64,000 bases of DNA from Terrimicrobiaceae bacterium. Its GTDB lineage: Bacteria; Verrucomicrobiota; Verrucomicrobiia; Chthoniobacterales; Terrimicrobiaceae. The translations under genes and the position numbers were made by a program. Shown here in pieces: positions 1 through 64,000 of the stretch; position 1 is the first letter of the stretch; the number at the start of each line of letters is the position of its first letter. The notes below the pieces were generated by a model. The model was not told where the DNA came from, did no database searches, and saw only the letters and a program-made list of their open reading frames with translations. Location of the stretch: the NCBI GenBank assembly GCA_018402345.1, contig JAGYIV010000008.1, positions 868,001-932,000 of the forward strand, in the 5' to 3' direction.

Positions 1-27
1 GTTCACCCATTTAAAAGATACCCACAT

Positions 28-1458
28 CTACTGTTCCGGGCTCATCAGCGCCGCGAGGCGGCATCTGAGGCGGAAGAGGAGTGTGCCCTGTTCGAAGGCG
101 AGGAGGTTTTCGGGCAGGCAGCGGTCGAAGTCGGCGAGGAACATGTGCTCGACATCAGAGGCGAATTCCTTGTCTTGGACTGCGGCGGAGAGCTCGAAGT
201 TCAGCATGAACGACCGGTAGTCGAGGTTGATCGAGCCGACGATGGCGATGTCTTCATCGGCGAGGAGCACCTTTTGGTGCATAAAGCCGGGTTGGTAGCG
301 CCAGACTTTCACACCGGCCTCGCGCAGCTTGGGATAGTAGGTGAAGGAGGAAAGCCACGGGAGCTTGTGATCGGCCATCCGCGGCAGCATGAGGCGCACA
401 TCGACACCGCGCAGGGCGGCATGGCAGATCGCGAAAAGCAGCGGGCTGGAGGGCACAAAATACGGGCTCGCGATCCAGAGGCGGCGGGAGGCTGCATTGA
501 TGATCGAGAGGTAGGCCGCGGGGCATAGGCTCCACGCCTCGGCGGGTCCAGAGGCGACCGGAAAGACGGCCGCGCGCCCGCCGTGGTTCGTCGAGGGCGG
601 CGGCAGGCGGAAATCCACCACTTGGCGTGTCACGTAGTTCCAGTCCTCAAGGAACGAGAGTTGGAACCCGGCGACGGCGGGGCCTTCGATCCGCATGTGG
701 GTGTCGCGCCACGGGCCGAAGCGCATGCTGCGGCCCATGTATTCGTCCCCGACATTCAATCCGCCAAGGAAGGCGATGCGGGCATCGACGATGACCAGTT
801 TCCTGTGGTTGCGGAAATTGATTTGGAAGCGGCTCCCGAACTGACGGTTGGTGATGAACGATTCGACTTCGATGCCTTCAGCGCGCAGTCCGGCGGCCCA
901 CGACTCCGGTAGGGCCTTGGAGCCGACCTGGTCGTAGAGCACGCGGCATTTCACCCCCCGCCGAGAGGCGGTAATGAGGTGCGAGGCCAGTTCCCTGCCG
1001 AGCGCATCGTCGTGAATGATGAAAAATTGAACCCACACCGAGTCGCGGGCCTCGTCGATGGCCTCGAAAATCGCGCCGAATGTCGCCTTGCCATCGATCA
1101 GCAAATCGACCTTGTTGCCTCCCGTCGAGGGGATGCGTGAAAGGTTCGTCGCCATGCGCGAAGCCTCGAAAAATGCACCTGTGAAGGCTTCACGGTGCCC
1201 GTCGAGGTGGCGGACAATTGCATGGAATGCCTCGTCCAATGTCTTCGAGAGGCCCTTTCCCGCAAGCGTGTAGCCGTCGAACCGCGACTCGCCGAAGACA
1301 AGAAACAGCGGGATTCCAATGATTGGAAGAACGACCAGCACGGCCGCCCAGGCGATGGCCGATTGAGGGGTGCGCGCGATCAGCACCGCGCGAAGCGCCA
1401 GAAGGATACCGCTGGCTTCGAGGAGAACCGTCGCCAGCGCGTAGATGGTCGTAATCAT
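28..1458 (-). CDS. cls: Cardiolipin synthase (phospholipase D family)
   Basis: This 476-residue membrane enzyme should condense two phosphatidylglycerol molecules into cardiolipin plus glycerol. The N-terminus carries two hydrophobic helices (about residues 5-60) typical of bacterial Cls. Two HKD catalytic motifs are visible: NHRKLVIVD near residue 217 and FMHQKVLLADED near residue 395, giving the duplicated HxKxxxxD signature of the phospholipase D superfamily. Length matches the usual 470-510 residues. It is the last gene of a minus-strand run and sits just downstream of a membrane sensor gene, with no overlap. Substrate specificity among PLD-type phospholipid synthases cannot be read from sequence alone, but the N-terminal helices plus two HKD motifs make Cls the best call. 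Confidence 0.93.
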   Translation of the reverse strand: MITTIYALATVLLEASGILLALRAVLIARTPQSAIAWAAVLVVLPIIGIPLFLVFGESRFDGYTLAGKGLSKTLDEAFHAIVRHLDGHREAFTGAFFEASRMATNLSRIPSTGGNKVDLLIDGKATFGAIFEAIDEARDSVWVQFFIIHDDALGRELASHLITASRRGVKCRVLYDQVGSKALPESWAAGLRAEGIEVESFITNRQFGSRFQINFRNHRKLVIVDARIAFLGGLNVGDEYMGRSMRFGPWRDTHMRIEGPAVAGFQLSFLEDWNYVTRQVVDFRLPPPSTNHGGRAAVFPVASGPAEAWSLCPAAYLSIINAASRRLWIASPYFVPSSPLLFAICHAALRGVDVRLMLPRMADHKLPWLSSFTYYPKLREAGVKVWRYQPGFMHQKVLLADEDIAIVGSINLDYRSFMLNFELSAAVQDKEFASDVEHMFLADFDRCLPENLLAFEQGTLLFRLRCRLAALMSPEQ

Positions 1459-1473
1459 CGGCGGGAGTGCCGC

Positions 1474-2370
1474 TCAGGGCAGGCGTAATTCCTTGTCTAC
1501 CTCATCCACGACTTCAAGAGGGGCCACAGTGCCGGTGCCTTTCAACAACGCGTCCCGCTCGGCGGTGACGGCGTCCAACTGCGCGAGCGTCCGCGCCAGG
1601 TCGTCGTTGATCTTTCTGGAATGAATCCTGAAGGACTGCAGCGGCTCGCTGATGTTTCTATAAAGGAGGATGCCCGAGGCGATGGTGGAGACAAGGAGCA
1701 CGCCGATGAAATAGGACAGGAGTTGCGAATACAGCCGCATGGAGGATGTGCTTTCCTCCACCGAGGCGTAGATGCGGACATCCAGCGCGGCAAGAAAGTC
1801 GGCGAGACCCTGCCGAATGGAACGCCTTTTTTTGTCCGAGTTGTCATCGGCAAGAAGCATCGACAGCGCCGAGGAATCGTTCTCTCCGCGCACAGTGTAA
1901 CCGCCGTCGGGATCGGGAAAGAGACCGCGAGCCGCGTGGAGGGTCTTGCGGTCGGCTTGCAACAGGCTCGACGCGTCGGCAAGTGCCTCGTTGAGTCTGG
2001 CGACATCATCACGGCGAAAGACAGCATCGCTGTTTTGCAGGCGCTGAAGACGGGAAGCCGCATCGGTGGCCGCGAGAGCGTGCTGCTTGGGACCGGATGT
2101 GTCGTTTCGGAGAAGTTCCGCGGCAAGTTCCTCGTGTGCCTTGGCGTGCTCGAGGTCGCCGGTGGTTGCGGCTTTCAACGCGAGTTCGGAGAGTTGAAGA
2201 AAATTCACCAGTTCCGCGTCGATCGCCTCGCGGGCCTGCAGGAGGAGCGCTTGGTCGGCGATCGCCTGGTTGCGGACATGGCGCTCCCGCAACGAGATGA
2301 CAAGAAGCACTGCTTCCAGCAGCAGCAGGCCGCAAAAGAGACCGGCGAAAAGCAGCCGAAACTCCCGCAT
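1474..2370 (-). CDS. Membrane sensor protein with periplasmic four-helix-type domain, no kinase domain
   Basis: I place the start at the ATG at 2370 because AAGGGA lies about 9 nt upstream; an ATG at 2400 has no visible ribosome binding site. The product (298 residues) has a transmembrane helix at about residues 5-26, a long helical extracytoplasmic region rich in Leu, Ala and Glu, a second helix at about residues 222-244, and a C-terminal coiled coil. This is the sensor half of a CHASE3 or 4HB-type receptor. No HisKA, HATPase, GGDEF or methyl-accepting domain follows. The hybrid histidine kinase gene ends 37 nt upstream on the same strand, so the two probably work together, with this protein as the membrane input. 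That pairing is inference from position. Confidence 0.6.
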   Translation of the reverse strand: MREFRLLFAGLFCGLLLLEAVLLVISLRERHVRNQAIADQALLLQAREAIDAELVNFLQLSELALKAATTGDLEHAKAHEELAAELLRNDTSGPKQHALAATDAASRLQRLQNSDAVFRRDDVARLNEALADASSLLQADRKTLHAARGLFPDPDGGYTVRGENDSSALSMLLADDNSDKKRRSIRQGLADFLAALDVRIYASVEESTSSMRLYSQLLSYFIGVLLVSTIASGILLYRNISEPLQSFRIHSRKINDDLARTLAQLDAVTAERDALLKGTGTVAPLEVVDEVDKELRLP

Positions 2371-2407
2371 TCTAAAGGATCCCTTGCGTCGCTGTTCCAT
2401 CGTTCGA

Positions 2408-4366
2408 TCAGACGGCAGCAGGCGACGCTCCAAGCGCTTTCTTGATCGCTTGGAGGATGGTTTTCGAGTTGCAGGGTTTTGACAGGACAGCCTCCACACC
2501 GAGCGGTTCGAGCGCTTCGATGCTGGATGGGGTGTTCAAGCCGCTCGTGCAGATGACCTTCACGTTCCTGTCGAATTTCCTGAGGGCGGAAATCATGCCG
2601 GGGCCGTCGATCCCGGGCATCGACATGTCTGTGATCACCAGACTGATTTCGGCGCGGTTTCTGGAAAATACCTCCAAGCCCTGCTCTCCGTCCTCCGCGG
2701 TGAGAACCCGGTAGCCGGATTTTTCGAGCGAGCGTTGCATGACCTTGAGGACGGTGGCTTCGTCATCAACAATCAGGATCGACTCGCCTCCGCCAGAGAG
2801 TTCACCGGTGCGTTGTGCGGGAACGCCGGGGCCAGGCTGGGCCTTGGCACTCCGCGATGCGGGGAGAAAGACATGAAACGAGGTGCCGCAGCCCTCCTCG
2901 GTTTCAAGCGTGAGGAATCCCTCGTGGCTGCGAACGATGCCGAGCGTGGTTGCCAAGCCGAGGCCCGTTCCTTTTTCGGGCCCCTTGGTGGTAAAGAACG
3001 GCTCGAAGATTTTTTCCCTGATTTTGCGGGGAATGCCGACCCCAGTGTCTCCAACGGTAAGGCGCACGTAAGGACCGGGCTTGCTGCCGGATTGGCGGCT
3101 TGCGAACCCCCCGTCGACATGGAAATTGCTCGCCTCGAGGCGGAGCCTCCCGCCCTCGGGCATCGCATCTCGCGCGTTGACGCAGAGATTGATCAGAATC
3201 TGCTCGACCTGGGTTTGGTCGGCCAAAATCGTGTCCAATGCCTCGTCCACCGAGACCTGAAGCTGGATCGTCTTTGGAAACGCCTGTCGGATGAAACTGG
3301 CCACCTCCTTGAACAGCGGGGCGATCTCGAGGCGGCGGCGCCCGGTGCGGGTGCCCGAGGTGAACGTCAGTATCTGCCGCACAAGGTCTGTCGCGCGCCG
3401 GAGATTCTCGTCCACCACATCGAGCATCTCCTGGCTTTCGGTATCCGCGGTGCGGGCGCGAAAGAGGTCGATCGCGATCGAGATGGGTTGTAGGATATTG
3501 TTCAGGTCGTGGGCGATTCCGCCTGCAAGCGTGCCAAGGCACTCCTGACGCTGTCCGCGCAGGCGCTCCTCCTCGTGTTCCCTCGCGCCGGCGGCATCCT
3601 CGGCGATCAGAAGGACGCCCTCCGCCGTGGAAGCTGATCCAGGCAGCCGCACCCAGCGGCTTTCGATCTCTATCGCCCCCCCCGAGGAGGTGTTGTGCGC
3701 CAACCTGCCGCTCCACTCGCCGTCTCGCAGCGCGGATTCCAAGGCCAGTGCGTCGGCGGAGGAGTTTCTCGTGAGGCCGGCGGGGAAGGGTTGTCCCAGC
3801 ATGCGTGCCGCCGAAAGCTGATAAAGTTCCTCCGCACCGCTGCTCCAGTGCCGCACATTTCCCACGCGATCGAGCACGATGACGGCCTCGGCTACGGATT
3901 TGAAATACCCCTCCTGCTCGCGGAGGTGGCCTTCGGTTTTTTTCATCACCGAATTGTCACTCACCAAGCAGTGGATCGCCGGGCCACCGGTGGCATCCTC
4001 GACCAGCGAGGCATCGATCAGGATATTGCGCGTGGCTTCGTCCTTGCGGCGAATGCAGGCCTCCAGATCGCTCACGGCACCCTTGGCTTCCACACGGTTG
4101 ACGAGAAATTCCCGGGTGATGGATTCGACGAGAATCTCGTCGAGGGATTTGCCGACGAGTTCTCTGGCGGCGAAGCCGGTCAGTTCCTCACTGGCGCGAT
4201 TCGCTGCGAGCATCTCGCCATGGAGCGATATTTTCCAGTAAACAGTTGGAAGCGAGTCTAAAATAGGGTCGATAGCACGTTCCGTGGGAACAGCTCCTCG
4301 GAGATCTGGTTTCTCCGAAACCTGTTGGGTTCGAGAGACAGGGAGGGGTGCGGAAGTGTTCGACAT
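2408..4366 (-). CDS. Hybrid histidine kinase with two PAS domains and a C-terminal receiver
   Basis: A cytoplasmic two-component hybrid kinase with no transmembrane segment. Two PAS domains occupy roughly residues 30-110 and 150-260. The H-box follows as GGIAHDLNNILQP (phospho-acceptor His near residue 286). The ATP-binding domain shows NLCVNARDAMPEG (N box), GDTGVGIP (G1), FEPFFTTK (F box) and GTGLGLAT (G2). A receiver domain fills the last 120 residues, with ILIVDDE and VITDMSMPG containing the predicted phospho-Asp. The HDLNN-type H-box is typical of kinases that often feed a separate phosphotransfer or response regulator. The start is uncertain: I use the ATG at 4366, but an in-frame TTG at 4423 would add 19 residues. 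The neighbouring membrane sensor downstream may be its input partner. Confidence 0.9.
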   Translation of the reverse strand: MSNTSAPLPVSRTQQVSEKPDLRGAVPTERAIDPILDSLPTVYWKISLHGEMLAANRASEELTGFAARELVGKSLDEILVESITREFLVNRVEAKGAVSDLEACIRRKDEATRNILIDASLVEDATGGPAIHCLVSDNSVMKKTEGHLREQEGYFKSVAEAVIVLDRVGNVRHWSSGAEELYQLSAARMLGQPFPAGLTRNSSADALALESALRDGEWSGRLAHNTSSGGAIEIESRWVRLPGSASTAEGVLLIAEDAAGAREHEEERLRGQRQECLGTLAGGIAHDLNNILQPISIAIDLFRARTADTESQEMLDVVDENLRRATDLVRQILTFTSGTRTGRRRLEIAPLFKEVASFIRQAFPKTIQLQVSVDEALDTILADQTQVEQILINLCVNARDAMPEGGRLRLEASNFHVDGGFASRQSGSKPGPYVRLTVGDTGVGIPRKIREKIFEPFFTTKGPEKGTGLGLATTLGIVRSHEGFLTLETEEGCGTSFHVFLPASRSAKAQPGPGVPAQRTGELSGGGESILIVDDEATVLKVMQRSLEKSGYRVLTAEDGEQGLEVFSRNRAEISLVITDMSMPGIDGPGMISALRKFDRNVKVICTSGLNTPSSIEALEPLGVEAVLSKPCNSKTILQAIKKALGASPAAV

Positions 4367-4477
4367 GCCGGATTGAAGGCGCTCGCAAACCCTATGTGCC
4401 GCCAACGGATACGTCAATTCCAAAGCCCCCTGCGCGCGGTGTTCTGCCCTTTATGCGCGATGCGATCGCCCGCCGCC

Positions 4478-6202
4478 TCAAGGCAACGGGAACCGTGCGG
4501 TGAAGGTGGTGACTTCCTTGTGGAGCTTCGCGAGAGCCTCGGTGTCGTTTCTCGCCTGAAGGGCGGCGTGAATGAAATCGGCGACCTGCATCATGTCGTC
4601 CTCGCGCAGTCCGCGGGTGGTCATGGCTGGTGTGCCAATGCGGATGCCACCGGTTTTCATGATCGACTCGGTATCGAAGGGAATCGCGTTTTTGTTCACT
4701 GTGATCGCCGCCTTGTCGAGGATCTCGGATGCCTCGGCGCCGGTGATGCCGGCGGGACGCAGGTCGACGAGGAGAACGTGGTTATCGGTGCCCCCCGAGA
4801 CGATCCTGTAGCCAAGCATCGAGAGCCTCGCGGCGATGGCCTTGGCGTTGTTCACGATCTGGCGGGCGTAATCGCGGAAGCCTGGCTGTAGGGCCTCGTG
4901 GAAGCACACCGCCTTCGCGGCGATCATGTGCATAAGGGGGCCTCCCTGAACGCCGGGGAACACCTGCGCGTCGATTTTCTTTGCGAATTGCTCTTTGCAC
5001 ATGACAAGGCCCGCCCGCGGTCCGCGCAGGCTCTTGTGGGTCGTGGTCGTGACGAAATCCGCATGGGGAAACGGCGACGGATGCACCCCGCCGGCAACAA
5101 GGCCCGCGATATGGGCCATATCGACGAAGAGATACGCGCCGACCGAATCCGCGATCTCTCGCATGCGCTTGAAGTCGATGATGCGCGGGTAGGCCGAGGC
5201 GCCGGCGGTGATCATTTTCGGCTGGAATTCCGCCGCCGCCGCCGCAAGCGCGTCGTAGTCGATCATCCCGGTATCGGCGCTGACACCGTAGTGGCGCACC
5301 TCGTAGAGCTTGCCGGAAAAATTCGCCCGATGGCCGTGGGTCAGGTGTCCGCCGTGGGCGAGGTCCATCGTGAGAATGCGGTCTCCGGGTTGCAGCACGC
5401 TGAAATAGACCGCCATGTTGGCCTGGCTACCGCTGTGTGGCTGGACATTGGCATGCTCCGCGCCGAAGAGCTGCTTGGCGCGGTCGATCGCCAGCGTTTC
5501 CACCTGGTCGACAAATTCACACCCTCCATACCAACGGCGGCCGGGGTATCCCTCGGCGTATTTGTTCGTGAGGCACGACCCCTGGGCCTCCATGACCGCG
5601 CGGCTCGTGAAATTCTCCGAGGCGATCAACTCGATGTGCTCGAACTGGCGGCGGGACTCCTTTTCGATGGCCGCGAAGATCGCGGGATCGGTCGTGGCAA
5701 GGCTGGTTGGCGTGGCGGCGGTGTCTGTCGTGGCTGTCATGGTAGATTGATTGATAATACGAAGGACGGATGGAAGAGCGGCGGCGATGGTCTTTTTGCA
5801 CTCCACGTAAACCGCCCGCCCCTGTCCGATCGGGTCAGGCACATCGGGAGCGCCTTTCTGCTCGAAACGCAGGAGGCGGACCTTGTGCATGAACTCGGGG
5901 AAAAACAAATCGATGAGCCTGTGGTGGTCGCGGGTCATCACGAAGACATGCGTGGCCCTCTCGAGAAGTTCCTCGCTGACCGGCTGGCTGCGGAAGGACC
6001 GCAACTCCACCCCCTCGGCGGCGAGCGCCTCCACGGCGTCGCGGCTCGCAGGCTGTCCATTGGCGGCGCTGAGGCCGGCGGATTCGATGCGAATGCCCGG
6101 CGCCCCCTCGCACAGCCGGCGGAACAAGGCCTCGGCCATGGGACTGCGGCAGACATTGCCTGTGCAAACAAACAAAACGTGGCGTTGCGGCGATTGGTTC
6201 AT
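4478..6202 (-). CDS. glyA: Low-molecular-weight protein phosphatase fused to serine hydroxymethyltransferase
   Basis: One uninterrupted 574-residue frame encodes two enzymes. Residues 1-150 are a low-molecular-weight protein-tyrosine (or arginine) phosphatase: P-loop CTGNVCRS (Cys13, Arg19) and the general-acid motif VPDPIG (Asp123). Residues 155-574 are serine hydroxymethyltransferase, which interconverts serine and glycine with tetrahydrofolate. They include IASENF near 194, the PLP-binding lysine in [12 protein letters not shown] (Lys390) and a C-terminal [17 protein letters not shown]. An ATG at 5740 could restart SHMT alone, but there is no stop codon between the domains and no Shine-Dalgarno before that ATG, so a true fusion is more likely. 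The residue after Asn in the P-loop is Val, not the Thr of the arginine phosphatase YwlE nor the usual Ile of tyrosine phosphatases. Confidence 0.92.
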
Positions 6203-6344
6203 GCGGACTGTCGGAGTTTAGTTCGGCACCGGTTCAAGTCAAACGCGGGGAAAACCCCCGCGCTGGGATGCCGCTCGGGGGTTTCCCTACTTTTGCCCCC
6301 GCCCTCTTGCGGCACGCCAGATCCGCGATTCTGTGCGGCATCCC

Positions 6345-7298
6345 ATGAAGACACCGCCATGCCCGCATCCACAGCAACACCGCCGTGGTCTCCACGCCTC
6401 GAAGCTTCTCGTCTTTGGCACCACTACGGCTTTGTTGCTCTGGGCGTGTTCGCTCAATCCGCCCGACGACACCATCACCCCCGGCATGGCCGTATCGCCA
6501 TCCGTTGCGGCACCGCTGCGCTCTGGCGGGGAGATGACATTCGATGCCCCACCGCTCGTCGCCCGCAGCGCCATCGTGATTGATGCGGGAACCGGCGAGA
6601 CCCTCTATGAAAAACACGCCGATGCGCGGCTGCCTGTCGCCAGCACCCAGAAATTACTCACCGCCATGGAGGCCATCTCCTCGGGTGACCTCGAGCGCGT
6701 GGCGGTGGTGACGCTGCGCGACCAATTGCAACCACCCACCAAACTCGATCTGGTCGCGGGCACCCGATACCGGCGCTCCGAACTGCTCGCAGCGATGCTT
6801 GTCAGCAGCGCGAATGACGCCGCGAGCGCTCTCGCCTCGTCGGCGAACGGATCCTACGGCGATTTCATTTCAGGCATGAACCGCCGGGCACGCCTGCTGG
6901 GTGCGCGGAATTCGCTTTTCCTGAATCCGCATGGCCTTGACGCGCCCGGCCAGCACTCGACTGCGCGCGACTCGGCGATCATCGCTTACCATGCCTACCG
7001 CGATCCATTGATCCGTCACTGGACCGCGCAGGAGAATCTGTTTTTCAACCACTGCGACGGAAACACCCTCTTGCTTGAAAATACGAACCTCCTTCTGTGG
7101 CACCGCCCCGCGTATTTCAATGGGCTCAAAAGCGGCTTCACCCTCCAAGGCGGGAAATGCCTGATCGCCAGCGCGAAATACGACCGTCGCGAACTGATCA
7201 TCGTGCTGCTCGGCAGCACCCAGGACGAAGTGTTCAACGACGCGAAGCGCCTCTTCCGCTGGCAACAAAAGAGGGACGACCGCGCAGACACCCGTTGA
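6345..7298 (+). CDS. D-alanyl-D-alanine carboxypeptidase (PBP5/DacA family), probable lipoprotein
   Basis: A serine penicillin-binding protein of the low-molecular-weight class that trims the terminal D-Ala from peptidoglycan stem peptides. The three active-site motifs are present: SxxK as STQK (Ser100, Lys103), SxN as SAN in SSANDAAS, and KSG (KTG equivalent) in NGLKSGFT. The N-terminus has a hydrophobic stretch ending LLLWAC, a weak but plausible lipobox with Cys35, so the enzyme may be lipid-anchored in the periplasm rather than held by the C-terminal amphipathic helix of classical PBP5, which is absent. I use the ATG at 6345; a GTG four codons earlier (6333) is possible. At about 317 residues it is a short family member. 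Confidence 0.87.
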   Translation: MKTPPCPHPQQHRRGLHASKLLVFGTTTALLLWACSLNPPDDTITPGMAVSPSVAAPLRSGGEMTFDAPPLVARSAIVIDAGTGETLYEKHADARLPVASTQKLLTAMEAISSGDLERVAVVTLRDQLQPPTKLDLVAGTRYRRSELLAAMLVSSANDAASALASSANGSYGDFISGMNRRARLLGARNSLFLNPHGLDAPGQHSTARDSAIIAYHAYRDPLIRHWTAQENLFFNHCDGNTLLLENTNLLLWHRPAYFNGLKSGFTLQGGKCLIASAKYDRRELIIVLLGSTQDEVFNDAKRLFRWQQKRDDRADTR

Positions 7299-7313
7299 AC
7301 CCCGCTCGTCGAC

Positions 7314-9664
7314 TCAATCCTCCTCCCACAGAAAATGCTCCAAGCGGAGTTTGTTGATGCGATTTTTCGCCTCCAAGGCGCGCGGCCCCTCGACATCCGC
7401 CATGAGTTCGTAAACGCGGATCGCCTCCTCCCATTTTTCCTCCTCCTCAAGCAGTCGGGCGGCGGCGAAGCCGGATTTGTAGAACCAGAAAAATTCGGGC
7501 ACCGGAGCGTCGGAGGGCTTGAACACCTCGTAGTAGGCGGCGATCGCGGCGGGCGCGTCGCCGAGTTTCTCGGAGGCGTCGCCGACGCGTGTCAACGCCT
7601 GGTTGCGCCACACGGGATCCTGCTCCTCCTCGGCGGCAACCTGCTTCCAGAGGCCGATGGCGAGACGGTAATTTTCGGCGTCCTTGTCACCGAGGCGGTA
7701 GAGGTTTTTGCCTTTTTCAACGAGGGCCGCGGCGCGTGTCTCGCGGTCTGGAGCGCCTGCGAGGATTTTATCCAAAATCACGTTCGCCTCGAGGGGCTTG
7801 CCCTGCGCAGCGAGGATCGCCGCCTGTTCCATGCGGGCGCTCGAGGCAAGCACGCCGCTTGCCGATGCGACCTCCTCGAAGAGAAGTATGGCATCCTCGG
7901 CCGCGGCGGGCACCGGCATGCGCGCCGCGGATTGCGCGGCGAGAAACAATGCCGATTCCTCGTAGTCGGAGCCGGGAAACTTCCGCGCCAGCGACTCGAG
8001 TTCCACACGCGCCGAAGCGTAGTCCCCCTTGCGGAAAAGCACCTCGCCGAGCTTCATCCATACCGAAGGTGTGGAGTCGGCTGCCGGAAACGACGCAAGA
8101 AAATCCCGCGCGGCGACAACCGTGCGCTCGTCGGATCCCGCCTCGCCGTTGTCCGTGAGAAACACAGCCAGTGCGGCTTCGCGAGCGGGGTCGGCCGCCG
8201 TCGAGATGCGGAGGAGTTCTTTACGTGCGCCTTCGGTGTCGAGTTGACGGTATTTCCACTCGGCGAGCGCGAGGCGCGCCTTCGCTGCCACGGCGGAATC
8301 CGGCGAAGCGGCAAGTTCCTCGAGGGCCTCGGCAGTTGCGGCCTTGCCTCCGCTGGCCATGTGGAATGCCGATTGCAAGCGGACCAACTCTATGCCCCGC
8401 GCGCCGGGGTGTTCCTGCTGAAGCCGCTCGAAGGCGATGCCAGGATTTCCCGATTCGAAAATGCCGCACATCGCGGCATTAAAGAGCGCGTCCTCGTGAA
8501 GAGTTGGATCGCTTGCCGCGCCGAGAAACGCCGCCGTCGCCCCCCCATGGTCTCCGATGCGGGCAAGCGCCAAGCCCCTCAAGTAATCGGTGTGCGGCCC
8601 GGTTCCCGCAGTAGGCAGTCCACCCAGGGCCTCCTCCGGCCTTCCCAGGCGAATGCGCAAGGCCGCCAATTCGAAGACCGTCTCCGCCGCCATGGGATTC
8701 TCCGCTGGAGTTGCAGCAAGCGCCTCGAGCATCGGCAAAGCCGCCTCCGGAGCGGATCGGCGTGTTTCAAAGCGCGCCAGATAATACATGGCCAACTTCT
8801 TCGCTGGCGTGTCGGAGGCACTTGCGGCCCAACGGCTCAATTCATTCGACGAGGCGCCGGTGGATCCCGCATAGCATGAGTCGAGGAGCGCAAAGAGCGG
8901 CTGAAGCCCTGTGAGATTCGGGTGCCCCGCGATAAAGTCCTCGAGCATCGTTTCCGCCTCGTCCAGCCCGCCGGTTTCCATGAGTGCCTTCGCTTTGATC
9001 GCCGTGGCCTCGACTGCCATGCCCGGCCCGACAGGCTTGAGGGCACGCAGGATGCCGAGTGCCCCGGCGTGGTCGCCAACGAGAAACGCGATTTTTCCGC
9101 GTAAAAATCCCGCGCGTGTCGAGACCGCGGGGTTCAAAGGTTCGACACGATCAAGCAACGCGGCGGCGCGGGCGGTGTCGTTCAAATCGAGCGCAGCTTC
9201 GACAGCCTCGATTGCGGCGGCTTCGTTGGCAGCGCCAACGGGTCCGCTCATCGCCTCCAGCGCCTCTTCGGAGCGGCCCAGATTCCTCAACATGCGCCCC
9301 TTCCCGACAAGCGCGTCACCCGAGAACGCAAAGGACGGATCATCCACGCAGGCTTCATAGTGGCTTAACGCCGATTCCCACTCTCCCGTGTCGGCCAACG
9401 CCCTCGCCATCCAGAAGCGCTCTTCCAAGTCCGCCCCCCGTTCAGCAGCGCGATGGCCTCAGCGGGACGTCCGTCCTCGATGAGCGCGCGGGCCAGCAGC
9501 TTTTTCGCGCCAGCGGTTTCGAATCCCCCACCGGTAGTGGCCTCCTTGATTTTCTGAACGGCGACATGCGGGAACCCGAAATCCATTGCGGTCCTCGCGG
9601 ACTCGAGGCCGTCCGATGCCAACGCGCAGGGCAGGAACAGAAAAAGGAATGCTGCTTTTTTCAT
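7314..9664 (-). CDS. Secreted TPR-repeat protein, frame interrupted in a G tract
   Basis: The gene starts at 9664 with a signal peptide ([16 protein letters not shown]) and encodes about 780 residues of degenerate Ala/Leu/Glu-rich tetratricopeptide repeats. It is probably a periplasmic or outer-membrane scaffold, or a YbgF/CpoB-like coordinator. The frame breaks in a run of six G (six C at 9434-9439 on the plus strand). One more G would join ...AIALLNGG to ADLEERFWMARALAD and restore a single protein, so I annotate across the break. The ATG overlaps the stop of uvrA by 4 nt (ATGA), implying translational coupling. Repeats continue to the C-terminus with no other recognisable domain. Function is unknown. 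The break may be a sequencing error or a phase-variable tract. Confidence 0.65.
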
Positions 9665-12543
9665 TTCAAATATCGGGCCAGATAGCGGCCTGTCTCGCTC
9701 CGGGGATTTGCGGCGACTGTCTCCGGCGTGCCCTCGGCAACAAGCGATCCGCCGTGAGATCCGCCGCCGGGGCCGAGATCGAGAATCCAGTCAGCGCACT
9801 TGATCACCTCGAGATTGTGCTCGATCACGATGAGGGTGTTGCGGGCGTCGCGGAGCTTCATGAGGACCTCGAGGAGTTTTTGAATATCCGCAAAATGGAG
9901 ACCGGTGGTCGGTTCGTCCAGAAGGTAGATGGTGCGGCCCGTGGGGCGTTTCGCGAGTTCCGCGGAAAGCTTGATCCGCTGGGCCTCGCCGCCGGAGAGC
10001 GTGGTTGCGGCCTGGCCGAGGCGCAGGTAGCCGAGCCCGACGTCCTGCATGGTCTCGAGCTTGGCGGCGAGCCCTGGCACATGGCGGAAAAAGCGCGCGG
10101 CGTCGTCCACCGTCATGCCGAGCACATCGGCGATGTTTTTCCCCTTATAGGTGATCTCGAGCGTCTCGCGGTTGTATCGGCTGCCGTGGCACATCTCGCA
10201 CTCGACATAGACATCTGGCAGGAAATGCATCTCCACGCGGATGAATCCATCCCCTTGGCAGTGCTCGCAGCGGCCGCCCTTGTTGTTGAAGGAAAACCTG
10301 CCGGCGTCGTATCCGCGGACTCTTGAGGCGGGGAGGTCGCTGAAGAGGTCGCGGATCGGCCCCAGCGCGCCGGTGTAGGTCGCCGGGTTCGATCGTGGCG
10401 TGCGGCCGACAGGGCTTTGATCGATGACAACAACCTTGTCGAACTGCTCCATGCCCGAGATCGACGCATGCGCCCCCGGACTTGTCTTGGCGCGGTGGAG
10501 GTCGCGCTCCAGCGCGGCACGGAGGATGTCGTTCACCAGTGTCGATTTTCCACTCCCGGAAACACCGGTGACGCAGGTGAGGCAGCCGACGGGAAACGCG
10601 GCATCGATGGATCGCAGATTGTTCTCCGATGCGCCGTGCACGCGGAGCCAGCCGTCCCCAGTTCCCTCGGTGACAGCCTCTTTCGGGGCAACGCGGCAGC
10701 GGGGCACGCGGATGCCCGCCGATCCCCTTAGATATTGGGCAGTGAGGGATTCCCCGCAGGCGAGGATCTCCTCAAGCGTGCCCTGTGCCACGAGAGCCCC
10801 GCCGAGCGGGCCCGCGCCGGGGCCGAGGTCGAGGATATGGTCGGCGGCGCGGATCGTGTCCTCGTCGTGCTCGACGACGATCACGGAATTTCCAAGGTCG
10901 CGGAGGTTTCGGAGCGTTTGAATGAGCCGGTCGTTGTCACGCTGGTGCAGGCCGATACTCGGCTCGTCGAGCACGTAAAGAACGCCTGAAAGACCCGAGC
11001 CGATCTGCGTGGCGAGGCGGATGCGCTGGGCCTCGCCGCCGCTGAGCGTGCCGCTCTCGCGGTTGAGCTGGAGATAATCCAGGCCGACCTCGTTGAGAAA
11101 CCTGAGCCGCTGCCGGATTTCGCGCAGGACGTCCTTCACGATTTCCGCATCGGTCTCCGACAGCACGAGAGCGTCCACCGCGCCTGTGGCCTCCCCGATG
11201 GTCAATGCACACAGGTCCTGGATGCCGAGTTCGCGCCCTTCGGCCACTGTCAGTCGCACAGCAAGCATTTCGGGACGGAGTCGCGCACCGCCGCATGCCG
11301 AGCAAGTGCGCCGGTTTTGAAACGCCCGCAGGCGCTTGCGGGTGAACTCGCTTTTCGTGGTGGAGTAGAGCGACTCGAGCTGTGCCAAGACGCCTTCAAA
11401 AGGTTTTTCGACCATGCGGCCGGGGCCGGTGGCCATGCGGATTTTTTGGCTTCCCGATCCAAAGAGCACGAGTTGCTGAAAGGTCTCGGGCAACTCGCTC
11501 CAAGGTTTGTCCAATGGGGCGGGCGTGGCAGCGACGAGGGCCTCGAGCAACGCGGCGTAATAGACCTTCATGCGGGCGTTCGCCTGCTTCCACGGGCGCA
11601 CGGCGCCGTCGCGGATCGATTTCCCGCTATCGACAACCAGCGCGGGATCGAAAAACAGTTCGCTTCCGATGCCATGGCACGCGGGGCAGGCCCCGAGGTG
11701 GCTGTTGAAGGAAAAATGCTTCGGTGTGAGCCGGGGAAGCGTGAAGCCTGTCTCGGGATTTTGAAAATCAGTCGAAAATTTTTTCTCGATCCAGTTGGCG
11801 CCGACAGATTCGAGACGACTGGTGACAAGGCGTCCACCGCCCCAGCGCAGGGCGGTTTCGATCGAGTCCGCGAGTCGCTGGCCGAGATCGGGACGCACAA
11901 CGAGACGGTCGACAACCGCCTCGATGAAATGCCGCTTTGTTTTGTCGAGGCGGAGGGATTTGTTTTCCGCCAGCTCGACGACGTCTCCGTCCACCCTCAG
12001 CCGCACAAATCCTTCGCGGCGGGCCTTCTCGATGACATCGCGGAACTCCCCCGCCTCGCCGGTGACAAGTGGCGCGAGAAGCTGGAATTTCGTGCCTTCC
12101 GGCCAGGACAGAATCGCTTCGGCGATTTGGCGGGGCGTCTGTCGGGCGACCTTTGCACCCGTCTTCGGATCGTGCGGCACGCCGGCGGCTGAATAGAGCA
12201 GGCGGAGATAATCGTAGATTTCCGTCGTGGTGGCGATTGTTGATCTGGGATTCGCGGCGGCAGTGCGCTGCTCGATGGCGATCGCCGGGGACAACCCCTC
12301 GATGTAATCGACATCCGGCTTGCCCATGCGGTCGAGAAATTGCCGAGCATAGGCGGAGAGGCTTTCGACATATTTCCGCTGCCCCTCGGCAAACAACGTG
12401 TCGAAGGCGAGCGAGGATTTTCCCGATCCGCTCATGCCGGTCACCACCACCAACTTGTGGCGGGGAATCGCGACATCGATGTTCCGCAGGTTGTGCTGGC
12501 GCGCTCCCTTGATGCGAATGAATGCGTGCGGGTCGGGTGTCAT
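9661..12543 (-). CDS. uvrA: UvrABC excinuclease subunit A
   Basis: DNA-damage recognition ATPase of nucleotide excision repair; a UvrA dimer scans DNA and loads UvrB. The 960-residue length is normal. Two ABC ATPase modules are visible: Walker [14 protein letters not shown] near residue 36 and [13 protein letters not shown] near 650. Each has its LSGGEAQRI signature and the Walker B regions [10 protein letters not shown] and [10 protein letters not shown]. The C-terminal zinc module has CEHCQGDGF and [10 protein letters not shown], and the first-half zinc motif reads CSACGGARL. No LexA-type operator was recognised upstream. The stop overlaps the start of the TPR protein gene by 4 nt. Confidence 0.98.
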
Positions 12544-12647
12544 ACGGGCGAAGAGTTGACTCTACCGCTAAAACACCCCGTCCCGCAAACGCGCGTTCCG
12601 TTTCGCCGGCTTTGGCAGTCGACCGGCCCGCCGCTGGCTGGTTGGCT

Positions 12648-13151
12648 TTACTTCACCACGCCGAATTCGGCGCGGCGGTTCATCGCCCAAGCGGCTTCGT
12701 TGCTGGCGGAATCGGCTGGCATCTCGCTGCCGAAGCTGACGGTCTGAATGCGGTCGGCGGCGATGCCCGCCTCGATCAGCGCCTGCCGGACGGCTTGCGC
12801 GCGGCGTTCGCCGAGTCCGCGGTTGTATTCCTGGGTGCCACGCTCGTCGGTGAACCCGGCGATGATCAAGCGGCTGGAGGAATTGTCGCGCAGCGCGGTG
12901 GCGACTTGCTGGATTTTCGGCATTTCGGCGGAAGACACGCTGTAGCTGTCAAAGCCGAAATAAAGTGGCGAAAACTGCCCCTTGACGATGTCGTCCCCAA
13001 GAAAGTTCGCCCCGCCTTCGAAGCGCTCACCGAGTGGAATGCCGGTCACATAATCGCCGTCGACACCGGCGAATTGGTCGGTTCCTTTTTTGGCGCAGGC
13101 TGAAAGGAGCAGGATGGAGGCAAGGCAAAGAGTGGTGAAAAGGCGTTTCAT
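12648..13151 (-). CDS. pal: Peptidoglycan-associated lipoprotein (OmpA-like C-terminal domain)
   Basis: A 167-residue outer-membrane lipoprotein that anchors the outer membrane to peptidoglycan, usually with the Tol system. The signal peptide ends in a clear lipobox (LLLSAC, lipidated Cys at about residue 19). The C-terminal 110 residues form an OmpA-like peptidoglycan-binding domain: FGFDSYSV, the TDERGTQEYNRGLGERRA motif containing the Asp and Arg that grip diaminopimelate, and a final NRRAEF. No tolA, tolB, tolQ or tolR lies in the window, so the gene is detached from the usual tol cluster. Promoter and terminator are not obvious in the flanking 100-bp gaps. Confidence 0.93.
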   Translation of the reverse strand: MKRLFTTLCLASILLLSACAKKGTDQFAGVDGDYVTGIPLGERFEGGANFLGDDIVKGQFSPLYFGFDSYSVSSAEMPKIQQVATALRDNSSSRLIIAGFTDERGTQEYNRGLGERRAQAVRQALIEAGIAADRIQTVSFGSEMPADSASNEAAWAMNRRAEFGVVK

Positions 13152-13258
13152 GGCGGCGAATGTTTAGCGTTATTTTTTCCCCCGCGCAAGCCGGCGCGGA
13201 GTTTCCCTGAAATTCCAAGCGCGGCTCCCGGAATCGGTCGCCGCGCCCGAAAAAACTA

Positions 13259-13498
13259 TTACTTCATCAAGAGAGCGGCACGGGCGCGCTTCACTTCGCG
13301 GGTGATCTTGCGGTGGAGGCGTGCGGACATGCCGGTGACGCGACGGGGCAGGATTTTGCCGCTTTCGGTGACGAAGCGCTTGAGGAGGTCGGGATTTTTA
13401 TAATCGATGGCCTCGATGTTGATGTCCACGCGGCGGCGGGGCATCGGGCGGTTGGCGCGGCGGAAGTTCGAACGGCGTTGAGGTGTCTTGGGCTGCAT
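13259..13498 (-). CDS. rpsR: 30S ribosomal protein S18
   Basis: Small-subunit protein of 79 residues, normal for S18. Characteristic sequence includes [19 protein letters not shown] and [20 protein letters not shown], which contact 16S rRNA and S6. It is the last gene of the cluster DksA-like gene, rpmG, rpsR on the minus strand, with rpmG ending 9 nt upstream. In many bacteria rpsR sits with rpsF and ssb; neither is here. Confidence 0.96.
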
Positions 13499-13507
13499 GG
13501 TCTTGGG

Positions 13508-13681
13508 TTATTTGATCTCGCGATGGAGGGTGTGGCGGTTCAGGTGGGGATTGAATTTTTTCTTTTCGAGCCTGGTCGGGGTGCGGGGGCTCTTTTTATT
13601 GCGTGTGGTGATGTAGCGCGATGTGGGTTTGCCCTCGGCTTTGGCCTCGGTGCATTCCAGCGTGATGTTTTCCTGTGGCAT
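13508..13681 (-). CDS. rpmG: 50S ribosomal protein L33
   Basis: A 57-residue basic protein read directly from the sequence between rpsR and the DksA-like gene. It begins [14 protein letters not shown], contains [20 protein letters not shown] and ends LHREIK. The TTRNK segment followed by a lysine-rich [10 protein letters not shown] tail is diagnostic of L33. Only one cysteine is present, so this is the zinc-free (C-minus) form. It starts 6 nt after the stop of the DksA-like gene and ends 9 nt before rpsR, so the three are likely cotranscribed. Confidence 0.93.
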
Positions 13682-13687
13682 GGGTGT

Positions 13688-14554
13688 TTATTCCTTAGTG
13701 TCGGTCTGGGTTTCCTCGTCGTCACTTTCGCTGTCCTCCTCGCCGAGTCCGAAGAGGGACGTGACCGGTTGGCGGGCGCGGGTGAAACGGTTGTTTTTCT
13801 CGAGTTCGGCTTGGCACTCGACCGTGTAACGGGCGAAGGGGAGGGCCTCCAGTCGGGCGTGGGGAATCGGCTTGCCGGACATTTCGCAGACGCCGTAGGC
13901 GTTGTCGTTGATTTTTTTGAGGGCGGCATCGATCTCGAAAAGGGAATCACCTTCCTTGGAAAGGAGGCTCAGGGCAAAGTCGCGGTCGTAGGCGTCGCTG
14001 CCGGCGTCTCCGGTGTGCATGCCGAACGCGGAGGCGTCGCTGCCCTCGGCGCGGGTGCGGAGCGTGTCGCGGCCCACTCCACTCATGGAATCGAGGAGTT
14101 CATCTTTCAACTGAAGAAGGCGAACGCGCTGCTTGGCGAGCCATCCGTTGGGTTTTGCGCCGGACTTTGGCGGAACGGGTTTTTGCACTACGGGTTTTTT
14201 CGGAGCAGCGGAAACTTTCGGTGTGGGCTTCTTGACAACAGGCGCGGGCTTTTTGGCAACCGGGGCCGACTTCTTTACCGGAGCCACCGGTTTTTTCGCG
14301 ACGGGCTTGGCGATTTGTTTAGCGACCGGTTTCTTGACTGTCGCAGCCGGTTTTTTGGTGACTGGTCTTTTCACGGCTGGGGCTGGCTTTTTCGCTGGAG
14401 CCGCCGGCTTTTTGGGAGCGGGCTTTTTTGCGGCAGGCTTGGCTGGCTTTTTCACTGCCGGTTTGTTCTTGGGAGCGGGGGTCTTTGCCTTGGCGGGAGC
14501 GGGCTTTTTCGCAGCCGCTTTTGGCTTGGCCGGTTTGGTGGTTTTTTTCGCCAT
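13688..14554 (-). CDS. DksA/TraR-family protein with long histone-H1-like N-terminal tail
   Basis: A 288-residue two-part protein. Residues 1-150 are almost only Lys, Ala, Pro and Val in KKPA/KKPV-type repeats, resembling bacterial H1-like DNA-binding tails. Residues 155-270 form a DksA/TraR-type domain with a coiled coil (KQRVRLLQLKDELLDSMSGV), YDRDFALSLLSKEGDSL and YGVCEMSGKPIPHARLEALP. DksA proteins bind the RNA polymerase secondary channel. The four-cysteine zinc site is degenerate: CEMS and CQAE keep only two cysteines. The acidic C-terminus (EEDSESDDEETQTD) is also unusual. It heads an apparent operon with rpmG and rpsR, so it may link ribosomal protein expression to growth control, though that is inference. 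Confidence 0.75.
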   Translation of the reverse strand: MAKKTTKPAKPKAAAKKPAPAKAKTPAPKNKPAVKKPAKPAAKKPAPKKPAAPAKKPAPAVKRPVTKKPAATVKKPVAKQIAKPVAKKPVAPVKKSAPVAKKPAPVVKKPTPKVSAAPKKPVVQKPVPPKSGAKPNGWLAKQRVRLLQLKDELLDSMSGVGRDTLRTRAEGSDASAFGMHTGDAGSDAYDRDFALSLLSKEGDSLFEIDAALKKINDNAYGVCEMSGKPIPHARLEALPFARYTVECQAELEKNNRFTRARQPVTSLFGLGEEDSESDDEETQTDTKE

Positions 14555-14617
14555 GAAGGTTCGGTTGATTAAAAGGGCCGGGATTTGTAGCCGAGATGCT
14601 CGGGCAGGGCAAGGGGA

Positions 14618-15040
14618 TTATTGCACTAAAATGAAGGCGATGATGAGGCTCCGCAACGTCCACCCTATCGTGCGGATCCAGTTTGTCGCCACAAGCCTCC
14701 GGTGGGCGCGGTCGTTCCACCCCGCCACGAGCGCACGGTGGCAGGGAACCTGCAAAAGAAAGGTGGAAAGCCACACCAGGCCGAGCAATGCCATGGAGGC
14801 GAGGAACAGCGGTGTGTGGAATCCGCCGACCAGAAGCAACACGCCGGAGAAGGCCTCCGCGAGCATGAGCGGGGCGACGACGAAGCCGGTGCGGTCGCAG
14901 TGCTCGCGCTCGACAGCGCCAAAGTCCCCGCGGCTGTATCTCGCCAGCATGGGATAGTGGACAATCTGCACGAACCAGATCAGGCCCAGCATGGAAAAGG
15001 TGGACGCCGCGTGCACTACCAGCAGCCACTCGCTGCTCAT
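14618..15040 (-). CDS. Small integral membrane protein, unknown function
   Basis: A 140-residue hydrophobic protein starting MSSEWLLVVHAAST. Four transmembrane helices can be seen: around residues 5-27, 55-75, 77-97 and near the C-terminus (WTLRSLIIAFILVQ). The ATG overlaps the glgX stop by 4 nt (ATGA), so it is translationally coupled to the debranching enzyme. I do not recognise the family. Conserved-looking features include HYPMLARYSRGDF after the first helix and a basic loop between helices 3 and 4. No catalytic motif is evident. Confidence 0.6.
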   Translation of the reverse strand: MSSEWLLVVHAASTFSMLGLIWFVQIVHYPMLARYSRGDFGAVEREHCDRTGFVVAPLMLAEAFSGVLLLVGGFHTPLFLASMALLGLVWLSTFLLQVPCHRALVAGWNDRAHRRLVATNWIRTIGWTLRSLIIAFILVQ

Positions 15041-17151
15041 GCGGCTTTTCCGATGAGAATGACCACGCTCCACTCGCCGAGTGTGTAGTTTTTTTGAACC
15101 GGCAGGAGAATCTCCCCGCCGATCCCGCAAATATCGTCGGGCGCGGGGAGGGTGGTGTCGGCGAAACGGTGCCACTTCATGCCCTTGGGAAGGACCGGAA
15201 GGCCGAAGTTCAGCGGCTGGTAATACATGTTGCAGGCGACATAGATGAACTGCCTGTTGCCGCCGATCGCCTCGCTGTGGCGTCCGCAGAGCATGAACGC
15301 GAGCGAACGGCTGGTTGCGCTCCAGTCGGGATGCCAGGGCAGGACTCCATGCCAACTGATGTCCGCATAGCCGCTGCCGATCTGGTCCCGCTCGGTGAGG
15401 AACTCGGGTTGGTGAAGCACGGCGTTTGCCTTGCGGAAGGCGATCATGGCCTTGGTGAATCGGAGAACCTCGCGCCCGCAGGCATCAGGCTCCCAGTCGA
15501 GCCAGTTCCAGTCGGCATCGTGGCAATACGCATTGTTGTTCCCGCGCTGGGTGCGGCCGCTCTCGTCTCCCATGTAGATCATGGGCACGCCTTGGCTGCA
15601 CATGAGGATGGCCATGGCGTTCTTTGCCTGGCGGCGGCGCATGGCATTGATGGCGGGGTCTTCGGTCCCGCCTTCTGTGCCGCAGTTCCAGCTGAGGTTG
15701 TCATTCGAGCCGTCGCGGTTGCCCTCGCCGTTCTCGAGGTTTTGCTTGCCGTTGTAGGAAAAGAGATCGCGAAGCGTGAAGCCGTCGTGGCAGGTGATGA
15801 AGTTCACCGAGGCGGTCGGCTTGCGGCCCGCGGCGGCGTAGAGGTCGGGCGATCCCATGATGCGCTGGACCATTTCCCCGACCATGCCGCCGTCGCCCTT
15901 GAGAAACCGCCGCACGCAATCGCGGTATTTGCCGTTCCACTCCATCCACCTCCCGTAGCTTGGAAAGTTGCCGACTTGGTAAAGCCCACCGGCATCCCAC
16001 GCCTCGGCGACGAGCTTGCAATCGGCGAGCACCGGATCGTGCGCGAGGAATTCGAGCAGCGGCGGATTGGCGAGCGGTTCGCCCTTGCTGTCCCTCCCGA
16101 GGATCGAAGCGAGATCGAAACGGAAGCCGTCGATATGGTATTCGGCGGCCCAGTAGCGGAGGCAGTTGATGACAAACTCGCGGACGGCGGGGTAGTTGCA
16201 ATTCAGCGTGTTTCCGCAGCCCGAGTAGTTCGTGAAGCCGCCGTTTTCGTCGAGGATATACCAGATTTTGTTGTCTATGCCGCGGAAGGAGAAGACAGGC
16301 CCGTCGGCGTTTCCCTCGGCAGTGTGGTTGAACACCACATCGAGCATGACCTCGATCCCCTCGCTGTGCAGGGTGCGGACCATGTCTTTCATCTCCTGCA
16401 CCTGGCGAAATTTTTTTCCCGAGGCGGCATAGCTGCTTTTTGGAGCGAAGAAGCCGACTGTGCTGTAGCCCCAGTAGTTGCACAATGGATCGCCGGTGGT
16501 GGGATTGGTGCGGGGGTTTTCCGTCTCGTCGAACTCGAAGACGGGCATCAGCTCGACACAGTTGATCCCGAGATCCTTCAACGCCGCGACTTTCTCAGCG
16601 ACGCCTTTGAAGGTGCCCGGGTGCTTGACCTGAGAACTGGGGTGGCTGGTGAAGCCGCGCACATGCATCTCGTAAATGATCAGTTCGTGGTCGGGCACGC
16701 GGCTGATGCCGTTCGGCTCGATGATCGCCGGGCCGCCGGGCACCTTCGAGCGGAAGACCGGTTTGTGGGAGGGTTGGTGCTGGCCCATCCACTCCTCGCG
16801 GCCCACGATCTCTCGCGCGCACGGATCGAGGAGGATTTTCGCCGGATCGAAATAATGGCCTTCCTTGGGATTCCACGGGCCGTCCATGCGGAAGCCGTAT
16901 TCGAGATTCTCGTAGCGGAGATCGTGCACGACCATCGCCCAGACATGGCCGAGCTTGTATTCCGGCGGAAACGGGATTTCCACAAGCGGCGTGTCGCGGT
17001 CGTGCTCGAAGAGCACCAGCGTGCACGCGGTGGCGCTGGTGCTGAAGATGGAAAAATTGACGCCTCCCGGAACATGCGTCACTCCGTAGGGCAGAAGGTG
17101 TCCAAAACTGACCTTGTGTCCACGGATGATCCGTTGGGATGACGATGCCAT
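15037..17151 (-). CDS. glgX: Glycogen debranching enzyme (isoamylase type)
   Basis: A glycoside hydrolase family 13 enzyme of 704 residues that cleaves alpha-1,6 branches in glycogen. The N-terminal carbohydrate-binding domain (about residues 15-130) is followed by the TIM barrel. Family 13 regions are clear: MLDVVFNH (region I), GFRFDLAS with the nucleophile Asp (region II), LVAEAWDAGG with the acid/base Glu (region III) and FITCHDGFTL (region IV). NDNLSWNCGTEG is a GlgX hallmark. No other glycogen genes are in the window. The stop is coupled by 4 nt to the small membrane protein gene. Confidence 0.95.
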   Translation of the reverse strand: MASSSQRIIRGHKVSFGHLLPYGVTHVPGGVNFSIFSTSATACTLVLFEHDRDTPLVEIPFPPEYKLGHVWAMVVHDLRYENLEYGFRMDGPWNPKEGHYFDPAKILLDPCAREIVGREEWMGQHQPSHKPVFRSKVPGGPAIIEPNGISRVPDHELIIYEMHVRGFTSHPSSQVKHPGTFKGVAEKVAALKDLGINCVELMPVFEFDETENPRTNPTTGDPLCNYWGYSTVGFFAPKSSYAASGKKFRQVQEMKDMVRTLHSEGIEVMLDVVFNHTAEGNADGPVFSFRGIDNKIWYILDENGGFTNYSGCGNTLNCNYPAVREFVINCLRYWAAEYHIDGFRFDLASILGRDSKGEPLANPPLLEFLAHDPVLADCKLVAEAWDAGGLYQVGNFPSYGRWMEWNGKYRDCVRRFLKGDGGMVGEMVQRIMGSPDLYAAAGRKPTASVNFITCHDGFTLRDLFSYNGKQNLENGEGNRDGSNDNLSWNCGTEGGTEDPAINAMRRRQAKNAMAILMCSQGVPMIYMGDESGRTQRGNNNAYCHDADWNWLDWEPDACGREVLRFTKAMIAFRKANAVLHQPEFLTERDQIGSGYADISWHGVLPWHPDWSATSRSLAFMLCGRHSEAIGGNRQFIYVACNMYYQPLNFGLPVLPKGMKWHRFADTTLPAPDDICGIGGEILLPVQKNYTLGEWSVVILIGKAA

Positions 17152-17276
17152 AGTCGGGAAATCCTATAGGCGTGCCTGAGAACGGCAAGCCGCTGATTGG
17201 CTGCGGAGCCTGTTTGGAGGGAACTGGTCCAACCGCGCCCGGAGCCGGACGCGGGAGAGGAGGGCGAACAAAGCCC

Positions 17277-17540
17277 TCAGACCAAACCGGCTTCCGCCAG
17301 TGTCTTGAAGGCTCCGTTTTTCGAGATCGTTTTGAACGCCCGCGCAGTGGCTTTGACGGTCACGAACTTTTTGAGCTCTGGAACCCAGACGCGCTTGGTT
17401 TTGAGATTCGGTTGGAAGTAGCGGGGCGTCACCGCGGTGACGTGCATGCCGATACCGCCTTTTTTCTTGGCGAGACCGCGACGGTGGATTTTCGATCCGC
17501 GAACGGGCTTGGCCCCTGTGATGCTGCACTTTCTAGACAT
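17277..17540 (-). CDS. rpmB: 50S ribosomal protein L28
   Basis: An 87-residue basic ribosomal protein starting MSRKCSITGAKPVRG at 17540; an upstream in-frame ATG at 17621 would add 27 residues with no family counterpart and is rejected. Typical L28 features are the N-terminal KCSITGAKP, RYFQPNLKTKRVWVPE and the C-terminal TISKNGAFKTL. It stands alone, divergent from yicC, with about 150 bp between the two starts, which should hold both promoters. Confidence 0.96.
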   Translation of the reverse strand: MSRKCSITGAKPVRGSKIHRRGLAKKKGGIGMHVTAVTPRYFQPNLKTKRVWVPELKKFVTVKATARAFKTISKNGAFKTLAEAGLV

Positions 17541-17691
17541 AAGATGGGTCGCAGAGACTAGGGGTTCTTTTTTGGCCGTCAATACATTCTCTCCACGCAC
17601 GCGAAAAGTTTTTTGCCGCAACTGGCGGTCGCCGCCTCCCTTGCGATGCGCCTCGACACTGCCCGCGACGTCCCGCTACAACATCCGCCAG

Positions 17692-18558
17692 ATGATCAGC
17701 ATGACAGGACACGGGCGCGGCGAGGCCCGCTCAAAGACATGGACGGCCGTGGTGGAGTGCCACTCGGTGAACCGCAAAACGGCGGATGTGTCGTTGCACT
17801 GCGACCGCTCGGCATTTTGGCTCGAACCCGCCGTGCGCGAGCGCGTCCTCTCAAAGATCGGGCGCGGCAGGGTGCAGGTGAACCTCGCTCTTTCACGCAA
17901 CGAGGGGAACACCGAACCGTTTTTCGACGAGTCGCGGGCGGCGGCGTTCGTTGAACAGGCCCGCCGGTTGCAAAAACGTCTGGGCCTCGATGGCGGGGTC
18001 ACGCTCTCCGATGTGCTGGCCGCCCCTGGTGTCACTCGCTCCTCGGAGCCTTCCGGCGAAGCGGCGAAATCAACTGTCATGTCCGCGCTCGATCAGGCGA
18101 TGAACGGCCTGCTACAGACGCGCGAGCGCGAGGGGGCCTCCCTCCAGAGGGTTCTCGCCAAGAGCGCGGACCGCCTCTCCTCCGTCCTGAAAAAAATCTC
18201 CCCGCTGGCCCGCAAGGTCTCCGCCACCCACCGCGGGAACCTCCTCAAGCGCATCGAACAGGCCGGTCTCCGCCTCCAGCAGGATGATGCCCGCCTCGCC
18301 ACCGAGGTGGCGTTTTTCGCGGAGCGATCGGACATCACCGAGGAACTCGAGCGCGCCGCCTGCCATATCGCCCAATTCCACGAGAAACTCGGCGCAAAGG
18401 GCCCCGTGGGCCGCACTCTGGAATTTCTTGCGCAGGAACTCGGCCGCGAATTCAACACCCTCGGATCGAAGTCCTCGAACACCTCGATCAGCCGCCATGT
18501 CATCGACGCGAAGGCGGAACTCGACCGCATCCGTGAACAACTCGCCAATATTGAATAA
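17692..18558 (+). CDS. yicC: YicC family endoribonuclease
   Basis: A 288-residue member of the YicC/YloC family, reported to be endoribonucleases in RNA turnover. The start MISMTGHGRGEA is the diagnostic N-terminus of the family, so the ATG at 17692 is chosen over upstream starts. The C-terminal DUF1732 half contains EVAFFAERSDITEELERAACHI and GRTLEFLAQELGREFNTLGSKS, near-invariant in the family, with conserved acidic residues. It opens the operon yicC-gmk-coaC, the usual order in many bacteria (there often with rpoZ). Its stop overlaps the gmk TTG start by 8 nt. Confidence 0.95.
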   Translation: MISMTGHGRGEARSKTWTAVVECHSVNRKTADVSLHCDRSAFWLEPAVRERVLSKIGRGRVQVNLALSRNEGNTEPFFDESRAAAFVEQARRLQKRLGLDGGVTLSDVLAAPGVTRSSEPSGEAAKSTVMSALDQAMNGLLQTREREGASLQRVLAKSADRLSSVLKKISPLARKVSATHRGNLLKRIEQAGLRLQQDDARLATEVAFFAERSDITEELERAACHIAQFHEKLGAKGPVGRTLEFLAQELGREFNTLGSKSSNTSISRHVIDAKAELDRIREQLANIE

Positions 18559-19173
18559 CCTCTCCTCAAGCCGCTCCGGCGTTCTTTTCGTGATCTCCGC
18601 CCCCTCCGGCGCGGGCAAGACGACCATCATCGGCACGCTGCGCCAGACGCGCGATTTCGAATATTCCGTTTCCTGCACCACCCGCTCCCCACGGCCCGGA
18701 GAGGTGCATGGCGAGCATTATTTCTTTTTGGATTCTGCCACCTTCGCCGCGCATGTCGCCGCCGGCGACTTCCTCGAGCACGCCGAGGTGCACGGGCATT
18801 TTACGGCACCCTCAAGTCGACCGTTGTCTCGCTTCTGGAGCGCGGGAACGATGTGCTCCTCGATGTAGACACTCGTGGCGCCGAGAGCATCCGGGCCTGC
18901 AAGGATCCTGTTGTTCAAAACGCCCTCGCCGATGTGTTCATCATGCCCCCCGGTCTCGAGGAGCTCGGCCGCAGGCTGCGCAAGCGCGGCACCGAGCCAG
19001 AGGAGCAAATCGCCACGCGCCTCCGCAATGCCGCCTTGGAAATGGAAAAATGGAGCGACTACCGCTACACCATCGTCAGCGGCTCGATGGAGTCGGATGT
19101 CGAGAAGTTTCGCGCGATCATGCGCGCTGAGCGCACCCTCAGCCGCCGCCTTCACATCGCCCCCGCCCCATGA
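18551..19173 (+). CDS. gmk: Guanylate kinase, frame interrupted by a one-base deletion
   Basis: Phosphorylates GMP to GDP with ATP. The N-terminal half (TTG start at 18551, overlapping the yicC stop) has the P-loop SAPSGAGKTT and the GMP-binding SVSCTTRSPRPGEVHGEHYFF. The frame breaks after HAEVHGHF in a run of four T at 18799-18802. One more T gives HFYGTLKSTVVSLLERGNDV, exactly the expected Gmk sequence, and the second half continues to LDVDTRGAESIR and RNAALEMEKWSDYRYTI. With that correction the protein is about 207 residues, the normal length. Gmk is normally essential, so a sequencing or assembly error is more likely than a pseudogene. The stop overlaps coaC by 4 nt. Confidence 0.9.
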
Positions 19174-19715
19174 GCAAAAAGACCATCCTCCTCGGCGTGG
19201 GCGGCTCGATCGCCTGTTACAAGGCCGCCGACATCGCCAGCAGACTCACCCAAGCCGGCCACAATGTCTGTGTGGTCATGACCGCCTCGGCGACGGAGTT
19301 CGTCTCCCCGCTCACCTTTCAAACGCTCTCCCGGAACCCTGTGACCACCGGCGTCTTTGATGAAAAGGAGAGCTGGCATCCGGGACACATCGCGCTGGCC
19401 GATTCCGCCGACCTCCTCCTCGTTGCGCCGGCCACGGCAAATCTCATCGCCAAGCTGGCTTGCGGGATCGCAGATGACGCCCTCACCTCCATCGCGCTCG
19501 CCACTCGCGCCCCGCTGCTCATCGCCCCCGCTATGAACGGCAACATGTGGCTCCACCCCGCGACCAGGGAAAACGTGACGCGCCTCACAGCGCGCGGCGC
19601 GCGGTTCATCGGACCCGCCGAGGGCCTTCTGGCCTGCGGCTACGAAGGAATCGGCCGTCTTTGGGAGACCCAATCCATCTGCGACGAAGCCGTCGCCCTC
19701 CTTTCCGCCGGATAG
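19170..19715 (+). CDS. coaC: Phosphopantothenoylcysteine decarboxylase, stand-alone flavoprotein
   Basis: An FMN-dependent HFCD-family flavoprotein of 181 residues that decarboxylates 4'-phosphopantothenoylcysteine in coenzyme A synthesis. Visible motifs are LLGVGGSIACYKAADI at the N-terminus, the active-site His in HPGHIALADSADL and the substrate clamp PAMNGNMW followed by the CGYEGIGRL segment. In most bacteria this domain is fused to CoaB (the synthetase) as CoaBC/Dfp. Here the frame ends right after the decarboxylase domain and no CoaB domain follows in any frame, so CoaB must be elsewhere. It is coupled to gmk by an ATGA overlap. Confidence 0.88.
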   Translation: MSKKTILLGVGGSIACYKAADIASRLTQAGHNVCVVMTASATEFVSPLTFQTLSRNPVTTGVFDEKESWHPGHIALADSADLLLVAPATANLIAKLACGIADDALTSIALATRAPLLIAPAMNGNMWLHPATRENVTRLTARGARFIGPAEGLLACGYEGIGRLWETQSICDEAVALLSAG

Positions 19716-19775
19716 CTTTCCCAGCGCCCCCGCAAAAAAAATCGCCCGATTTCAACTTATTTTTTGAAAATGTTG

Positions 19776-19804
19776 TTGACGCCTCACTCCGCGAAACTTA
19801 ATCA
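19776..19804 (+). promoter_or_regulatory. Candidate sigma-70-type promoter for the H1-like gene
   Basis: A TTGACG -35 element at 19776-19781 is followed by exactly 17 nt and TAATCA at 19799-19804, about 75 nt upstream of the H1-like start codon. The start itself has a strong purine-rich ribosome binding site (AGGGGGG, ending a few nt before ATG). A TTATTCACA sequence, matching the DnaA-box consensus, lies at 19819-19827 in the presumed leader. Confidence 0.5.
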
Positions 19805-19879
19805 CGCACTCGAGCGAGTTATTCACATGTTTTTCACAAACCATTTTCCGCAGTTGCGGAGAGAAAGGGGGGATATCGA

Positions 19880-20123
19880 ATGCCAGTAGCAAAAAAGAAA
19901 GCCGCTGCCAAAAAGCCCGTGGCGAAGAAAGCCGCCGCCAAGAAGCCCGCTGCCAAAAAAGCAGTAGCCAAACCGGCCGCCAAGAAAGCAGCGCCGAAAG
20001 CAGCCGCCGCTAAAAGCCCGCTGCCAAAAAGCAGTAGCCAAGCCGGCCGCCAAAAAAGCAGCGCCAAAAGCAGCCGCCGCTAAAAAGCCCGCTGCCAAGA
20101 AGCCAGCGGCCAAGAAGAAATAA
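19880..20123 (+). CDS. Lysine/alanine-rich histone-H1-like protein, frame interrupted twice
   Basis: Encodes repeated KKPAAKKA/AKKAAPKAAAA units, the composition of bacterial H1-like nucleoid proteins that bind DNA or RNA non-specifically. The reading frame as written is lost at two A runs (20012-20015 and 20026-20030), each one A short of the matching run in the preceding repeat unit. Restoring both A residues gives an 81-residue protein ending AAKKPAAKKPAAKKK with a TAA at 20121-20123. Promoter, strong RBS and a terminator bracket it, so it is a monocistronic gene. The near-perfect internal duplication (about 19931-20015 versus 20016-20096) makes both slippage and assembly error likely. Confidence 0.65.
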
Positions 20124-20152
20124 GCCCCCTGTTAAAAAACAGGTTTGAACCG

Positions 20153-20191
20153 AATTGGGAGAAGCCGCGAGGCTTCTCCCAATTTGTTTTT
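20153..20191 (+). terminator. Rho-independent terminator after the H1-like gene
   Basis: A perfect 14-bp stem (AATTGGGAGAAGCC paired with GGCTTCTCCCAATT) with a GCGA tetraloop at 20167-20170 is followed by TGTTTTT. It is 30 nt downstream of the H1-like stop codon and separates that gene from the ilv genes. Confidence 0.9.
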
Positions 20192-20296
20192 AGTCACCAC
20201 GCACTGCGCAGGCACCCCGCGCACGGTTGAGAACACAGGGAAAGGATTGACGGACGCCGCCCCCTGCTGCAGTCTCGCCGTCCTTTTTCGATCCTC

Positions 20297-20773
20297 ATGC
20301 GTCATACCATCTCAATTCTTGTGGAGAATAAATTCGGTGTCCTCACCCGTGTCGCCGGCATGTTCAGCGGCCGCGGGTTCAACATCGACTCGCTGAATGT
20401 CGGCCCCACGCTCGACCCCTCCGCCTCGCGCATGACCATTGTTGTTCGCGGAGACGACGCCGTTCTGGAGCAGGTCACCAAGCAACTCGAAAAACTGGTC
20501 GAAGTGATCGATGTCCAGGACTTCCGCGACGAGCAGTATGTCGACCGCGAACTCGTTCTCCTCCGTGTCGCCGCCACTTCGGAGACACGCTCCGAAGTCA
20601 TGCAGATCTGCGACATCTTCCGCGCGAAGATCATCGATGTCCAACCCGCGAAACTCGCCATCGAGATCACCGGAACCGAGGCGAAAATCCGGAAATTTCT
20701 GAGCCTCATGGAAACCTTCGGCATCAGCGACCTCACCCGCACCGGCAAAGTCGCGCTCGCCCGCGCCAACTGA
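20297..20773 (+). CDS. ilvH: Acetolactate synthase small (regulatory) subunit
   Basis: Regulatory subunit of acetohydroxyacid synthase in valine, leucine and isoleucine synthesis; it confers valine feedback control on the large subunit. Length (158 residues) is normal. The N-terminal ACT domain reads HTISILVENKFGVLTRVAGM with FSGRGFNIDSL, the valine-binding region. The C-terminal ALS_ss_C domain contains REL(V)LLRVAA and EITGTEAKIRKFL. The large-subunit gene ilvB is not in the window. ilvC follows 38 nt downstream, so the two are likely cotranscribed. The 100-nt leader after the upstream terminator has a weak GGACG/CGTCC hairpin followed by TTTTT that could act as an attenuator, but I saw no leader peptide rich in branched-chain codons. 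Confidence 0.96.
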   Translation: MRHTISILVENKFGVLTRVAGMFSGRGFNIDSLNVGPTLDPSASRMTIVVRGDDAVLEQVTKQLEKLVEVIDVQDFRDEQYVDRELVLLRVAATSETRSEVMQICDIFRAKIIDVQPAKLAIEITGTEAKIRKFLSLMETFGISDLTRTGKVALARAN

Positions 20774-20811
20774 CCTCCTCTCCTTTCAACACCAAAAAAC
20801 AAACAACCCAC

Positions 20812-21843
20812 ATGCCAGCCAAAATCCACACCGACAAAGACGCCGACCTCAAGATTTTCAAAGGAAAAACCCTTGCCGTTCTCGGCTTCGGCTCCCAGGG
20901 CCACGCCCACGCGCTCAACCTCAAGGAAAGCGGATGCAACGTCATCATCGGCCTCTACCCCAAGTCCAAGAGCCGCGAGGTGGCCAAAAAGGCCGGATTT
21001 GAAGTGTTCGACACCGACGAAGCAGTGCGCCGCGCGGACGTGGTCATGGTTGCGATCCCCGACACGAAACAGTCCGCCGCCTACAAAAAAGACATCGAAC
21101 CCAATCTCACCCCCGGCAAGACGCTCCTCTTCTCGCACGGCTTCAGCATTCTCTACAAAACAATCGTCCCGCCGAAAAACGTGAACGTGATCATGGTCGC
21201 GCCGAAAGGCCCTGGCCACATCGTTCGCCGTCAATACACCGAAGGCAAGGGCGTGCCCACCCTCATCGCCATCCACCAAAACCCCGGCAAGGACGCGAAA
21301 AAAATCGCCCTCGCCTGGGCCAAGGGCATCGGCGGCACACGCGGCGGCGTCATGGAGACCACCTTCAAGGAGGAGACAGAGACCGATCTCTTCGGCGAGC
21401 AGACCGTCCTCTGCGGCGGCGCCTCGGCGCTTGTCCAAGCGGGCTTTGAAACACTCGTCGAGGCAGGCTACTCACCCGAGATGGCCTACTTCGAGTGCCT
21501 GCACGAATTGAAACTCATCGTCGATCTCATGAACGAATCCGGCATCGCCGGCATGCGCTTCTCGATCAGCGAGACCGCCAAGTGGGGCGACGTCAGCGTC
21601 GGCCCGAAAATCATCGACGCCTCGGTGAAAAAACGCATGAAGGCGGCTCTCAAGGACATCCAGACCGGCAAGTTCGCCAAGGAGTGGATCAAGGAATACG
21701 AGGGCGGCTACAAGCGCTACAACGCCCTTCTCAAGGAAGGCGAGAAGCACGCGATCGAGAAAACCGGCGAGCGCCTCCGCGGCCTCATGCCTTGGATTAA
21801 AAAGAAAAACCTCAAAGGCACCCAAGCTTCCTACTCCAGCTAG
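20812..21843 (+). CDS. ilvC: Ketol-acid reductoisomerase (NADP-type, class I)
   Basis: Converts acetolactate or acetohydroxybutyrate to the dihydroxy acid using NAD(P)H and Mg2+. The 343-residue length is the short class I form. The Rossmann motif [17 protein letters not shown] sits near residue 24, followed by a cofactor loop with basic and serine residues ([12 protein letters not shown]), suggesting NADPH. The metal-binding C-terminal domain contains [14 protein letters not shown] and [14 protein letters not shown], supplying the conserved Asp and Glu ligands. It follows ilvH and precedes the UDP-glucuronate decarboxylase gene by only 21 nt. Confidence 0.97.
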
Positions 21844-21864
21844 GAGACACACACTCCCCCGCAT

Positions 21865-22815
21865 ATGGCCGAAACCACCTCGAAACCGACCAGCGTCATC
21901 ACCGGTGGCGCGGGATTTCTCGGATCCCACCTCACCGATCGCCTGCTGAAGGAAGGGCATCGCGTCATCGCGATCGACAACCTCATCACCGGCAATGTGG
22001 CAAACATCGAGCACCTCGCCGGCAACAAGGACTACAAGTTCATCTGCCACGACGTCACCGATTTCATCTACATCCCGGGCGAGGTCGATTACGTGTGGCA
22101 TTTCGCCAGCCCCGCCAGCCCGATCGACTACCTGAAAATACCGATCCCGACCCTCAAGGTCGGCTCGCTGGGCACGCACAACGCGCTCGGGTTGGCGAAG
22201 GACAAGGGAGCGGCATTCCTTCTCGCCTCGACCTCGGAGTGCTACGGCGATCCGCTCATCCATCCGCAAAAAGAGGACTACTGGGGCAACGTGAACCCTA
22301 TCGGCCCGCGGGGTGTTTACGACGAGGCGAAGCGGTTCGCCGAGGCCATCACCATGGCCTACCACCGCTACCACGGGATGAACACCCACATCGTTCGCAT
22401 CTTCAACACCTACGGCCCCCGCATGCGCCTGAATGATGGCCGTGTCGTGCCGGCGTTCATCGGTCAGGCCCTCACCGGGCAACCGCTCACGATCTTCGGG
22501 GACGGCTCGCAGACGCGCAGCTTCTGCTACGTCTCCGACCTCATCGACGGCATCTTCCGGCTCATGATGAGTCAATTCCACGAACCGGTAAACATCGGCA
22601 ACCCGCGCGAGATGACGATCCGTCAGTTCGCCGAGGAGATTCTTCGCATCACCGGAGCCGCCTGCCAGATCGAGCACCGGCCACTGCCGGTCGACGATCC
22701 GAAAGTGCGCCAACCCGACATCACCCGCGCCAAGGAGGTTCTTGGCTGGGAGCCAAAGATCGATTTCGACAAAGGCATCCGCGAGACCATCGAATTCTTC
22801 CGGGGCCGCGTGTGA
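21865..22815 (+). CDS. uxs: UDP-glucuronate decarboxylase (UDP-xylose synthase)
   Basis: A short-chain dehydrogenase/reductase enzyme of 316 residues that converts UDP-glucuronate to UDP-xylose with bound NAD+. It shows the NAD-binding [27 protein letters not shown] (a UXS hallmark), the STSECYGDP segment, the catalytic YDEAK Tyr/Lys pair and [15 protein letters not shown]. Together with UDP-glucose dehydrogenase at 47.1-48.4 kb it would complete the route from UDP-glucose to UDP-xylose. It is 21 nt downstream of ilvC and 56 nt upstream of the pilus-like operon; whether it belongs to either unit is unclear. Confidence 0.92.
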
Positions 22816-22871
22816 ACGACACCTCCTCCCGGATTTACGAAACGGCCGGTTTCCGTTAAAAACGACACCCC

Positions 22872-23516
22872 ATGAAACCACACTCCACCCTGGGAACATG
22901 CCTTGCGGCCTGCCTCGCGCTCGCCGCAGTCTCCGCTATTGTGCGGGCCGAGGACACGGCCGCCTACAAAATCCAGAAGATCGAGGCCGCCCTGATCGAC
23001 AGCCCTGACATCACTGTCGGCAACTATCGCAAGCAGACGAAATCGAAAGCTAAGTGGCTCGAGGTCGATCTCTCTTTCGAGCGTGCCGACCGGAACGACA
23101 AGTCGTTTTCAGGCGACGTCGTGGTCAACTACTACATCCTGCTGAACAACGCGGCGGTGCAGCCCGACGGCAAACCCACGCTCCTCACCGGCTCGATCAA
23201 GCACTCCGATATTCCCGTCGGGAAGCAGTTGCACGCGGCGGCATTCGTCAGTCCGCAGGCTCTCCAGAAATTGTTCGGCGGCAAAATTCCCTCCACCATC
23301 TCCCAGGCGATCATCGACCTCGGCGCAACCATCACGGCAAACAGCACTCTGGCCGCGATCTTTACACTCAAAGGTAGTGTGGCAGGGGACAAAGGGTGGT
23401 GGGAAACCCAAGCCGACAAGATGACCACCACAACCGGTCTTGTTCTCGAAAAGGAGAACACCCCGTTTGCCCCCCTCTCTTGGGACTACTATCTGCCAGC
23501 CACCGTCTCGCCCTAA
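22872..23516 (+). CDS. Secreted protein of the pilus-like locus (Amuc_1102-like)
   Basis: A 214-residue protein with a signal peptide (about residues 1-26, cleavage after IVRA). The mature part looks beta-rich, begins with YKIQKIEAALIDSPDITVGNYRKQ and has no cysteine pair or known catalytic motif. Position directly ahead of a PilM-like gene, and overall appearance, match Amuc_1102 at the edge of the Akkermansia Amuc_1098-1102 locus. The homology is judged by eye. A periplasmic or surface structural role in the pilus-like apparatus is inferred. A 20-nt gap separates it from the pilM-like start. Confidence 0.6.
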   Translation: MKPHSTLGTCLAACLALAAVSAIVRAEDTAAYKIQKIEAALIDSPDITVGNYRKQTKSKAKWLEVDLSFERADRNDKSFSGDVVVNYYILLNNAAVQPDGKPTLLTGSIKHSDIPVGKQLHAAAFVSPQALQKLFGGKIPSTISQAIIDLGATITANSTLAAIFTLKGSVAGDKGWWETQADKMTTTTGLVLEKENTPFAPLSWDYYLPATVSP

Positions 23517-23536
23517 CCATTCGCCCCCGCCCGATC

Positions 23537-25285
23537 ATGGCCAAACCGGCAACCATCCTCACACTCAACCTCGGCATGCAAACCGTCAGCATGGCCGAGT
23601 TCGAGGTGCTGCCAGGTGACGGCCTTCGCCTCACCCGATTTCGAGAGGCGGAAATGATTCTCGATCCCGCGGCGGATGCCACCCGCCCGGATCAATTGAA
23701 GGCGTTGATCAAAGAACTCCGCGACGCGATTTCGCCGAAATCCAAGAAACCCATCTACGCCTGCCTTCCGTCCCAGTCGGTGTTTTCACGCTTTGTGCAG
23801 CTTCCCGGCGATTCCGCAGAGGATGTCGAGTCCATCATTCCCTTCGAAGCGCAGCAAAATGTCCCCTACCCCATCGACGAGGTCGTTTGGGACCACCAAC
23901 TCATGGGGCAAAAGCACGGCGACACATGGGACGTCGGCCTGGTGGCGATCAAGGCTGACCAACTCGATGATCTGGTCGCCGCCATCAAGCAAGGTGGCCT
24001 GCAAGTCGCCGCGATGGATCTTGCTCCCATGGCGCTCTACAACGCGCTGCGCTACAACCTGCCCGACCTGCCCGGCTGCACGCTCGTCATCGATCTCGGC
24101 GCGCGATCCACAAATCTCGTCTTCTCCGAAGGCGACCGCGTCTTTTGCCGCAGCATCCCGATCGCCGGCCACACCATCAGCGCTGCGATCGCCAAGGAAT
24201 TCGATCAAGACCTCGTGCTCGCCGAGAAGCTCAAAATCGAAAAAGGCCAAGTCGGCCTCGGTGGCGCCTATGCGGAACCGGCGGATCCCACCGAGGCGCG
24301 CATCGCCAAGGTCGTCCGCAACACAATGACGCGCCTGCACTCGGAGATTTCCCGCTCGATCAACTTTTACCGAACCAACCACAACGGTAGCGCCCCCGAC
24401 CGTATCCTCCTCGCCGGCGGCAACGCCAAACTGACCTACGCTACAGATTTTTTTGCCGAAAAGCTCACTGCCCCGGTGGATTTCTTCAACCCCCTTCAAA
24501 ATATCGAAGTCCAACCCGGCGCGCTCCCCGAGGGCACCGTGGCCTGCGCCTCAGGCATCGGCGAGCTTGTGGGGCTTGCCCTGCGCTCCCTCAAAAATTG
24601 CCCCGTCGAACTCAACCTGACCCCCCCCTCCGTGGTCAAAGCCATGGATTTCCGCCGGCGCATCCCGGCCTTCGCATTGGCCGCGCTTCTTCTCATCCTC
24701 ACGCCCGCGCTCTGGTTCGGCTATTTCACAGCCAAGGAAAAATCCATCCGCGCCCGAACCAGCGCCCTCGTCTCTGAAAAAGATCCGCTCGAGCAAACCG
24801 CCAAAGAGATTCGCGAAGGCTTGGAAAAACAAAAAATCCTCGCCGCCGCCGCCGAACCGTTCCTCACCTCCGTTGCCGAGCGCACCATCTGGCCGAACCT
24901 CATCGAGGAACTCGCGGCAAAAATGCCGTCGCGTCACATTTGGATCACCAAACTCACCCCTGTCGAAGGCGTCCTCGCTGAACCCGAACCTCCAAAAGAC
25001 CCAAAACAACCGCCCGCCCCGCGCGCTCCCAAACCCAACCAACCCACCGGAAAACCCGCCATCGTCGCCCTCCAAGTCGATGGCCTCTATTTGGACAACC
25101 CGCCGAATCCCAAAGCCGCCGGCATCGTGGACGAATTCGTCACCCGCCTCGACGAGTCACCGTTCTTCAACACCTCCGGAGATCGCACAAAGATCATCAC
25201 CCAGCGCACCACCCCGACCGGTGAGACCTGGGCCTATGGTTACACCTTGGTCTTGCCACTGAAAACCCCCGTGCCGCTTCCATGA
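23537..25285 (+). CDS. pilM: PilM-like actin-fold ATPase fused to a PilN-like membrane domain
   Basis: A 582-residue protein. The N-terminal 360 residues form an FtsA/PilM-type actin-like fold: LNLGMQTVSM (phosphate 1), IPFEAQQNVPYPIDEVVWD, VIDLGARSTNLVF (phosphate 2) and LLAGGNAKL (adenosine motif). Around residues 375-393 a transmembrane helix (FALAALLLILTPALWFGYF) is followed by a coiled coil and a ferredoxin-like periplasmic domain, as in PilN. In type IV pili PilM is cytoplasmic and binds the PilN tail; here both sit in one chain. The ATG at 23537 is chosen by family N-terminus. It corresponds to Amuc_1101 by position. Its stop overlaps the next start by 4 nt. Confidence 0.85.
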   Translation: MAKPATILTLNLGMQTVSMAEFEVLPGDGLRLTRFREAEMILDPAADATRPDQLKALIKELRDAISPKSKKPIYACLPSQSVFSRFVQLPGDSAEDVESIIPFEAQQNVPYPIDEVVWDHQLMGQKHGDTWDVGLVAIKADQLDDLVAAIKQGGLQVAAMDLAPMALYNALRYNLPDLPGCTLVIDLGARSTNLVFSEGDRVFCRSIPIAGHTISAAIAKEFDQDLVLAEKLKIEKGQVGLGGAYAEPADPTEARIAKVVRNTMTRLHSEISRSINFYRTNHNGSAPDRILLAGGNAKLTYATDFFAEKLTAPVDFFNPLQNIEVQPGALPEGTVACASGIGELVGLALRSLKNCPVELNLTPPSVVKAMDFRRRIPAFALAALLLILTPALWFGYFTAKEKSIRARTSALVSEKDPLEQTAKEIREGLEKQKILAAAAEPFLTSVAERTIWPNLIEELAAKMPSRHIWITKLTPVEGVLAEPEPPKDPKQPPAPRAPKPNQPTGKPAIVALQVDGLYLDNPPNPKAAGIVDEFVTRLDESPFFNTSGDRTKIITQRTTPTGETWAYGYTLVLPLKTPVPLP

Positions 25286-26232
25286 ACTGGTTCAAAGCCA
25301 ACCCGATTCCCGCCGCCATCGCGGTTGCCGTGATCGCCGCCACAGCCGCACTGGCTTATCTGGCGACCGGGGCAGCCCAGGCGACCGCCGAGGCCACGGC
25401 CGCCCTCGACAACGAAGCCCGCCAACTCGAGGCCCTAAAAAAACAAAAACCCTACCCGAGCAAGGCAAACAGGGATAAAATCATGGCCGATGCCGAAGCC
25501 TATGAAACGGCGCTCGCAAAACTCAAAACCGACCTGGCCGACCTCGACGAACCCTCCTCGTCCACCACACCCCAAGGCTTCCAAGACGCCCTCCGCAAGG
25601 CAGTCGACGCGATTTCCTCGGAAGCCATCAAGAAAACCATCGCCCTTCCCGAAGCATTCTATTTGGGCTTTGACGAGTTTCGGACACGCCTGCCCTCCAA
25701 GGAGGAGGCCATCACCCTCGACCGCGAATTTAACGTCATCAAAACCCTTGTCTCCCAACTCGTTGATCTCCCCGTGGAGAGAATCGATACACTAACAAGG
25801 CTTCCCCAACCCCCTCTTGCCCAAGGCGCCACCTCTCCGATTTCAAAAACGCGGTTCACGATTTCCTTCACTTCCGGACAGAAAGAACTCATCCAAGCGT
25901 TCAATCTCGTATCGCGCTCGGACCGCTTCCTCGTCATCCGCTCGGTGACATTTGAAAACTCCAACTCCGCCCCGCCTCCAAAAGTCGCGGCGGAAGGCAC
26001 CCCCGCCTCCCCGGCATCACCCATGCGCCCAAGACGGGCCATGCGCCAAGCAGCTGCCCGGGAAGCAAGTCCCGCCGGGCTTCCATTCGCAGGATCGACC
26101 CAACCCGACGAGGAGGACAGCTACCTCGATGTTGTCTTCGGAGACGAAGCCGTCACTGCCACGCTCCTCATCGAGATTCCGACATTTCCCGAACCCGCCA
26201 CGGAACAATCGCCTCCCCCGCCCAAGCCATGA
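25282..26232 (+). CDS. PilO-like membrane protein (Amuc_1100-like)
   Basis: A 316-residue protein with an N-terminal transmembrane helix (about residues 10-30, PAAIAVAVIAATAALAYLA), a long coiled coil (residues 35-90) and two ferredoxin-like periplasmic segments. A Pro/Ala-rich linker (about 230-275) separates the last strand region. This is the architecture of PilO and of Amuc_1100, the Akkermansia pilus-locus protein known for host TLR2 signalling. Whether this homologue is surface-exposed is unknown. It is joined by ATGA overlaps on both sides. The assignment rests on architecture and gene order. Confidence 0.7.
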   Translation: MNWFKANPIPAAIAVAVIAATAALAYLATGAAQATAEATAALDNEARQLEALKKQKPYPSKANRDKIMADAEAYETALAKLKTDLADLDEPSSSTTPQGFQDALRKAVDAISSEAIKKTIALPEAFYLGFDEFRTRLPSKEEAITLDREFNVIKTLVSQLVDLPVERIDTLTRLPQPPLAQGATSPISKTRFTISFTSGQKELIQAFNLVSRSDRFLVIRSVTFENSNSAPPPKVAAEGTPASPASPMRPRRAMRQAAAREASPAGLPFAGSTQPDEEDSYLDVVFGDEAVTATLLIEIPTFPEPATEQSPPPPKP

Positions 26233-27203
26233 TGGATTGGATTAAAAAACACTACGACCTCGCCATCCTCGCCGCAGTGACCCTCGTGCTGGTCGCCAAT
26301 GCCGCACTCATCTTTGCGACCGCCCAATCGGAGGATGCCACTCTTGCGATCCCCTCCGCCGCCGCCGCCGAAGACGCCCTTCCGGATTTCCAATCGACCA
26401 CCCTCGAAACCGCCAAAGCCGCCGCTGAAAATCCCACCGTCTGGCAATTCACCGACAGCGACCCCAACCGCGCCTCGCTGCTCGTTTCCCGCACCTACCT
26501 CCTGAAGGACGGAAAACTCTTCGACCCCATCGAAGGCGGTGAAAACCTCCACGATCCCATCCCCAACGCTTGGCTCATCGAACACGGCCTCGACTACACC
26601 GCCAAGGACATCAAAGACCGTGATTCCGACGGCGATGGGTTTACCAACCTTGAGGAGTTTCTCGAGGGCACAAACCCGAAGGATTCAGCCTCAAAGCCCG
26701 CCGGTTACAGCAAACTCAAACTCGTCGATTTCAAATCCATCCCCTTCCGCATCGTCTTCAAAGGCGACCCTTCCGGCACTGGCGCCGAGTTCCAGTTGAA
26801 CTTTCTCGAACTCAAGGGTGCCGCCCGCACCCAATACAAAAAACTCAACGATCCTATCGAAGGCGCTCCGTATAAAATCGCCTCCTACAAGGAAAACAAA
26901 TTCACCGATGACCGCGGCATTCCCGTCGACCGCTCGGAATTGACCCTCGAAAACACCGAAAACGGCAATTCCATCGTTCTCGTGAAGGACAAACAAACCG
27001 ACGATCCCGGTTCCGAAGGCACCTTCTTCAACCAAATCACCAAGGAAACGTTCGACCAAAAAAAGGGAGGCACCTTTGTGCTCCAGCCTGACCAGATCGA
27101 ATTCAAAATCATTGACATCACCCCCGACTCCGCCCAGATACAGGACACCACTACAGGGCAGACGTATCGGATTTCCAAAGCCGAGAACAGCAACCCCCAA
27201 TGA
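26229..27203 (+). CDS. Pilus-locus membrane protein with calcium-loop-like motif (Amuc_1099-like)
   Basis: A 324-residue protein with one N-terminal transmembrane helix (residues 10-32) and a periplasmic body. Residues 130-150 read DRDSDGDGFTNLEEFLEGTN, a thrombospondin type 3 or EF-hand-like calcium-binding loop (DxDxDGDG with a downstream Glu). The rest is beta-rich, with LVDFKSIPFRIVFKGDPSG and repeated polar strands. By position it matches Amuc_1099 in the Akkermansia locus; a PilP-like role between the inner-membrane PilN/PilO complex and the secretin is plausible but not shown. Starts and stops overlap neighbours by 4 nt. Confidence 0.65.
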   Translation: MMDWIKKHYDLAILAAVTLVLVANAALIFATAQSEDATLAIPSAAAAEDALPDFQSTTLETAKAAAENPTVWQFTDSDPNRASLLVSRTYLLKDGKLFDPIEGGENLHDPIPNAWLIEHGLDYTAKDIKDRDSDGDGFTNLEEFLEGTNPKDSASKPAGYSKLKLVDFKSIPFRIVFKGDPSGTGAEFQLNFLELKGAARTQYKKLNDPIEGAPYKIASYKENKFTDDRGIPVDRSELTLENTENGNSIVLVKDKQTDDPGSEGTFFNQITKETFDQKKGGTFVLQPDQIEFKIIDITPDSAQIQDTTTGQTYRISKAENSNPQ

Positions 27204-29710
27204 GACTTTTTTCACGCACTCCCGTTATTGCGTCGGCGTTCTTCGCTTTGTTCAGCTCAGCTCCCTTCGCGACCGCCCAATACCCCGGCGTCCAAGGCGC
27301 TGTCGAACGCCAAATCCAGGAACTCGAACAGAAAAAAACCTACGCTGCAGGTCTCGTGCAAAAGGGCGATCTCGCCATGTCTGGCCAGGATTACGAATCC
27401 GCCTTCGCCTTTTACAAAAGCGCCGTCGATACCCTGCCCCTCGGCGGCACAGCCTCGGAGGATGTCCGCCAGCAGGCGCTGAACGGATTTTGCAGAGCCG
27501 CTTTCGACCTCGCCCGCCAGCGTGTCTCCGAGGGCCGTTACGAGGACGCCCGCACCACCGTCGAGGTCATCCTCGAGGAACGCTACAACCCCGACTACGC
27601 CCCAGCCCTTTCCCTCCGATCCCAGCTTCTCGACCCGACAGGCTTCATGGACCGCGGCACGCTCACTCCTGAACATGTCGCCAAGATCGAGGAGGTGAAG
27701 CGCCTCATTCAGGAAGCCAAAGGGTTCGAAGCCTCCGGCCGCTATGACCTCGCCTTCCGCCGCTGCGAACAGGCCCTCAACCTCGACAAATACAACATCG
27801 CCGCCCGGCGTCTGATGGAGCAGATCAACAACGCCCGCGCGAACTACGCCAAGGCAGCCTACAACGAGTCCCGCTCAGCCATGCTCACCGAGGTCTCCAA
27901 AGCTTGGGAACTCCCCGTCACCAAGTTCACCGAGGGCCCCACCTCGATGATCGAACAACCCGCGATCACCGCCCGCGCCACCGAAGGCATCCAAGAAAAA
28001 CTCGACCGCATCATCATTCCCTCCATCGAATTCAACGACGCCTCCCTCCGCGTCGCCCTCGACAACCTCCGCCGCCGCGCTGCCGAACTCGACACCTCCG
28101 AGCCCGACCCCGCAAAAAGAGGCATCAATATTCTCGTCAAAAAATCACCGGACGAACCCGATTACCCTATCACGTTCGATGCCACGGAACTCCCTCTCCG
28201 CGCCGTTCTGGAATACATCGCCAGTTCCGCCGGCATGAAAATCAAGGTCGATCCCCACGCCGTGGTGTTCGTGCCGATGAGTGAGAACACCGATATTCTT
28301 CTCACCAAGGAATACAAAGTGCCCCCGAGCTTCATGCAAGGGGCCGCGTCGAATGCCGCATCCGCCCCTTCCCTCGGAGCCGCCGCCTCTCAAGCCGCCA
28401 TCGAGGCACGTTCGTTCAATGCCAAGAACTTCCTCGAGTCCCAAGGCGTTACATTCCCCGATGGCGCCAGCGCGAACTACCTCCCCAGCTCCAGCAGACT
28501 CATCGTCAAAAACACCCTTCCAAACCTCGAGAGCGTGGACGCCCTCGTCGAGGCCTCGATCGCCGAGCGCCCGACCCAAGTCGAAATCGAAACCAAGTTC
28601 CTCGAAGTCACCCAAAACAACCTGAACGAACTCGGCTTCGACTGGCTCCTCGGCCAATTCGCGCTGGCCGGCGGCTCAGGCATCTACGGCGGCGGCGGCA
28701 CCGAGGGATTCGGCCGCACCATTTCCAACCCCTCCTACCCCCTCGTCAACCCTGCCACCGGTCTTCCCATCGGGGCATCCTCCGGCACATCAGGCCCGAT
28801 CACTGCCGGAAACCGCGGCGGGGCCGGCGGGAGATTCGGCACCGCAATCCAAGTCAATGCCGTGGATGCCTTGCTTTTGGGCGGTGCCGGGGTCTCGGGT
28901 GCCGCCCCGGGCATCCTCTCGGTCGCCGGCGTGTTCACCAACCCCCAATTCCAAGTCGTTCTCCGCGCCCTCAGCCAGAACAAAGGCGTCGATCTCGTCA
29001 GCGCCCCAAAAGTCACCACCAAAAGCGGCATGAACGCGAAAATCGAAATCGTTCGCGAGTTCATTTATCCCACTCAATTTGATCCGCCCCAACTCTCGGC
29101 GAACCAAGGAACCACCTATTCGCCGGTTGTTCCCAATACCCCTTCCTCATGGGAAACAAAAAACACCGGCATCACGTTGGAAGTCGTCCCCACCGTGGGC
29201 CCGGATCTTTACACCATTGATCTTCAACTTGTTCCGCGTGTCATTGAGTTCGATGGCTTCATCAACTACGGAAGCCCGGTTTTTGCCACCGTTGAATACA
29301 ACTCGCCCCTTGATCTCCTCCCCCGCCCCTCGTTCACCTTTGAAGCCACTCCTAATACCATCAACCAACCCGTCTTTTCCACGCGCGAGGTCGAGACCAC
29401 TGTCTCTGTCTACGACGGGGAGACGGTTGTCATGGGCGGCCTCATGCGTGAAGACGTCCAAAAAGTTCAAGACAAAGTCCCGATCCTCGGCGACATCCCC
29501 CTGGCTGGTCGCCTCTTTCGCTCCAATGTCGACCAGCACGTCAAGCGCAACCTGATCATGTTCGTGACCGCAAGCCTCATGGATCCCGCCGGCCAACCCA
29601 TCATTCAGGCATTGGATGATGACGATGTTCTGGCACCCGAACCCGATATTCCCGCCATGTTGGGTGAAACCCTTCCAGACGATCCGGATTCCATCGCCCT
29701 CCCGCAATGA
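27200..29710 (+). CDS. Secretin with N-terminal TPR-like region (Amuc_1098-like), copy A
   Basis: An 836-residue outer-membrane channel subunit of the PulD/PilQ superfamily. A signal peptide (residues 1-26) precedes a helical TPR-like region (about 40-230) with GRYEDARTTVEVILEERYNPDYAPA and ASGRYDLAFRRCEQALNLDKYN. N-domain modules follow, including LPSSSRLIVKNTLPNLESVDALVEA. The secretin core begins near VTTKSGMNAKIEIVRE (residue 605) and ends with YDGETVVMGGLMRED and VPILGDIPLAGRLFRS, the canonical C-terminal secretin signature. N-terminal TPRs are characteristic of the Akkermansia-type secretin and could replace a separate pilotin such as PilF. It is followed by a paralogue with a 4-nt overlap. 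Confidence 0.88.
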   Translation: MRLFSRTPVIASAFFALFSSAPFATAQYPGVQGAVERQIQELEQKKTYAAGLVQKGDLAMSGQDYESAFAFYKSAVDTLPLGGTASEDVRQQALNGFCRAAFDLARQRVSEGRYEDARTTVEVILEERYNPDYAPALSLRSQLLDPTGFMDRGTLTPEHVAKIEEVKRLIQEAKGFEASGRYDLAFRRCEQALNLDKYNIAARRLMEQINNARANYAKAAYNESRSAMLTEVSKAWELPVTKFTEGPTSMIEQPAITARATEGIQEKLDRIIIPSIEFNDASLRVALDNLRRRAAELDTSEPDPAKRGINILVKKSPDEPDYPITFDATELPLRAVLEYIASSAGMKIKVDPHAVVFVPMSENTDILLTKEYKVPPSFMQGAASNAASAPSLGAAASQAAIEARSFNAKNFLESQGVTFPDGASANYLPSSSRLIVKNTLPNLESVDALVEASIAERPTQVEIETKFLEVTQNNLNELGFDWLLGQFALAGGSGIYGGGGTEGFGRTISNPSYPLVNPATGLPIGASSGTSGPITAGNRGGAGGRFGTAIQVNAVDALLLGGAGVSGAAPGILSVAGVFTNPQFQVVLRALSQNKGVDLVSAPKVTTKSGMNAKIEIVREFIYPTQFDPPQLSANQGTTYSPVVPNTPSSWETKNTGITLEVVPTVGPDLYTIDLQLVPRVIEFDGFINYGSPVFATVEYNSPLDLLPRPSFTFEATPNTINQPVFSTREVETTVSVYDGETVVMGGLMREDVQKVQDKVPILGDIPLAGRLFRSNVDQHVKRNLIMFVTASLMDPAGQPIIQALDDDDVLAPEPDIPAMLGETLPDDPDSIALPQ

Positions 29711-32298
29711 TCACCCCGCATTTCCTTTCCAAATGGTCCCTCAGGCCGAACGCTCCGGTTTTCTTGCTCTGTGGAGCTGCTTTATTTGCTGCTGTTTCGC
29801 CTCTCCCGATCGCAGCTCAATCCGCCCCATCGGTCATCACCACCTCGGAAAACGAGATCGCACGGCGTCAGGCCCGCGTGACTAACGCCGAAGCGCTCCT
29901 TGAAAAATCCCGCCGCGCCGCCGCAGATAAAAACCCGGAGGCCGCCTACTCGCTTGCGCTCCAAGCCGTTGATCTGTTGCCCGGCGGTCTGCCCAACGAC
30001 CCGAACCGCGCGTCGACCATCTCGGCGTTTTCGCAAACGGCGATGGACTACGCCAACTGGCTCATCTCCCAAGGGCGTTACCAGGATGCCGAGCGCGTGG
30101 CCAAAACCATCCTCTCCCCGGCGATCAATCCGAACTTCAAACCGGCCGCCCGCTTGTTGGCGAACCTCGAACAAACAGACTACTACAATAAAACAATCGA
30201 CCCCGCCTTCGCAGCAGAGCGCGAGGATGTCCAGAAATTGCTCAACCAAGCCGAGGGCTACGCCGCCACCGGCCGCTATGACCTAGCCACAAAACGCTAC
30301 GAACAGGTCCTGAATCTCGACCGTTACAACACCGCGGCCCGCAATGGCATGGAAGCCGTCAACAAGCAGCGCACCACCTACTACGACCAAGCCTACAACG
30401 AAACCCGTAGCCGCATGCTCTGGGAGGTCGAGCAAGCCTGGGAACGCCCGGTTCCCAAACGCAACACCTCCACCCGCTCCACCGCCTCATCGACATTCCA
30501 AGCCGCCAATGAGTCCAAGGCCCTCATTACCAAAAAACTGAATGACATCGTCATCAAAGAAATCAATTTTCCCGAAATCACCATCCGGGAATTCGTCGAT
30601 TTCCTCAAAAACCAGAGCCGCCAACTTGATCCCAACAAGCAAGGGGTAAATATCGTGCTCAAACTCTCCCCACAGCCGACAGGTGGCGAGGACGAGTCCA
30701 CGGATGACGAAGATTCCACCGACTCACAAGCCACCCCATCGACTAAAATCTCCATTTCCCCGCCCATTAATAATATCCCCCTCGGCGAAGCGATTCGTTA
30801 CCTTACCGAGTTGACGGATTTAAAATACAAAATCGATCCCTTCGCCGTTGAGATTCTCTCCCCCACCGCATCGACCGAGGACCTCGTCACCAAGGAATAC
30901 CGCGTCTCCCCTGGGTTCATTCCCGTCACACCGTCCGACGACACGGCATTGCCTACGGCAGGCGGCCGCTCATCCAGCGGCGAAACCCGCCTTCTCGACC
31001 GCCGCGATGCCAAGAGGTTTTTGGAGGAACAAGGCGTGCCGTTCACCAGTGGCGAGGCGTTCGCCCGCTACATCCCCTCCGGGAGCCGCCTCATCGTTAG
31101 AAACACCCAATCCGCCATCGATACCATCGACACCATCATCGAGGGCGAAATGGGCGTGCCACCCAATCAAGTCGAGATCGAGTCCAAATTCATCGAAATT
31201 TCCCAAAACAACCTCAACGAACTCGGCTTCGATTGGCTTCTCGGCCCGTTCTCCATCGGCGGTGGCGTGTATGGCGATGGGGGAACCATCGGATTGGGAC
31301 AGGAAACTTCTGGAGACTACTACAGCAACTACCCGTTTAGCCAGGTCGGTGGAAACCCTGTCACTGCCGGAACCCGCTCAGGCATCGGAACCAGCTTGAA
31401 CTCGGCGATCACTGCAAACAGCATCGACGCCTTGATCGCCCAAGTCCCCCAAGGCTTCAACGTGGCCACTCCGGGCATTTTCGGCATCGCCGGCGTGTTC
31501 ACCAACCCGCAGTTTCAGATGGTCATCCGTGCTCTCAATCAGAAAAAAGGCATTGACCTCATGTCCGCTCCCAAAGTCACCACCAAGAGCGGGAGTAAGG
31601 CCACCGTCAAAATCGTGCGCGATTTCCCATACCCTCAGAACTTTGATCCACCAGAGGTTCCAGAGTCTTCATCGTCAAACTCCACATCGACAACCGCTGG
31701 AATTGTTGTGACCTCAAGCATCGTCACGCCGGCAAATCCAACCGACTTCACCAACCGCGAACTTGGCGTCACGTTGGAAGTCGAACCCGTCGTCGGTGCG
31801 GATAACTATACCATCGACCTCTACCTCTCCCCTCGCGTGGTGGAGTTCGACGGCTTTGTAAACTATGGTTCGCCGGTCATCGGGCCACGATTCAACCCGG
31901 CGTCAATTCTTACAGGAAACCCCTCTGGCATTGAAACCTATGTCATCACCCCAAACACGATGGACCAACCCATCTTTTCCGTCCGATCAGTCGACACAAA
32001 TGTCACCGTCTGGGATGGTCAGACCGTGGCCCTCGGCGGCCTCATCCGCGAAGACGTGCAAAAGGTTCAAGACAAGGTGCCTCTTCTGGGCGATATCCCG
32101 CTCGCTGGACGCCTCTTCCGATCAAACGTCGACCAGACCATTAAGAAAAACCTCATCATCTTCGTCACCGCCCGCTTGATCAACGCCCAAGGCCAGCCAT
32201 TGATCCAACAGGACGACGAAGAGGATTTTGTCGAACCGCTCGGCCTGCCCGAAGACCTCCCTCAGCCCACGTTTCAAACCCAAAAATTCGGCAAGTAG
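29707..32298 (+). CDS. Secretin with N-terminal TPR-like region, copy B (paralogue of the preceding gene)
   Basis: An 863-residue secretin with the same layout as copy A: signal peptide (about residues 1-37), TPR-like region containing YEQVLNLDRYNTAARNGMEAV, N-domains and a secretin core. Exact shared segments include QNNLNELGFDWLLG and GDIPLAGRLFRSNVDQ. Copy B has an acidic insert (GGEDESTDDEDSTDSQA, about residues 326-342) and a Ser/Thr-rich loop near residue 660 (SSSSNSTSTTAGI) that copy A lacks. It is the last gene of the operon; a convergent hydrolase gene ends 48 nt downstream. Homo- or hetero-oligomer formation with copy A is unknown. Confidence 0.86.
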   Translation: MITPHFLSKWSLRPNAPVFLLCGAALFAAVSPLPIAAQSAPSVITTSENEIARRQARVTNAEALLEKSRRAAADKNPEAAYSLALQAVDLLPGGLPNDPNRASTISAFSQTAMDYANWLISQGRYQDAERVAKTILSPAINPNFKPAARLLANLEQTDYYNKTIDPAFAAEREDVQKLLNQAEGYAATGRYDLATKRYEQVLNLDRYNTAARNGMEAVNKQRTTYYDQAYNETRSRMLWEVEQAWERPVPKRNTSTRSTASSTFQAANESKALITKKLNDIVIKEINFPEITIREFVDFLKNQSRQLDPNKQGVNIVLKLSPQPTGGEDESTDDEDSTDSQATPSTKISISPPINNIPLGEAIRYLTELTDLKYKIDPFAVEILSPTASTEDLVTKEYRVSPGFIPVTPSDDTALPTAGGRSSSGETRLLDRRDAKRFLEEQGVPFTSGEAFARYIPSGSRLIVRNTQSAIDTIDTIIEGEMGVPPNQVEIESKFIEISQNNLNELGFDWLLGPFSIGGGVYGDGGTIGLGQETSGDYYSNYPFSQVGGNPVTAGTRSGIGTSLNSAITANSIDALIAQVPQGFNVATPGIFGIAGVFTNPQFQMVIRALNQKKGIDLMSAPKVTTKSGSKATVKIVRDFPYPQNFDPPEVPESSSSNSTSTTAGIVVTSSIVTPANPTDFTNRELGVTLEVEPVVGADNYTIDLYLSPRVVEFDGFVNYGSPVIGPRFNPASILTGNPSGIETYVITPNTMDQPIFSVRSVDTNVTVWDGQTVALGGLIREDVQKVQDKVPLLGDIPLAGRLFRSNVDQTIKKNLIIFVTARLINAQGQPLIQQDDEEDFVEPLGLPEDLPQPTFQTQKFGK

Positions 32299-32346
32299 AA
32301 CGAGTGTCCCGCCGCTGAGCGCACCATCTTCCCGAGCGCTCCACTA

Positions 32347-33189
32347 CTATCCGCGCCGCAACCACCCGCCAAGATCCGCCACCACCTTCTCGCGGTCCCA
32401 GTCATGCCACAGCAGGTGGTAGGCCTCGGGATACACCCTCAGCGTCTTGTCCCGCGACGCGACCCCTTGGAACCATTCCTCCACCTGATCAACCCGCACA
32501 AAGCAATCCTGCCCCGCCGCCAGCACCAGCAACGGCAACTCCAACCGCCCCGCCACCTCATGGCTCCCGTCGATCAACTCACCCAGCTCTGCAAGAAACC
32601 CGAGGCTGAAATTCGAAATGTGGTGCGGCTTTTCCCTCAGCGAATCCTGATACACCCGATCACGAGTGATCGGCGGCGCAATTGATTTTCCATTCACAAA
32701 CCGGCTCGGTGACAACCTCCACTTCGGAAACGTCTTCCCCAGCACGCGCAACACCCACCGCACCGGCGCAGGCACCTCGCGGGCCAACCCCACCACCGGC
32801 ACCGACAAAATCAATCCCTCAATCCCGCCACCCGCACGCGCCGCATACGATGCCGACAACAACGACCCCATGCTCTCCCCCATCAAATACAGCGGCTCGC
32901 CCGAATGCGCCGCTCCCACCGCCTTCAAAAACGCCCCCACATCCCGCATCTGCCACTCAAGGTCCAACGCCAAGCCCCGGCGCACCTCCAACGGATCACT
33001 CCCCTGCCCCCTCAAATCCAAGGCGTAAAATGAAAACTCCCCCAACCGCTCAGGCAATGGCGCGAATTGCTCCCCGGACCCGCTCAGCCCATGCACACAG
33101 GCGACCACGCCCCTCGAATTCTCGGCTGGCCACGCGTGCGCCTGCCGCTCCTCGCCGTCCTCTGTGCGCCAGGGAAATCTCATTGCCAT
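32347..33189 (-). CDS. Alpha/beta hydrolase, monoacylglycerol-lipase-like
   Basis: A 280-residue serine hydrolase. The nucleophile elbow is GESMGS (GxSxG), preceded by VHGLSGSGEQFAPL, which forms the oxyanion region. The catalytic acid is likely Asp in AAGQDCFVRVDQV and the His is in YPEAYHLLWHD. This triad layout and the absence of a signal peptide fit the lysophospholipase/monoglyceride lipase group (PldB/YtpA-like), acting on small esters in the cytoplasm. I choose the ATG at 33189, which has GGAAAG just upstream, over the ATG at 33219. It is divergent from the next gene with only about 28 bp between starts. Confidence 0.8.
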   Translation of the reverse strand: MAMRFPWRTEDGEERQAHAWPAENSRGVVACVHGLSGSGEQFAPLPERLGEFSFYALDLRGQGSDPLEVRRGLALDLEWQMRDVGAFLKAVGAAHSGEPLYLMGESMGSLLSASYAARAGGGIEGLILSVPVVGLAREVPAPVRWVLRVLGKTFPKWRLSPSRFVNGKSIAPPITRDRVYQDSLREKPHHISNFSLGFLAELGELIDGSHEVAGRLELPLLVLAAGQDCFVRVDQVEEWFQGVASRDKTLRVYPEAYHLLWHDWDREKVVADLGGWLRRG

Positions 33190-33217
33190 TTCTTTCCGCG
33201 CCTGTATGACGCCCCGC

Positions 33218-33730
33218 ATGAAAGCACTCGTTGTTCTCTCCCTCGTCCTGTTGGCATCATTCCACGCATCGGCTGCTCAACTTGATGTGGCTGTCATCCG
33301 TTTTCCAGAACCAAAAACCGAGGCCTCCCTCAACGAAGCGCTCGCAACCATCGACCTCCGCACCCTCACCGACTCCGACCACACCAAAACCAAAGCCCCC
33401 CTCCTCAAAGGCACCGTCGTCTTTTTCCAATCCCTCAGCCTCACCCCGTCATTTGCCACGTCAACCCGCTTCGGCACTCTACAAGCCGCTCTCGCAGGGT
33501 CCTACAAATCCTCCACCCTCTCCCTCGACATCACTGTTTCCGAAGGCTCCAACGAAGGCCTCCGCAGCTTTTCCTCCCGCACCTACAAGGGCTCCGCACC
33601 TCTCCCCAAAGGCCCACCCCGCGTCATCTCTCTCCGCACCATCACCCAAAAAAATACCGTCTCCAAAAAAGGCCGCCTCGAGATCAAGGAAGACTCCACA
33701 ACCCACGCGATCCTTGGCCAAATCCGATGA
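33218..33730 (+). CDS. Small secreted protein, unknown function
   Basis: A 170-residue protein with a signal peptide (MKALVVLSLVLLASFHASA, cleavage after about residue 20) and a beta-rich mature part of alternating hydrophobic and Ser/Thr residues. Segments such as KGTVVFFQSLSLTP and GSYKSSTLSLDITVSEGSNEG look like a periplasmic or surface beta-sandwich. No cysteines or known catalytic motif are present. An ATG at 33206 is also possible; neither start has a convincing ribosome binding site. It stands alone between a divergent hydrolase gene and a 295-bp gap. I do not recognise the family. Confidence 0.5.
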   Translation: MKALVVLSLVLLASFHASAAQLDVAVIRFPEPKTEASLNEALATIDLRTLTDSDHTKTKAPLLKGTVVFFQSLSLTPSFATSTRFGTLQAALAGSYKSSTLSLDITVSEGSNEGLRSFSSRTYKGSAPLPKGPPRVISLRTITQKNTVSKKGRLEIKEDSTTHAILGQIR

Positions 33731-33944
33731 CTCCCGACCTGTGGAAAACATGCGAATGACTGCGCACAACCACGAACAAATCTCCCGCTCACCGCGATTG
33801 TCCCCTTTTTTTCCAGAAAGCAGCCACCTTGTTCACACTCGCTTCCGCCCGTGGAACGCCTGCCAATGCTGCGGGGAACACAAATTCCGCTGGTTGTTCA
33901 CACCATGAAGAAGAAGAAGGATGGGGCCGTGATTTTCTTTATTC

Positions 33945-33950
33945 TATAAT
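33945..33950 (+). promoter_or_regulatory. Candidate -10 element upstream of the deoxyhypusine-synthase-like gene
   Basis: A perfect TATAAT lies about 76 nt before the start codon of the downstream gene. The region 17 nt upstream (around 33922) does not match TTGACA, so the -35 is weak or another sigma factor is used. The rest of the 295-bp gap (33731-34025) shows nothing else I can interpret. Confidence 0.35.
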
Positions 33951-34025
33951 GCCTGTGAAAAACTCCCAAACACACCCAACGACCATTTGCTCTCACAGAC
34001 CAACTTGATTAAAAACTCCACCACC

Positions 34026-35003
34026 ATGTCACAAGGCCCCGTCTCGCAATTCATCGATCTCCACTACCGCCACTTCAACGCCGCCGCTCTTAAGGACGCC
34101 GCCGAAGCCTACACCCGCCACCTCGACTCGGGCGGCATTATGCTCATGACCCTCGCCGGCGCCATGAGCACCGCGGAACTCGGCATCTCCCTCGCCGAAA
34201 TGATCCGCCAAGGTAAAGTCCACGGCATCGTCTGCACCGGCGCGAACCTCGAGGAGGACATCTTCAACCTCGTCGCCCACGATTTCTACGAACGCATCCC
34301 CCACTACCGCGACCTCACCCCCGCCGACGAGCAGGAGCTCCTCCAGCGCCACATGAACCGCGTCACTGACACCTGCATCCCAGAAATGGAAGCCATGCGC
34401 CGCATCGAAAACTTCATTCTCAAGGAGTGGATGGATGCCGACGCCCGCGGCGAGCGCCTCTTCCCGCATGAATTCTTCTGGCGCATCCTCGACTCCCCAG
34501 AACTCCAAAAATCTTTCCAGATCGATCCCAAGAACAGCTGGATGGTCGCCGCGAAGGAAAAAAACCTCCCCATGTTCGTCCCCGGCTGGGAGGACTCCAC
34601 GCTCGGCAACATGTATGCCGGCCACTGCATAGAAGGCGACGTCAAAAACGTCCACACCGTCCGCTCGGGCATCGAATACATGATCTCCCTCGCCGACTGG
34701 TATGCCCCCACCAGCCACAAAACTCCCATCGGCTTCTTCCAAATCGGCGGCGGCATCGCGGGCGACTTCCCCATCTGCGTCGTCCCCATGCTCCACCAGG
34801 ACCTCCGCCGCACCGACGTGCCACTCTGGGCCTACTTCTGCCAGATCAGCGACTCCACCACCAGCTACGGCAGCTACTCCGGCGCCGTCCCCAACGAAAA
34901 AATCACCTGGGGCAAACTCGGCGAAACCACCCCGAAATACGTCATCGAATCCGACGCCACCATCGTCGCCCCCCTCATCTTCGCAAAAGTCCTCGGCTGG
35001 TAA
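34026..35003 (+). CDS. Deoxyhypusine-synthase-like protein (possible homospermidine synthase)
   Basis: A 325-residue member of the deoxyhypusine synthase family. Family features are SGGIMLMTLAGAMSTAELGISLAEMI (NAD-binding), VCTGANLEEDIFNLV, PMFVPGWEDSTLGNM and a C-terminal NEKITWGKL whose Lys matches the active-site lysine of eukaryotic DHS. In eukaryotes the enzyme transfers aminobutyl from spermidine to eIF5A; bacteria lack eIF5A, and several bacterial relatives make homospermidine or other polyamines. The real substrate here is therefore unsettled. The start MSQGPVSQFIDLHYRHF at 34026 is chosen by family N-terminus over an ATG at 33987. metF follows 77 nt downstream. Confidence 0.85.
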   Translation: MSQGPVSQFIDLHYRHFNAAALKDAAEAYTRHLDSGGIMLMTLAGAMSTAELGISLAEMIRQGKVHGIVCTGANLEEDIFNLVAHDFYERIPHYRDLTPADEQELLQRHMNRVTDTCIPEMEAMRRIENFILKEWMDADARGERLFPHEFFWRILDSPELQKSFQIDPKNSWMVAAKEKNLPMFVPGWEDSTLGNMYAGHCIEGDVKNVHTVRSGIEYMISLADWYAPTSHKTPIGFFQIGGGIAGDFPICVVPMLHQDLRRTDVPLWAYFCQISDSTTSYGSYSGAVPNEKITWGKLGETTPKYVIESDATIVAPLIFAKVLGW

Positions 35004-35080
35004 AAAATCGCACTCTCTTGATCTCAGCGCCCCGTGCAACCGAGACTTAAAACATAAAAATTAATTCTTAAAACTCTGCC

Positions 35081-35980
35081 ATGCATATCCGCGACATCCT
35101 CCAACCCGGCAAGCCCACGGTCTCGTTCGAATTCTTCCCACCCAAAACCGCGGAATCCCAAGAACAGCTCTACACCACCATTCGAGACCTGGAAAAAATC
35201 CACCCGAACTTCGTCAGCGTCACCTACGGCGCGGGTGGCTCCACACGAGAACTCACCCACGACCTCGTCCTCCGTCTCAAAACCACCACCACCCTCGATC
35301 CCATCCCCCACCTCACCTGTGTCGGCCACAACGAATCCGAGATCGCCGCCATCCTCGAGCGCTACGCCCAGGCCGGAGTCAGCAACATCCTCGCCCTGCG
35401 CGGAGACCCACCGCGGGACCAACCCGATTACGACCACTCCCGCGACACCTTTCCGCAAGCCGCCGCCCTCGTTCGATTCATCAAAAACTTCCGCGGACAT
35501 CCTGATCCCCGTGGCTTCGGCATTGGCGTCGCAGGCTTTCCCGAAGGCCACCCCGCAACGCCGAACCGCCTCCTCGAGATGGATCACCTCAAAGCGAAGA
35601 TCGACGCTGGAGCCGACTACATCTGCACCCAACTCTTCTTCGACAACCACGATTTCTACGACTTCCGCGACCGCTGCGCCATCGCCGGCATTACCGCCCC
35701 GATCATCGCCGGCATCATGCCGGTCACCAGCCTCTCCTCCATGAAACGCATGGCCGAACTCGCCGGCGGCAGCCGCTTCCCCGCGAAGCTTCTCAAAGCC
35801 CTCCAACGCGCCAACGGAGCCCCAGATGCCGTCCGCGAGATCGGCCTCCACTACGCCACCGAACAATGCGCCGACCTTCTCGACAACGGCGTCGCCGGCA
35901 TCCACCTCTACACCCTCAATCAATCCACAGCCACCCGCGACATCTGCCAACGCCTCGGGATCGCCCGCGCAGAAGCATGA
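35081..35980 (+). CDS. metF: 5,10-methylenetetrahydrofolate reductase
   Basis: FAD-dependent reduction of methylene-tetrahydrofolate to methyl-tetrahydrofolate, supplying methionine synthesis. The 299-residue barrel begins VSFEFFPPKT (catalytic Glu in the FEFFPP motif), with VSVTYGAGGSTRE, LALRGDPP and the IGVAGFPEGHP substrate region. The C-terminus carries GIHLYTLNQS, as in other MetF proteins. It has a folate-cycle link to the SHMT domain encoded at 4.5-5.7 kb but is not adjacent to it. Its stop overlaps the CIA30-domain gene by 4 nt (ATGA). Confidence 0.96.
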   Translation: MHIRDILQPGKPTVSFEFFPPKTAESQEQLYTTIRDLEKIHPNFVSVTYGAGGSTRELTHDLVLRLKTTTTLDPIPHLTCVGHNESEIAAILERYAQAGVSNILALRGDPPRDQPDYDHSRDTFPQAAALVRFIKNFRGHPDPRGFGIGVAGFPEGHPATPNRLLEMDHLKAKIDAGADYICTQLFFDNHDFYDFRDRCAIAGITAPIIAGIMPVTSLSSMKRMAELAGGSRFPAKLLKALQRANGAPDAVREIGLHYATEQCADLLDNGVAGIHLYTLNQSTATRDICQRLGIARAEA

Positions 35981-36517
35981 AAATCCTCGCCCTCCTTCTT
36001 GTCTTTTCCCTCACCGCCATGGCTGACGATGATAGGCTCCTCTTCGATTTCACGAATGAGGCGGACATCTCCGCGTGGACCATCGAGGACGATGGCGTCA
36101 TGGGCGGCCTTTCAAAAGGTCGCTTCCGCATCAGTCCCGAAGGCCATGGCGAATTCACCGGCACCGTCTCTCTCGAGAACAACGGGGGCTTCTCCTCCGT
36201 CCAATGGAATATCGATCCCACCGACGTCCGGAACCACTCGCGCTTTGTGATCCGCCTTCGGGGCGATGGCAAACGCTACCTCCTCCTCACCGAATCGACC
36301 CCACGCTCGCGCCACTACTACCAAGCCGAATTCCAGACCACCGGCGACTGGCAAACCATCGAGATTCCTTTCTCTTCCATGACCCCACACTTCCGCGGCG
36401 ACCGCCTCGATCAACCGAACTTTCCCGGCGAATCCATCGCTACAAGTCCGATTCATGATCGCCAACAAAACCTCCGAATCCTTCCAACTCGAGATCGACA
36501 AGGTGGGCCTCCGCTAA
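35977..36517 (+). CDS. Secreted CIA30-domain protein, frame shifted near the C-terminus
   Basis: A signal peptide (MKILALLLVFSLTAMA) is followed by a CIA30 (complex I intermediate-associated protein 30, NDUFAF1-like) beta-jelly-roll: LLFDFTNEADISAWTIEDDGVMGGLSKGRF, FSSVQWNIDPTDV and YYQAEFQTTGDWQTIEIPF. The continuous frame then runs into a low-complexity Pro-rich tail. One base fewer near 36441-36450 restores the expected ending RFMIANKTSESFQLEIDKVGLR with a TAA at 36515-36517, about 179 residues in all. The bacterial role of such secreted CIA30 proteins is not established. The coupling to metF is curious and may be incidental. Confidence 0.7.
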
Positions 36518-36852
36518 CCCACAAACACGCATCGCCTCAGCCCCAACCCCCGCCGGTCGGGCGTCGCCTCTGACACCGAACACAACCCGCCGCAGGCCGC
36601 AAGACCTCCCAACCCGCTCCAGCACTCGTTCCCCAGCCTCCAAAAAAAATCCAAAAAAATCTTGCCCCACCAAAAGCCCTCGCTATGGTAATCAGCGTTC
36701 TGGGGGGAACAACAGCCCGTCGCGGCAATCGCTGCGACGGGCTGTAACTTTTTCGGGGTCCCTCCCCGGAGCACACCACCCCATGTCTCGCGGTCACTTC
36801 CACCTTTCAAATCCCGCTCCTTCCGCTTAGATAACCCGCTCACCTTTTTGCC
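36518..36852 (+). other. Intergenic region before secA
   Basis: About 335 bp without a gene. It contains a strong hairpin with T-run (listed separately) and a second small GC hairpin just after it (GGGGTCCCTCCCC around 36755-36767). No Shine-Dalgarno is obvious before the secA ATG at 36853, and no clear promoter could be chosen. Confidence 0.6.
36712..36753 (+). terminator. Strong hairpin with T-run, probable terminator
   Basis: A 12-bp perfect stem (ACAGCCCGTCGC at 36712-36723 paired with GCGACGGGCTGT at 36734-36745) with a 10-nt loop is followed by AACTTTTTC. It lies about 195 nt after the CIA30 gene stop and 100 nt before secA. It most likely ends transcription of the DHS-metF-CIA30 group, though it could also be part of a leader or small RNA. 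Confidence 0.65.
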
Positions 36853-39819
<2,967 letters not shown>

Positions 39820-39923
39820 CCCCCCTCAACAACGGTAGGGCGAGGGCCTCCGGACCCGCCGCCACGTTCAGCTTCTACCCAAACCCCCCCTCCGAGCTTA
39901 CAGAGCCACAAAAATGAGGGGGG

Positions 39924-39942
39924 CACGGCCGTCCCGGCCGTG
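39924..39942. repeat. Short GC palindrome (REP-like)
   Basis: CACGGCCGTCCCGGCCGTG forms an 8-bp perfect stem with a 3-nt loop, 105 bp after the secA stop. It has no T-run, so it is not a classical terminator. Such CACGGCCG palindromes look like dispersed intergenic elements, but only this copy was seen here. Confidence 0.5.
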
Positions 39943-39999
39943 AAAGACACTGGCCAGCGAATCCACAGAAAATCCCCGAGAACAAAAATCACCCCCAAA

Positions 40000-40015
40000 T
40001 GTTCCACGTGGAACA
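40000..40015. promoter_or_regulatory. parS-like ParB binding site 1
   Basis: TGTTCCACGTGGAACA is a perfect 16-bp palindrome with the GTTCCACGTGGAAC core of chromosomal parS sites (matching the Pseudomonas type and differing by two symmetric bases from the Bacillus type). A second identical copy lies at 41069-41084. No parA or parB gene is in the window. Confidence 0.8.
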
Positions 40016-40306
40016 ACCAACCCCAAACTCTCAAAAAACCCCCACCCCTCATAAATCGCCTCCAAGGCACCTGCAGTCGCGCAACCCCCTTCTGCGCACC
40101 AATGCCCTTCCCCCACCCTCAAAACCCCACAGTGGCCCAAATAGAGCTTAAATTTTTCGGGCGCTTCCCCCAAAATCCACCCCAAGCAGACCTGAAAGAC
40201 AGAATTTATAGAATGAACAAAATTGAAGAATCCTGAGGGGTGGTCATTGCTCAAAACGATCCGCTGTCACGCAACACCAAAAAATTCTGAAATTCTGTTA
40301 ATTCTG

Positions 40307-40768
40307 TCACTCCCTCGTTTGCCGCAACGCCTCGAACACCGCAATCCCCACCGATGTCGCCAAATTCAAACTCCGCGCCCCTTCACGCATGGGAATCCTC
40401 ACGCAAGATGTCGCATGCTCCCGCAACAAGGACTCCGGCAACCCCCGCGATTCCCTCCCGAAAACCAGCCAGTCCCCCGCCTTGTATTCCACATCCCAAA
40501 ATCCAGTCGACGCCTTGGTCGTAAAAAACCACATCCTGGCCCCCGCGCCCGCCGCCTCCCTCACCGCTTCCCAACTCTCCCACACGCGCACATCGCACTC
40601 GGCCCAGTAATCCATCCCGGCCCGCCGCAACGCTTTTTCCTCCAGCGAAAATCCCAACGGCCCGACCAAATGCAAGCGCGCCCCGACCGCCATGCACAAC
40701 CGGGCGATATTTCCCGTGTTGGGCGGAATCTCGGGTTCGACCAGAACGACATTCAATGGGTGATTCAT
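40307..40768 (-). CDS. trmL: tRNA (cytidine/uridine-34 2'-O)-methyltransferase
   Basis: A small SpoU/SPOUT-fold methyltransferase of 153 residues that 2'-O-methylates the wobble base of certain leucine tRNAs. TrmL features are LNVVLVEPEIPPNTGNIARLC at the N-terminus, VGPLGFSLEEKALRRAGMDY, VFGRESRGLP and the knot-forming IPM(R)EGARSLNLATSVGIAVFEALRQ. The start is set at 40768 (MNHPLNVV) rather than 40780. The left copy of the 111-bp inverted repeat begins 43 bp upstream of its start, so its promoter may lie in or near the repeat. Confidence 0.95.
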   Translation of the reverse strand: MNHPLNVVLVEPEIPPNTGNIARLCMAVGARLHLVGPLGFSLEEKALRRAGMDYWAECDVRVWESWEAVREAAGAGARMWFFTTKASTGFWDVEYKAGDWLVFGRESRGLPESLLREHATSCVRIPMREGARSLNLATSVGIAVFEALRQTRE

Positions 40769-41064
40769 TTCGTAAAGCAATAGTCTTTTGGTGGTGGCGC
40801 GTCTGCAAGCAGATTGACCACAATCGAAAAAGCGGGGCTTTTGAGATGGAACAACCGCAGGTTGGCCCGAAGGGTGAGACGAGCGGGAGCGAGCGAGTCA
40901 AAGAACACAGAGAGCACAGAGGAAAATTCATGTGGCGGAAGCCTCACAAGCGATCAGTTGGTAGCAGTCTATAACACGAATTCACGAGACTGGATAACGT
41001 GGCATCCTCCACTTGAGCGAATTCTGTCATCCTGACAACCTGTCCAAAAAATCCGTTTCTGGTT
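40769..41064 (+). other. Non-coding stretch containing the left inverted repeat
   Basis: Besides the 111-bp repeat (40812-40922), I see only AT-richer unique sequence with GAATTCTGTCATCCTGACA around 41018-41036. No gene or clear promoter could be supported. Confidence 0.5.
40812..40922 (+). repeat. 111-bp inverted repeat, left copy
   Basis: This segment, starting GATTGACCACAATCGAAAAA, is the reverse complement of 41803-41913 at 107 of 111 positions; the four mismatches are all in the inner 30 bp. The pair flanks about 880 bp holding a decayed methyltransferase and a parS-like site. No transposase or target duplication was found. Confidence 0.88.
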
Positions 41065-41757
41065 TCAGTGTTCCACGTGGAACAATCTCCCGGCGTGCAC
41101 GACCAACGGCCACTGAATTTCCACCCGCGCCTCATGGAGTTTGTGCTTGAGCGCCGCGCGCAGCGTAGGAATCGGGTCCACCCCGGGATCCTCGCCGCAG
41201 CGTTTCGTGGCGGACCAGCTTGCGCAGTATCCGGCCAACGCCTCGGCATCCCACCACGCCGCCATTCGGAATACGGGGGAGGGGACTGGTTCGAAGGAAA
41301 ACGCCACGCCGGCATACCCCTCCTCAACCATCCGACGCCCAGCGGGCCAAAACCGGCCGATCACCCCGTGGTAAAAATCCTGAAAGATCCGGTTGGCCTC
41401 CTCATGGACGACCTTGCCGGCCCATAGCACCAGACCGCGATGACGCCGTTGGGATTCAAGACCCGACGGCACTCTCTCCAAAACGCCTCGAGATCGACCC
41501 AGTGCAACGCCTGCGCAAACCGTGATCAGATCCACGCTCCGCGCCTCAAACCACTCTGCTCCGCCGTGGCGACCCGCCACTCGATGGCACCCGAGGCGGC
41601 ATCCCTCGGCGTGGGAGGGATGGGCCTCCGGACCGTCCGAGACTGGTGGCGTGAACACACGGACCGCACGGCGCGTCCGGAAGACACTCCCTACCAGGGC
41701 TGGATTTTCACGCGAGCGCTCCTTCGCAGCAGGGGCAAAGTGCCGGCGCGTGGCCAA
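41065..41757 (-). pseudogene. Decayed SAM-dependent methyltransferase
   Basis: The C-terminal third, PVPSPVFRMAAWWDAEALAGY and CASWSATKRCGEDP, resembles class I SAM methyltransferases of the trans-aconitate/YcgJ type. Upstream parts are split over frames: one frame gives VDLITV, the next AQALHWVDLEAFWRECRRVL and NPNGVIAVWCYG, a third EEANRIFQDFYHGVIG. The breaks are near 41513-41522 and 41409-41422. The SAM-binding glycine motif at the N-terminus is not recognisable. The annotated span marks the visible remnant. Its last codons overlap a parS-like site. It lies between the two copies of the 111-bp inverted repeat. Confidence 0.65.
41069..41084. promoter_or_regulatory. parS-like ParB binding site 2
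   Basis: An identical second copy of TGTTCCACGTGGAACA, 1,069 bp from the first. On the minus strand it encodes the FHVEH end of the decayed methyltransferase frame. Confidence 0.8.
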
Positions 41758-41802
41758 GGCAGTTCACAAGGCAATCGCAGCGAATCTATGCAATTTATTC
41801 AC

Positions 41803-41913
41803 CCTCTGTGTTCTCTGCGTGCTTTGACTCACTCGCTCCCGCTCGTCTCACCCTTCGGGCCAACCTGCGGTTGTTCCATCTCAAAAGCCCCGCTTTTTCG
41901 ATTGTGGTCAATC
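41803..41913 (-). repeat. 111-bp inverted repeat, right copy
   Basis: Reverse-complement partner of 40812-40922. Its outer end overlaps the predicted stop codon of the downstream chromate transporter frame (41912-41914), so the repeat abuts that gene exactly. Confidence 0.88.
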
Positions 41914-43189
41914 ACACCAATCCCGCCACACCAATCCCCGCAGCCACAATCATCCCCAGCGGCACTGGCACCCACCCTTTTTCAAACACCACAAAAAACC
42001 CCACCGCCAGCGCCAGCATCGGCCAGCGAATGCCTCCCTCGGGCAACCAGAGCACGAGCCGCGCCGAATTCGAGCGTCAGATGCAGCATCAACCCGGTCA
42101 CCGCGGCAGTGATGCCCCACAACGCCTGCCTGAGCGGACGGATGGACTCGATCCGCTCCAAGGCGGGCGCGAACAAAAAAATCCAAATGAACCCAGGCAA
42201 AAACGTGACCCATGTCGTCAGGAGCGCGCCAAGCGTGGCAGCGGTGAGGGGATCAAGCGCGCCGGGTTGTTGCCAGGCGGCGACAAACCCCACATATTGC
42301 AGCACCATGATCAGCGGCCCGGGTGTGGATTCCGCCAAGCCGAGGCCGGTCATCATCTGCGCGGGTGTCAGCCAGTGCCACGCATGCACAGCCTCCTGAG
42401 CCACATAAGGCAGGATCGCATAGGCACCGCCAAAGGTCACCACCGCCGCCTTGCTGAAAAACACCCCCAGATCGAACAACACCGGAGTTTCCTCCGCCAG
42501 CGCCGCGAGTCCAAGCGGCACAATCCACAAGATCGCCCCGACCAGCAAGCACCCGACCCCACAGCGATCGAGCGGGCGCAGTCTGACGATATTGACTCGT
42601 CATCGGGTGCGCCTGCGCCTGCCGAATTACCACTCCAACCAATGCCGCGCGCCGCAATGACCGCAGGGAAGGGGACATTGAAGAAAAGCAACGCGCCGAA
42701 CGCCGCCAAGGCAAGCGCCCCCGCGCCGGGACCAGTGAGGTTTCGCCGCCCCATGCGCCAGACAGCCCCGGCAAGCAGCGCCACCACCGCCGGTTGAATG
42801 CCTTCAAACGCACCAGCAACCACTCCGCTTGAAGCCCCGGCCATTGTCAGCCAAGCCAGCGCCCACAACAGCAATGCGGACGGCAACACAAAAAGAATCC
42901 CCGCAAGCAACCCACCCCGCACCCCATGCATCGACCACCCGATATAGGTGGCCAATTGCTGGGCTTCCGGCCCGGGAAGAAGCATGCAGAAATTCCACGC
43001 ATGCTGAAATCGTTCATGCGAAATCCATCGGCGTTTTTCAACCAACTCCCTCTGCATGAACGAGATTTGAGCAGCCGGACCGCCAAAGCTCGTGCAGCCA
43101 AACTGCAACCAAAACACAAGAACCTCCCGAAGCGACGGGCGCACCGCCTCCTCAGGCGGGGTGGGGGAGTTACTTGCTTTCGACGGCAC
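41912..43189 (-). pseudogene. chrA: Chromate transporter ChrA, frame broken at least three times
   Basis: A full-length two-domain CHR-family membrane transporter can be assembled from pieces. The N-terminal domain reads FWLQFGCTSFGGPAAQISFMQRE and FCMLLPGPEAQQLATYIGW. The C-terminal domain reads [39 protein letters not shown] and [16 protein letters not shown]. Both FGGP and PGP motifs typical of ChrA are present. The frame changes near 42655-42675, 42550-42570 and 42065-42080, each consistent with one extra base. The predicted end (VPLGMIVAAGIGVAGLV, stop 41912-41914) touches the right inverted repeat. It starts with a GTG overlapping the pentapeptide gene by 20 nt. True pseudogene or sequence error cannot be decided here. 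Confidence 0.75.
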
Positions 43190-43718
43190 CGACGGCCTTG
43201 GGATTCACACCTGCGGGGAATTTCGTCTTGGAGTCATAGATGACCCCCTCCCACTGGACTCCCTCGATGGGAAGTTCGACCTCGGACAAATCAGCCCCGC
43301 GCAGATCGGCATTGCGGAAATCCGCCCGGTCGAGCGCCCCATAGTTCTTCGTGTTTTTCAGATTCGCGCCCTTGAAATTGACCGAATCCACATCCGCCCC
43401 CGCAAAATCCACCCCCTCGAAATTGGCATCGTTCGCCGTCACACGCGACATCTCGGTGTCATCGGTGAACACCGCCTCGCGGAAGTCCGCGCCGGCCAGA
43501 TCACATTGGTCGAATTCCACCTCGTCCAACTGCGCCTTCCCGAACGTCGCCCCGTTCATGCGCACTTGGAAAAAGCGTGTTCCGCTCAAGTCCTGCGAGG
43601 AAAAATCCTTGTTGCTGTAAAAACGGCGCGCGACCTCTTTCGTCGGAGCGTCGTCGGCGTGGGCGGGGAGAAAGCAGACCGCGGAAAGCGCAGCCACAAC
43701 GGCGGAAGACAGTTTCAT
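43170..43718 (-). CDS. Secreted pentapeptide-repeat protein
   Basis: A 182-residue protein with a signal peptide ([21 protein letters not shown]) followed by about 20 A(D/N)LXX pentapeptide repeats, for example [27 protein letters not shown] and [14 protein letters not shown]. Such repeats fold into a right-handed quadrilateral beta-helix. Functions range widely, from gyrase protection to structural roles; an exported form points to the periplasm or outer surface. The start at 43718 follows from the signal peptide. The end overlaps the GTG of the chrA frame. Confidence 0.8.
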
Positions 43719-43862
43719 CAGCGACCAGCAACGGATGTTTCGCTGGAAAAGGCAACAAAAATTTTCACCTGAAAAACCCGCCGCACCGTGCATTGTGGGA
43801 ACACCCCGCCTCCGCTACACTCCTGCCCTGTGAGCAACTCCCAAGGCCCCGAGAACCCCGCC

Positions 43863-44752
43863 ATGTGCGCGCCGATCGAGGAATTCCTCATGTATCTCGC
43901 CACCGAGCGCGGCCTCTCGGAGAGCTACCAGCTCCTCGTCCAACGCGCGCTGGAGACCTTCGCGCGCTGGTGCGAAACCCACACCCCGCCGCACACCTGG
44001 GAATCAATCGAGCCGCAGGACATCACCGACTTTCTCATGCACCGCAAGCGCTCGGGTCTCCAGGCCTCCTCCGTGCGTATCGACGCCGTGGCCGCGCGCA
44101 TCTTCTTCCGCTTCCTCGTCGCCCGCAGAGGCTGGAAATCAAACCCCGCCGAGACCCTCGCCCTTCCGCGGCCGGAGAAGCACCTGCCGGAAACCCTCCA
44201 CGAATCCGACGTGCGCCGCCTCATCGACAGCGTCGGCACCGGCGACCCGCTCGGCCTCCGCGACCGCGCCATGCTCGAACTCCTCTACTCCAGCGGCCTC
44301 CGCGTGTCGGAACTCTGCGACGCCCGCCTCGAAAATATCGACCTCGACGCCCGCTTCATCCGCATCACCGGCAAAGGCGGCAAGACACGCCTTGTGCCCC
44401 TCGGCAAGCCGGCCTGCAAGGCGATCCAAGCCTACCTCGACCGCGAACGCCCAACCCTCGTCTCGAAAAAAACCGGCGGCGAAATCTTCCTCTCCATCCG
44501 CGGAAAAAAACTCACCACCCCCGCATCCGCCAATTGCTGAACCAATACGCCGCCCGCGCCGGCCTCGACACCCACGTGCACCCACACCTCCTGCGCCACA
44601 GCTTCGCCACCCACCTCCTCGGCGGCGGCGCGGACCTCCGCGTCATCCAAGAACTCCTCGGCCACGCCGACATCTCCACTACCCAGATCTACACCCACAT
44701 CGAAAAAAGCGCCCTCCACACCGTCCTCAAAAAATTCCACCCCAGAGCCTGA
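43863..44752 (+). CDS. Tyrosine recombinase XerC/XerD type, one-base deletion near the C-terminus
   Basis: Site-specific recombinase that resolves chromosome dimers at dif. The N-terminal SAM-like core-binding domain ([23 protein letters not shown]) leads into the catalytic domain: Arg in [13 protein letters not shown], Lys in [12 protein letters not shown], then [25 protein letters not shown] and the nucleophile Tyr in that last motif. The frame as written ends early at [11 protein letters not shown] because a C run at 44518-44522 is one base short. Adding one C continues into [17 protein letters not shown] and the catalytic C-terminus. Corrected length is about 297 residues. A GTG at 43830 is an alternative start. 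Whether it is XerC or XerD cannot be decided. Confidence 0.85.
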
Positions 44753-44863
44753 GGGCGGCGTCTGAAACAAATTTCAATGACGACCGGCATCCCGCCAAGC
44801 CGCTCAAACAGGGAAATAATGACCCACACTCAGGAGACGAGTGGGCGCTGACAACCGAGCCAT

Positions 44864-44938
44864 AGGGCGGTGGCAAGGAAGCACATTGAAGATGGCCAGA
44901 TGGGCGCAGCGAGCGGGGCGCGAGCAAAGCACCGCCCT
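44864..44938. repeat. Short inverted repeat in intergenic DNA
   Basis: AGGGCGGTG at 44864-44872 pairs with CACCGCCCT at 44930-44938 across 57 nt. The inner part (GCAGCGAGCGGGGCGCGAGCAAAG) is loosely reminiscent of the GAGCGGGAGCGAG portion of the 111-bp repeat. The surrounding 264-bp gap (44753-45016) shows no gene. Confidence 0.4.
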
Positions 44939-45016
44939 CCAACAGGTTTTTTAAAGGCGCTGCCGAGGGTCCCAAAATCGACTTGCGAAGGGGGATGGCG
45001 GATTTAGGTTTTGACC

Positions 45017-45280
45017 ATGCCGAAAGTCTCCGAGTTCTTCGGAATCGAAATCGTGTTTAATTATCGGGGAGAACACAATCCACCGCATTTCCATGCCCGC
45101 CAATCCGGCCGGGAGGGAGGTTTTTCGATTTCGCCCCTTGGCCTATCTTCACGGATACTTGACCCCGAGGGCGGTCTCGTCGTGTTCGAATGTGCCGCTG
45201 CCCATATCTCCGAATTGGAGGAATGCAGGTCCTTGGCAAGGGCCATGAAGCCGGTCCCTAGGATTGCCCCTTTAGAATAA
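45017..45280 (+). CDS. DUF4160 domain protein
   Basis: An 87-residue protein beginning MPKVSEFFGIEIVFNYRGEHNPPHFHAR. This N-terminus, with the NPPHFHA motif, defines the DUF4160 family. Genes of this family are usually followed directly by a DUF2442 gene, as here (13-nt gap). The pair has the size and arrangement of a toxin-antitoxin or small regulatory module, but no activity is established that I can cite. Confidence 0.85.
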   Translation: MPKVSEFFGIEIVFNYRGEHNPPHFHARQSGREGGFSISPLGLSSRILDPEGGLVVFECAAAHISELEECRSLARAMKPVPRIAPLE

Positions 45281-45293
45281 AGAACCCATCACC

Positions 45294-45653
45294 ATGGCGA
45301 TAGCTTCCGACCTTTCCTTTCGATTGTCTTCCGCCTGTGCCATCGGCGATCAGAGTGTTCGCCTTGAATATCAGGATGGTGCGGTTTTTGACTTGGACCT
45401 CTCGATGGATTTGGACCGGTTGGAGGGACCACTGGTCGACGGGCTAAAAAATCCGGAGGTTTTTGCAGGGTTGAAAATCGAGTATGGCTCGCTGGTGTTG
45501 CCGACCGGACTCGACTACGGCTCCGATGTCTTGCGGTTGTGGTGTGAGAGCGGGGGAGTGGCGGACCAGACATTGACCGATCAACTGGCCTCTCGGCACT
45601 TCAGCCTTCCGCCAATCGGGTTGGTGGAGCGGGACGTGGCGTTTCGCGCATAG
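45294..45653 (+). CDS. DUF2442 domain protein
   Basis: A 119-residue protein with the DUF2442 pattern: a beta-strand YQDGAVFDLDLS, GPLVDGLKNPEVFAGLKI and VLPTGLDYGSDVLRLW. It is the usual partner of the DUF4160 gene just upstream. The C-terminal extension after LRLWCESGG is about 40 residues. No DNA-binding motif is clear. Function unknown; co-occurrence suggests a two-gene module. Confidence 0.8.
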   Translation: MAIASDLSFRLSSACAIGDQSVRLEYQDGAVFDLDLSMDLDRLEGPLVDGLKNPEVFAGLKIEYGSLVLPTGLDYGSDVLRLWCESGGVADQTLTDQLASRHFSLPPIGLVERDVAFRA

Positions 45654-45777
45654 GTTCTCGTCGTAGCGCTGCCGCGCCGATCGCGCGTTCGACGCGAACC
45701 AACATATTTTAGAGAAAATAATCACTTCAGTTCATTTTGTTAATTCTGTCCCCAATCTGTTTTCGGTTTTAAGCGCC

Positions 45778-46581
45778 ATGAAAAAACGTTCCGCATCGAT
45801 TCTAGCGATTGCCATTGCCACCATGTCTCTCGAAGCCGCGCCGGTGTTGAGTTCCTCGCTGAGCCTCACGGAAAGCGCCTCCGGCTATACCGTGAAGATC
45901 GGTGTGCCGGAGAAGACGCCAGTAAACGTGAGGCTCGCAGGGCGGCGGCTTTTGTTGGAGACGGGTGCTGGCGGCAACGCGCCACGCCACGACCAAAGCC
46001 TCCATTTGCCCGCCGCCTTGCCCGATGCGCCGCTTGGAATTCAGCGTGATCGCGGGGAGTTGGTGATCACGATTCCCAAAGGCGGCCCCGCTCCCTCCAG
46101 CGCCTCCGCGCCCGATCTGTTCGGTGCTGCCTTTCGTGGTGTGGATGACTTCGACGCGATGCGTGACGACATGCTCAAGCAAGCAGCGGCATTGATGAAC
46201 CAGTTCAATCAACCGGCCAAAACCCCGACCGGCGGCACGAGTGGCATCGACATGCTCCAGTCGCTTCTCAGCCAATCCGGCCTCGCTGGCGTGATCGGCG
46301 GCGTGGCTGGGGGATTCGAACTCCGCGAGGAGCCCGACCGCTATGTCCTCGTCTCGACAATCCCCGAAGCGCAGGCGAAAAATGTGAGTGTGACGGTGGA
46401 CAACGAGCGCTTCGTGACGATCACCGTGAAGCAGGACAAAAGCTCGCAGGCAGGTGGGCTGTCAGCGTTCGGTTCCTCAAGCTCCACACAGTCTCTGACG
46501 CTGCCCGGGCCGGTAAAGGTTGAGCAGATGACGATGGATTACAAAAACGGCCAGCTCGAGGTGACATTGCCGAAGGTGTGA
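45778..46581 (+). CDS. Secreted small-heat-shock-like (HSP20 fold) protein
   Basis: A 267-residue protein with an N-terminal signal-like helix (MKKRSASILAIAIATMSLEAAP). Two segments look like alpha-crystallin beta-sandwich halves: about residues 25-105 (GYTVKIGVPEKTPVNVRLAG to LVITIPKGG) and 175-267 (FELREEPDRYVLVSTIPEA to MTMDYKNGQLEVTLPKV). The linker carries DDFDAMRDDMLKQAAALMNQ, resembling the DEFDRMQ-type helix of exported HSP20 relatives. A periplasmic holdase role is plausible but inferred. Confidence 0.65.
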   Translation: MKKRSASILAIAIATMSLEAAPVLSSSLSLTESASGYTVKIGVPEKTPVNVRLAGRRLLLETGAGGNAPRHDQSLHLPAALPDAPLGIQRDRGELVITIPKGGPAPSSASAPDLFGAAFRGVDDFDAMRDDMLKQAAALMNQFNQPAKTPTGGTSGIDMLQSLLSQSGLAGVIGGVAGGFELREEPDRYVLVSTIPEAQAKNVSVTVDNERFVTITVKQDKSSQAGGLSAFGSSSSTQSLTLPGPVKVEQMTMDYKNGQLEVTLPKV

Positions 46582-47055
46582 TCCTGAGGACCAACTTCGA
46601 ACCGAGAACAAAAGTGACGGCCATGCCCCCTTCTTTCGCGCGGCTACCCTGACTGTATTGGGCGACCCGCCCGCCCCCCATTCCAGAAGTCCAAAAGCGA
46701 TCGGACGTTGGTATAAAAAGCAGCCTCTCACAAAGGTGCGGAGCACGGAAAACCTCGAAGAGCACGCGCCTGCGGAGGCCGCGACTCGAAAACCAAAGGG
46801 AAGGCTCGGCACGGCGTTGCCGATCCAAGCCGCAGACGCCACTTCGTCTCGTAGACCTCCGGGTCGGAGAGAAACACCATCAAAAAGGATCAGGGGTTCC
46901 ACTTGCGCCGCCCGATCCTGACGGTGACAAAGCCAAGCTGTCGAAGACGGAGCAACCAAGGTTGCACAATGCGATAAAACGCGTGAATTCCTTCTACCCG
47001 CAAGCGCCGGACTTTATGGCCCGATACTATTTTTTCTGTTGAGCTGGGGGCTTTC
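46582..47055 (+). other. Intergenic region with no assignable gene
   Basis: A 474-bp gap between the HSP20-like gene and the convergent ugd gene. Open frames exist on both strands (for example a minus-strand stretch reading GLRDEVASAAWIGNAVPSLP), but none has a ribosome binding site, codon pattern or family match I trust. The composition is repeat-like. A palindrome GAGCTG/CAGCTC occurs at the ugd end. Confidence 0.5.
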
Positions 47056-48360
47056 TCAGCTCCGTCCGATGCTTGTGTATTGGAAGCCGGCGTTGCGGAC
47101 GGTTTCGGGGTTGAGCAGGTTGCGGCCGTCGAAGATGAGCGGCGTGTGCATGGCGTTTTTGAGTTCGGCCAGATCGACGGCGGTGAACTCGTTCCACTCG
47201 GTGGCGATGACGAGGGCTTCGGCCCCTTGGGCGGCCTCGAGGGGGGATTTGGCGACGCGGGCTCCTTGGATGAGTTGGAATTCGATGGCTTTCTCCGTGC
47301 CTTTGGGGTCGTAGGCGATGACATCCGCCCCTTCGGCGACGAGGTCTTGGACAACTTGGACGGCCACGGAGGAGCGGACATCGTCGGTGTCGGGTTTGAA
47401 GGTGAGTCCCCAGACAGCGATTTTCTTGTCTTTGAGAACCCAGAGGGCTTCGCGGATCTTGGCGATGAAGCGTTCGCGCTGGGTGCTGTTGATCTTTTCA
47501 ACCTCCTTGAGGAGGGTGAAGGGGACGCCGAGGTCTTCGCTGATGGCGATGAAGGCGGCAATGTCCTTCGGGAAGCAGGAGCCGCCATAGCCGATGCCGG
47601 CGTTGAGGAAGTTGCGGCCGATGCGTTTGTCGGAGCCGATGCCGTCGGCGACTTTCTCGACATCCGCCCCGCTGGCTTCGCAGATGCGGGCGACGGCGTT
47701 GATGTAGGAAATCTTGAGGGCGAGGAAGGAATTGGCGGCGTGCTTGATGAGTTCGGCCGAGTTGATGTCGGTGACGAGCACGGGGGCCATGAAGGGCTCG
47801 TAGATTTTTTGCATGAGGGCGACGGCGCGTTCGCTGTTGCCGCCGATGACGATGCGGTCGGGCTTCATGAGGTCCGGCACGGCGCAGCCCTCGCGGAGGA
47901 ATTCGGGATTGCTGACGACATCGAACTCGGCGCCGCCCTTGTTGTAGCGGCGGATGGTGTCGGCGACTTTTTCGCCGGTTTTGACGGGCACGGTGCTCTT
48001 GTCGACGATGACGCGGTATTGGCCGGGCTTGAGGACGGCGGCGATCTCGCGGGCGACCTTCTCGATGTAGGAGAGGTCGACACTGCCGTCGGGCTGTGGC
48101 GGTGTGGGCACGGCGATGAAGACGACGTCGGATTTGTCCACGCCCTCCTCGGTGCTGGTGGTGAAGCTCAGGCGGCCGGCGGCGACATTGCGGTGGAGGA
48201 GTTCCTCGAGGCCGGGCTCGTAGATCGGGACTTCGCCTTTGAGAAGCTGGGCGACTTTCTTCTCGTTGTTGTCCACGCAGACGACGTGGTGGCCGACTTC
48301 GGCGAAGCATGCGCCGGAAACAAGGCCGACGTATCCAGATCCAATGATGCAGAGTTTCAT
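47056..48360 (-). CDS. ugd: UDP-glucose 6-dehydrogenase
   Basis: Oxidises UDP-glucose twice with NAD+ to UDP-glucuronate. At 434 residues it is the common bacterial length. Diagnostic parts are the N-terminal Rossmann motif GSGYVGLVSGACFAEVGH, IAVPTPPQPDGSVDLSYIE, SNPEFLREGCAVPD and the catalytic Cys in GYGGSCFPKD. The C-terminal domain has VWGLTFKPDTDDVRSSVA. Its product would feed the UDP-glucuronate decarboxylase encoded at 21.9 kb. It lies 36 nt downstream of lptD on the same strand, so cotranscription with lptD is possible. Confidence 0.96.
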   Translation of the reverse strand: MKLCIIGSGYVGLVSGACFAEVGHHVVCVDNNEKKVAQLLKGEVPIYEPGLEELLHRNVAAGRLSFTTSTEEGVDKSDVVFIAVPTPPQPDGSVDLSYIEKVAREIAAVLKPGQYRVIVDKSTVPVKTGEKVADTIRRYNKGGAEFDVVSNPEFLREGCAVPDLMKPDRIVIGGNSERAVALMQKIYEPFMAPVLVTDINSAELIKHAANSFLALKISYINAVARICEASGADVEKVADGIGSDKRIGRNFLNAGIGYGGSCFPKDIAAFIAISEDLGVPFTLLKEVEKINSTQRERFIAKIREALWVLKDKKIAVWGLTFKPDTDDVRSSVAVQVVQDLVAEGADVIAYDPKGTEKAIEFQLIQGARVAKSPLEAAQGAEALVIATEWNEFTAVDLAELKNAMHTPLIFDGRNLLNPETVRNAGFQYTSIGRS

Positions 48361-48396
48361 GTGTGTGTTTTGTTTTTTGGTAAATGAAGGGGGGCC

Positions 48397-50703
48397 CTAT
48401 TCGATCGCGCCGGCCGGCTCCTGCGAGTCGCCATCGGGGCTGAAGGGGAGGGTGAAAGAGAGTTCGGGGGCGTCCTTGAGCGTCATCATGAGAAGGAGGC
48501 CGAATTCCTGGTCGCCTCCCATGTTGTCACGGACTTCTGCGCCGAGCGAGGCGACCCAGCTGGTGAGGTCGCGGTTGATGAAGTAGCGCTGGTATTGCAT
48601 GATGCCGGAGTTGAATTCGTATTGCTCGTAGAGGCTCACGCTCCAGTTGTCGTTGACGCGCCAGTAGGCGAAGAAATTGAGTTGGCTGTCGTCGGTGAAA
48701 TAGTCGTTGCCGTCGATGTAGCGGTGGCCGATCGAGAAGCGGAGGTCGCGGGTGGGCATGAAGCCGAGCTGGGTATTGACCTCGGTGAAGCCCTCGGTGA
48801 CGACAGGGAGCTGGGAAGCGATGGAAAAGTAGGACCAGGGGACGGGGTTGAATTGGACAACGTTGAAGGCGTTTGAAACCGGGGCGTCGGAGTAGGGGCT
48901 GTCGAAATTGACATCCATGAACGTGTTGAAGCTGAGCCACTGGTAGGTCGCGTTGTTGCGCCGGGTCTGGAACCGCTGGGCGACGCCGAGGCGGGTGATG
49001 TTCCACGTGTCGATCGAGTCGATGGCGGTGAATTGTGGGAAGTCGAGGGCGAGGAGCTGGGTGGATGGCACGACGCGGTCGAACTGGTAGATGTCCTCGG
49101 GGCTCGGGCCCATGTTGTAGACGCCGGAGTAGTTGAGGTAGGGCTCCACGACGTGGCGGATACCGTCGATGCCGAGCCAGCGCGCTTGAATTTGCTCGAA
49201 GGCGCGGGAGACCTTGGTCGAGACCGTGAGGCCGTAATTCAAGACTGGTCGAAAGGCAGCGCCCTTGTCGACGAGGTTGGCCGAGGGGGTGTTCAGCGGG
49301 TTGCTTTCATTGGTGGGGCCCGCCGTGATGAATTCGCCCGAGACAGGATCAAGAACTGTGTCGCCGGAGGTCGGGGTGATGAACGAGCCGCTCTGGCTGT
49401 AGTAGGTGCCACGGATGCCGACCTTGGGATTGAGGTTCAACCACTCGAAGATTTTCGTGGGGAGGGACCATTGGTGGAAGGTGTCAAAGCGTGTCGCCGA
49501 GTAGTCGGGATAGTCGGTTTGCCGGAAGTAGGGATCGTTTGAAAAGGCCCGGGAGAGCGAGGCCACGCCGGTCTCGCCGTCATATTGCACCGGGAGGCCG
49601 AAGAAAGGTTGCTGCTTGAAATCGACAACAAGTTCCGGCTTGCGCTCGGTGACCTCTTGGAAGTCGTTGACCTGCCAGCGGCCGATGAGGCTGAGGGTGT
49701 AATCCTCATCCCACTTCGTGAGGGAGAGGGAGTTGTCGGGCTGGGGATCGATGCGGTAGATGCTCGGATAGAAGTCCTCGAGGAAATCGACATCGCTGAG
49801 AACATTGATATCCGCCGTGCCGTAGATGTCGTCGGTGAAGAAGAGGCGTTGTTGGAAAGAGACGCGGTAGCGGTTTGTGGTGCGGGTCTCGGGAGGTTCG
49901 CCGGGGGCCTCGACGGTGGTGACGTCCTGCGTTTCAAAAACGTAGTCGCCGCTGAACCGGCCGTAGTTCCTGTTTTCCGGCCCATAGGACATGTCGAGAT
50001 CCAAGCCGACCGAGGGACCGAACTCGGTGCGTTCCTCGAGGCGCACGGTGCCGTCAACGCCCTCAAAGACCGGAAAGCTGTAGCCGAGGAGAAGGTAGGC
50101 CCCCCAGCGGGAATCGTAACCCGGCAGGATTTGGAACCCCGAATTGTTCATGTTCGAGTAGAGGTAGGGCAGCCAAAAGACAGGCGTCTGGCCGACATAG
50201 AGGGTGGTATTGGTCAGGATGACGCGGCTGTCGGGATAAAATCGCATCGAGCGCGGGCGGACACGGAAATCTGGTTGGGACGAGTCATGGGTGGTGACCG
50301 AAGCGTCGCGAATGTGGAACTCCTTCGGATTGACCGAGCGGAAGTTGAATGCGCGGAAATACATGGGGTATTCGGAGCCCGAGAATTCGAGGGCGCGCAT
50401 TTGCTTGGTTTCCAGATTGAAGAGCGCGCGCTGGCCGGTGAGGACCTGCTCGGGGGTGTAAACGCGGATGTTTCCCACGAGGAGGACATCGCGCGAGTCG
50501 GGGTTGTATTCCGCGTAGTCGCAGAAAATGCTGTAGTCGCCGTAGTGGATCTGGACGTTGTCCTCGGCGATCGCCACGCCTTGATTGAAGCGCGTATCGC
50601 CATCCGCCGTGATCTCGACCGGCGCGTCCCCGAAGCTCCCGAACTGGGCGTGCGCGGAGAGCAGCGACACCGCGGCAAAAAGGGCTGCAAGGAACTTCCT
50701 CAT
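48397..50703 (-). CDS. lptD: LPS-assembly outer membrane protein LptD-like
   Basis: A 768-residue protein with a signal peptide (cleavage after SAHA, residue 19), an OstA/LptA-like beta-jellyroll (EITADGDTRFNQGVAIAEDN, YAEYNPDSRDVLLVGNIRVY) and a long C-terminal beta-barrel. The barrel has alternating aromatic strands, for example PVFWLPYLYSNMNNSGFQI and FSIGHRYIDGNDYFTDDSQ. It fits LptD, which inserts LPS in the outer leaflet. I see no cysteines in the N-domain, so the disulfides of E. coli LptD are missing. It lies 114 bp downstream of gspF on the same strand. Confidence 0.82.
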   Translation of the reverse strand: MRKFLAALFAAVSLLSAHAQFGSFGDAPVEITADGDTRFNQGVAIAEDNVQIHYGDYSIFCDYAEYNPDSRDVLLVGNIRVYTPEQVLTGQRALFNLETKQMRALEFSGSEYPMYFRAFNFRSVNPKEFHIRDASVTTHDSSQPDFRVRPRSMRFYPDSRVILTNTTLYVGQTPVFWLPYLYSNMNNSGFQILPGYDSRWGAYLLLGYSFPVFEGVDGTVRLEERTEFGPSVGLDLDMSYGPENRNYGRFSGDYVFETQDVTTVEAPGEPPETRTTNRYRVSFQQRLFFTDDIYGTADINVLSDVDFLEDFYPSIYRIDPQPDNSLSLTKWDEDYTLSLIGRWQVNDFQEVTERKPELVVDFKQQPFFGLPVQYDGETGVASLSRAFSNDPYFRQTDYPDYSATRFDTFHQWSLPTKIFEWLNLNPKVGIRGTYYSQSGSFITPTSGDTVLDPVSGEFITAGPTNESNPLNTPSANLVDKGAAFRPVLNYGLTVSTKVSRAFEQIQARWLGIDGIRHVVEPYLNYSGVYNMGPSPEDIYQFDRVVPSTQLLALDFPQFTAIDSIDTWNITRLGVAQRFQTRRNNATYQWLSFNTFMDVNFDSPYSDAPVSNAFNVVQFNPVPWSYFSIASQLPVVTEGFTEVNTQLGFMPTRDLRFSIGHRYIDGNDYFTDDSQLNFFAYWRVNDNWSVSLYEQYEFNSGIMQYQRYFINRDLTSWVASLGAEVRDNMGGDQEFGLLLMMTLKDAPELSFTLPFSPDGDSQEPAGAIE

Positions 50704-50817
50704 GGGCGGGCGAGGCTACTGGGAGCGTGTGGCCAGATCAAGGGTGGAGTTGGGGTTGAGCGCGGGTTGGAAAGGCGAGGGGAGTTGCGGATTTGGAAAA
50801 CTCGACCACGTCTGATA

Positions 50818-52046
50818 TCAGCGGGCCTTGAGCGAACTCACACTGGTGAGGATGCCTGGCGATCATCGAATAGGCGACGATGCCGACGAAGAACGCGACG
50901 AGGAGGATGATTGCGGGCTGGACGAGTGTCGTGAGATGGCCGATGCGCGAGGTGAGGTCGCGGTCGTAGCGCTTGGCGGCACGCTCGAGCGAGGTGGCGA
51001 TGTCGCCGGTCTGTTCGCCGATGGCGAGGATGTCGAGCATGACGGGGGAAAAACCCCACCCGCCGGAACGCGCTCGCCAGCGACGTGCCCTCGCCCACCA
51101 TCGCGGCGGCCCGGACGAGGAGCGCCTTCAAATACACATTTGCCGTGGCGTTGGTCATGAGTTGCAGCGCCTGGAGAAGTGCGACGCCGTTCGACACGAG
51201 CGTGGACAGTGTTTGCAGCATCTCGGCGAAAAACTTGGCCTGGAGAACAGGGCCGACCACAGGGAGGCCGAGCATCGTGCGGTGCCACCAGTCGCGGCCC
51301 GCCGGAGTCCTCACAGCGCCGCGCGCCGTGAGCGCCACCACGCCGATCAAGGCCACGATCGCCCACCACCAGGTGCCACAAAATTCGCTGACCGCGATCA
51401 AGACACGCGTGATCACAGGAAGTTGCTGGCCCGTTTTTCCAAGGAGCACCGACAATTGAGGCACCAAAAATGTGAGGAACACGAACATGAGGACGATCGC
51501 CGAGGCGAAGACGATGGCGGGATACAGGAGCGAGGATACCACGCGGCGGCGCAGGTCCTCGATGAGGGTCAGGTAGTCGCACTGGCGTTTCAGGATTTGC
51601 GGGAGCGCGCCGGAGGCCTCGCCCGCGGCGACCAGATTGCAATAGAGGGTGTCAAACGTGCGGCCGCAGGATTGCAACGCGGCGGAAAATCCCACGCCGT
51701 CGCGCACCTTCTGCCTCAAATGCGCGGCGATGACCGGCGTGCCCGATTTTTCCTGGCGTTGCTCGATCACTTTCAACGCCCCCTCGAGCTTCAGACCGGC
51801 CTCGAGCAACTCGGCCAATTCCTCGGTGAAGTGCAATAATTGGACATTCCCGAGTCTCGGCAGCGGATCTCCGGCGGAGGGTGCCTTCTTTCGATTTGCC
51901 CCCCCCGCGCCCGCCTCCGTGAGGCTCACCGGCCGCAGGCCGCGGTCAACCAACTGGCGAAACGCCTCCGCCCGCGTCCTGGCCTCGAGGCGGCCTTCCT
52001 CGCTCCGCCCGCTGGCATCTGCCGCCTTGTAGGAAAACTCAGGCAT
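50818..52046 (-). CDS. gspF: Type II secretion inner membrane platform protein GspF, two frameshifts
   Basis: Three-helix inner-membrane protein that couples the GspE ATPase to pseudopilus assembly. The N-terminus MPEFSYKAADASGRSEEG is typical; I use the ATG at 52046, preceded by GGGAAAAG, rather than 52073. Cytoplasmic domains (LLHFTEELAELLEAGLKLEGAL and LVAAGEASGALPQILKR) and the first two helices are intact. One extra base at the G5A5 tract 51044-51053 shifts the frame; the proper continuation is VMLDILAIGEQTGDIATSLER and the last helix LVQPAIILLVAFFVGIVAYS. A second extra base near 50858 hides the true end ILTSVSSLKAR (stop 50818-50820). Corrected length is about 408 residues. Confidence 0.9.
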
Positions 52047-52087
52047 CGCTTTTCCCGTGACCCTTGGCGGCATGATTGGCCGCCGCG

Positions 52088-53785
52088 CTATTCATCCAGC
52101 ACCTCCAGTTCGCTGCTGGTCACGCGCAGCACCTCCTCAACGGACGTCACGCCTTGGGCGACCCTATCCCAGCCGGCCTTTCGCAGGGGCGCCATGCCCT
52201 CGCGCATGGCAATCTCCCTCAACTCGGACCCCGATGCCCGGTGCTGGATCGCCTCCTGGAGGCGGTTGCTCATCATGCAAATCTCGAAAATCGCCGAGCG
52301 GCCCGCATAGCCTGTGTTCCGGCATTTCTCGCAGCCCGCCGGGCGCCGGATTTTTTCCGCCCACTCGACGGGATACCCGAAGCCCCGCAGGTCCTCGGCC
52401 TTGTATTCAGCCGGCTGCGCGCAGTGCGGGCACAATTTTCTGACCAGCCGCTGCGCGATGAAGGATCGCACGGCTGAGCCGACGAGAAACGGCTCGACGC
52501 CCATGTCCAGCAGACGCGTGATTCCGCCCACAGCGTCGTTTGTGTGCAGGGTGCTGAAGACAAGGTGGCCGGTCAGCGCGGCGCGAATGGCGATCTCCGT
52601 GGTTTCGAGGTCGCGCATTTCGCCGACCATGACGACATTCGGGTCGCCGCGCAGGATGCTCCGCAAGGCCGTGGCGAAATCGAGGTTGATCTCGGGTTTC
52701 ACCGCGATTTGGATGACGCCGTCGAGCTTGTGTTCGACGGGATCCTCGATCGTGACAATGCGGCGCTCCTTCACATTGAGGGCGCTCAGGAAGGTGTAGA
52801 GCGAGGTGCTCTTGCCGCAACCGGTGGGGCCGGTGACAAGAATAATGCCGTTCGGCGTGGAGATGAGATTGCGGATGGTGCGTTCGTTCAGCGGGTCGAG
52901 GCCGAGGCCCGAGAAATCGAAGCGCTGCTGTCCGAGCAGTCGGAGGCTCACGTTCTCACCGTGCACGCAGGGAATCGTGGCCACGCGCACATCGATCGGG
53001 CGCCCGGCGATCTCCAGCGCGATGCGCCCGTCCTGCGGACGCCGCCTCTCCGCGATATCCAGCCCCGACATGATCTTGAGCCGCGAGGTCAGGGAGTCCT
53101 GGAGGAGTTTGATGCGCTGGGGCACCGGCGTTTCATGGAGCACGCCGTCGATCCTGTAACGAATACGAAGGTCTTGGCCGAGCGGCTCGAAGTGGATGTC
53201 CGTCGCGCCTTGCTGCAAGCCCTCGCGCAGAATCTGGTTCACGAATTTCATGACCGAGGCCTCGGAGTCGTCCTCATCCACGATATTCACCTCCTCGCGC
53301 GCGGTCTCGGAGAGGTCTCCCTCGCGGTCCTCCAGCAACTCCTCGAAGGTGTCCGCTCCCACGCCGTAGGTCGTTTTGAGCCGCTCCAACAGGTGCCGCC
53401 GTGTGGTCATGCGCAGACGCACCGGGCCACGCCAAAACTGCGCGACCGCCTGCCATGCGGCGTGGTCGAAGGGGTCGAAGCCGAGGATTTCGAGGTCGCC
53501 GTTTTCAGGAAGCGACTCCGGCAGCACAAGGCAGCCCAGTGCCAACCTCGCCGGGAAGCGCTCCCGCGCGTTTTCAGGCACAACCACAGCGGCCTCCTCA
53601 CGCCAAGGCACGCGCAACTCCTCAGCGAGTGCTTTCAAAAACGCCGGTTCATCGACGATCTTGGCGTCGAGAATCGCGGCGACAGGCGATTTCTGGGCGA
53701 ATGCCGCCGCCTTCAGCACCGAGCGGCACTGCTCCGCATCGGCGCAGCCCGTGCGGGCCGCCAGTTCCAACAACATCTCAGTCAT
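52088..53785 (-). CDS. gspE: Type II secretion ATPase GspE
   Basis: Hexameric assembly ATPase of about 565 residues. The N-terminal domain is followed by LREGLQQGATDIHFEPLGQD and the core: Walker A LVTGPTGCGKSTSLYTF, Asp box IVTIEDPVEHKLDGVIQI, Walker B RGDPNVVMVGEMRD and the His box. The zinc module has two CxxC pairs, LCPHCAQPAEY and GCEKCRNTGYAGR. The ATG at 53785 overlaps the gspD stop by 8 nt. A later ATG at 53776 is possible. No substitution in catalytic residues is seen. Confidence 0.96.
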   Translation of the reverse strand: MTEMLLELAARTGCADAEQCRSVLKAAAFAQKSPVAAILDAKIVDEPAFLKALAEELRVPWREEAAVVVPENARERFPARLALGCLVLPESLPENGDLEILGFDPFDHAAWQAVAQFWRGPVRLRMTTRRHLLERLKTTYGVGADTFEELLEDREGDLSETAREEVNIVDEDDSEASVMKFVNQILREGLQQGATDIHFEPLGQDLRIRYRIDGVLHETPVPQRIKLLQDSLTSRLKIMSGLDIAERRRPQDGRIALEIAGRPIDVRVATIPCVHGENVSLRLLGQQRFDFSGLGLDPLNERTIRNLISTPNGIILVTGPTGCGKSTSLYTFLSALNVKERRIVTIEDPVEHKLDGVIQIAVKPEINLDFATALRSILRGDPNVVMVGEMRDLETTEIAIRAALTGHLVFSTLHTNDAVGGITRLLDMGVEPFLVGSAVRSFIAQRLVRKLCPHCAQPAEYKAEDLRGFGYPVEWAEKIRRPAGCEKCRNTGYAGRSAIFEICMMSNRLQEAIQHRASGSELREIAMREGMAPLRKAGWDRVAQGVTSVEEVLRVTSSELEVLDE

Positions 53786-56114
53786 ACTCGGGCTTGCTCC
53801 AAGGCCAGAAGGATTTCTTTTTCTTCTCGGGGCGGAAGACCGAGGGCGGGCCGGGTTGCTCGGCAAGCGGCGCGGTCATCGCCTGGCCATCCACACCGAG
53901 TGGCGTGCGATCGCCCTCGTAGGCGCTGGCCTTCAGCATATCCTCGTTCGAATCCACAACCACCGGCTGGATCATCACGATCAACTCGCGTTTTTCGATC
54001 TTGTCCTGAGTGCGCCCGCCGAGCAACGAGCCGACGATGGGAATCTCCGAGATGTAGGGGATGCCCTCTTTACCCTCATCCTTTTCCTCCGAAATCAACC
54101 CCCCGAGCACGATGGTGGTGCCATTTGGCACGCGCACGCTCGTGGTGATCTCCTGGGTGGCGATGACCGGCACTTGGTTCCCGGAAATGTTTTCCCTGCC
54201 CACGATGTTGTCGTTCGTCTGCGCGATGACCAGATTCACCTCGCCGTCGGAGTTGATCAATGGAACGACTTCAAGCTTCAACACGACGTCCTGGTATTGG
54301 ATGTTCGATGTAATCGAAGACCCGTTGCCGGTGATGCCGCCGCCGGTGGCCGTGGTAAGAGCTTGCGTGGGCACGGGCACCTTCTGGCCCGAGAGGATCG
54401 TCGCCTTGCGGTTGTTGGTGGTGTAAACCACAGGCCGCGATAATGTTTTAAACCGGTTGGTGGTTTCGAGGAACCTCGCAAAAATATCCACAGAGTCCGC
54501 GATGGTGCCGTAAACGGTCAATCCCGACAGGCCCGACAGGGTGGGGAGCGCTGATGGATCGGTGATATTCAGCGGGTTGTTCGGAAACACACCGCCGGGA
54601 AGCATGTTCGGGTTTATCGCCGTGGCAGCGAAGCCGCTTGTGGGCGAGTTTCCGAGGAGGTTGTTCAGCGGCTCAAACCCCTTGTTTCGGATAAAGTAGC
54701 TCACCCCGTAGTCCAGGCCCTTGCCAAGCCGCAGTTGGCCGATCACCACAGCCAGATAGACCTGCTTCGGGCGCTGGTCGAGGATGTCGAGAATCTGCTG
54801 TGTGCGCAGTTTGCTCTCGGGGGGACCGAAGACAACGATGCTGTTCGCGTTGCTGTCTGCGATGAGACGGATTTCGCCGATGGTGACGGCTTGCGGAGCT
54901 CCCTGCTCGGTTTCGTTGGCCAGCCGGTCAGGCCGGTCCAAGCCGGAACCGGCATCGGAATTGTTTCGACCGCGCTGGGTGTTGTTTCCAAAGCCTTGGT
55001 TTTGGTTGCGGCGCTGTTGTTGTGAATCGCCTTCAGCTCCGGAAACCTGCTTCTCGCTGTCTGGATCGCCGAGCATATCCGACAGGACCGGGAGGATATC
55101 CGTGACAGGAACGTATTTCAGCTTTCGCGTGAAGGGTTGCTCGAAATCGGCGGCGGCATCGAGGTTGGAAATGACCTCGCGCACGTAGCGGTAGTTCTCC
55201 ACACGCGTCACCACGAGCACGCGGTTCGTGCGCTTGTCGGCGAGGAATTTCGCCTGCCCGGTCACAAGGTTGTTTTCGTAGCGGGCATTGGAAATGCCGG
55301 CCGCCGCCTGCGCCGGAGGCGGGGCTTGGCCACCCCCTTCGGCGGGCTTCCCTTGGGCTTGATTCACGCTGGCACCCGACCCCTGCTTGCCCCCCTCGTT
55401 CTTGGTGAACATCGCATCGAGCATTTCCACGACCTTCTCGGCGTTCGCCCGCCTCAAGGTGACAAACTCGGTGACCACCCGCGCGGGCTCGACATCGATG
55501 AGCTTCAACACAGCCAGCGCCTTTTCAATCAAGGCGGTCTTGTCGGTGATGATCACCGCGTTGGTATTCGGCACAGGCACCAGCGACCCGTAGGCATTCA
55601 TCTGGATGACCCCTTGCAACACGGCAATCGCATCCTCGGGGGTCAAGAAGGCGAGCGGCTTGTAGAAACTCAACACTTGGTCGCTCTGCGGCAGTAGCGT
55701 CTCCTCGCTCAGGATCGGCACACCCTCCGTGCGCGGAGCGCGGCTGGGGCCGAGGATTTTCACGGTCTCGCCATCCACCGGCACCAGGCTGTAGTTGTTC
55801 AACAACAGCGAGCTTTCAATGATCGCGATCGCGTCCTCCCGCGACACCGGCTTGGAAATCATGATCGAGAGTTCCTGCCCGGCGAGGTTCGAGTCGCGAA
55901 TGATGCGCTTGCCGGTGAGGACCTCGTAGAACGCGATCACATCCAAGACCGAGTTTTTCGGGAAGGTGATGGTGACATTGTCGCTCTCGACGGGCTTGGC
56001 GGGCGGCTTGAGCCTCGGGGTGACGGGAACGCCCGGCGGCACCGCCGGCGGTTGCTGGGCCGGAGCGGAGGTTGCAATCAGCAAAAGGAAAAGCAGTGGT
56101 GTGTATCGCATCAT
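53778..56114 (-). CDS. gspD: Type II secretion outer membrane secretin GspD
   Basis: A 778-residue secretin. A signal peptide (about residues 1-19) precedes N0 (NVTITFPKNSVLDVIAFYEVLTGKRI), N1-N3 domains (VIITDKTALIEKALAVLKLID, FVTLRRANAEKVVEMLDAMF) and the secretin core, closing with VRVPNGTTIVLGGLISEEKDEG and GIPYISEIPIVGSLLGGRT. The N3 loop is enlarged with Gln/Asn-rich sequence (QQQRRNQNQGFGNNTQRG). Unlike the two secretins at 27-32 kb, it has no N-terminal TPRs, so it is a separate T2SS-type subfamily. It is coupled to the preceding gene by a 4-nt overlap. Confidence 0.95.
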   Translation of the reverse strand: MMRYTPLLFLLLIATSAPAQQPPAVPPGVPVTPRLKPPAKPVESDNVTITFPKNSVLDVIAFYEVLTGKRIIRDSNLAGQELSIMISKPVSREDAIAIIESSLLLNNYSLVPVDGETVKILGPSRAPRTEGVPILSEETLLPQSDQVLSFYKPLAFLTPEDAIAVLQGVIQMNAYGSLVPVPNTNAVIITDKTALIEKALAVLKLIDVEPARVVTEFVTLRRANAEKVVEMLDAMFTKNEGGKQGSGASVNQAQGKPAEGGGQAPPPAQAAAGISNARYENNLVTGQAKFLADKRTNRVLVVTRVENYRYVREVISNLDAAADFEQPFTRKLKYVPVTDILPVLSDMLGDPDSEKQVSGAEGDSQQQRRNQNQGFGNNTQRGRNNSDAGSGLDRPDRLANETEQGAPQAVTIGEIRLIADSNANSIVVFGPPESKLRTQQILDILDQRPKQVYLAVVIGQLRLGKGLDYGVSYFIRNKGFEPLNNLLGNSPTSGFAATAINPNMLPGGVFPNNPLNITDPSALPTLSGLSGLTVYGTIADSVDIFARFLETTNRFKTLSRPVVYTTNNRKATILSGQKVPVPTQALTTATGGGITGNGSSITSNIQYQDVVLKLEVVPLINSDGEVNLVIAQTNDNIVGRENISGNQVPVIATQEITTSVRVPNGTTIVLGGLISEEKDEGKEGIPYISEIPIVGSLLGGRTQDKIEKRELIVMIQPVVVDSNEDMLKASAYEGDRTPLGVDGQAMTAPLAEQPGPPSVFRPEKKKKSFWPWSKPEYD

Positions 56115-56683
56115 TGTCCAGGATTGTCGGGAGAGGGTTGGCCGGAGATCACACGGCGGCGGATCACGCGGCGCGGTTTTTCGTTGCCGGGTGCTCCCGG
56201 CGTGATTTTGGGATTGGGTTCGGCCCCAGCGTTAGCAGGGGGCACAGGGCCCTTGGATGGAGGCGGCGCGGGGGCCTGGGATAACTCGAACACTGTATCG
56301 GAAAAACGAATCTCGGCGGTTTGTCCGGCGATTTGAACCTTCGCGCGCATGTTTTTCGGATTCGGATCGCTGAAAAATTCCAGCAGGCTGTTTCCCGAAT
56401 TGTCATTTTCAGCGCGGAGCAAGAGCCGCTGTTGGGTGTTTTTGTCCCAGACAAAAACAACCTGCTCTCCGCCCATGGTTGCCGCACCCGCCAAGTGGAA
56501 CCTGTCCTCGGGAGCGGCCGTTTCCTCGGCAGTGGGCAATGAGAACGGCGACCTCCCGAGAAGAGATTGAAAATCAGCGAGTGCCCTCGGCTTTTCCCAC
56601 GCCTCCTGCGCCAAGGCGGAGCCGCCTCCGGCCGCCAAAAGCAGGCAAACAGCCAAAAAGCAGAGATGTCGTGGCGCGATCAC
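56111..56683 (-). CDS. Periplasmic T2SS-associated protein, possible GspC-like HR domain
   Basis: A 190-residue protein starting at a GTG (56683) that overlaps the gspM stop in a GTGA. It has a signal-like N-terminal helix (HLCFLAVCLLLAAGGGSALA), then ADFQSLLGRSPFSLPT and FHLAGAATMGGEQVVFVWDKNTQQ. The following strand-rich stretch is reminiscent of the GspC homology region that contacts the secretin N0 domain. A Pro-rich tail follows. Its position between gspM and gspD supports such a bridging role. No PDZ domain is present. The GspC link is inference. Confidence 0.5.
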   Translation of the reverse strand: MIAPRHLCFLAVCLLLAAGGGSALAQEAWEKPRALADFQSLLGRSPFSLPTAEETAAPEDRFHLAGAATMGGEQVVFVWDKNTQQRLLLRAENDNSGNSLLEFFSDPNPKNMRAKVQIAGQTAEIRFSDTVFELSQAPAPPPSKGPVPPANAGAEPNPKITPGAPGNEKPRRVIRRRVISGQPSPDNPGQ

Positions 56684-57208
56684 GGAGTGGTTTCCCTTTC
56701 GTTGTAGTGTTGCCGCACGACGATTTCGGCAATCACATTCGGCGGTTCCTTGTCGCTGCGGATCAAAATCCTGTCGATGGATTTCCAGGCTCCCGGGCTC
56801 TGCAGTCCGAAAAGAAACGTCGCAAACCCCGCGAAGGGCCCGCCCACCTTGGTTTGCAACACGGCGGCTTGGCCACCCTCCGCATGGCATCAAGGTCTCC
56901 TCGACAATCGTCAACCCGGCGGACTCGGCGGAACTCCGCACCTCGCCGAGCAGCCTGGTGTTCGCCTCGTCCGCTGAAACCACCGGGGGCGGATTCGCCG
57001 CGAGCCATTCGCTCCCGGAGCTGATCATCTCCGCAGCCGAAGAGAGGCTGGTGTATTCGGCCAGCTTCGCCTTGTCCGCCGCGAGGGAGCGCGCCGTGTC
57101 GCGCCGCTTGTCGAGCCAGAAACGCACAACAAACAGGTTCGACGCGACAAACACCGCCGCCAGAAACACCAATAGCAACCGCCTCTCGTTACTCGCCAGC
57201 TTCCGCAT
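56680..57208 (-). CDS. gspM: Type II secretion protein GspM-like, one frameshift
   Basis: A 175-residue inner-membrane protein of the T2SS platform. The N-terminus MRKLASNERRLLLVFLAAVF contains the single membrane helix, and a coiled coil (WLDKRRDTARSLAADKAKLAEY) follows. The frame breaks near 56880-56890; beyond it the correct sequence is GGQAAVLQTKVGGPFAGFATF to RSDKEPPNVIAEIVVRQHYN. This is the ferredoxin-like GspM/PilO-type periplasmic domain. It overlaps gspL by 20 nt and the following gene by 4 nt. Confidence 0.72.
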
Positions 57209-58397
57209 CGTATCTCGTGCCCTCCATTTCAAACCGCACCTTGTTGCGACCGGCCAGTTTCGGCTGGCGCGATGTCCAATCGTAATCCTGCAGGCGGGGG
57301 TCGTTTTGCACTTTTTGGAAAAACTCGTAGGACTCCGACACATCCGCCGCCTCGCCGGCGACGAAAAGTTTTCCCTTGTTGAATTCGTATTCCGTCAACC
57401 GCACCCGGTCTCCGGGGATTTGTGAAGCCACCGCGGCAAGCTGGTCGATCGCGAACAGCGTGGGATCGACGGCTGGACGGGCATTTCTCCAAGCGTCCAT
57501 GCGCTCCCGGGCCTCAAGCGCCGCCGGCTCGATTTCCAGCACTTCGGTGCGCAAGCCGTGTGCACGGACGACGCCAACCAGTAAATCCAAAGCCATGCCG
57601 ACCAGAAACACCGCATAGACGATCCCCCCGATCAATGCGACCCGCAACGTCTTCCGGCGCACCGCCCGTTGTTCCATTCGCCGGGCGGCGGCGGGTGAGC
57701 GGGGGTTCCCGCCAATCTCCGGAATCACAGGCGGCGGCAATGTCTCCTCACTCTTCCAATCGATGCGCAGCGCCTCGCCAAGAAGCCTCCCCTCGTCGTC
57801 GGAAAATCCTCCATAAAGCACAGCCCGCGCCGGCATCGCCGCAAGCACCTCCTCCCAGCGCAACCTCGCCGCCGTTCGTGCAAGCGCTTCACAAAGAGCC
57901 TCTGACAGAAAGGCTTCGCCGGTGTAGGTGAAATGAACGCACTCCTTGCCGCTGTAAAACCCGACGCACACCTGCGAAAACTCACGCCAAACAGCAAGCC
58001 CGGCGTCCGCCGGATGGAACAACCGCGCCGAACACTCAAACCCGCGTGCGTGTTGCAAGGCATCGGACGTTGCATCGTCATCCACCACACCCATGGCGAG
58101 CACCAGTCGGCGCCCTCCGTTTTCCTGCACCGTGACATGGTTCAGGCGCGCATTCCGCGCCAACAGATGGCGCGCGGACATTTCCAGTTCCACGATGTCC
58201 TCGAGATCGCCCTCGACACCCGCCCAGAGCGGCACCGCAAGAATGTCCTTGGCTGGAATCCCAAGCAGGAGGTTTTTAAAGCGGGAAAGATTCCCAACAT
58301 CCGCCTCACGAGACACGCCGCCGTGCTGGTCCACTGTCCACAGCTCCCAGTCATCGGGACCGGGTCTCAGAATGGCATCGACAGGCGCGTTTTTCAT
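57189..58397 (-). CDS. gspL: Type II secretion protein GspL-like
   Basis: A 402-residue protein. The cytoplasmic part (residues 1-250) has an actin-like fold similar to GspL/PilM. A transmembrane helix follows (about residues 258-282, VALIGGIVYAVFLVGMALDLL), then a PilN-like periplasmic domain (DRVRLTEYEFNKGKLFVAGEA). GspL binds the GspE N-domain and GspM. The start at 58397 overlaps the gspK stop by 4 nt, and a later start is unlikely because the actin-like N-terminus needs it. The family is divergent, so the name rests on position and architecture. Confidence 0.75.
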   Translation of the reverse strand: MKNAPVDAILRPGPDDWELWTVDQHGGVSREADVGNLSRFKNLLLGIPAKDILAVPLWAGVEGDLEDIVELEMSARHLLARNARLNHVTVQENGGRRLVLAMGVVDDDATSDALQHARGFECSARLFHPADAGLAVWREFSQVCVGFYSGKECVHFTYTGEAFLSEALCEALARTAARLRWEEVLAAMPARAVLYGGFSDDEGRLLGEALRIDWKSEETLPPPVIPEIGGNPRSPAAARRMEQRAVRRKTLRVALIGGIVYAVFLVGMALDLLVGVVRAHGLRTEVLEIEPAALEARERMDAWRNARPAVDPTLFAIDQLAAVASQIPGDRVRLTEYEFNKGKLFVAGEAADVSESYEFFQKVQNDPRLQDYDWTSRQPKLAGRNKVRFEMEGTRYDAEAGE

Positions 58398-59308
58398 TGC
58401 TCTTGCCAGGAAAGTATCCTGCCTCCGCCGTCCTGTCGACCTATCACAACGATCCGGTGGGTGGCTCCGTTGCAAAACCCCGTGCTTTCAATGCGCCGAA
58501 TCCCCACGCCGCCGCTGGTTGAGAAAAAGCCACGCAAGGCTTGGCTTTGACGCGGATCCGCGGCCGTAAGAGCCTCGACCGCCTCGATCGACGGGAATTT
58601 TTGGTCATCCGCCGTGCGCTCGATGCGATCAGCGCCGGCACGGAACTCGATGATTGTCTCGACCTGCCTTGGAGTAAATCCAGCAAGATCGGCAAGCATC
58701 CAGTCGGGCGTGTCATGGATGTCGAGCGGGCCGGTGTGCCAGATGGTGAAGTAATCCTTCCAGCCTCCGCGAGTCATCAGAATCTCCCGCAGGTTCATCA
58801 CGGATTCCATCTCGCGCACATTGGACAACGGCCGATTCGTTGGATAGCCGGGCCTGCCCGCCGCCTCGTATTCCTCGCGCTCGGCTCCCTTGGCTGAGGG
58901 AAAATCATCGCCGTCGATCCAATCGACCAGCGCGTCGATTGCGGCCTCCGATGTGTCAAGATCGTGCCCCCAAGACTCGAAAAGCCGTTGGAACACCGCC
59001 CTGTTCGACTCTGCCACCCAGTGGTTCGGATTGATCCTCCCCGACTCGCCGGTGATCGTGACTTCGTAGCCCTCGCTGTCTGGGGACCCGCTTCTGAGCA
59101 ACGGACTGTCGGCCTGAATCGCCGGATTCAACCCCACAGCCACGCCGCTCAGCGCCATTTGGCGCGCAATAAATTTCCGCTGAGCCAGTGATTCTCCCTC
59201 CAGCCACCTGTTCACAAGCCCACCCCCAAGCACCACAAGGCCGGCAAGGAACATGATGCACCAGAGAACCAACGGCAGCGCAGCGGCGGATTGGTTAGTT
59301 GCTTTCAT
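58394..59308 (-). CDS. gspK: Type II secretion minor pseudopilin GspK
   Basis: A 304-residue minor pseudopilin. The hydrophobic N-terminus (AALPLVLWCIMFLAGLVVLGG) is followed by FIARQMALSGVAVGL and ESGRINPNHW. The large alpha-helical domain unique to GspK follows, with DALVDWIDGDD and the helix-hairpin-helix motif LADLAGFTPRQVETIIEFRAGAD. The prepilin cleavage motif is not canonical: no G(F/Y)TLxE is present and the Glu at +5 is absent, which is normal for GspK as tip protein. It overlaps gspJ by 14 nt. Confidence 0.88.
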   Translation of the reverse strand: MKATNQSAAALPLVLWCIMFLAGLVVLGGGLVNRWLEGESLAQRKFIARQMALSGVAVGLNPAIQADSPLLRSGSPDSEGYEVTITGESGRINPNHWVAESNRAVFQRLFESWGHDLDTSEAAIDALVDWIDGDDFPSAKGAEREEYEAAGRPGYPTNRPLSNVREMESVMNLREILMTRGGWKDYFTIWHTGPLDIHDTPDWMLADLAGFTPRQVETIIEFRAGADRIERTADDQKFPSIEAVEALTAADPRQSQALRGFFSTSGGVGIRRIESTGFCNGATHRIVVIGRQDGGGRILSWQEQ

Positions 59309-60038
59309 TCGCTGGCGGGGCCTCCTTTTTCGCTTTGTCACCACCTTGAGGCGTCTCATCCGACGGATCGCCTTCGCCATTCCCCTCATTCTTCTTCGCT
59401 GGTGCGGCATTCGGAGGAGCCTCGACTTGCGGCACCCAAAATTGCGCATCGACTGGCCTGCCGGGCGTTCCCGTGTAGTCGAAAGTCACCCGAACCATGC
59501 GAGGTCGACCTGATCCGCTCGGCCACTCCTCAAGCCAATCGCCCTCGTCGCGTTTGAATTTCCACACGACATTCTCCACACCGGCAAAGAGCGGAATCCA
59601 CCGCTCGCCGGAGGTGTCGATTCTGGTGGGAAATGACGCCTCGCGCCCCTGGCGGAGCAACAGCGCGAATTCACGAGTGCCATCCGAGAGCGGCTTCGCC
59701 GCAAGAGCCAGCGCCCCGGTGCCCAAGCTCGACACGCCGAACGCCCCCGGCGCCCGCTCGAAGACAATCTCCGGCACAGGTGCGCCACCCAGCGCCTCCT
59801 CCATCTGTAAATACACCAAGGCATCCGGCGGCAGGTTCACAAACGTCCCGCGCAGGACCCTCAAAAACGCATCCAGCCTGGCACAGGCCTGATACTCGCC
59901 TTTCACCGCCTTGCTCGTCTCGAGCGCCGCTGTGGAGAGCGAATACACCGCCCCGCCGAGCAGACCGAGGATCATCATGGCCATGACCACCTCGAAGAGG
60001 GTGAATCCGCGGCAAGACTGTGGCCGATGGCTTCTCAC
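59295..60038 (-). CDS. gspJ: Type II secretion minor pseudopilin GspJ
   Basis: A 247-residue minor pseudopilin. A GTG start at 60038 overlaps the gspI stop (GTGA) and gives an 11-residue leader before the cleavage site RG/FTLFEVVMAMMILGLLGG. The globular domain is beta-rich (FALLLRQGREASFPTRID, VENVVWKFKRDEGDW). The C-terminus has a long charged tail (KKNEGNGEGDPSDETPQGGD) that is longer than in model GspJ. It assembles with GspI and GspK at the pseudopilus tip. Confidence 0.87.
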   Translation of the reverse strand: MRSHRPQSCRGFTLFEVVMAMMILGLLGGAVYSLSTAALETSKAVKGEYQACARLDAFLRVLRGTFVNLPPDALVYLQMEEALGGAPVPEIVFERAPGAFGVSSLGTGALALAAKPLSDGTREFALLLRQGREASFPTRIDTSGERWIPLFAGVENVVWKFKRDEGDWLEEWPSGSGRPRMVRVTFDYTGTPGRPVDAQFWVPQVEAPPNAAPAKKNEGNGEGDPSDETPQGGDKAKKEAPPANESN

Positions 60039-60403
60039 GGCCTGAACACAAGCACCTCGGCCTCCTCCGTCGAATCCTCCCACTGCGCCTCGATCCTCAA
60101 CTTCCACATGCCGGGAATGGTCGCCCCGTTGGTGTCGGTCAACTCCGCGGGTTCGATTGTCTCGACCACACGGATTCCGCCGTTCGAGGCGGGATCGATC
60201 TCCCGCGTGCCTTCCTTCGGAGGATTCGCATAGGATACCGCAAGCTGGGATTCGATGACATGCCTCGCCGCCATGCGCTGGCGCGCGGCAAGCGCGCTGT
60301 CGACCACCGCCTGCAACGCCATCGCAAGCCCCGTGGCGGCAATCGCAAACACACCGAGCGCGATCAGCACCTCGAACAACGTAAATCCCCGCCTACCCCT
60401 CAT
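60035..60403 (-). CDS. gspI: Type II secretion minor pseudopilin GspI
   Basis: A 122-residue pseudopilin with a 6-residue leader and cleavage motif MRGRRG/FTLFEVLIALGVFAIA. RMAARHVIESQLAVSY is characteristic of GspI, and the domain ends WKLRIEAQWEDSTEEAEVL. Length and the very short leader match the family. It overlaps gspH by 11 nt. Confidence 0.9.
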   Translation of the reverse strand: MRGRRGFTLFEVLIALGVFAIAATGLAMALQAVVDSALAARQRMAARHVIESQLAVSYANPPKEGTREIDPASNGGIRVVETIEPAELTDTNGATIPGMWKLRIEAQWEDSTEEAEVLVFRP

Positions 60404-60863
60404 CGGACAACACCTCCGCGCTCAACGGATCGAACCCGAGCAGCATCGATTCCTCGCCGTCGGTGATCATGATCTCGAGCGGTTCGCAAATCCCCGCCCC
60501 GTTGAATTCCCAAAACTCCGCCTCGCCGGGCTTGCGGAAGGCCGTTTCGCCGAACCTCCGCACCTGCAATTCCCACCCCTCGGGCAACGCCACGCTTCCG
60601 TCCACACCCCGCAATCCCTCGCCGGTGACACTGATTCGCCGCGCCTCGCCGTCCGCCACCGCCTCTCGGTGCGTGGCCGTCGCGACGCTCTGGATTTCCG
60701 CCACAATCGTCTCGACCGGCGATTCGGACAGGAACCCTGTGATCATTGGCGTAGTCACCCCGAGCGCGATCGCGATGATTCCAAGCGTCAATAATATCTC
60801 GAACAGCGTGTAGCCCGCCGGGTTTTTGACACCCAACCCGCGCGCCTTATTCCATGCCGACAT
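60393..60863 (-). CDS. gspH: Type II secretion pseudopilin GspH
   Basis: A 156-residue minor pseudopilin. Cleavage motif NPAG/YTLFEILLTLGIIAIALGV; the domain contains VAEIQSVATATHREAVADGE, similar to the GspH region after the long helix, and LPEGWELQVRRFGE. The ATG at 60863 overlaps the gspG stop by 17 nt. GspH and GspG relatives can be hard to separate; the order in the operon supports H. Confidence 0.85.
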   Translation of the reverse strand: MSAWNKARGLGVKNPAGYTLFEILLTLGIIAIALGVTTPMITGFLSESPVETIVAEIQSVATATHREAVADGEARRISVTGEGLRGVDGSVALPEGWELQVRRFGETAFRKPGEAEFWEFNGAGICEPLEIMITDGEESMLLGFDPLSAEVLSDEG

Positions 60864-61287
60864 CGTCATCGCTCTCCTTGCCGTCGGCACCGAGCGAATA
60901 GATGTCGAACGCCTGGCCGTTTTTTCCGGGATTGCGATACACGTATTCGTTGCCCCAAGGATCCAATGGCACGGATTTCATGAGTTGCTTCCAGCGGCGC
61001 GGACGCGGCTCGGTGGAGGGTTTTTCCACAAGCGCCTTGAGCCCCTGCTCGGTCGTGGGCATGCGGTAGTTTAGCATCTCGTAGGTCCGCAACTGCATCG
61101 AGATGGCCTCGACATCCGAGTCCACGCGCTGTTCCTTCGCCACGTCGATGTTTCCAACAAGCATGTAAATGGCCGAGCCCACCAGCACGGCGATGATGCC
61201 CAGCACGAGCATGATCTCGAACAGGGTGTAACCGGCGTTACGGTTGCGGAGAAGTCGGCGGGAGGAGGGCTGGCGGTTCGATTTCAT
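60847..61287 (-). CDS. gspG: Type II secretion major pseudopilin GspG
   Basis: The major pseudopilin, 146 residues. Cleavage motif RNAG/YTLFEIMLVLGIIAVLVG follows a 19-residue basic leader. The C-terminal GspG calcium-site region is clear: RMPTTEQGLKALVEKP, LDPWGNEYVYRNPG and DIYSLGADGKESDDDVG. It is the first gene of the secretion operon; the 108-bp gap from yqeY upstream should hold the promoter, though none stands out. No prepilin peptidase gene is in the window. Confidence 0.95.
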   Translation of the reverse strand: MKSNRQPSSRRLLRNRNAGYTLFEIMLVLGIIAVLVGSAIYMLVGNIDVAKEQRVDSDVEAISMQLRTYEMLNYRMPTTEQGLKALVEKPSTEPRPRRWKQLMKSVPLDPWGNEYVYRNPGKNGQAFDIYSLGADGKESDDDVGME

Positions 61288-61395
61288 AAAACTGGAAAGG
61301 GGGTTAAAGAAAGCGTTGATCCTCTCGCGATCAACCATTTTTCCAATTGTGACAAAAGCGACACATGAATGTCTTCGGATCGAACGCCCCACGAC

Positions 61396-61851
61396 TCAGG
61401 CGGGCAGGTGCTTTTGGACCTCCGCGCTGAGCGTGCGGCCGTCGACGCGGCCGGCGGATTTTTCGGAGAGGATTTTCATGACGGCGCCCATTTGCTTGCG
61501 GTTGGTGGCACCAGCCTCGGCGATGGCAGCCTGGACCATGGCGGCTACCTCGTCTTCCGAGAGGGCTTGTGGTAGGTAGGCTTGCAGGACTTCCAGTTCC
61601 GATTTCTCGGCGGCGGCCATCTCGGGGCGGCCGCCTTTCTCGAACGCCTCGATCGAGTCCTGCCGTTTCTTCACCTCCTTGCGCACGATCGCCATGGCAT
61701 CGGCGTCATCAAGCGCGCCTCCAGCCCCGTGTTTCTCGATCGCAGCGTTCATGAGGGCTGTCTTCAGCATGCGGAGCACACCAAGCCGCGCGCTCTCGCG
61801 GGCGAGCATGGCAGCCTTGATGTCTTGGTCGATTATGGATTGGAAGGTCAT
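61396..61851 (-). CDS. yqeY: GatB/YqeY domain protein
   Basis: A 151-residue helical protein. The N-terminus MTFQSIIDQDIKAAMLARES and the region AIVRKEVKKRQDSIEAFEKGGRPEMAAAEKSE, followed by LQAYLPQALSEDEV, define YqeY. The C-terminal half resembles the tRNA-binding tail domain of GatB. Its exact role is not settled. The C-terminus GRVDGRTLSAEVQKHL is typical. Start at 61851 by family N-terminus. Confidence 0.93.
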   Translation of the reverse strand: MTFQSIIDQDIKAAMLARESARLGVLRMLKTALMNAAIEKHGAGGALDDADAMAIVRKEVKKRQDSIEAFEKGGRPEMAAAEKSELEVLQAYLPQALSEDEVAAMVQAAIAEAGATNRKQMGAVMKILSEKSAGRVDGRTLSAEVQKHLPA

Positions 61852-61867
61852 GGGAAAAATGGCGGAC

Positions 61868-62341
61868 CTACTCGCGGCGGAGTTGTTTTTGCCTCGCGTA
61901 GGAGTTGTCGATGATGTCGTAGATGCGCTGCGCGGGCACGACGCGGTTGCCGATGTAATCGAGGTTGCCGTCCTCGCCGAGGATCGCGATAGCAAATCCG
62001 CTGGGCGTGTCAAAGGCTGAGGCGACCGTCGGACCGTCGGACACGGTGAGGAAGGGGATGTTCGAGGGGATCACTCCCTGTTCGCCGGAGAACGCGGCGA
62101 TGCAGACCACTCCCTGTGCGGCGAAGCGCTCGTAGATTTTTTGCAATTGCCCGACCTGCGCACGGAAGGCCCGTTGGCGGGGGCTGTCGGCGATCAACAC
62201 GACCACCGGCTTCCCTCGCAACGCAGCGAGGGGCTTTTTCGCCCCCTTGGAGTCGATCCAGGCCAGATCGGGCGCGGGGCGGACCACCTCGGCAAGCGCC
62301 GGTTGCGCCACTAGCAGCAGGGCAAGGAGGAGAACTCTCAT
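61868..62341 (-). CDS. Secreted thioredoxin-fold protein without catalytic cysteines
   Basis: A 157-residue protein with a signal peptide ([17 protein letters not shown]). The body looks like a peroxiredoxin or thioredoxin-like fold: LAWIDSKGAKKPLAALRGKPVVVLIAD, IPFLTVSDGPTVASAF and FAIAILGEDGNLDYIGNRVV. The position where a redoxin would have its CxxC or peroxidatic Cys reads DSPRQRAFR, so it is probably not a classical thiol enzyme. It lies between frr and yqeY, overlapping frr by 4 nt. Confidence 0.6.
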   Translation of the reverse strand: MRVLLLALLLVAQPALAEVVRPAPDLAWIDSKGAKKPLAALRGKPVVVLIADSPRQRAFRAQVGQLQKIYERFAAQGVVCIAAFSGEQGVIPSNIPFLTVSDGPTVASAFDTPSGFAIAILGEDGNLDYIGNRVVPAQRIYDIIDNSYARQKQLRRE

Positions 62342-62898
62342 ATTTTCATGAGCTCGGCTTCCTTGGCCGCTGAAATCCTGTCGATGTCGCCCACGAATCG
62401 GTCGGTGAGCTTCTGCACGTCGGCTTCGGTGTCACGCAGTTCGTCCTCGGACATTTTCCCGTCCTTCTGCAGTTTCTTGGCGGTATCGATGGCCGTGCGG
62501 CGGCAGGCGCGCACCCGCACCCTGGCATCTTCACCGAGGCCCTTGACTGTTTTCACCAGATCGCGGCGACGCTCCTCGGACAACTCGGGGATCGGCAGGC
62601 GGATCAATTTGCCGTCCACCGAGGGATTGATGCCGAGGCGCGATTCGTTGATCCCGCGCTCGATGTCGCGAACGGTCGAGACGTCGAACGGCTGGATCAC
62701 CAGCAGGCGCGGCTCCGGCGCGGTGATCAAGGCGAGTTGCTTGAGTTTCATCGAGGAGCCGTAGGCCTCGACGTCGATATTCTCCACAAGAGCCGGCGAG
62801 GCTTTGCCGGTGCGGATTGCATTGAATTCGTGGGCCATGAATTGCACGGCCTTGTCCATGCCCTCCTCGGCCTCGAACAGTAGTTCTTCGATACTCAT
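62338..62898 (-). CDS. frr: Ribosome recycling factor
   Basis: Works with EF-G to split post-termination ribosomes. At 186 residues it has the normal length. Hallmarks are [63 protein letters not shown] and [21 protein letters not shown]. It overlaps pyrH upstream by 4 nt, the classic pyrH-frr pair. Confidence 0.98.
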
Positions 62899-63632
62899 GA
62901 GTCGGATTTATCTGAAACGAGTGTGCCCACGGATGCTCCCTCGATGGCAAGGCGAATGTTGTCCCCCTTGTTCATGTCAAAGACGATAATCGGCATTTTG
63001 TTGTCCATGCAGAGGCTGAAGGCGGTGGAGTCCATGACCTGCAACCTCCGCGAGAGCGCCTCGCTGTAGGTGATGTGTGAAAATCGCGTCGCGTCCGGGT
63101 TTTTCACGGGATCCGCATCGTAAATGCCGTCGACTTTCGTGGCTTTGAGGATCACCTCGGCTCCGATCTCGGCGGCGCGGAGGGCGGCGGTCGTGTCGGT
63201 GGAGAAAAACGGATTGCCGGTGCCCGCCACGAAGATCACCACGCGGCCCAACTCGAGGTGGCGCGTGGCGCGGCGCACGATGAACGGCTCGGCGAGATTC
63301 TGCATCTCGATGGCCGTTTGCACCCTCACCTCGATCCCGAGATCCTCGATCGCCGCCATGAGTGCGAGTCCGTTGATCACCGTGGCGAGCATGCCCATGT
63401 AGTCGGCGGTGGTGCGGTTCATGCCACGATGGCTCGCCGTGAGGCCGCGCCAGATGTTGCCGCCGCCGATGACGATGGCCAGCTCGACGCCGAGTTGGCG
63501 GGCGTCGGCGACTTGACGGGCAATTTTTTGGACGACTTCGGGGCTGATGCTTTCCTTGTTGCCCGGCTCGCGGAGGACTTCACCGCTGAGCTTCAGGACA
63601 ACCCGTTTGTAGCGGAGGTGGGATGGTTGGGA
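62895..63632 (-). CDS. pyrH: Uridylate kinase
   Basis: UMP kinase of the amino-acid kinase fold, converting UMP to UDP with ATP. The start [21 protein letters not shown] at 63632 is preferred to 63653. Family motifs: [53 protein letters not shown] and [19 protein letters not shown]. Bacterial UMP kinases are GTP-activated hexamers. It precedes frr on the same strand, with fmt ending 27 nt upstream. Confidence 0.97.
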
Positions 63633-63659
63633 CATGCTGGATGGCCCGATCAAACCGGA

Positions 63660-64000
63660 TCACTCCCCTGGAGAAAAGGACAAATCCACAACCTGCCCGC
63701 GCTCGACGGGAAAGCCGCGCAAAAATCCCGCCGCATCCATGCGCTTGCGCCCTTCGAGCTGCACCGTCTTCAGCGACAAAGCCCCCCTGCCGGCGGCGAT
63801 CACAAATCCCGCCGCATCGGCTTGCAGAATGGTTCCCAGAGCGCCCTGCGCGTCCACGGCTGCGGCCTCATGGATTTTCAACACACGCCCGCCCAATACG
63901 GCAAACGCGCCGGGCCATGGCGCCATGGCACGCACCCGCAACGCGAGCGCCGGGGCGGGTTCGCGCCAGTCGAGAAACCCGTCGGTCTTGCGCAATTTCG
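63660..64000 (-). CDS. fmt: Methionyl-tRNA formyltransferase, C-terminal fragment cut by the window edge
   Basis: About 113 residues of the C-terminal OB-like domain of Fmt, which formylates initiator Met-tRNA. Signature elements are KTDGFLDWREPAPALALRVRA, PWPGAFAVLGGRVLKI, GALGTILQADAAGFVI and VQLEGRKRMDAAGFLRGF. The catalytic formyl-THF domain lies beyond the window. The gene is partial because of the window end, not broken. Confidence 0.9.
   Translation of the reverse strand, partial: KLRKTDGFLDWREPAPALALRVRAMAPWPGAFAVLGGRVLKIHEAAAVDAQGALGTILQADAAGFVIAAGRGALSLKTVQLEGRKRMDAAGFLRGFPVERGQVVDLSFSPGE

Follow-up and report, generated by a model that had tools for sequence, protein, structure and literature searches.

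The six consecutive genes analysed here, which lie in a 64,000-nucleotide stretch of Chthoniobacterales DNA (the window), form an Akkermansia-type pilus operon in which the secretin gene is present as a tandem pair, and this pair was found to descend from a single old duplication and to be retained jointly across six families. The operon very probably encodes a PilMNOPQ-like complex in the envelope, part of the machinery for a verrucomicrobial type IV pilus. It is predicted to work with unlinked motors and with two co-expressed secretin paralogues. The locus, known as MUL2, is described in PMC13174399 as widespread in Verrucomicrobiota outside Akkermansia and as less conserved in Chthoniobacterales, and finding it here is therefore not new. 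As far as the literature searched shows, what is new is the conserved tandem secretin pair with its single origin and, in parallel, a second secretin in Akkermansia-type genomes. A pair that has arisen once and has been kept through a deep lineage, taken together with this parallel second secretin, points to a functional need for two channel proteins in these pilus machines. This raises the concrete question of whether the two form a mixed ring or two channels, in a system where Amuc_1100 and mucin uptake have received most of the attention.

Identity and organization of the operon

All six reading frames were observed to be intact on the plus strand between positions 22872 and 32298 (Table 1). 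Each of the Akkermansia genes Amuc_1098-1102 has an NCBIfam family of its own, and all six proteins were matched by these profiles. Gene 1 scored 101 bits against NF042424 (Amuc_1102_rel, cut-off 55) and matched the Amuc_1102 structure (PDB 7dsz) with E=8e-8 in a phmmer search. Gene 2 scored 596 bits against NF045709 (Amuc_1101_fam; E=8e-179, positions 1-607/608), which lies under the equivalog cut-off of 650, and 111 bits against the Pfam family PF11104 (PilM_2). Its assignment to PilM is supported by the profiles of both collections and that of a putative PilN fusion by the full-length Amuc_1101 match. Gene 3 was matched over its full length by NF038287 (Amuc_1100_fam) with 164 bits, slightly under the cut-off of 180, and a PDB sequence search paired it with Amuc_1100 (PDB 6lad, E=2e-12). 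Gene 4 scored 179 bits against NF042425 (Amuc_1099_fam, cut-off 50), and genes 5 and 6 scored 816 and 796 bits respectively against NF042912 (Amuc_1098_fam, cut-off 750), with PF00263 of Pfam matched by each of them.

The six genes are full-length homologues of Amuc_1102, 1101, 1100, 1099, 1098 and 1098 again, in that order. The gene order 1102-1101-1100-1099-1098 on one strand, which is present here, recurs in almost every locus that was inspected. The identity of the operon with the Akkermansia locus, which the original prediction had proposed, is fully supported by the profile, PDB (two genes) and synteny tests, and the PilO-like and Amuc_1099-like proteins both show profile similarity to the Akkermansia set, so that the refuting outcome named with the prediction did not occur. 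The count of six genes also stands, but only five types had been named and the sixth gene, the second tandem secretin, had passed unremarked.

The start of gene 2 was read from the sequence as the ATG at 23537, and the longer open reading frame from 23396 corresponds to an upstream start. Four successive 4-nt ATGA overlaps of stop and start codons chain genes 2-6, which are therefore almost certainly carried on one transcript with coupled translation. A promoter scan gave no sigma-70-type site in the region, where the sigma-70 model is uninformative for this phylum.

Table 1. Genes of the operon and type II secretion (T2SS) and pilin-type features elsewhere in the window
Feature	Position	Strand	Description
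Gene 1	22872-23516	+	214 aa; secreted Amuc_1102-family (MUL2A) pilin-like protein, Sec-type signal
Gene 2	23537-25285	+	582 aa; Amuc_1101-family PilM with fused PilN-like C-terminal part
Gene 3	25282-26232	+	316 aa; Amuc_1100 family, PilO position, single N-terminal TM
Gene 4	26229-27203	+	324 aa; Amuc_1099 family, PilP position
Gene 5 (secretin A)	27200-29710	+	836 aa; Amuc_1098 family, N-terminal TPR
Gene 6 (secretin B)	29707-32298	+	863 aa; Amuc_1098 family, N-terminal TPR; tandem paralogue of gene 5
T2SS cluster	50838-57400	-	gspF, gspE, gspD, with several pilin-type leaders upstream
gspF	50838-52073	-	T2SS
gspE	52088-53866	-	T2SS; third GspE-type ATPase of the genome
gspD	53778-56114	-	T2SS; only 42 bits to Amuc_1098_fam
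Pilin-type leaders	about 59900-61250	-	

The predicted envelope complex

In the proposed complex, gene 2 would provide a PilM ring in the cytoplasm with PilN fused to it, gene 3 a PilO-like protein of the envelope-spanning part and gene 4 a linker in the PilP position. Genes 5 and 6 would supply the secretin of the outer membrane as two paralogues, each with a TPR (pilotin-like) domain of its own, and gene 1 would add a secreted pilin-like protein at the head of the operon. PilB and PilT, acting on a single PilC and like it encoded elsewhere, would extend and retract pili through the complex. We infer that these parts form one machine, which both secretins probably serve. Amuc_1098 has been identified as an outer-membrane secretin by immuno-EM (PMC4960237) and MUL2 is proposed as a pilus-biogenesis complex in PMC13174399. 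A pilus able to bind polymers and draw them in would be consistent both with an outer-membrane secretin and with the tie of the Akkermansia locus to mucin accumulation and uptake that is given in summary in PMC13174399.

Gene 4 has an N-terminal TM helix and two small C-terminal beta domains in a model of good confidence (AlphaFold2 mean pLDDT 84). This architecture fits a PilP-like linker, and gene 4 may play the PilP role. No PilP/GspC match to gene 4 was found in Pfam; with the model as query, none of the Foldseek matches of sensible coverage fell below 1e-3 and none from VIA-align reached a Z of 5, and PilP/GspC was absent from their lists. Residues at about 132-143 carry a DxDxDG calcium-type motif, and TSP3_bac (PF18884) was matched by gene 4 below threshold. 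Across the Amuc_1099 family the motif D-x-D-x-D-G-F-x-N-L-E-E was observed to be nearly invariant, which suggests calcium dependence.

The product of gene 3 is a member of the Amuc_1100 family, whose structures have led to its description as PilO-like. It was found to be the fastest-evolving protein in the operon, with 54% identity to its closest congener as compared with 71-82% for the remaining five. Among named contigs, the nearest come from metagenome genomes of uncultured Spartobacteria and Chthoniobacterales, some of which have sample names of the lake type, and the organism appears to be an environmental Chthoniobacterales lineage. Amuc_1100 activates TLR2 in cell assays (PMC5332112), and host signalling had been offered as a reason for interest in its homologues. 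Such a role for gene 3 is unsupported, since its product is less conserved than any other protein of the operon and the lineage appears to be environmental.

Motor, platform and pilin genes

The genome (3.14 Mb in 17 contigs) encodes PilB-type, PilT, PilC and prepilin peptidase proteins, all of them unlinked to the operon. Two tandem PilB/GspE-type ATPases, which do not adjoin T2SS genes, are located on contig C10 (L096) and scored 620 and 597 bits against TIGR02538, both below its equivalog cut-off of 675.65, and two PilT-family ATPases on contig C8 scored 439 and 425 bits (cut-off 319). The single PilC is a protein of 425 aa with two PF00482 domains, encoded on contig C2 near 257 kb, at a distance of about 610 kb from the operon. 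A single prepilin peptidase (PF01478) was found on contig C10, and N_methyl matches gave 20 pilin-type leaders in the genome.

Both the sole other GspF-type protein of the genome and the third ATPase of the GspE type are encoded in the T2SS cluster of the window. The original statement that pilB, pilT, pilC and pilin genes are missing here holds for the operon itself, but elsewhere the window contains the GspE/GspF/GspD set and pilin-type leaders. The gspF gene is frameshifted near 51040, with the last about 60 residues in another frame, which either an error in the assembly or a genuine mutation might explain.

In a phylum-wide comparison of 145 genomes, 116 of the 137 that have PilT gave an Amuc_1101-type match (E<=1e-50), as against 2 of the 8 that lack it, and the Fisher p value of 5e-4 overstates this evidence because the genomes are related and the test is uncorrected for ancestry. 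The PilT-lacking genomes G169 and G188 still carry an Amuc_1101-type gene, and in two 0.9-Mb relatives (G022 and G031) the locus has been lost along with both PilB and PilT. The motor inventory of the genome, the association of PilM with PilT and this joint loss make a complex that borrows the unlinked PilB, PilT and PilC the best account, and the assignment of motors draws on inventory and not on linkage since the motor genes lie apart from the operon. An apparatus that works without a motor, which had also been considered, was rejected in view of the motor genes in the same genome.

Two further secretins were noticed. One of about 628 aa is retained in G031 (G031:C1:665557-666036) despite the loss of its pilus genes and possibly belongs to an injectisome. 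The other is an SctC-like secretin of injectisome type, found with a YscJ/FliF lipoprotein and an SctN-like ATPase at L200 5858-10729 (G000:C6, about 275.9-280.7 kb), where these genes adjoin open reading frames with hydrophobic translocator-like stretches.

Architecture and origin of the tandem secretins

Secretins A and B are 45% identical and each contains an N-terminal TPR region, ring-building domains and a complete secretin domain. The TPR regions gave weak Pfam matches and the N-terminus is helical in the structure model, which has a mean pLDDT of 67 and hence low confidence overall. The best Foldseek matches of gene 5 were BfpB and V. cholerae PilQ, with RcpA-TadD also listed, and from these matches the fused TPR may serve as a built-in pilotin.

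Among the 57 genomes surveyed, the tandem pair was observed in six Chthoniobacterales families (f1, f2, f7, f9, f12 and f13), and the operon mostly has a single copy elsewhere. The set comprises 25 pairs from 24 Chthoniobacterales genomes of the six families; one genome (G007) has two partly cut pairs, of which one is nearly identical to that of G001 and may be contamination. In a tree of 72 secretins, every first-position copy (25/25) fell in clade A with an SH-aLRT support of 99 and every second-position copy (25/25) in clade B with a support of 100, and the two clades are sisters (96). As each clade gathers all copies of its position and the clades are sisters, the pair goes back to a single duplication with the conserved order A then B. 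The side-by-side arrangement of the two genes, unchanged across the whole lineage, is probably meaningful for pilus building. When traced on the tree of PilM, the tandem state requires only two changes, which fits one for the Chthoniobacterales clade and one for the distant genome G131. A second survey gave no complete locus in the clade that lacks A or B, and the few A-only loci stop at a contig end. Only five strongly divergent conserved positions separate A from B, and these are unclustered at any one functional site.

The pair in G131 (L094 5710-11565), which belongs to another lineage of the class, is an independent and very divergent tandem pair. In one Chthoniobacterales locus (L131 12679-21776) genes 1102 to 1099 are present with no secretin within the next 8 kb, which contains trpB and other genes instead.

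A second Amuc_1098-family secretin, unlinked to the operon, was found in all five Akkermansia-type genomes tested (code f15, an assignment made from Amuc_1098 scores). It represents a separate duplication with long branches in the tree, in which row L206 was disregarded as being in the wrong frame. In G079, for example, the second secretin is located at L198 6899-9424, and this and the operon copy are the only secretins found in that genome, which has one PilC. Those who use Akkermansia mutants might ask whether the second secretin is masking phenotypes.

Separate channels or a mixed ring

We rank separate channels somewhat above a mixed ring. On the first reading, which we hold tentatively and at a little under even chances, A and B are separate homomeric channels that divide labour and are both docked on the same PilM-P complex; one would extrude the pilus and the other would have a second task such as secretion, glycan uptake or another pilus. 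Self-assembly is usually preferred by paralogues, and the C-terminal tails of the two copies differ while being conserved per copy, with identities of 0.32 among A, 0.48 among B and 0.12 between A and B. The B tail is acidic and ends in lysine, as in most single-copy secretins, and the A tail is distinct and conserved among A copies. Such copy-specific conservation suggests different partners, and the unlinked, long-branched second secretin of Akkermansia-type genomes also speaks for channels that are separate. However, A and B share a single PilM/N/O/P-type gene set and one PilC, and neither copy has been dispensed with in any genome of the clade. The two PilB genes do not provide a matching pair either: PilB pairs are also present in genomes with one secretin, G099 and G180 among them, and a matching of two secretins to two PilB motors was rejected as a general rule.

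The co-assembly of A and B in one mixed (hetero-oligomeric) secretin ring is possible but less probable. The invariant tandem order, the ATGA translational coupling in the window, the single origin and the joint retention in six families all argue for it. Both copies are under strong and nearly equal purifying selection, with a dN/dS of about 0.04-0.06 where dS is measurable, and the identity between A and B peaks at 0.73 over the last conserved block, the barrel region, as against 0.21-0.35 at the N-terminus. Yet this identity was observed to be about as high between genomes as within them, whichever segment is compared, and therefore gives no sign of matched interfaces or of gene conversion between the copies. 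If true, a mixed ring would be a kind of outer-membrane channel for which no reported precedent was found in a limited literature search. That A and B are obligate partners of one such ring in a type IV pilus machine is, in our judgement, unlikely.

It is improbable that the locus is a dedicated glycan-uptake or attachment apparatus in which filaments have been given up, although the Akkermansia locus was named MUL2 and is tied to mucin accumulation in the summary given by PMC13174399. The genome contains PilB-type, PilT, PilC and prepilin peptidase genes as well as genes with pilin leaders, the locus tends to be missing where PilT is missing, and uptake might itself need pilus retraction. Redundant copies commonly arise by duplication, but the idea that one secretin is a decaying, functionless duplicate is very hard to credit and largely refuted by the long, open secretin frames of all 25 pairs, the strong purifying selection that both copies show wherever it was measured and the six-family depth of the pair.

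Comparison with known systems

The operon shares the gene families, order, strand and TPR-secretin architecture of the Akkermansia muciniphila locus, and the motors lie outside the locus in both. The differences are that two tandem secretins are present here in place of one, that the Amuc_1101 and Amuc_1100 homologues score slightly under the NCBI equivalog cut-offs, and that the operon comes from environmental Chthoniobacterales. The second secretin of Akkermansia-type genomes sits elsewhere in the genome.

The proteobacterial type IVa pilus operon has the order pilMNOPQ. The present operon follows M-N-O-P-Q by position, with a PilM profile match and a secretin of the PilQ/GspD type, and PilB-type, PilT and PilC genes are found in this genome as in type IVa systems. 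In contrast to the proteobacterial operon, PilM and PilN are fused here, the secretin is doubled and has its own TPR, and PilO and PilP are replaced by the Amuc_1100 and Amuc_1099 families, which have no Pfam similarity to either.

The T2SS GspD, GspE and GspF of the window (50.8-56.1 kb) belong to homologous secretin and ATPase superfamilies, but they are encoded in a separate operon on the opposite strand and their GspD is only a low-scoring match to the Amuc_1098 family (Table 1). The RcpA-TadD complex of the Tad pilus (PDB 8odn), which was among the Foldseek matches, also combines a TPR module with a secretin. There the TPR pilotin is a separate protein whereas here it is fused to the secretin, and the remaining machine here is of the PilM and not of the Tad type.
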